Source: a virus
Direction: 5' to 3' (one strand)
Virus record (IMG/VR): IMGVR_UViG_3300024520_000485
Location: 1 to 24,343 of that record
DNA: 24,343 nt
Part shown: piece by piece, positions 1 to 24,343 of the stretch
Position numbering within the stretch: position 1 is the stretch's first letter
Layout: each line of letters opens with the position of its first letter
Position numbers and translations under genes: made by a program
The notes under the pieces: generated by a model
Seen by the model: only the letters and a program-made list of their open reading frames with translations
Told to the model about the DNA's origin: nothing
Databases searched by the model: none

Positions 1-56
1 TACGACAACGCTGAGATTCTATTCTGAGGATCGGTTAGCGGCACACCCCATCCCCC

Positions 57-3000
57 TTAAACGTACTCGGCTCGTGTGAACGTCACGCCATTATCCGATG
101 TGGCAGCAGTCGCGATATCCGCTCCGTCAGCATCATTGCGCACCGTCTGCACGGAAGCAGTCTGCAGCAGCTTGTTCCGACTCAGGATATACATCCACCC
201 CATCATGTCCGCCACAGTAGCCGTAGCTGCCGGCACAGCAGCCAGCTCTGTCTGAGTTGTCACTGTGAGTGCCTGGATCGCGTTTCCAGCCCCCTCGACC
301 ACTTCGTACACAGAACTCGAATCCGGGTCCGTAACCCAGTCAGGCGTCACCGTGGCCGTGTCTGTCGAGCCCGTGTAGTCGGAGATCATCCGCGACTGAC
401 CGGAACCCGTTCCGCTTGTGATCTTCACCACGTTCCAGTTCAGCTCGTCATCCGCGAAGGACGAGGCTGCAGCCAGAACGATTGTGCTCGACGTGCCGCT
501 CTGAGCAGTACCGGATGCCAACGCCGTCAGACCGCCTGCGCCACCACCCACATCGTCAGCCGTTTTCGTGGTCAGGGCATCAGCATTGTCCCAGAACGTC
601 TCGAAGTTGGCAGCGATGTTATCCGCCGTCGTTTCCGCGATCGTGTTGTCCAGAAATCCCTGCACCAGACTGTCAACCGCACCGCCCGCCGTGATCACCA
701 GGGAACTGAAGTTAGACGGCAGGTCAGCCGGAACCAGCGCGTCGTAGTCTGTCAACGCCGTATCAGCCTCAGCGTTCACCTCAGCCTTCATCGCTGTCGA
801 CATGCCACCCAGATCAGTTAATCCGGCACCAGCCGTTCCGATCTGCGTCTGGATGTCCTCAGTGTCCGCCTGAATGCCGTCCAACTCAGCCTGCAAGGTC
901 GTGCCGGTGTCGACTTCGATTGCGTCGATGCTTGCTTGCGTCGCAGAAAGGAGATTCACTCCATCGGCGCCCGTGATGATATCCAGATCATTCTGAGCCG
1001 TCGTGAGCGCTGCCGCTGTCGCCAATGTCGCCAGCGTCGTCGGGTAGTCATCAGCCTGGAGTTCGTTCGTGTCGGATTCGATGGCGTCAACGCTCGCTTG
1101 TGTCGCCGCCAGCAGGTCAACACGTCCGAACGGAAGCAATTCGTATGTATTCGTTCCAACCGCCTGAGTGGTCGCTGGTTCGAATGTAAGTGTGTCAGTT
1201 GAAGCCGTGAATCCAGTAATCAGCCTGGTCTGTCCGCTGACGGTCCCGGACGTGAACTTGATTAACCCACCCTTCCAGTAATCGTCGTCAGTTTCAGTGC
1301 GAGCCGCATCAACCATTGTGGTCGTCGAACCTGAATCAGCCGTACCCGTCGTCGCGCCGTGCGCAGGTATCGCTGTCAGCCCGGCACCCGCAGTACCGAT
1401 TTGAGTTTGAATGTCTTCGGTATCTGCTTGAATGCCATCCAGTTCAGCCTGGAGGGTGGTCGACGTGTCTGTCTCGATCGCGTCAATACTGGCCTGTGTC
1501 GCAGACAGAAGATTCACGCCATCAGCACCAGTTAGAATGTCCAAGTCGTTCTGGGCCGTTGTAATTGTCGCAGGAATAGTCGTGCCCGTGTCAACCAGAA
1601 TCGCGTCAACCACAGTATCAATCGCAACGAATCCCGCCGCGCCATTCGCCAGCGCGAACGTGTCACCCGTCTGCACTGTGTGCCCCGTCAGTGTCGTCAC
1701 CGTGTCGCACAACTGGATGTCGGTCCCGGACAGGTCCAGTGAGGTCGTCGGGTTCGCGACGTTGCCCCAGTCAATGCCGACATTGCCACCAGATGTGACG
1801 TCAACATGGAAATCCTGCTTCGTCGAGGGTTTCAGGCTCTTCTCAGCGAGGATGTAAACCTTGTCCGTTGCCTGATACGTGAAGCCGCCCGGGTCTTCCA
1901 GCAAAGTCACTGTCTTCGTAGAACCCGTGTAGTCATCAACCACTCCCACAGTTTTCTGCACGGCAGTGCTGGCATCTTCAATAACGATAGTGCAGCCGTT
2001 ATAAGCGTCGTCATCGGCCGATGCGGACGTCAGTGTGAAACTTGTCTGCGACGAATAGGTGGCAATCGTCGTGTCGGCCAGTAACAGCCGGTCACTGCCG
2101 CCAGCACCTGTGATCCACGCAGCATCACCCCGATCCCGTATGGCTTCCAGTGAATCCGTCGCCGTGCTGAACGTCGCCCCTGCGATGTCCGCAAGGTTGT
2201 CTCCTACCGTAGCGCCCGCACCGAGGTCGGTCAGCGTGCCCAATTTCGGCTGCATATCGGCCGTGTCGACTAGAATGGCGTCCACGACTGTGTCGATCGC
2301 CACAAAACCTGCAGCGCCATTTGCTAATGCGAAGGTGTCGCCCGTTTGTGCCGTGTGCCCGGTCAACGTAGTGACCGTATCGCAAAGCTGAATGTCAGTC
2401 CCTGACAGGTCCAACGCTGTCGTCGGGTTTGCAACGTTGCCCCAATCAATTCCGACATTTCCACCCGACGAGACGTCAACGTGATAGTCCTGGACGGTCG
2501 TCGGCTTGAGCGATGACTCGGCGAGGATATAGATTTTGTCCGTGGCCGCCATCGTGAAAACGCCGGGGTCTTCAAGCAAGGTGATCGTCTTGGTCGATCC
2601 GGCGTAGTCATCAACGATTCCTCTCGCCTTTTGAGCGGCCGTAGACGCATCCTGGATCACGATTGTGCAGCCGTTGTACGCGTCGTCGTCTGTTGATCCA
2701 GCCGTCAATGTGAACGAGGTTTGGGATGCGAGGGTGGCAATTGTCGTATCTGCCATCAGAAGTCGGTCACTACCGCCAGCTCCTGTTGTCCATGCAGAAT
2801 CACCTCGGTCGCGTAACGCTTCCTGCGAATCGGTGGCCGAACTGAATGTCGCACCCGCCATATCCGCCAGGTTGTCACCAACCGTGGCGCCGGCGCCCAG
2901 ATCAGTGATCGTGCCCAGTTTTGGCTGCATGTCAGCAGTGTCAACGAGGATCGTATCCACAACTGTGTCAATCGCTGCGAATCCAGTCGCCCCGTTGGCG

Positions 3001-4226
3001 AGAGCAAACGTATCTCCAGTCTGCGCTGTGTGGCCGGTCAGTGTCGTAACTGTGTCACACAACTGAATATCGGTCGCGGACAAATCGAGTGCCGTCGTCG
3101 GATTTTCGACATTGGCCCAGTCGATCCCAATGTTTCCTGATGCTGTCAGGTTGAGGGTCTGGGGGATCTTTGTGTCGTTCAACGAGTTCGTGTCCGTCTC
3201 GATCGCATCAATCGATGCCTGGGTCGCCGTCAGCAGGTTGACCTGTCCGGCCGGATGCAACTCGTACGTGTGGACAGTGACTGCCTGGGTCGTGGCTGGG
3301 GCGAACGTAATCGTATCCGTGCTCGCCACGAAGTCCGTGATCAGCCTGGACTGGCCATTCAGGTTGCCCGATGTGAACTTGATGATCCCGCCGTTCCAGT
3401 AGTCGTTATCCGCTTCGGTGCGGGCTGAGTCGACCATCGTCGTAGTCGTGCCGCTATCCGCCGTGCCGGTGATCAATGAACCACCGCTCTGATTATTGCG
3501 GATCGCCTCAAGAGAGTCCGTGGATGTGCTGAATGTCGCACCCGCCATATCCGCCAGGTTGTTACCAACCGTAGCACCGGCGCCGAGGTCGGTGAACGTC
3601 CCCAGTTTGCCATCTATGTTCAGCAGGTCGGTAGCTATGTTGGTGTCATTAGGCGTACCCAGAATTGTAAATATCGAGTCCAGACTGTTTACGGTCAACA
3701 CGTTAAGGTTATCGAACCACGCTTCAAAGTTGGTCGCTAAATTACCCGCCGTACTTTCAATCATTGTCGTGTTCAGGACACCCTGCACCAGACTATCAAC
3801 AGCTCCGCCTCCACTGATTACCGTTGAACTGAAGTTCGCCGGCAGGTCAGCAGCAACAACAGCAGGCCCGACATCGTAAAGATATGCCGTCACATCAACG
3901 TCTGTGTCCGCCGCGTTCGGTGACTTCAGCTTGACAAGAACAACCGTGTTCGCCGGAACTATAAACGACTGACTTTGCAGACTTACCCGGACGGCTGTCC
4001 CAACCGACTGATACTCCACACCCCCATTGATCGTGTTTCCGTCAACACTGATTTCAATCTCAAATACACCACCTGTGCCATCGAGGTCTTTGGTCCCGTC
4101 ACCCAATTGGATTGACGCCTGACACAATCTCGCTGCCGACGCGTCCGGAGTATCAGTCAACACCGTGACTTGAGACGTCAGATCACGATCCGCGTTCTCT
4201 GTGTCCAGTTGTTCGATGGCTGCCAT
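57..4226 (-). CDS. Giant mosaic repeat virion protein, probable tail fibre or appendage
   Basis: A 1389-residue protein rich in Thr, Ala, Asp and Gly. Residues 1-120 look like a beta-sandwich head domain. A long unit with a period of exactly 225 residues follows: GIDW(A/G)NV occurs at residues 367, 592 and 817, the third copy being partial. Other modules are duplicated: an ADLP(A/S)NFSS block at 126-173 and 1167-1214, a block with GQ(S/T)RLIT at 255-345 and 962-1052 (diverged third copy near 1240-1312), and a DGIQADTEDIQ block at 889-951 and 1075-1137. I see no catalytic motif. Size, repeats and position after the late virion genes suggest a fibre or other elongated appendage. A GAGGA ribosome site lies 7 bases before the chosen ATG. 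The stop falls near the window edge and the next downstream gene is not visible. Fibre is inference; long repeat virion protein is well supported. Confidence 0.72.
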   Translation of the reverse strand: MAAIEQLDTENADRDLTSQVTVLTDTPDASAARLCQASIQLGDGTKDLDGTGGVFEIEISVDGNTINGGVEYQSVGTAVRVSLQSQSFIVPANTVVLVKLKSPNAADTDVDVTAYLYDVGPAVVAADLPANFSSTVISGGGAVDSLVQGVLNTTMIESTAGNLATNFEAWFDNLNVLTVNSLDSIFTILGTPNDTNIATDLLNIDGKLGTFTDLGAGATVGNNLADMAGATFSTSTDSLEAIRNNQSGGSLITGTADSGTTTTMVDSARTEADNDYWNGGIIKFTSGNLNGQSRLITDFVASTDTITFAPATTQAVTVHTYELHPAGQVNLLTATQASIDAIETDTNSLNDTKIPQTLNLTASGNIGIDWANVENPTTALDLSATDIQLCDTVTTLTGHTAQTGDTFALANGATGFAAIDTVVDTILVDTADMQPKLGTITDLGAGATVGDNLADMAGATFSSATDSQEALRDRGDSAWTTGAGGSDRLLMADTTIATLASQTSFTLTAGSTDDDAYNGCTIVIQDASTAAQKARGIVDDYAGSTKTITLLEDPGVFTMAATDKIYILAESSLKPTTVQDYHVDVSSGGNVGIDWGNVANPTTALDLSGTDIQLCDTVTTLTGHTAQTGDTFALANGAAGFVAIDTVVDAILVDTADMQPKLGTLTDLGAGATVGDNLADIAGATFSTATDSLEAIRDRGDAAWITGAGGSDRLLLADTTIATYSSQTSFTLTSASADDDAYNGCTIVIEDASTAVQKTVGVVDDYTGSTKTVTLLEDPGGFTYQATDKVYILAEKSLKPSTKQDFHVDVTSGGNVGIDWGNVANPTTSLDLSGTDIQLCDTVTTLTGHTVQTGDTFALANGAAGFVAIDTVVDAILVDTGTTIPATITTAQNDLDILTGADGVNLLSATQASIDAIETDTSTTLQAELDGIQADTEDIQTQIGTAGAGLTAIPAHGATTGTADSGSTTTMVDAARTETDDDYWKGGLIKFTSGTVSGQTRLITGFTASTDTLTFEPATTQAVGTNTYELLPFGRVDLLAATQASVDAIESDTNELQADDYPTTLATLATAAALTTAQNDLDIITGADGVNLLSATQASIDAIEVDTGTTLQAELDGIQADTEDIQTQIGTAGAGLTDLGGMSTAMKAEVNAEADTALTDYDALVPADLPSNFSSLVITAGGAVDSLVQGFLDNTIAETTADNIAANFETFWDNADALTTKTADDVGGGAGGLTALASGTAQSGTSSTIVLAAASSFADDELNWNVVKITSGTGSGQSRMISDYTGSTDTATVTPDWVTDPDSSSVYEVVEGAGNAIQALTVTTQTELAAVPAATATVADMMGWMYILSRNKLLQTASVQTVRNDADGADIATAATSDNGVTFTRAEYV
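1587..3128 (-). repeat. Tandem 675-bp in-frame repeat within the fibre gene (2 full copies and 1 partial)
   Basis: Copies cover 3128-2454, 2453-1779 and a partial 1778-1587. Each begins at the codons for GIDW(A/G)NV and continues through IQLCDTVTTLTGHT, LGAGATVGDNLAD, GGSDRLL and YILAE. Spacing of the landmark motif is 225 codons both times. The DNA copies have diverged, mostly at synonymous or conservative positions, so this is an old duplication and not an assembly artefact. Unequal exchange between copies could change fibre length. Confidence 0.85.
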
Positions 4227-4241
4227 CCGTGCATCCTCTTA

Positions 4242-4646
4242 TTACAGCAGCGGGTCATTGCTTTTACGACGAAGCCTGTCGATCTCTTTCCACAGTTTCA
4301 TCAGGTCGTCCGCTTCCGGTGAATCCTCAATCCCCAGGTGCGTCGCGATCATCACCAGTGCACGGGCTATGAGGTTCCGCTGTTTCCATGACGGTGCCAG
4401 TTTCTCGATATCCCTGCTGGCTTTCAGCCGCTTCCGCTCCACATTACTCAGTGTTTCCTGCGACCTCATCCACGCTTCATGGTCATAGTCAGCCATCGCT
4501 GCGTCGAGATCGTCCTGTGACACATCCGGGCAGTACAACCTACCATTCTCCACATACGCCGTACCATGCTCCCCAGACGATTGGTTACACTGCTCCATTA
4601 TGAATACCACATCCATGTTCGGCAAAACTGGGATACTGGCTGTCAT
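4242..4646 (-). CDS. Hypothetical phage protein, 134 aa
   Basis: I do not recognise a family. The first 45 residues contain two cysteines and an acidic stretch (VSQDDLDAAMADYD). The rest is predicted mainly helical and charged, ending RLRRKSNDPLL. The gene ends in two consecutive stop codons (TAA TAA). A GGAGAAG site 6 bases before the ATG overlaps the stop codon of the preceding virion gene, so the two are probably translated in series. It sits directly upstream of the giant fibre gene with a 15-base gap. A small fibre-associated or chaperone role is possible by position only. Size, coding frame and ribosome site make it a confident gene of unknown function. Confidence 0.7.
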   Translation of the reverse strand: MTASIPVLPNMDVVFIMEQCNQSSGEHGTAYVENGRLYCPDVSQDDLDAAMADYDHEAWMRSQETLSNVERKRLKASRDIEKLAPSWKQRNLIARALVMIATHLGIEDSPEADDLMKLWKEIDRLRRKSNDPLL

Positions 4647-4649
4647 TGA

Positions 4650-5396
4650 TTACTTCTCCATCACCCAGAACCTAGGCTGCAGATTGGCTGTCGTGCCAGA
4701 AATTGTCTTGTCTGATCCAGTCTCGTGGTATGTGCCAACCTGAAAATCGTCACCATCAGATACAGCCACCTCGACACCGGCCGTTATGGAAATGTCATCG
4801 CCGCCAGTGTCAATGCGATCGCTTATCCTGACGTCAGTTGCCCCATTGATAGTAATACGACCAAGATATCGCTCTCCGGCTGTGTAGCTGGTGTAGAGCA
4901 TGAAAAAACCCATTACCCAGATACCATCCCTTCGTGCGGTAATCTTGAATGTGGATGTGTCTCCAAGACCTCCCTCGTCAGATTCACTGGCGTTGAACTC
5001 CACCTGATTCCAAGCACCACTCGTAATTCCTGTCTGGTCCGCAGTTCTACGCAAAAGACAGGAGTGCGAAATCCTCCCGTCATGTATCACGTGCCAGTCA
5101 GTGCCATTGTAGACCAAATCCATGCTGTCATTTGTGATGAACAGCTTGAACGATGTGGCTGATCCTTCTCTAAGGTTGATATCATTGCTTGTTCCTGTAA
5201 CTGTGATCTCATAGCCGCCAGTGATACTGTCAGCAGAGACAGATACGACGTCGTTCACAGTCGGTGCGGTCGGGAGCGTCAATGTCCAGTTCGCACTCGT
5301 GGCGGTCGCGATGACATGCTCAAACGGCTTCGCGGTGTACGCCCCAGACTTTGACTGGAACACAACGGGCACATGGTTGAATCGGTCAGGAAACAT
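4650..5396 (-). CDS. Virion protein with C-terminal C1q/TNF-like beta domain
   Basis: 248 residues. Residues 25-105 form a beta-rich segment ending YNGTDWHVIHDG, a pattern common in phage fibre and decoration proteins. Residues 111-246 resemble a C1q/TNF-like jelly roll: EFNASESDEGG, then TFKITARRDGIWVMGFFM, a YLGRITING strand, a GVEVAVSDGDDFQVG stretch and a terminal PRFWVMEK strand. In phages such trimeric domains often sit at the tips of receptor-binding proteins. The ATG lies inside the end of the upstream gene (11-base overlap), preceded by AAGGAG. Placement next to the giant fibre supports a receptor-binding or tail-tip role, which is inference from fold resemblance seen by eye. Confidence 0.6.
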   Translation of the reverse strand: MFPDRFNHVPVVFQSKSGAYTAKPFEHVIATATSANWTLTLPTAPTVNDVVSVSADSITGGYEITVTGTSNDINLREGSATSFKLFITNDSMDLVYNGTDWHVIHDGRISHSCLLRRTADQTGITSGAWNQVEFNASESDEGGLGDTSTFKITARRDGIWVMGFFMLYTSYTAGERYLGRITINGATDVRISDRIDTGGDDISITAGVEVAVSDGDDFQVGTYHETGSDKTISGTTANLQPRFWVMEK

Positions 5397-5970
5397 CCAC
5401 CTCTCCTTTCAGCCTCAATCCCCGTTCATCCAGGACTGCCCGCAACGACGCACTACGAGTAAACACGACACCAGCGTCTGTACTGGACGCATCGACCGCC
5501 TTAGCCGCATCACCCAGCGCCTTCACCTTCCGTCTGCGGTGAGTCTCCCGCTCCGCCTCAGTCGTGGCATTCTTTTCCAGAAGCTCATGCAGCTCGACTT
5601 CCAGCTTGACCGCCTGCATGTCCTCAACACTGCGAGTCAGCCTCGGAATTCGATAAGCGTGCCTCGCCCTGAAGAACTCATGAGCCTCCTCAGCCGTCAT
5701 CAGGTGGCACGTGCTCCATCGCTCATCCGCTTCCTTCGCAAACTCTTCCGGAACGAGCAGCATTCCCCACTGCATTCCGAGCTCTGAATCCTCTGTCGCC
5801 TGGCGATGACCACTGACGCTGTCGTAGATCCACGGGCTGAACTGATCGATGTACTGAGACCAGTCCAGTCCAGACTGACTCACAATGCGCAGACGATTGA
5901 ACTCCGGGTACAGCGCTCCGTGCGGTCCCAGATTGATCTGCACCTTCAATGGTACGACTTCGATCGCCAT
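5386..5970 (-). CDS. Hypothetical phage structural-region protein, 194 aa
   Basis: No family recognised. The N-terminal half is mixed, with aromatic residues (LDWSQYIDQFSPWIYD and MQWGMLLVPEEF). The C-terminal half is strongly charged and helical (VEDMQAVKLEVELHELLEK, then ERETHRRRKVKALGDAAKAVD), suggesting a coiled segment. It starts 1 base after the stop of the upstream gene, with GAGGA 6 bases before the ATG, and overlaps the downstream C1q-like gene by 11 bases. This spacing points to translational coupling. Likely a virion or assembly protein by position; function unknown. Confidence 0.68.
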   Translation of the reverse strand: MAIEVVPLKVQINLGPHGALYPEFNRLRIVSQSGLDWSQYIDQFSPWIYDSVSGHRQATEDSELGMQWGMLLVPEEFAKEADERWSTCHLMTAEEAHEFFRARHAYRIPRLTRSVEDMQAVKLEVELHELLEKNATTEAERETHRRRKVKALGDAAKAVDASSTDAGVVFTRSASLRAVLDERGLRLKGEVDVS

Positions 5971-5971
5971 C

Positions 5972-6331
5972 TCAGTCCTCGATCAAGCACATTTCCAGAT
6001 CGACCGCTGCGGTGTCGGCAATGGCGTACGGCGCTGTCGCAGTCGCTGCAAATCGAAACCTGCAATCCTCCCCAGCGTTCAGCCGGACAAGGTCAGCAAC
6101 GCCAATCCCCGGTCGAATCTCAACAAAGTTCGTCGAGTCGAGATTCCGGAAATACACCATCCCGGGAGTCGTCACGTCTCCGAAGTCCAACTGTTCCTCA
6201 CTGGTGGCGATATTCTGGATGATCCGAGTGAACGCAGTCCCGGAGACCGCCACCTTCACCGGAGGAGCGGAGATCGTGAACGCGACCCCACTCTTCTCGT
6301 AGTGCATGACTGTTTCAGTGGTTACCGTCAT
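5972..6331 (-). CDS. Small beta-rich virion protein, 119 aa
   Basis: A short protein with alternating hydrophobic strands, including PGMVYFRNLDSTNFVEIR, LNAGEDCRFRFA and DTAAVDLEMCLIED. This layout is typical of small jelly-roll or beta-sandwich proteins encoded among tail and head genes of environmental phages. It resembles in size and style the two small proteins at 8052-8417 and 8427-8765. AAGGAG lies 8 bases before the ATG. The start region overlaps the end of the glycosyltransferase gene by 17 bases. Virion component is inference; exact role unknown. Confidence 0.65.
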   Translation of the reverse strand: MTVTTETVMHYEKSGVAFTISAPPVKVAVSGTAFTRIIQNIATSEEQLDFGDVTTPGMVYFRNLDSTNFVEIRPGIGVADLVRLNAGEDCRFRFAATATAPYAIADTAAVDLEMCLIED

Positions 6332-6980
6332 CGCTGGACTCCTTCAGCTGGTTTACGGCTTGAATCAACTCGATCAGCTCGACTCCGTCCACGAAATGAC
6401 GGCAGGGTCTCTCAAAATCAGCCCACACCCGAAACCCGGACTCCTTAGCCCTCTCACAGAACGCCATATCGTTCCCGGCCCTCACACGCCCCCTGCCATC
6501 GAGTTTACGGGTAAAAGCGCCTGACTGCATCATCGGATGCTCAAACACCCTGCGAGCCATCAGAACGCAACCAGTCCCCACAGCGTCCACTTCCTGCAAT
6601 CCATCCTGCGGCTGGAACTCGTTGTAGCCCTGTTCTTCGAAGTTCCTCTTGTACGCATTCATGTACCACGGACGTTCGCCGTTGTTCGTGTTGTGATACA
6701 CGGGCGTCGGGAATCCAACAACGTCTAAATCGTCCTGCACTCGGTCCAGGGGGTTGCCTAGAGGCGGATTATCACTGTCCATCGTCAGCCAGAAATCGTC
6801 CCCGTTGTCCATGAAATCCACGATGCAGTGATGCAGATTATTCTCGAACGGGCGGTGAGTCGGCGCATCCATCCGGACCGTGAACCGAGAATCCTGCAAC
6901 AGTGCGATCGTCGCGAACATGACGTGCTTGTGCACCCAGCCGTCACCGTTGGGGAGCGTGATGTAGACGCGAGGCTTCAT
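6315..6980 (-). CDS. GT-A type glycosyltransferase (family 2-like)
   Basis: 221 residues. A strand DDFWLTMDSDNPP (residues 61-73) carries the DxD motif at D68/D70, which in GT-A enzymes binds the metal and nucleotide-sugar diphosphate. VDAVGTGCVLMARRVF (131-146) matches the acceptor-side segment of family 2-like enzymes. AGNDMAFCERAKESGFRVWAD (168-188) matches the later acidic motif, and H195 may be the third metal ligand. No membrane segment is seen, so it should be cytoplasmic. Its start overlaps the stop of the small upstream gene (ATGA) and its end overlaps the next virion gene by 17 bases, so it is expressed with late genes. It may glycosylate a virion protein or a host surface polymer; substrate unknown. 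Confidence 0.8.
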   Translation of the reverse strand: MKPRVYITLPNGDGWVHKHVMFATIALLQDSRFTVRMDAPTHRPFENNLHHCIVDFMDNGDDFWLTMDSDNPPLGNPLDRVQDDLDVVGFPTPVYHNTNNGERPWYMNAYKRNFEEQGYNEFQPQDGLQEVDAVGTGCVLMARRVFEHPMMQSGAFTRKLDGRGRVRAGNDMAFCERAKESGFRVWADFERPCRHFVDGVELIELIQAVNQLKESSDDGNH

Positions 6981-7123
6981 GCCGTCTCCAGATTCACGAT
7001 CTGAGGCGTCCTCGCCTCTTCCTCGACGATGCTGGTCTTCTCCTCGTGCGTCACAATCACCATCGCTACACGGGCGTCTGTGACCACCACAGGGGCTGAT
7101 TCGTCAGTCATCTCGATAGACAT
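6977..7123 (-). CDS. Small 48-aa protein overlapping both neighbours
   Basis: An open frame of 48 codons filling the gap between the propeller-like gene and the glycosyltransferase. It begins at an ATG overlapping the upstream stop by one base (TGATG) and ends at a TGA overlapping the downstream start (ATGA). A GGAG lies about 10 bases before the ATG. The product starts MSIEMTDESAPVVVTDARVA and is acidic, with likely beta strands and no membrane segment. Perfect fit to the overlap pattern of its neighbours supports it as real. Its last codons (NLETA) also carry the GGAG used by the next gene. Function unknown. Confidence 0.65.
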   Translation of the reverse strand: MSIEMTDESAPVVVTDARVAMVIVTHEEKTSIVEEEARTPQIVNLETA

Positions 7124-8040
7124 CACGCTGTCTCCAACGGAGCCACCTGGTACTGTCTGGAGTCTTCCTGATCGATTGAGGATGGCGCCTCGTGAGTTTC
7201 CATGACCTGCGCCAATCGGGAATCCGTCTCAGAAACAAACGCCCTGCCCCTGAATGTGTCCGGGTCACGAGGAGCGAGCCGCCCCTCCCAGTTCAATGAA
7301 CAGATACCACGGATCGTTCCGATACCCGTCGACACACTGGAAAGCACGGTAGTCGACCAGACACCTGACACTCTCGCCATCTTCGACAATGACAGGTGAC
7401 CGCCGATCAGTCCATCGGTCCCATCGAAACTGCATGACTGCGGCCTGATCAACAGCGTCACGGTACATCGTAGACTCTGACGAACAGTGTCCGTGAAACT
7501 ACCGCTCATCACATATAGGTCGGGCGCCCCACCCGTCATGGACCGAGAAATCAGAGTCGTTCGTCGCTGCTCCGCATCACGCACCGCCGAGATTCCAGAC
7601 CACTGTAAACCAGACGCTGGCACGCCGGCTGACTGCCGAATGATCGAGCTGAATCGACCTGACAACTTAAATACTCGACCTCTTGCCGAGCCACGCGCCG
7701 TGATCAGGAAGGTGTCCCTCCCGTCCCAGTCGATATCACGAATCTCCTTGCGGCCCGCCCCGAATCCAGCGCCTTCGCGACCATCCAGCTGATGATTCAT
7801 CACAGAGCAGTCGAGGGAGTCGCGCACAGTCGAGCTAAAGATACCGCTCGTGAAGACGATCTTCCCGTCACCGAGAGAACCAGCGTCCCCATTGCAGTAC
7901 ACCGTATGAACGCCGTCCGTCGAGATCCCCGACGGCTCACTCACCAGTGATGCTGCAGACGTCTTAATGGTGGACGTGAAGTCGCCGGACTGGCGGTACA
8001 GCTTCGTAGTGCTCTGGGCACACCAAAGAACATCCGCCAT
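7123..8040 (-). CDS. Repeat protein with five SG-F-S-T-V motifs, possible beta-propeller virion protein
   Basis: 305 residues. A short motif recurs five times at roughly 46-62 residue intervals: SGDFTSTIKTS (18-28), SGIFSSTVRDS (65-75), SGRFSSIIRQS (127-137), SGSFTDTVRQS (179-189) and SGVWSTTVLSS (225-235). Between copies are strands such as DIDWDGRDTFLIT and CSFDGTDGLIGG, as in propeller blades. This suggests a propeller of about five blades, with a polar tail from about 270. AAGGGA precedes the ATG by 8 bases. The stop overlaps the ATG of the 48-residue gene by one base. A tail-tip or receptor-binding role is plausible by context; no catalytic residues are evident. Confidence 0.6.
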   Translation of the reverse strand: MADVLWCAQSTTKLYRQSGDFTSTIKTSAASLVSEPSGISTDGVHTVYCNGDAGSLGDGKIVFTSGIFSSTVRDSLDCSVMNHQLDGREGAGFGAGRKEIRDIDWDGRDTFLITARGSARGRVFKLSGRFSSIIRQSAGVPASGLQWSGISAVRDAEQRRTTLISRSMTGGAPDLYVMSGSFTDTVRQSLRCTVTLLIRPQSCSFDGTDGLIGGHLSLSKMARVSGVWSTTVLSSVSTGIGTIRGICSLNWEGRLAPRDPDTFRGRAFVSETDSRLAQVMETHEAPSSIDQEDSRQYQVAPLETA

Positions 8041-8051
8041 CGCTCATTCCC

Positions 8052-8417
8052 TTAGGAGAGCGTGCATCCGTCTGCCACGATGACTCGCCATTCGAGGTTG
8101 TCATCTCCGTCTTCAACGCTTTCGAGCTTCAGCAACTCACCGATGGCAGCGAACGTACAGATCGTGTCTCCGCTGGAGTTGATCGCGCTGTCGGCGGTCA
8201 CCGTCGCGTCCCCACCATCCGTCTTCATCGACAGCGTCAACTGCTGCCCAACGAATGCCGGATCAGCCAGTGCCCGAGACTCCGCTGCAGCCGTGACAAT
8301 CTGGCAATGCGAGGAGAATCGGGTGTCCGTCTTGATCGTCCCAGAAGCACCGGGATCAGCGAGGATGTTTCCGGCAGCGTCCGCGAACCTGTGGTTGTAC
8401 GTGTGGGGTGAACCCAT
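8052..8417 (-). CDS. Small beta-rich virion protein, 121 aa
   Basis: Contains an early GNILADPGASGTIKTDTRFS segment, then strands QQLTLSMKTDGGDATVTA and a closing NLEWRVIVADGC. The closing W-R-V-I strand resembles DWHVIHDG in the C1q-like protein at 4650-5396, suggesting a shared small beta fold used repeatedly in this virion. AAGGA precedes the ATG by about 7 bases. It lies 9 bases after the stop of the neighbouring small virion gene. Probably a head-decoration or tail-associated protein; this is inference from composition and position. Confidence 0.62.
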   Translation of the reverse strand: MGSPHTYNHRFADAAGNILADPGASGTIKTDTRFSSHCQIVTAAAESRALADPAFVGQQLTLSMKTDGGDATVTADSAINSSGDTICTFAAIGELLKLESVEDGDDNLEWRVIVADGCTLS

Positions 8418-8426
8418 GACGTGTCC

Positions 8427-8765
8427 TTATCGAATGTTGGCGTTAAGACTGCCGGTCGCACCTGTGACAGCCAGGAGTGTAATCACAAGCGCCTCGTTTT
8501 TTGAACCCCCTGACAATCCACGCTTGAACGTGAACTGCCCGACATTGTTCACAGCGTCAAACTGTCGCTTCCAGATAACCGTCCCGCCAGCACTGACGAT
8601 GAGGGTTCCTGCACCCTGAGTAGGGTCGTCATAGGACGCATCCATCTCATCAATCACCCACTCGTGATCTTCATCAGCGGCAACCGTAATCACGGCAGCC
8701 GTGCTGACCGCAGGATTGTGCGTGTACGCTGTGGACTCGGCATCAAGTGATTTTTGAGTTCTCAT
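8427..8765 (-). CDS. Small beta-sandwich virion protein, 112 aa
   Basis: The frame is open upstream to 8831, but the ATG at 8765 is preferred: it overlaps the adaptor stop by one base (TGATG), matching the coupling seen elsewhere in this operon. The product begins MRTQKSLDAES and has strands AAVITVAADEDHEWVIDEMD, AGTLIVSAGGTVIWKRQF, GQFTFKRGL and EALVITLLAV, ending SLNANIR. This arrangement is typical of small phage beta-sandwich proteins that decorate heads or tails. It follows the adaptor array directly. Function unproven. Confidence 0.65.
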   Translation of the reverse strand: MRTQKSLDAESTAYTHNPAVSTAAVITVAADEDHEWVIDEMDASYDDPTQGAGTLIVSAGGTVIWKRQFDAVNNVGQFTFKRGLSGGSKNEALVITLLAVTGATGSLNANIR

Positions 8766-11700
8766 CAGTCGTAGTACGCCCCCTCGTAAGGAGTTGCATA
8801 AACGCTCATGTCGCGACCGCGACCGTCCCATTCACCACGATCGAGGTTGTCGTGATTGATGCCCAGAGTTTCGGGCGCCTGAGCCTGTTGGTCAAGCTCG
8901 ATTGATGCACCCAGTCTCTGAGCATACAGATCCCGGTACTGAGTTGGTGCTGCAATCGCCAGACAAGCCGCAAGAATCGCCTCTGCGTGCTCGCGTCCAC
9001 CCAGAGGGGTTTGTGTCGTCACCAGGGTCGTCCCAGCCAGTCGAGCCCGGTAGTGAATCTCGTACACAGCATTGGCGCGGGGGAAGAACTCAATCCGTCG
9101 CGTGGTCCCGCTCGTACCCCCCAGTGGAGAGTGCGAAGCTACCCGTGGAGTCCCTGATGAGGTCGACGAGAATGTGTGCCGGTATCGCTGCAGATCCCGC
9201 TGCGACATGATCTCAACCTCACCCAGACCCGCACTGGACGATCGGTAGTGCATCGGCCCCTCGATCGACTCAACGTCTGAATCCAGCGAGTAGAACTGCC
9301 GCACGATGCTGTAGGTCGTACCTGCTGCCGCTGTGGCGCTCAGGTCCGTCAGGGTGAGTTGAGTGCCGCTGTCACGGGTATCGACCGTGTAGACGGTCCC
9401 TGAGAGGTCCAGCTCGCCGTCTGCGGCCCATGTCGGCCACGTCCCACTCGCCAGAGTCACCACACCAGCGGCAATCGTGACTGTCCCGGTAGAATAGGCT
9501 GCTGAGGTCGTGAAGGTCTTCTGTTCCAGCAGGAACGACCAGCGATGGTGCCGGTGCTGCGAGTTCCCGGTCAGGGACGGCTTGAGGAACTCCTGATAGC
9601 CCCGATTGAGCCATGACTTCACCCGCTGCAGGTCATCATTCGACCATGCCCCCGGATTCGGACCCATCTTCATCGCAGCGCCGATCTCCTGCTGCAGCCA
9701 GTCAACCGTTCCGAACGTAGGCTCAGTCGCCAGCCAGGTCGACGCCTCAGTCGCTTCAGCCCGCTTGTCAACCGCGCGAGAAGCCGCAAGCCGTTGCAGG
9801 AACACCTGATACGCCTGTCCGTATTTATCTGAACCCTCAGCCAGAATCGCCCGACAGCTCGACAGGAGAGTGTCCGCGTGCGCTCTTCCCCCATAAGGGT
9901 AGTTTGCGGTGGGAGTCAGCGACTTGGGCACAACTGTGTACCGGTACGTCACGGTCCCCGCTGCATCTGCGTCAGGAGTCGGATAGACCACCATCTCATG
10001 CTGCTGCTCTGCCGCCCCTGTCGTCGCCTTAGCCCGGATACAGTACACGAACGGGTCGTCAGTCGTGTCTTTGGTCGACTGCAGGGAGCGAATCTCAGCG
10101 TCGGTAATCTTCGTGAGTGACCGCCGAGTATCCGCCGTCGCGAACGAGACAATCCCCTCTAAATCACCAAAGTCGTTCGGCAACGTGTAGGTGTGAGTCG
10201 ACGCCACCAGAGTCAGGGTTGAGGTCGGGCACAGAAAGCTCCACTTGTTCGGCGGCTTCTCTGCAGCACCGTCCGCAATCGGCATTGGAGGCGGCGAATA
10301 GAACTGCTGACACCCCCTCTGAATGACATCATCGACTCGGCGCTCGGCTGGACGGGACCATGAGTCGTAGTCTGCACCAAACCCCAGTTCATCCCCTAGA
10401 ACCCGCTGCAACCACTGGTACGTTCCATAGGTCGGCTCGGTCGCCGGCCACGACTGGTCTTCCGGTTCCTCAACCCGCTCATCGACCGACCGTGATGCAG
10501 CCAGTCGCTGGAGAAACACATCGTACGCCCGAGAGAACGCTTCCTGGCCTTCAGCCATGATGGCCCGACACGAAGCCATGATCGTCTCTGCGTGGGCACG
10601 CCCTCCGTAGGGGTACTCAGCAGCAGTCGTCAGAACCGCCGGCACAATGGTGTACCGGTAAGTGACCGTTCCCGCCGACTGCGCATCCGGGGTCGGGTAG
10701 ACAATGATTTCCTTCGTCTGCTCAGCCGTCGAGTCGGTCGTCTTCGCCCGAACGCAGTAGACCGAAGGATCACCCGACTTACTGTTGGTCGACTGCTTGC
10801 TTCGAATCTCGCCTTCAGTCACTTTTGCCAGTGATCGCCGAGTATCTCCCACCGCGAACGACACTGGCCCACTCATATCGCTGAAGTCTGCCGGAAGCGT
10901 GTACGTCGTCGTCCCATCCACCAGGGTGACAGTGGCTGTCGGGCACAGGAACGACCACTTGATCGGCGGAGAGAACCCTTCCTTTGTTGGCATCGGAGGC
11001 GGGAAATAGAACGCCTGCAATCCACGCTGGATTGCGTAGTCAATATGCCGTTCTTCCTCGTGAGACCAGGTTGCCGAGTCCCACCCGTACCCCGCTCTGT
11101 TTCCCAGACCTCGCTGGAGCCATTGATAGGTTCCGTACGTTGGAGTCGTGTCTGGTGACGCAGCAGAATCCGCCTTGTCGACTTCCCGGTCCACCTCGAC
11201 TGATGCGGCCAGTCGTTGCATGAAGACCCCGAACGACTGCTGGTACTGCTGGTCGTCTTCGTGGAGCTTCGCCAGGCAACTCGCCAGAATCGTGTCAGCG
11301 TGAGTAATCCCACCGTACGGATAGTTCGCAACCGTCGTCAGAAGCCGAGGCTCGACGCTGTACCGATACGTCACCTCAAACGCTGCGTTCGGGATCGGGT
11401 AGACCACCATCTCCCTCTGTTGAGTCGCGGTCGACTCAGTCTTCCTTGCCCTCACCGCATAGTTCCGAGGCGCCGCTGTCGTCGTGCCATCCACAGACAA
11501 CTGAGACCGGATACTGTCCTCAGTCACCTTAGTCAGCGACCGCTTCCCACTGGATTCGACGTACGACACCTCACCGCTCATCGCCCGGAAGTCGGACGGC
11601 AATGTGTACTCGAATTCCGAAGCAATGAAGTTCAGTTTCGCCGTCGGGCGCAGGAAGGACCATTTGTGACCGGCAGCCTGCTGTCCCTCACCACCCGGTA

Positions 11701-12577
11701 GCGGCGGAGGCGTGTAGAACTGCTGAAGACCGCGTTGAATCACATCGTCAACGTGCCGCTCCTCTGCGTGGTCCCAGGTGTTGAAGTCGGCTCCGTACCC
11801 TGCCGCTTTTCCAATCCCTCGCTGAAGCCATTGGTACGTTCCGTAGGTCGGATCGGTGACCGGGAAGGACATTGCCTGTTCCCGATCCCGAATCCCTTTG
11901 TCGATTGCGATGGAAGCCGCCAGCCGCTCCTGATAGGCGTTCTCCCACTTCGTCTCCGCTGGCCCATCGACCCCGATCTTGCTGTACCGCTCTGCCTCCG
12001 CCATACACGCGGCAACGATAGTCTCTGAGTGGTGCTGTCCTCCGAACAGGAATGTGTTACTGGCCGCAGCATCGACCTGGACGTTGTACGAGTAGGTCAG
12101 AACGTAAGAGGCGTCCGGGATCGGGTAGAACAGGATTTCGGTTCGCTGACCTGCTGACGTCGTCGGAACCGTGTCCTTCACCCGGGTCGCGGCGTAATCC
12201 GGGCGTCCGTTCGCCGTACCTTCACTTGCTTTCTTCTGCAACAACTGCTGCATCGAGATCAGGACAATCTTCGTCCCGGCTCCCTCGGATGAGATCACCA
12301 GGTCGTTGTTCAGATACCCCATGCACGTATCGGGCAGATTGTACTCCTGAGTCCCCGACGCCATCGTGATGGTCGCTGTGGGATGCAGGAACGTCCAATC
12401 GTAGGCGCCCTCCTCTGTCACCGGGTTCAGGAATCTCCTCAACCCGGCATTAAGGAACAGGTCGACCCGTTCCAGTTCCTCGCTGTCCGCGTCATTGATG
12501 CCGAACCCATACCCGAGCATCATCGATACTCGTGCGCGAACGTCATCCCGCGTCAGTGACAGAGTGGACTCAGCCAT
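8765..12577 (-). CDS. Five-fold tandem head-tail adaptor-like polyprotein, 1270 aa
   Basis: The chain consists of five homologous domains: residues 1-238, 243-465, 479-702, 714-940 and 952-1235. Each has a helical entry (VDDVIQRGLQQFY in domain 2), a WSFL-PTATLT strand, YTLP-DF, a middle with RSL-K-TE-IRS, a VVYP-PDA strand followed by TYRY, then YPYGG--HA-T---SC-A and QRLAAS--VD. This pattern matches single-domain phage adaptor (connector, P22 gp4-like) proteins that ring the portal. Linkers share T-PTYGTYQWLQR. Domains 2-4 are closest to each other; domain 5 carries an extra beta insert (about 1027-1095, VTLASGTWPTWAADGELD) seen in some adaptors. GAGGG precedes the ATG by 7 bases. The adaptor family is inferred from motif pattern and position; the five-copy architecture is seen directly. 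Confidence 0.75.
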   Translation of the reverse strand: MAESTLSLTRDDVRARVSMMLGYGFGINDADSEELERVDLFLNAGLRRFLNPVTEEGAYDWTFLHPTATITMASGTQEYNLPDTCMGYLNNDLVISSEGAGTKIVLISMQQLLQKKASEGTANGRPDYAATRVKDTVPTTSAGQRTEILFYPIPDASYVLTYSYNVQVDAAASNTFLFGGQHHSETIVAACMAEAERYSKIGVDGPAETKWENAYQERLAASIAIDKGIRDREQAMSFPVTDPTYGTYQWLQRGIGKAAGYGADFNTWDHAEERHVDDVIQRGLQQFYTPPPLPGGEGQQAAGHKWSFLRPTAKLNFIASEFEYTLPSDFRAMSGEVSYVESSGKRSLTKVTEDSIRSQLSVDGTTTAAPRNYAVRARKTESTATQQREMVVYPIPNAAFEVTYRYSVEPRLLTTVANYPYGGITHADTILASCLAKLHEDDQQYQQSFGVFMQRLAASVEVDREVDKADSAASPDTTPTYGTYQWLQRGLGNRAGYGWDSATWSHEEERHIDYAIQRGLQAFYFPPPMPTKEGFSPPIKWSFLCPTATVTLVDGTTTYTLPADFSDMSGPVSFAVGDTRRSLAKVTEGEIRSKQSTNSKSGDPSVYCVRAKTTDSTAEQTKEIIVYPTPDAQSAGTVTYRYTIVPAVLTTAAEYPYGGRAHAETIMASCRAIMAEGQEAFSRAYDVFLQRLAASRSVDERVEEPEDQSWPATEPTYGTYQWLQRVLGDELGFGADYDSWSRPAERRVDDVIQRGCQQFYSPPPMPIADGAAEKPPNKWSFLCPTSTLTLVASTHTYTLPNDFGDLEGIVSFATADTRRSLTKITDAEIRSLQSTKDTTDDPFVYCIRAKATTGAAEQQHEMVVYPTPDADAAGTVTYRYTVVPKSLTPTANYPYGGRAHADTLLSSCRAILAEGSDKYGQAYQVFLQRLAASRAVDKRAEATEASTWLATEPTFGTVDWLQQEIGAAMKMGPNPGAWSNDDLQRVKSWLNRGYQEFLKPSLTGNSQHRHHRWSFLLEQKTFTTSAAYSTGTVTIAAGVVTLASGTWPTWAADGELDLSGTVYTVDTRDSGTQLTLTDLSATAAAGTTYSIVRQFYSLDSDVESIEGPMHYRSSSAGLGEVEIMSQRDLQRYRHTFSSTSSGTPRVASHSPLGGTSGTTRRIEFFPRANAVYEIHYRARLAGTTLVTTQTPLGGREHAEAILAACLAIAAPTQYRDLYAQRLGASIELDQQAQAPETLGINHDNLDRGEWDGRGRDMSVYATPYEGAYYD
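8873..12577 (-). repeat. Five tandem adaptor-domain repeats within one gene
   Basis: Approximate units are 12577-11864, 11851-11183, 11143-10472, 10438-9758 and 9724-8873. Unit spacing is about 236-238 codons between the linker motifs at residues 244, 480, 716 and 954. Homology is clear in protein and visible in DNA around the linkers (for example ACGTTCC-TAGGTCGG on the plus strand near 10420 and 11840). The divergence between copies rules out a simple assembly duplication. Confidence 0.85.
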
Positions 12578-12578
12578 T

Positions 12579-13316
12579 TCATGCCCTCATAACATCGACA
12601 GGAGAGACTTTTCGGATCTCCCCGGCGATTGAGACTTCGAGAGAGTCATCTTCCAGTAGCTTCAGAAACGTCGCATCCATCACTGGAGCATTCGGCTCAG
12701 CAACGTGCAGCTTAGTCCCCCTTTTGGTTCCCGCCCACTCCTGTCGTAATCGGGCATCCACGGGATCCTCTGCCGGCGGCTCATCTTCTTCCGGCTCAGC
12801 TTCGGGAGCAACATCTGCTACAGCCTCCGGAGCAGTCTCCTCAGGCTCAGCGGCGGGTTCTTCCACAACAGCCTGCGTTTCCGGCTGCTCCTCAGGAGTA
12901 TCAGCGTCGATCGCAGCCTGCTCAGTGCGAGCAGTCATTTCAGACTCCGTCTCGACCTCAACTGCTCTAACCTGCCGCGCCAGTTCCGGGTCTCCGAAAC
13001 AGTGCACAACCACGTCGTCCTCGAATGGCTCCTGACAGCAATGAGAGAACGTCCCGTGGTAGCGAGTATCCCCGCTCGCCCAGTACACAGCCGTGCCTTT
13101 CGCCACTGCCTGAAACCGGTTCGGAATAATCTCCGGCACATGAATCGCATCACACTGCAACACGATCATCAGCAGCGTATCGGACGGCATTGGACCGCCC
13201 TGAATCCGCTCCCACCCGACACGAGCCTTCTCGTACAGATGCACCACTTCCTGCGGTAACTGCTGTGAATGGCACAGCTTCTCCAACACAACCCGATCAG
13301 CCCCTTGCATTTCCAT
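12579..13316 (-). CDS. Hypothetical head-region protein with two SH3-like ends and an acidic linker
   Basis: 245 residues. Residues 1-65 are mixed. Residues 68-119 (KGTAVYWASGDTRYHGTF, then DDVVVHCFGD and VRAVEV) and 196-245 (RGTKLHVAEPNAPVMDATF, then DDSLEVSIAGE and VSPVDV) look like two copies of a small SH3-like barrel. Between them, residues 122-190 are almost entirely Glu, Pro, Ala and Asp, likely disordered. The gene follows the terminator at 13340-13375 and has AGGAG 6 bases before the ATG. It ends 1 base before the adaptor gene. A connector or head-completion role is possible by position. The family is not recognised. Confidence 0.6.
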   Translation of the reverse strand: MEMQGADRVVLEKLCHSQQLPQEVVHLYEKARVGWERIQGGPMPSDTLLMIVLQCDAIHVPEIIPNRFQAVAKGTAVYWASGDTRYHGTFSHCCQEPFEDDVVVHCFGDPELARQVRAVEVETESEMTARTEQAAIDADTPEEQPETQAVVEEPAAEPEETAPEAVADVAPEAEPEEDEPPAEDPVDARLRQEWAGTKRGTKLHVAEPNAPVMDATFLKLLEDDSLEVSIAGEIRKVSPVDVMRA

Positions 13317-13339
13317 TTTGCTCTCCTGACAGACTTACG

Positions 13340-13375
13340 AAAAAAGACGTCCACGGCAGAGCATAGCCGTGGACG
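13340..13375 (-). terminator. Rho-independent terminator after the capsid block
   Basis: A perfect 10-bp stem (CGTCCACGGC pairing with GCCGTGGACG) with an 8-base loop, followed on the minus strand by TC and six T residues. It sits between the LamG-like capsid-associated gene and the acidic-linker gene. It would separate abundant capsid transcripts from the less needed connector and tail genes, perhaps with partial read-through, because no clear promoter is seen just downstream. Confidence 0.85.
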
Positions 13376-13416
13376 CCTTAGAACTCGAAAGAAAAGAGGA
13401 TCACCCCCTCTCCGGG

Positions 13417-14166
13417 TTACTCAGCACGCAGTTGAACTGCCGCAGCCCACCAGTCGATGTGCACGATCGGATCGGTCGTGCCGTTCGACTGACACACCAG
13501 GCTCGGCGCCATCTCCACCAGCGGGAAACCTGCCGTCAGTTGCGTCGCGTTCTTCACGCCATCGACCCAGATTTCAATCCTGGATCGATTAACGACCTTG
13601 AATCCCAACTTGACCCACGTGTCGTCCGCAAACGTATGCACGCTGGTCTGCGACGTTCGCGTGCCAGCCACTTCAGCGTGGAAATCAATAACCGTCGCGG
13701 AGTCCGAGGTGATCTCGAACCCAAGATGGTTGGCAGACGAATTGGCGCCACTGGCAATGAGCGTAGTGTCGATCTCAGACAACCCGAGAAAGAACTCCGG
13801 AGGCGTCGCCACATCAGCCAGCTTGACCCTCGCTTCGAACGCCAGGATCTGAGCCGTCCCCGTCAGGAACGCCTCGCCAGCCGACCCGCCAGTCTGGACG
13901 GTGATGCCCTGCGTGTCGGTCGTGGAATTTGAATCCGCCAGCGCCACGCCGCCCTCAGCATCATCCAGGGCGAATGTACCCGCCGTGGCCTGAGTTGCGG
14001 TGTACCGTCCGGTCAGCAGGTCCATGAAGTCATCATAGAACCCGTATCCCCGCGAGAAGCCTGCCGGGCCTCCCGTGAAGATTTCGCGGACATCAATCTT
14101 CTCCCACATCTTGCTGGACAGGCCACGCCCGTCCTGCTCTCCGTGGTACTGGGTAACAATACTCAT
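13417..14166 (-). CDS. LamG/concanavalin-like capsid-associated protein
   Basis: The ATG at 14166 has CGGAG 9 bases upstream; the longer frame would need a TTG start, so 249 residues is preferred. After an N-terminal arm (MSIVTQYHGEQDGRGLSSKM) containing YGFYDDFMDLL, residues 80-245 have a LamG/ConA-like jelly-roll pattern: LAFEARVKLADV, PPEFFLGLSEID, DDTWVKLGFKVV and SRIEIWVDGVKN, with a final PIVHIDWWAAAVQLR strand. It follows the major capsid gene by about 60 bases and is closed by a strong terminator, so the pair is likely co-expressed at high level. A capsid decoration protein is the best guess. The fold is well suggested; the role is inferred. Confidence 0.7.
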   Translation of the reverse strand: MSIVTQYHGEQDGRGLSSKMWEKIDVREIFTGGPAGFSRGYGFYDDFMDLLTGRYTATQATAGTFALDDAEGGVALADSNSTTDTQGITVQTGGSAGEAFLTGTAQILAFEARVKLADVATPPEFFLGLSEIDTTLIASGANSSANHLGFEITSDSATVIDFHAEVAGTRTSQTSVHTFADDTWVKLGFKVVNRSRIEIWVDGVKNATQLTAGFPLVEMAPSLVCQSNGTTDPIVHIDWWAAAVQLRAE

Positions 14167-14227
14167 GATTGTTGCTCCGAAAAGGAGTGAATTGTCAGGA
14201 AACAAACAGCCGTGGTCTCAGGACAAC

Positions 14228-15295
14228 TCAGACCAGGTAGGCGCGGAAATTCGCTCGACGGTTCTGGAAGTACAGGTTGCACTCCCCGTCGATGTGCATG
14301 TCGCGGGTGTTGTGTGCCAGCGGGTTCGGCTTCGCCTTGTGACGACGCATCTCCCGGCCACGCTTGAAGAAGAACTTCGCCGTGTTCCAGTTGATCCCGT
14401 ACAGGGGACTCGTGGAGTCGTAGGCGTCGTTCCCTGAGTGCGTCAGGACTGGAACCCAATCCACGGGAACGCCCTGGAACATCGGACGTCCGCTCGGACT
14501 CTTTTCCAGCCCGGCGAGGTCCGTCAGGTTGTCATTGCGGCTGTTGAGGAACCGACCAAGCTGTTCCACAACATTGTAGACCGTGTAGAAGCCCCACTGC
14601 GGTTGTCCGCCACCCAGTTCCGGGAACTTATGAGGCGGGGTGAAGTTGCAGAACGAGGTCGCTTTTCGCCACTTGGCAAACAGGTCGTCGTCCGTGTACT
14701 TGCTCCACGTGAAGGTGTAGTTCTTCCACCGCGCATAGGTGGCACCGAGAAGGTTTCCGGCGCCCGAAGAGAAGCCCGACGGGTCGCCGCCGTTGAAGCC
14801 TTCGGTCGCGTTCGACTGCAACCAGAGCGGAACTCCAGAGATGGGCATCGGGTCCTGGCTGTCACTCGAAGGCGCAGTCCAGAAGTGATTCTCCATCTGG
14901 TCGAACATCTCATTGAAACAGGAGTGCTCGCGAGCCAGCACCAGTTCAATGATCTGGGTCGTGTCGTCGCCCTGAAACTCATCCTCGTTGATGTCATACG
15001 ACCAGTTGGTCGTCCACATCGCCCAATCCTGCTGGGCTGTCTTCATGATGTTGGTCACACCGGTCTGGTCTCGACTGAAGAGACCCGTGAACCGGAAGTT
15101 CCCCTGGTTGTCGACCTGGACGCGCCATTTCTGACGCAGTCCGCCGGCCACCGGGGTCTTCTTCTGCCGCATGAACCGCTCAGCAACGATGTGATGCTGA
15201 TTGTCCAGCGAGATGTCGACCCACTTTTTCTTCTGATTCCGATCGATGGTGGTTTCAACCAGGTCATCGATCTCCTGTGGAAGCAAAGTCGCCAT
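14228..15295 (-). CDS. Major capsid protein (HK97 fold)
   Basis: About 355 residues from the ATG at 15295; an in-frame ATG at 15304 would have no spacing from the AAGGGA site, whereas 15295 has 9 bases. The product starts MATLLPQEIDDLVETTID, a common opening for phage capsid proteins. The C-terminal part (FQGVPVDWVPVL, then PLYGINWNTAKFFF and LYFQNRRANFRAYLV) fits the P-domain and A-domain end of HK97-type major head proteins. It follows a scaffold-like gene, as is usual. It should form the icosahedral shell with the scaffold. No N-terminal protease-processed delta domain is evident, consistent with a separate scaffold. Confidence 0.85.
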   Translation of the reverse strand: MATLLPQEIDDLVETTIDRNQKKKWVDISLDNQHHIVAERFMRQKKTPVAGGLRQKWRVQVDNQGNFRFTGLFSRDQTGVTNIMKTAQQDWAMWTTNWSYDINEDEFQGDDTTQIIELVLAREHSCFNEMFDQMENHFWTAPSSDSQDPMPISGVPLWLQSNATEGFNGGDPSGFSSGAGNLLGATYARWKNYTFTWSKYTDDDLFAKWRKATSFCNFTPPHKFPELGGGQPQWGFYTVYNVVEQLGRFLNSRNDNLTDLAGLEKSPSGRPMFQGVPVDWVPVLTHSGNDAYDSTSPLYGINWNTAKFFFKRGREMRRHKAKPNPLAHNTRDMHIDGECNLYFQNRRANFRAYLV

Positions 15296-15339
15296 GTCTG
15301 GCATTCCCTTGTTCTGGGGCCAGACATGACGTCAAAGAA

Positions 15340-16443
15340 TCAGGTCTGGCCGTGCTCGTTTCTCATTTGCCTGTGCATCTTGTGGATGACAGGATCGTCC
15401 AGCGGGTCTCCGGTCCATTTCTCGTCCGGGCCTGCCTGTTTCTGGGTCGCAGGTCGATGCGACACCTTCCTGGACTGTGCCTGGACCGCTCGTGTCTTCG
15501 CCTGGGTCGCCTGTTCCATCTCCTGCTGCCCGAACAGATCGAACTCAGCCTGCCGCACAAGTTCCTTCAGGGGCACGTCTCTCAATCCGGAAGCCTGCAT
15601 CTCTTCCACTCGAAACAGCACCCACTCAAAGTTCTTGTTCTGTTCTCCTGTATTGAGGTTTAAGTCGACGCCTCCGAACCTGTCCGTGTGACCGAGGTCG
15701 TCGACCTGGGACTCGATCAGCTTCTGGTTCTCCACCCGTGCAGCTTCCTGCCGCTGCTGACCTTCCTGGTGCTGCTGCTGGAGATACCACTGCATGCCAT
15801 GAATTTGCTCATCACGACGCGCGAGTTCCGCCGCATGAGCAGCTTCCCCCTTGTTCAGCGCTTCGATCAGCTCAGGTTCGTAACCATGCTCAGCGAGGTG
15901 GTCGAAAGTCTTCGGGACTTCAGCGCTCGGATCAGGTTCCGGTGCAGGCTGCTGCTGTTGTTGAGGCGCAGGCTGCTGGTCTGGCTGAGGCTGGTTCCGG
16001 GGATCACTCGTGTGCGGAAACTTGGAGCGACCGATAGCGGACAGCGTCTGCGACAAGGATCTTGCCGACTGTCCCTCTATCTCTCCGTCACGCACTCCGT
16101 AGTGTTTTGCCAGGCGGATTAGCTCATCGCTCGGCTTATCATCGGCGACCTGGGCGGTTTCTTCCTCACCCGGCTCGTCAGCTGGTTCGTCGCTTTTCGC
16201 CTCCTCGGCAACCGGTTCTGGCTCTGGTTCGGGCTCAGGTTCCGGTGCCGGAGTTGGTTCCGGCTCTTTCGCAGCTGGCTCAGAATCTACGTCTCCCACT
16301 CCCATTGAGTCAAGAGTAGCTACGAACTCGTCATGCCGACTGCTCGGGCCTGAGTCGATTGTCGTCGCCTCTGCCCCCCCTCCCTCTCCAGCATCTGGTG
16401 CCCGGAACACGTAGTCCGCTAATCGCATCTTCCTGAACAACAT
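15340..16443 (-). CDS. Scaffolding protein
   Basis: 367 residues with the layout of phage scaffolds. Residues 54-102 are an acidic Pro-Glu stretch, 150-175 a Gln-Pro stretch, and 180-250 long charged helices likely to form coiled coils (ELARRDEQIHGMQWYLQQQH). The C-terminal 50 residues are basic and helical (HRPATQKQ through HKMHRQMRNEHGQT), as in scaffold ends that bind the capsid protein. An ideal AGGAGGA lies 5 bases before the ATG. Gene order portal, small protein, scaffold, major capsid supports the call. No protease motif is seen. Confidence 0.82.
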   Translation of the reverse strand: MLFRKMRLADYVFRAPDAGEGGGAEATTIDSGPSSRHDEFVATLDSMGVGDVDSEPAAKEPEPTPAPEPEPEPEPEPVAEEAKSDEPADEPGEEETAQVADDKPSDELIRLAKHYGVRDGEIEGQSARSLSQTLSAIGRSKFPHTSDPRNQPQPDQQPAPQQQQQPAPEPDPSAEVPKTFDHLAEHGYEPELIEALNKGEAAHAAELARRDEQIHGMQWYLQQQHQEGQQRQEAARVENQKLIESQVDDLGHTDRFGGVDLNLNTGEQNKNFEWVLFRVEEMQASGLRDVPLKELVRQAEFDLFGQQEMEQATQAKTRAVQAQSRKVSHRPATQKQAGPDEKWTGDPLDDPVIHKMHRQMRNEHGQT

Positions 16444-16452
16444 CGCGTCCTC

Positions 16453-16929
16453 CTATCTCGTTTTCTTTCGGTCCAGTATCTCCTTGACCGCCGGATCCCG
16501 GGCGATCACTTCAGCCTGCGCACGAATCATCTTCTTCGTCTCTTTCTCCGACCGTGGATTCTTCGCTCGCGCCGCTGCCTGCTCAGTCTGGCCCTTGTAC
16601 TCACCAGCCCCCGCGTTGCTCATGTCCGCCAGCCCGCGAGCTTTGAGGTAATCCTGCTTGTTCGCCTCACTGAAGGTCTTGATTGACCCATCAGGCTGAA
16701 CCTCGACCCCCACGAGCCCCTGTTCCTGAATCCACTGGGCGTGCTCTTTGGCCTGCGCCGGACTCACAGCCGCTGCCATCGAGGTGTGCCCGGTGGCGTT
16801 GTATGGCGCATGCCCACCAGGAGCCTGTCGACCGTCAATCACCCCCTGAATCCCCCGACCTCGACTGGCATACGCCATTCTGTCCGCCTCGGTCGCCTTC
16901 TCACCCCTGATAATCAGCGTGTACGCCAT
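16453..16929 (-). CDS. Hypothetical head-region protein, 158 aa
   Basis: The product starts MAYTLIIRGEKATEADRMAY, with a Gly-rich middle (RGRGIQGVIDGRQAPGGH). The second half is helical and basic (EKETKKMIRAQAEVIARDP). The ATG overlaps the portal stop by one base (TAATG), with GGGAG 7 bases upstream. Between portal and scaffold, phages often encode small head or scaffold-related proteins. I do not recognise the family. The coding call is strong because of spacing and overlap. Confidence 0.68.
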   Translation of the reverse strand: MAYTLIIRGEKATEADRMAYASRGRGIQGVIDGRQAPGGHAPYNATGHTSMAAAVSPAQAKEHAQWIQEQGLVGVEVQPDGSIKTFSEANKQDYLKARGLADMSNAGAGEYKGQTEQAAARAKNPRSEKETKKMIRAQAEVIARDPAVKEILDRKKTR

Positions 16930-18767
16930 TACTGCGCTCCCTGAGGTTGTCCTGCCTGCAGTGCCTGGACGGTCTGGACTCGCTGTGCGGCCGGTCCGCC
17001 CATTGTGGAGATATTCTCCCTGATTGAATGGTTTGGACCGCTGGAGCCGCCTCCGGGAGCCGGAGGTCCACCCTGCTGCATTGCGGGATCGGGGATATTC
17101 ACCTCGATCAGCTCGGCAATACGGGGCTGATTGCTCAAATCTGCCAGTTCCTGAGCAAATAGCGGCACATTTATCTGAATTCCCTGCGGAGCGAGGATTG
17201 CGTTCGCGTTCGCCACGTTCGCAATCATCTCAATCGCGCTGGTCATCTCCTGAGCGACCGTTGCTGGAGATTTGTACTGCATCGAGTACGGAGCGACCGT
17301 CAGGTGGTACTGGAGCAGATCGCCCTCGCGCTGATCCGCCGTCCAGTGCACCTCGACCGGATCCTGGAGCCCCGTCACCGTGAACTGCGAGTTGACTTCC
17401 CTCTCCTCGTCGACCCACACGAAGTGACCCAGACTCCGCACATCCCGCTCTACGAACTGTACAACCTTATGCCTCATCCCCTCTTCCATCCCACTGAGCT
17501 GCTCCTGAATAATCCCTTCCTGAGTCGCCGTCTTTGCCTGAGGCCCCAATCCTGCCTTACCTTCCAGATTTCCCGCAGACCGGTTGTGGATCCCTTCCAG
17601 AATCTGAGTGAACGCCAGATTCACCTGATTCGGGCCGTCCAGCTCGACCGAGTTGAAGTTGTCAGTGTTGTTGACCTTGATCCATTCCCCGTCCTGGGCG
17701 TCTCTCAGGGCGATCGCGTCTTTCCCGTCCCCTGAGAACATATGTGCTCTCTTCTGGCCCCGTGCCTGCCTCGCCAGCTTCCTCAAAAGCGAGTTGTAGA
17801 GCTTGTGCATCGCTTCCAGGTCTTCTGCCGGTGATTTACCCCGCACGTTGTCTGGGACGGCTCCAAACTGCAGTTTGTTGTACGGACCACTCTCTGGACC
17901 GTCGTACTCGTCCTGCCACAGCACTTTGTGACCTGAGGTGATCAGCATCGCCCGATTTTCGAACGGGAGCCACACGTCAGCCACTCGGACCATCGGCTCT
18001 ACGTTGTCATCGCCGATCCCGGAATCCTGAGCAGACAGCTCGCTGGTTCTCGACTCGCCGCCCTCAAACAGGGTATTCGTCCAGCGTGAGGTGTTCTGGA
18101 GGGCATCCTTGTCCGCTTTGGACAATCGGTCGTCTTTCTCAAGAACGCTCCGTGGAACGCTGTACTCGTCCCAGAAGTACCGACATCTCTGCCAGGCACT
18201 CGCCGTGTGATCGAAACCGAAGTCGTCCGGGCTGATCCGCATCGTCATCGGTTCGCCGGGATCCAGCCAGATTGTCTGAGCCATCCCCTGCTGCTGCTGG
18301 CGGTACTCTTCCCAGGCCGAGTCATCAGCGAACGGACCAGGCTCGGTCGGGAGTTCCGGGTTGTCGTACTCCCGCTCACCAGCTGGAGAAATGAACGTCT
18401 TGGAAATCCCCATCCCGAAGAACGCATCCAGAACGATCGACGACAGCGTGTGCGTGTAGTTGATTTCCAGAAGCAGCTGATTCAGGGTTGCCTGAAACTT
18501 CTTTGAGAACGGCTTCAGTTCCCGCATCGAGGTTGAGATCAGCACCTGCGGGTCGTTGGCAACCAGACTGGTCAGGTACGCATCGACCGTCAGTGCCATG
18601 AGGTTCGACATTGTGGTGTTTCGAACCGTCCCCTCACCCCACCCGGATCCGCAATACTGCTTGATCAGGTCGTGCCGGCGATCCCGGAACCCCCGGTGGT
18701 TGCGCCACGAACTCTCCATCGCGTTAAACAATCGCGACGAACCCTTTTTGGTCGAGAGAGAGATCAT
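16929..18767 (-). CDS. Portal protein
   Basis: 612 residues. It forms the dodecameric ring at one capsid vertex through which DNA enters. Key features are the helical N-terminal region, the FGAVPDNVRGKSPAEDLEAM segment (301-320) followed by a long helix HKLYNSLLRKLARQARGQK, and a central AGNLEGKAGLGPQAKTATQE segment (398-417), all typical of podovirus-type portals. The C-terminal about 50 residues are Gln, Gly and Pro rich (QQGGPPAPGGGSSGP) and probably flexible. Its ATG overlaps the terminase stop (ATGA), with GGAG 6 bases upstream. Size and order (terminase, portal, scaffold, capsid) agree with the call. Confidence 0.88.
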   Translation of the reverse strand: MISLSTKKGSSRLFNAMESSWRNHRGFRDRRHDLIKQYCGSGWGEGTVRNTTMSNLMALTVDAYLTSLVANDPQVLISTSMRELKPFSKKFQATLNQLLLEINYTHTLSSIVLDAFFGMGISKTFISPAGEREYDNPELPTEPGPFADDSAWEEYRQQQQGMAQTIWLDPGEPMTMRISPDDFGFDHTASAWQRCRYFWDEYSVPRSVLEKDDRLSKADKDALQNTSRWTNTLFEGGESRTSELSAQDSGIGDDNVEPMVRVADVWLPFENRAMLITSGHKVLWQDEYDGPESGPYNKLQFGAVPDNVRGKSPAEDLEAMHKLYNSLLRKLARQARGQKRAHMFSGDGKDAIALRDAQDGEWIKVNNTDNFNSVELDGPNQVNLAFTQILEGIHNRSAGNLEGKAGLGPQAKTATQEGIIQEQLSGMEEGMRHKVVQFVERDVRSLGHFVWVDEEREVNSQFTVTGLQDPVEVHWTADQREGDLLQYHLTVAPYSMQYKSPATVAQEMTSAIEMIANVANANAILAPQGIQINVPLFAQELADLSNQPRIAELIEVNIPDPAMQQGGPPAPGGGSSGPNHSIRENISTMGGPAAQRVQTVQALQAGQPQGAQ

Positions 18768-20650
18768 GTGAACTCCAGGTCATCGATTGCGGCGGCCAGT
18801 TCTCTATCCTGCTGTTTCAGCCTGTACCCCACCGTCCCATAACCCGGCTCCTGCTTCGGTGCCGACTCGGGAACGTGAGGCTGTTCTCGCATTCCAAGAT
18901 AGCAGCAACCAAACGCGATGGCGACATCTCCATGCAGCAACCCCTTGTCTGACCCAAACTCCGAAGTGTTGCTCCGGACATGCTTTACCTTCCCGTTGGA
19001 GGTCCATTCGTACTCCATCAACTCGGAGATGATCCGCTCCGACCGGATGAAGACCTGCCTCTGCTTCGAAGCCGACAGAGCCACACTGAGAATGTTGACC
19101 GGACCTGCAGAGGGCATCACGTAACCCAGTTTATCCGTCCGTCTGTCGTACCCGATCGCATCGACCGTTCGCCGGTAGATGTTCGAATACCCAATCTCGG
19201 CGTGTCGCTTGAGCCACTGCTGACCGGGGCCTCCATTCACTTCAGGAACGATCATCGCATTCCCGAACAGGATGCACACCGCGATACACAGGTCGCACCA
19301 GTCGTCCGGGAGAATGTCCCCGGTCGCGTATTCGAAGACCTGCCCGCCGGTTCGCTTATTCAATCCCACAAGCGCCGAATCGCTCGACATTACCCCTGCT
19401 GAGATATCCGTCCCAAACACGTAGTCGTCAATCGGCGGCTCACCATCCACGAGCGGACACCACAGTTTCACCGGGCCTTTAGGAACGTGCATCCACGAGA
19501 TTGTGCGATCTTCCGGATCAACCGCGATCCGACCTTCCCACCACGGCTCCCGCAGTTGCTCCTCCCGGATAATCTTGATCGCCGTCTCATCACAGAACCG
19601 CTCACCACTCCCCAGGAAGTCCAGATTCAGTTCCTGGGCAATCTCCAGCGGCGACTCCGACCGTTCCACCTGTCGGTCGTACCACGGACTTCGCGCTAGT
19701 GGTCCGGTGAAGCACAGCTGATCGAAGTCGTAATCTTCCTTCCAGTCGTAGGTCTCGGGATCCAGATCGACCCTTTGGTCCCCGATCATCTTGTAAAGGC
19801 CCGCGCTCTTATCCGGATGCTCCGTCCAGTGAATCCAGATAGTGTGAGTCGCAGGGTTTCTCACCTTCCGGAAGAACGCCTCTCCCGTCCCATGCCTTCC
19901 GAACGGGGTTGAGTTGAAGAATCGGCTGTTCGAGACGTCCCGGGTGGACGCGAGAATCTTGGACATCCCCTGCATCTTCGCGGCTTCGTCCAGCAGGATC
20001 GCGGTACGGCGGTCACCGGTCGCCATATTGTCGACGGTCGCCTCACCATCGAACTTGCTTTCCGTATCCAGGTTCTCGCAGTGCTTCCTGGACGCCACCC
20101 GGTTCATTCTGGGAGTCAGCCACCACGGGAGAGTCTTCCACCAGGAGTCCAGCTTCTTGAACAGGGCTTTCTCAGAATCACCCTCGACCAGCTCCGCTTT
20201 CTCAGACGCGAGCAGGAACTGCTGCTGGTTCCGGAAATGCCAGCGGTGTTCAAGCGCCATCAGGCACATCCACGAGGCACCCATGTCCCGGGATTTGACG
20301 ATGCACACGTCCCGCTTACCGATGGACTCAGACAGGTCTACGAGCGCTCTGTCCTGGAACGGATACGTGATGAATGGGCGCATCGGCTCATCAGGAAATT
20401 CCTTGGGATTGAGCGCAAATCCCATGCAGTTGATGTAGAACAGAATGTCCCGGCTGCACATAGTCCAGAGATCCTGGCGCAGCTCAGCCGAGGAATCCGC
20501 CAGCTCCAGAACCTGACGCCGGAACTTCAGATTCCCAATGAGATCCTTGGGCACCAGATGCTCATAGAACCACGACGTCAGCCCTGTCGGGATCTCCGAC
20601 TCTCGGTTCGCCGCGAGAGCTTCCTCAATCAGTATCCGGCTTTCTGGCAT
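18764..20650 (-). CDS. Terminase large subunit (packaging ATPase and nuclease)
   Basis: The frame is open further upstream, but the ATG at 20650 is preferred (MPESRILIEEAL, 628 residues); it overlaps the preceding gene by 26 bases. The ATPase half has a deviant Walker A, VKSRDMGASW (118-127), with the lysine displaced as in many phage terminases, a Walker B, AILLDEAAK (217-225), and a coupling motif FNSTP (245-249). The nuclease half has RNase H-like acidic residues D415 (FGTDISAG), E470 (VPEVNG) and D575 (LLHGDVAIA). The enzyme cuts concatemeric DNA and pumps it into the head through the portal encoded next. Very likely correct. Confidence 0.92.
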   Translation of the reverse strand: MPESRILIEEALAANRESEIPTGLTSWFYEHLVPKDLIGNLKFRRQVLELADSSAELRQDLWTMCSRDILFYINCMGFALNPKEFPDEPMRPFITYPFQDRALVDLSESIGKRDVCIVKSRDMGASWMCLMALEHRWHFRNQQQFLLASEKAELVEGDSEKALFKKLDSWWKTLPWWLTPRMNRVASRKHCENLDTESKFDGEATVDNMATGDRRTAILLDEAAKMQGMSKILASTRDVSNSRFFNSTPFGRHGTGEAFFRKVRNPATHTIWIHWTEHPDKSAGLYKMIGDQRVDLDPETYDWKEDYDFDQLCFTGPLARSPWYDRQVERSESPLEIAQELNLDFLGSGERFCDETAIKIIREEQLREPWWEGRIAVDPEDRTISWMHVPKGPVKLWCPLVDGEPPIDDYVFGTDISAGVMSSDSALVGLNKRTGGQVFEYATGDILPDDWCDLCIAVCILFGNAMIVPEVNGGPGQQWLKRHAEIGYSNIYRRTVDAIGYDRRTDKLGYVMPSAGPVNILSVALSASKQRQVFIRSERIISELMEYEWTSNGKVKHVRSNTSEFGSDKGLLHGDVAIAFGCCYLGMREQPHVPESAPKQEPGYGTVGYRLKQQDRELAAAIDDLEFT

Positions 20651-21527
20651 ACCACCCCAGCTCCAGAAGAGTTGTGAGCACGGCGGCCGAATCAGCCGCC
20701 ACCAATCGCTTGATCTCGCCCTTGATATCAGCCTCAGCGCCACGCACCAGGCGATCGATTACGGCGAACTTCTGCCGCAGGTCGTCAGTCCGGATGGCGT
20801 CGTCTTCTGAATCATCCTTGGATTTCTTGTCGAAATACTTCAGCGCGGCGTCCATAAACTTCGCGCGGTTACCCCGACAGAACTGAAGCATCCCCCACGC
20901 ACCCACACTTGGCGCGTCAGCCGGCTCAATCTTCTTGTTCTCGAACTGGTTGTACGCCCACTCAAAATCCCGAGAGAAGTCCGCCTCACCCACTTCCTGA
21001 CCCAGTTCCTCAATCTGAGCGGCAATTCGAGCCTCTTCCTTCGACTCCTTCTCGTTCTCAGCCTCCGCCTCGGCCCGCGCCTTTCTTTCCGCCTCCGCCT
21101 CGGCTTCTTCCTGTTCCCGCCTGGCCGCTTCCTGAGCCGCCTTAGCTGCTTCTCGCTCCTCTTTGGCTTTCTCCCGGTCCTCTGCGATTTTCTCCTTCGC
21201 TGCCAGCTTCTTATTCTTCTCCGCCTGCTCTTTTTCCTGCTTCTCCTTGAACTCGTCCCGTAACTCCTCCACAGCTTTCACCAGCATGTCCGATAACTCT
21301 TTCGCTTCCGGGTCGCCAGGTGGCGGATAGAACCGCAGCGCCAATCGGAATGCGTCGTCGATCAGATAGCGGCGGCCGTCGTACTGGCCCCGCCTGAACG
21401 TCTTCTGCAGGTGTCGGAATTGTTCCAGCTCGCCGGACTTTTCCAGGCGATTACAGGCGTCGACTTTTCTCTCGATTTCCGGATCCCACGGTCCCTTCTG
21501 TTTGGGTGCCGCCTTTTTCTTTGCCAT
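20625..21527 (-). CDS. Coiled-coil protein in the small-terminase position
   Basis: About 300 residues from the ATG at 21527, which has GGGGGAG 9 bases upstream; an ATG at 21536 also exists but is too close to that site. The product starts MAKKKAAPKQKG. Residues 14-70 form a compact N-terminal region (GRRYLIDDAFRLALRFY), 74-178 are an extreme Lys-Glu-Ala coiled coil, and 185-290 a helical C-terminal domain (DFEWAYNQFENKK through VLTTLLELGW). Its end overlaps the terminase start by 26 bases. Position suggests a small terminase or packaging partner, but the long coiled coil is unlike the usual short small terminase. Function is therefore tentative. Confidence 0.6.
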   Translation of the reverse strand: MAKKKAAPKQKGPWDPEIERKVDACNRLEKSGELEQFRHLQKTFRRGQYDGRRYLIDDAFRLALRFYPPPGDPEAKELSDMLVKAVEELRDEFKEKQEKEQAEKNKKLAAKEKIAEDREKAKEEREAAKAAQEAARREQEEAEAEAERKARAEAEAENEKESKEEARIAAQIEELGQEVGEADFSRDFEWAYNQFENKKIEPADAPSVGAWGMLQFCRGNRAKFMDAALKYFDKKSKDDSEDDAIRTDDLRQKFAVIDRLVRGAEADIKGEIKRLVAADSAAVLTTLLELGWYARKPDTD

Positions 21528-21536
21528 TCCTTTCAT

Positions 21537-21686
21537 CTCCCCCTGATGAGTCGTTGACTTCCGAATTGTTCAATGTAACAGTTTCCAACTGGCAGGGGGC
21601 GGCTGATCCCCGGCAGCGTCTCCAAATGGCACCACGCTGCTTCCCCCTGCCCTTTTTGGTGCTCACTCTGGTGCGAGGAAAACAGA
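21537..21686. promoter_or_regulatory. Divergent control region between late and recombinase genes
   Basis: This gap separates the minus-strand late operon from the plus-strand genes and should hold promoters for both. It contains two short adjacent inverted repeats, ATTG-TT-CAAT (21565-21574) and CAGTT-TCC-AACTG (21579-21591), possible operators. A TTGACT at 21554-21559 could be a plus-strand -35 box, but the -10 match 16 bases on is poor. The hairpin is listed separately. No confident promoter can be named. Confidence 0.4.
21591..21657 (+). terminator. Nested hairpin with T-run before the recombinase gene
   Basis: The outer stem is GGCAGGGGG (21591-21599) with CCCCCTGCC (21643-21651); the inner stem is GCAGCGT (21613-21619) with ACGCTGC (21634-21640). 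A run of five T follows at 21653-21657 on the plus strand. It looks like an intrinsic terminator or attenuator, but no plus-strand gene lies upstream. It may control the recombinase transcript or block read-through. A recombination site is another possibility. Confidence 0.45.
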
Positions 21687-22394
21687 ATGCCTGAATCAGC
21701 CCTTGTGTATGCGCGCTATTCCCCACGTCCCAAACAGAAGCGTTTGAAGATGGAAGACGGGGAGACGATCGAACATCAGTTCTCTGTCTGCAAAAAATAC
21801 TGCGAGATGAGGAACCTGACTGTCTATGGATTCCTGTCCGATGAAGGCGAGAGTGCTCGGAAGACCCCGTTGTTCGACAGACCCAACGGTGGCAGGCTCC
21901 AGCACCCCCCATCCGAAGTGAAGCACATTATCGCTGCCAAGCTCGACCGGTTCTTCCGGGATACCGTCAATGGGATCCAGATGCTGAAGTTCTGGTCCGA
22001 CAAAGGCATCACCGTCCACTTCGCTGACCAGGGCGGTTGTTCATTCAACGTCGAGACCGCTACTGGCCGGCTCCTGATGCGAACCCTGCTGTCGTTCGGG
22101 GAATTCGAGGCAGATAACTCATCCGAGCGCACATCGGCCGTCATGAAGCATCGTCAGGCGAATGGCGAGGTCATGTCCAAGCGATTGCCGTTTGGAAGGA
22201 TGCTCGACCCCAACGACCCACATCGGACCGTCTGTTGTGACCGCGAGGTGAATATCATCCGTGAGGTCAGGAAACTCCGAGACGACGGTCTGACTCTACG
22301 GAAAATCGTCGACATCATGGGACACATCCCACTCCGGGACGCTGGCTGGTCCCCGGAACGAGTCAACATTCTCCTTAAATCAGAATGCGTGTAG
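21687..22394 (+). CDS. Short serine recombinase (resolvase/integrase family)
   Basis: 235 residues. The catalytic serine is S12 in YARYS (8-12), with R10 beside it. Further conserved positions are R65 (FDRP), and R88 and R91 (KLDRFFRD). The GRLLMRTLLSFGEFEAD stretch (127-143) is the long E-helix that binds the crossover site. The C-terminal part (KRLPFGRMLD, then VNIIREVRKLRDDGLTLRKI) matches the start of the recombinase domain of large serine integrases, but the protein ends at GWSPERVNILLKSECV, where those enzymes continue into a zinc ribbon. It may be an integrase, resolvase or invertase. It sits beside the divergent control region. A GAGGAAAACAG sequence precedes the ATG. Confidence 0.85.
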   Translation: MPESALVYARYSPRPKQKRLKMEDGETIEHQFSVCKKYCEMRNLTVYGFLSDEGESARKTPLFDRPNGGRLQHPPSEVKHIIAAKLDRFFRDTVNGIQMLKFWSDKGITVHFADQGGCSFNVETATGRLLMRTLLSFGEFEADNSSERTSAVMKHRQANGEVMSKRLPFGRMLDPNDPHRTVCCDREVNIIREVRKLRDDGLTLRKIVDIMGHIPLRDAGWSPERVNILLKSECV

Positions 22395-22585
22395 CCTCTC
22401 AGGGTGGCGTGGTGAGGCGATGGCAGTGAGTTAGAGCAATAGCTCGATTCAGTCCGCCGGTCAGGTCTGGCAACTCCCCTTTTACTTTCCAGGGATACGA
22501 GTCGCTTCCATTCGAGACTGACAATCACGATCGGCAATGTCGGTTCCCTCGACAGCTGAGCGCCATATTTTCACAGGAGCTTCTC
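22395..22585 (+). other. Intergenic region without a clear gene
   Basis: A 191-base gap after the recombinase. No open frame of useful length is seen. Short repeats such as GAGC-AATA-GCTC are present but too small to call. An AGGAG site near its right end serves the next gene. Confidence 0.4.
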
Positions 22586-22798
22586 ATGGGACGCACCGAA
22601 GACCCGAAAGAGAAGAGGGACGCAGATTCACGGAACGCCTTCTGTCGGTCGTACACTCTCATGCACCATGTTCAGGAGCAGTGGGATGACGAACGGCTGG
22701 CGCAGGCACTGAAGCTGATGAAGGAAGTGTTCGACGAGATTGTCCCCGACCCGCACGTTGCTAACCCAAAGGGTCGCTGGACAGCACCATCACGCTGA
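22586..22798 (+). CDS. Small hypothetical protein, 70 aa
   Basis: A charged, mostly helical product beginning MGRTEDPKEKRDADSRNAF, with a helix WDDERLAQALKLMKEVFDEI. An AGGAG site lies 7 bases before the ATG. It opens the small-gene cluster after the recombinase and is followed 11 bases later by a winged-helix gene. No family recognised; a regulatory or host-takeover role is only possible by position. Confidence 0.6.
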   Translation: MGRTEDPKEKRDADSRNAFCRSYTLMHHVQEQWDDERLAQALKLMKEVFDEIVPDPHVANPKGRWTAPSR

Positions 22799-22809
22799 AA
22801 GGGCGAATC

Positions 22810-23028
22810 ATGGCAGGGAGAGAGAACTCGCCGATCAACCCGACGGCGATTCTTCGGTTGATGACACACCCAATCAGCGCGGGCCAGATCGCAGCCAGGC
22901 TGGGTCGGTCGTCGAGTTCGATAACGCACGTCATCAACACTCATCTGCTCGACCAGGTGGAGTGTGAGAAGCGGCTGGGGAAGCTGAACCGGTTGCCTGT
23001 TATGCACTACTGGCGAAAGGAGTCGTGA
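22810..23028 (+). CDS. Small winged-helix DNA-binding protein, 72 aa
   Basis: The core INPTAILRLMTHPISAGQIA, continuing into ARLGRSSSSITHVINTH, fits a winged helix: a first helix, a turn, and a recognition helix around SSSSITHVI. The end (LNRLPVMHYWRKES) resembles the wing strand. Such minimal domains act as phage transcription regulators. It has AAGGGC 7 bases before the ATG and its stop overlaps the next ATG by one base (TGATG). It may regulate the divergent promoters, which is inference. Confidence 0.65.
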   Translation: MAGRENSPINPTAILRLMTHPISAGQIAARLGRSSSSITHVINTHLLDQVECEKRLGKLNRLPVMHYWRKES

Positions 23029-23549
23029 TGCGATTAGTGATCCGATGGCTGATTCGACGTGATATGGCTGAAGTTCTGCAGGTCGAGAACTCCTGCTTCG
23101 AGTTCCCGTGGTGCGAGGATGACTTCCTTGGGTATCTGTGGCAGAGAAACTGCATCGGCATGGTCGTCGAGCATGAGAATGCGATTGTGGGGTTCTTCCT
23201 GTACGAGCTAAAGGTGGACCACCCGATAGTTCACACCATCGCCGTGTCGCCATCTTGGCAAGGTCAGGGCGTGGGCAGGGCAATCGTCGAGAAGCTGATT
23301 GAAAAGATCTCAAAGCAGCGCAGGACGCACATGAAGGCACGGGTGCGGGAGACCAACCTGGACGCGCAGTTGTTTCTGCGGGCAACAGGGTGGCGAGCAG
23401 TGGGGGTCGATCGGTCACCGTACGACGAGTCAGACGAGGACGGCTACCGGTTCGAATATTGGCTGGAGTGGCCGAAACCACTGGACGACATGGAAGACAA
23501 GTTTGTCGAGGATGCGGCTGATTCTGCTTACAGAGGTAACCAAGCCTGA
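23028..23549 (+). CDS. RimI-like GNAT acetyltransferase
   Basis: 173 residues from the ATG at 23028; AAAGGAG lies 5 bases upstream, so a GTG one codon earlier is less likely. The acetyl-CoA motif A is clear: IAVSPSWQGQGVGRAIVEKL (71-90), containing Q78-x-Q80-G-x-G83. FEFPWCEDDF (24-33) and VRETNLDAQLFLRATGW (106-122) match RimI-type enzymes that acetylate protein N-termini, such as ribosomal S18. By eye, two positions considered catalytic in RimI are changed: the Glu before VR is Arg (R105) and the usual Tyr is Leu (L117). An acidic tail follows residue 150. It could acetylate a different target or act as a modified homologue. Confidence 0.8.
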   Translation: MRLVIRWLIRRDMAEVLQVENSCFEFPWCEDDFLGYLWQRNCIGMVVEHENAIVGFFLYELKVDHPIVHTIAVSPSWQGQGVGRAIVEKLIEKISKQRRTHMKARVRETNLDAQLFLRATGWRAVGVDRSPYDESDEDGYRFEYWLEWPKPLDDMEDKFVEDAADSAYRGNQA

Positions 23550-23721
23550 CAGCGTATCGGGTGTCGGGTCCGGTCGGCTCAGGTCGATTTGCCAGGACGT
23601 TTCGAACCACACCCGGTGCGCTGGCTTTTACGAGGGGGAGAACGATGAAGTACGGCTGGTGCCGTTGAGTGTTGAGCCTGCTGTGCAACTACTAAAAGGG
23701 GGAGCGAAACATGGCGCGTGA
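23512..23721 (+). CDS. Possible small protein, 69 aa, overlapping both neighbours
   Basis: An open frame covers the 161-base gap after the acetyltransferase. It starts within the end of that gene (38-base overlap) and stops 11 bases inside the next gene. The product begins MRLILLTEVTKPDSVSG and ends with EVRLVPLSVEPAVQLLKGG, resembling small FlbD-like phage proteins (a hydrophobic strand, a variable middle and a closing S-x-E-x-V motif). The ribosome site is poor (GAGG abuts the ATG). The alternative is a non-coding gap; an internal GAGGGGGAG with ATG at 23645 leads only to a 7-codon frame. Confidence 0.45.
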   Translation: MRLILLTEVTKPDSVSGVGSGRLRSICQDVSNHTRCAGFYEGENDEVRLVPLSVEPAVQLLKGGAKHGA

Positions 23722-23956
23722 ATCCAAACAGGAGGAGTTGGAGCCGGTTCTGGACTGCACGGACGAAGGTGATTGCCAATGTCCCGAGTGTGAGTCTGCC
23801 CGTGTCTGCAATCTGCGTGTCGCTCTGATTCGCTGTGTGCGTGACGGCGAGATGAACCTGAAGATGCGGCAGGAAGCGATCGCTGTGGTCACACACACGT
23901 ATGGGACCGACAAATGGTTGGAAGGGTGGAACATTAATCCAGACGAGGGGGAGTGA
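23711..23956 (+). CDS. Small Cys-rich hypothetical protein, 81 aa
   Basis: Contains a cysteine cluster DCTDEGDCQCPECESARVC (15-33), with a CxCxxC core that could bind zinc. The rest is helical (MNLKMRQEAIAVV) and ends GWNINPDEGE. A GGGGGAG site lies 7 bases before the ATG. It is one of several genes here with this site. Possibly a small nucleic-acid-binding or regulatory protein; family not recognised. Confidence 0.6.
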   Translation: MARESKQEELEPVLDCTDEGDCQCPECESARVCNLRVALIRCVRDGEMNLKMRQEAIAVVTHTYGTDKWLEGWNINPDEGE

Positions 23957-23958
23957 CG

Positions 23959-24228
23959 ATGATGCCGACGGACCAATACACAGCGGTGCGTCATTTGTTG
24001 AGCGTAGGCTGGCAGGTGTATTCGATGGAGTTTGAGGGTGGGACTGTCTGCTCTCTGGTGAAGTCGGTGCGACAGGGGCACTACGTTCGAGTCAGGCAGG
24101 AGTCGCTGGCGATCGAGGACTTCGACGAACTGCATTCCACGGGACTCATCGAGCACACATCGACCATTGGTCCGGATGACGCGCAGGTGTTGGTGTGGTC
24201 TGCCACAGAGCCCGATTTGACCGGGTAG
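23959..24228 (+). CDS. Small hypothetical protein, 89 aa
   Basis: The ATG at 23959 is chosen because GGGGGAG lies 5 bases upstream; a GTG at 23953 overlaps that site. The product starts MMPTDQYTAVRHLLSVGW and is mixed alpha/beta with many Val and Asp residues, ending SATEPDLTG. No motif recognised. It follows the Cys-rich gene with a 2-base gap and probably shares its transcript. Confidence 0.55.
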   Translation: MMPTDQYTAVRHLLSVGWQVYSMEFEGGTVCSLVKSVRQGHYVRVRQESLAIEDFDELHSTGLIEHTSTIGPDDAQVLVWSATEPDLTG

Positions 24229-24247
24229 AAATGAGGGGGAGATGAAG

Positions 24248-24343
24248 ATGCTACTAGACGATTTGCGGAAAGCGTACCGTGCCTGCGACGATCCATTGTT
24301 TGACAAGTGTGAGGCGAGATTGCGTGAGATACTAGAGTGCGCC
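24248..24343 (+). CDS. Partial small gene cut by the window end
   Basis: Begins at the second ATG after a GGGGGAG site (spacing 6; an ATG at 24242 is adjacent to the site). The visible 32 codons encode MLLDDLRKAYRACDDPLFDK followed by CEARLREILECA, a charged helical start. The frame stays open to the edge, so the protein is incomplete. Same ribosome-site style as its neighbours. Confidence 0.5.
   Translation, partial: MLLDDLRKAYRACDDPLFDKCEARLREILECA

Follow-up and report, generated by a model that had tools for sequence, protein, structure and literature searches.

An uncultured phage encodes five head-to-tail adaptor domains in one protein, which suggests a tail built from covalently linked rings

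The head-to-tail adaptors of phages SU10 and T7 (gp11 in both) are proteins with a single domain that combines a helix bundle with a beta domain serving as a fiber dock, and they form one ring per virion that is bound to the portal by a C-terminal embracing loop in SU10 (PMC9509320) and by a C-terminal embracing helix in T7 (PMC6702177). A more elaborate architecture is known from crAss001, whose tail barrel consists of five stacked dodecameric rings in about 23 nm that are formed by the paralogous ring proteins R1-R4 encoded in separate genes, and the authors of that study state that other podoviruses had been seen with only one such ring made of one protein (PMC10172136). Here we describe a viral open reading frame (ORF) in which five adaptor domains of the SU10 family are fused into one chain, together with relatives carrying one to seven such domains either fused or as separate genes. 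We found no published fused adaptor array in literature searches for fused or tandem adaptors, so that the new aspects are the fusion itself and the copy numbers of up to seven, while the adaptor fold and the stacking of several adaptor-fold rings in a barrel are already known.

Five adaptor domains in one open reading frame

The window analyzed here is the whole of a virus record of 24,343 bp (IMG/VR record IMGVR_UViG_3300024520_000485). A sequence-only reading of this window had proposed that a chain of 1270 residues contains five homologous head-tail adaptor-like domains in tandem with conserved linkers, of which domains 2-4 are closest to each other, the end domains diverge, and domain 5 carries a beta insert. 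This observation is confirmed, with the addition that the ORF lies on the minus strand (Table 1). Pfam detects a single family in the protein, SU10_adaptor (PF24175), in five stretches with a whole-protein E-value of 1.2e-47 and 163 bits against a cut-off of 27, while domain 3 (D3) alone scores 46.9 bits and 67 of the 73 domains of our family alignment match the profile at 0.001. SU10 gp11 itself hits PF24175 at 2.5e-29, whereas the crAss rings hit their own families PF24228, PF25702, and PF25710, none of which was found in the protein studied here. An alignment of the five segments has 25 invariant columns, with 52-63% identity among D2-D4 and only 26-28% identity between D1 and the other four, and D5 differs by a beta-rich insert of about 70 residues and a C-terminal tail. 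The linker segments (TEPTYGTYQWLQ) are conserved, as the sequence-only reading had claimed.

The array is not an assembly artefact for practical purposes: although tandem repeats can mislead assemblers and two contigs of the seven-domain type (L014 and L017) break inside the array, a second contig of 30.6 kb (IMGVR_UViG_3300024517_000076, hereafter G001) that is 99.5% identical over 23 kb carries the same ORF with one differing codon, DNA identity among D2, D3, and D4 is only 66-69% and thus too low for an assembly duplication, and the seven-domain array lies complete in two contigs.

Structure prediction and a structure search of one domain had been named beforehand as checks of the adaptor assignment. 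An AlphaFold2 model of D3 made with 73 relatives (pLDDT 95.7, pTM 0.87) shows the adaptor fold of helical hairpins flanking a beta domain, and a Foldseek search of the PDB placed phage portal-tail adaptors on top, namely those of cyanophage A4 (9k09, 1.2e-8), VP1, SU10 (gp11, 7z47_B, 1.7e-6), Pa223, and GP4, followed by three chains of the crAss001 tail barrel (7qoj, 7.4e-5). The suggested comparison with P22 gp4 was therefore dropped in favor of SU10/T7-type gp11 with a beta domain. Sequence searches of the PDB with the protein, the domain profile, and a profile of the putative nozzle (see below) found nothing, and the top 50 structural hits in BFVD were all 410 aa or shorter, so that no tandem version is evident there.

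In gene order, the virion block encodes the terminase, the portal protein, a 158-aa protein and an acidic 367-aa protein (probable scaffold), the probable major capsid protein (MCP), two small proteins, the adaptor array, several small beta or decoration-type genes, and a repetitive protein, followed in G001 by proteins of 110 aa and 887 aa. Sequence family, predicted fold, and position in the head-tail gene block thus agree on an adaptor. The 887-aa protein is conserved in most relatives at the nozzle position, and in the seven-domain phage its 891-aa homologue follows the adaptor directly together with a 109-aa homologue of the smaller protein. We treat it as the nozzle by inference only, because the identification rests on position, conservation, and a weak beta-propeller hit. 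With this inferred nozzle, the array has the same place between the portal and capsid genes and the nozzle gene as the gp11 adaptors of SU10 and T7.

Table 1. Features of the window, with positions in the 24,343-bp record.
Position	Strand	Feature	Basis
8765..12577	-	Five-domain fused adaptor (ring) protein, 1270 aa	ORF; PF24175 five times (see text)
11849..12577	-	Domain 1 (aa 1-243), "first" ring class, inferred to be nozzle-side	Alignment; tree placement (see text)
11144..11848	-	Domain 2 (aa 244-478), middle ring class	Alignment; tree placement (see text)
10436..11143	-	Domain 3 (aa 479-714), middle ring class	Predicted structure (see text)
9722..10435	-	Domain 4 (aa 715-952), middle ring class	Alignment; tree placement (see text)
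8768..9721	-	Domain 5 (aa 953-1270), "last" ring class, inferred to be portal-side, with beta insert and C-terminal tail	Tree placement (see text)
9299..9517	-	Beta-rich insert of domain 5 (about aa 1021-1093), similar to an insert in lone adaptors such as L027; possibly a fiber-dock elaboration	phmmer of the insert region against L027 4e-18, weaker to L024/L028 5e-5
8768..8887	-	C-terminal tail (LGINHD...ATPYEGAYYD), candidate portal-embracing segment, once per chain	Tail profile (see text); same place as the C-terminal embracing loop/helix of SU10 and T7 gp11
16929..18767	-	Portal protein, 612 aa (inferred partner of the last domain)	phrog_332 6e-9, phrog_1216 portal 0.02; homologues in the relatives
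18764..20743	-	Terminase large subunit, 659 aa	phrog_2 1.4e-15
14228..15304	-	Probable major capsid protein, 358 aa	Homologous (5e-90) to the conserved ~350-aa protein between portal and adaptor in relatives; MCP assignment inferred from size and position
57..4226	-	Repetitive protein, 1389 aa	780-aa homologue just upstream of the seven-domain adaptor
6315..6980	-	221-aa protein amid the virion genes	phrog_1574 (unknown function) 2.8e-8; glycosyltransferase-type phrog_12406 3.7e-4
21687..22394	+	Serine resolvase/recombinase-like protein, 235 aa	PF00239 3e-20 on the G001 copy
23030..23975		Strain-variable segment	G001 stops matching here and resumes at 23975 with 94% identity

Relatives with one to seven domains, fused or split

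Profile-guided scans of viral contigs (numbered with the prefix L) yielded many lone single-domain adaptors and a series of arrays. Fused arrays comprise 7 domains (L007 and L015; 1686 aa), 5 domains (the window and L004), 4 domains (L097; 975 aa), at least 3 domains (L011, where the contig ends), and 2 domains (L094; 504 aa), while arrays split across adjacent genes show the arrangements 1+2 (L018, L072, and L073), 2+1+1 (L081-L084), and 1+1+1 (L085-L087). Outside these contigs, tblastn of the window protein, L097, and two adaptors of L086 against 50,697 phage records found nothing, and two scans of bacterial and archaeal genome contigs found no relatives, though these were motif-based so that absence is only weak evidence.

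The domains of fused and split arrays are positional orthologues. In a maximum-likelihood tree of 53 domains, D1 of the window groups with the first domains of the 2+1+1 arrays (L082 and L084; 100/99), D2-D4 form one clade (100/99) that is joined to the second domain of these arrays (96/94), and D5 groups with their tailed last genes (98/93) or, in a tree without the latter, with lone single-domain adaptors (96/88). A wholly internal clade of 11 rows holds middle domains of seven arrays (86/91). Different classes were amplified in different proteins, since D1-D6 of the seven-domain protein group with D1 of the window (100/95) and the four-domain protein amplified its own first class, while the window's protein amplified the middle class. 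Position labels require 5 changes on the tree compared to a mean of 15.8 when permuted within arrays (0 of 5000 permutations as low), and 3 compared to 12.3 when amplified copies are collapsed (again 0 of 5000). The arrays therefore share an order of distinct parts irrespective of whether these are fused. The two-domain protein L094 is an exception, because its domains group with lone adaptors and are not clearly of the first and last classes. Alignments of three-domain segments were unusable because MAFFT placed the relatives on D3-D4 only, and mixed alignments were too diverse for pattern scans.

Lone adaptors end in a conserved segment right after the last helix (typically LGYNGDxSD...YNG). 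A profile hidden Markov model (HMM) trained on these tails hits 42 of 48 lone adaptors and, within arrays, only the last domain: D5 of the window (weakly, at 4e-2), D7 of the seven-domain protein (2e-3), the last domain of L018, L072, L073, and L094, and the last gene of L081-L085. No internal domain is hit, including D1-D4 of the window, and a tail of the four-domain protein L097 is visible by eye only. The C-terminus of SU10 gp11 has no obvious sequence likeness to this tail when compared by eye, and a portal-embracing role of the tail is inferred by analogy. Two contigs, L071 and L106, encode two adaptor genes at opposite ends of the virion block (33-866 and 7965-8678 in L071; 3-485 and 7989-8702 in L106), of which one lies just before the capsid gene (with the tail in L071) and the other, tail-less, lies immediately before the nozzle homologue.

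A possible stack of covalently linked rings

The sequence-only reading had offered three meanings of the array, i.e., that one chain supplies several ring positions (for example, three central domains times four chains to give twelve), that chains stack several rings into an extended neck, or that the array has become another tail part. This interpretation is partly supported: The adaptor assignment is right and the stacking of rings is the best-supported option, the lateral arrangement is disfavored, and the closest precedent, the five-ring barrel of crAss001, had not been named. In the reading that we favor (with a probability of about 0.72), twelve chains would assemble on the dodecameric portal of a short-tailed phage with D5 forming the portal-side ring and its C-terminal tail gripping the portal as the embracing loop of SU10 gp11 does, while D4, D3, and D2 would follow as middle rings away from the head and D1 would meet the nozzle. 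The result would be a barrel of five stacked, covalently linked dodecameric rings instead of one, probably working like the crAss barrel whose rings come from separate genes.

Our analysis directly establishes the presence of five adaptor domains in one chain, the adaptor fold, copy numbers of 1 to 7 among relatives, the existence of the same positional classes as separate genes elsewhere, and a lone-adaptor tail at the last domain only, while the number of twelve chains, their axial stacking and polarity, portal binding by the tail, nozzle contact by D1, and a barrel length of roughly 20 nm are inferred from sequence and by analogy. This inference is based on domain counts of 5 and 7 that do not divide 12, the single tail per array that would fit one portal site per chain, the positional orthology with separate ring genes, the gene order in L071 and L106, and a modeled linker of about 17 residues (one helix ends at 224 and the next starts at 242) that is long enough for a rise of about 46 Å per ring as in crAss001. 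However, an AlphaFold2 model of D3-D4 left the relative orientation of neighboring domains undetermined (pTM 0.49, linker pLDDT below 50), so that the geometry of the stack rests on these indirect arguments.

We conjecture that fusion fixes the stoichiometry and order of the rings in one assembly step and that repeat number sets tail length. In a bolder version that we consider only slightly more likely than not, a group of short-tailed phages builds its tail barrel from fused ring proteins with the repeat number (2 to 7) as a genetically encoded ruler, made by tandem duplication of the adaptor and evolved several times by amplifying different ring classes. These arrays suggest that multi-ring necks are more widespread than previously seen, that they arise repeatedly by duplication of a single adaptor, and that the rings can be fused into one chain. 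The series of 1 to 7 domains with split and fused versions of the same rings makes the evolution of tail length directly testable, because barrel length should scale with domain count.

Among alternative explanations, an unlikely but best-surviving one is a polyprotein that is cut at its linkers into single ring proteins, which would then stack as in crAssphages without covalent links. Relatives do encode the same rings as separate genes, and the linker is predicted with low confidence and may be flexible. However, the linker-side motif TEPTYGT is conserved at the junctions of the window's protein and at the D1-D2 junction of L081, and a similar YGSYQW segment is the N-terminus of unfused middle proteins (L072), so that it looks structural, and no protease was recognized in the window by Pfam or PHROGs. 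Similarly doubtful is the possibility that only the tailed last domain sits in the neck ring while the others have become appendages such as fiber docks or a collar, which would be in line with the fiber-dock role of the beta domain in SU10 and T7 and with several possible fiber or decoration genes near the adaptor. Yet, the domains keep the conserved motifs of the complete fold including both helical hairpins, and tail-less adaptor genes stand next to the nozzle homologue in L071 and L106. Lateral fusion, in which one chain would supply several neighboring positions of one or two rings and fewer than twelve chains would make the neck, is slightly less likely still: linkers of this length could also reach the next subunit in a ring and D2-D4 are similar to each other, but total and central domain numbers vary freely among relatives, the single tail would leave most portal sites ungripped, and the first, middle, and last classes are position-specific and exist as separate proteins in other phages.

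Additional features of the window and its relatives

The resolvase-like protein of the window is encoded on the opposite strand and conserved beside the terminase end in the seven-domain phage, which raises the question of a temperate lifestyle or a local inversion. Internal DNA repeats were found in both the window phage and the seven-domain phage, which also share the repetitive protein. In L098 (7048-8322, 8345-14492, and 14505-14798), the last adaptor domain of a 1+2 array is split: The array ORF stops after the beta domain, and its two C-terminal helices plus the tail form a separate 98-aa ORF about 6 kb downstream, with a cassette in between that includes a 1502-aa protein with five laminin-G domains (likely a fiber), so that a fiber cassette seems to sit inside an adaptor gene. 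Finally, adaptor domains in L010 (3860-5164) and L018 (585-1676) have an extra N-terminal region of about 130-170 residues that is perhaps akin to the separate, weakly BppU_N-like protein of about 110 aa next to the nozzle homologue in G001 and G002.
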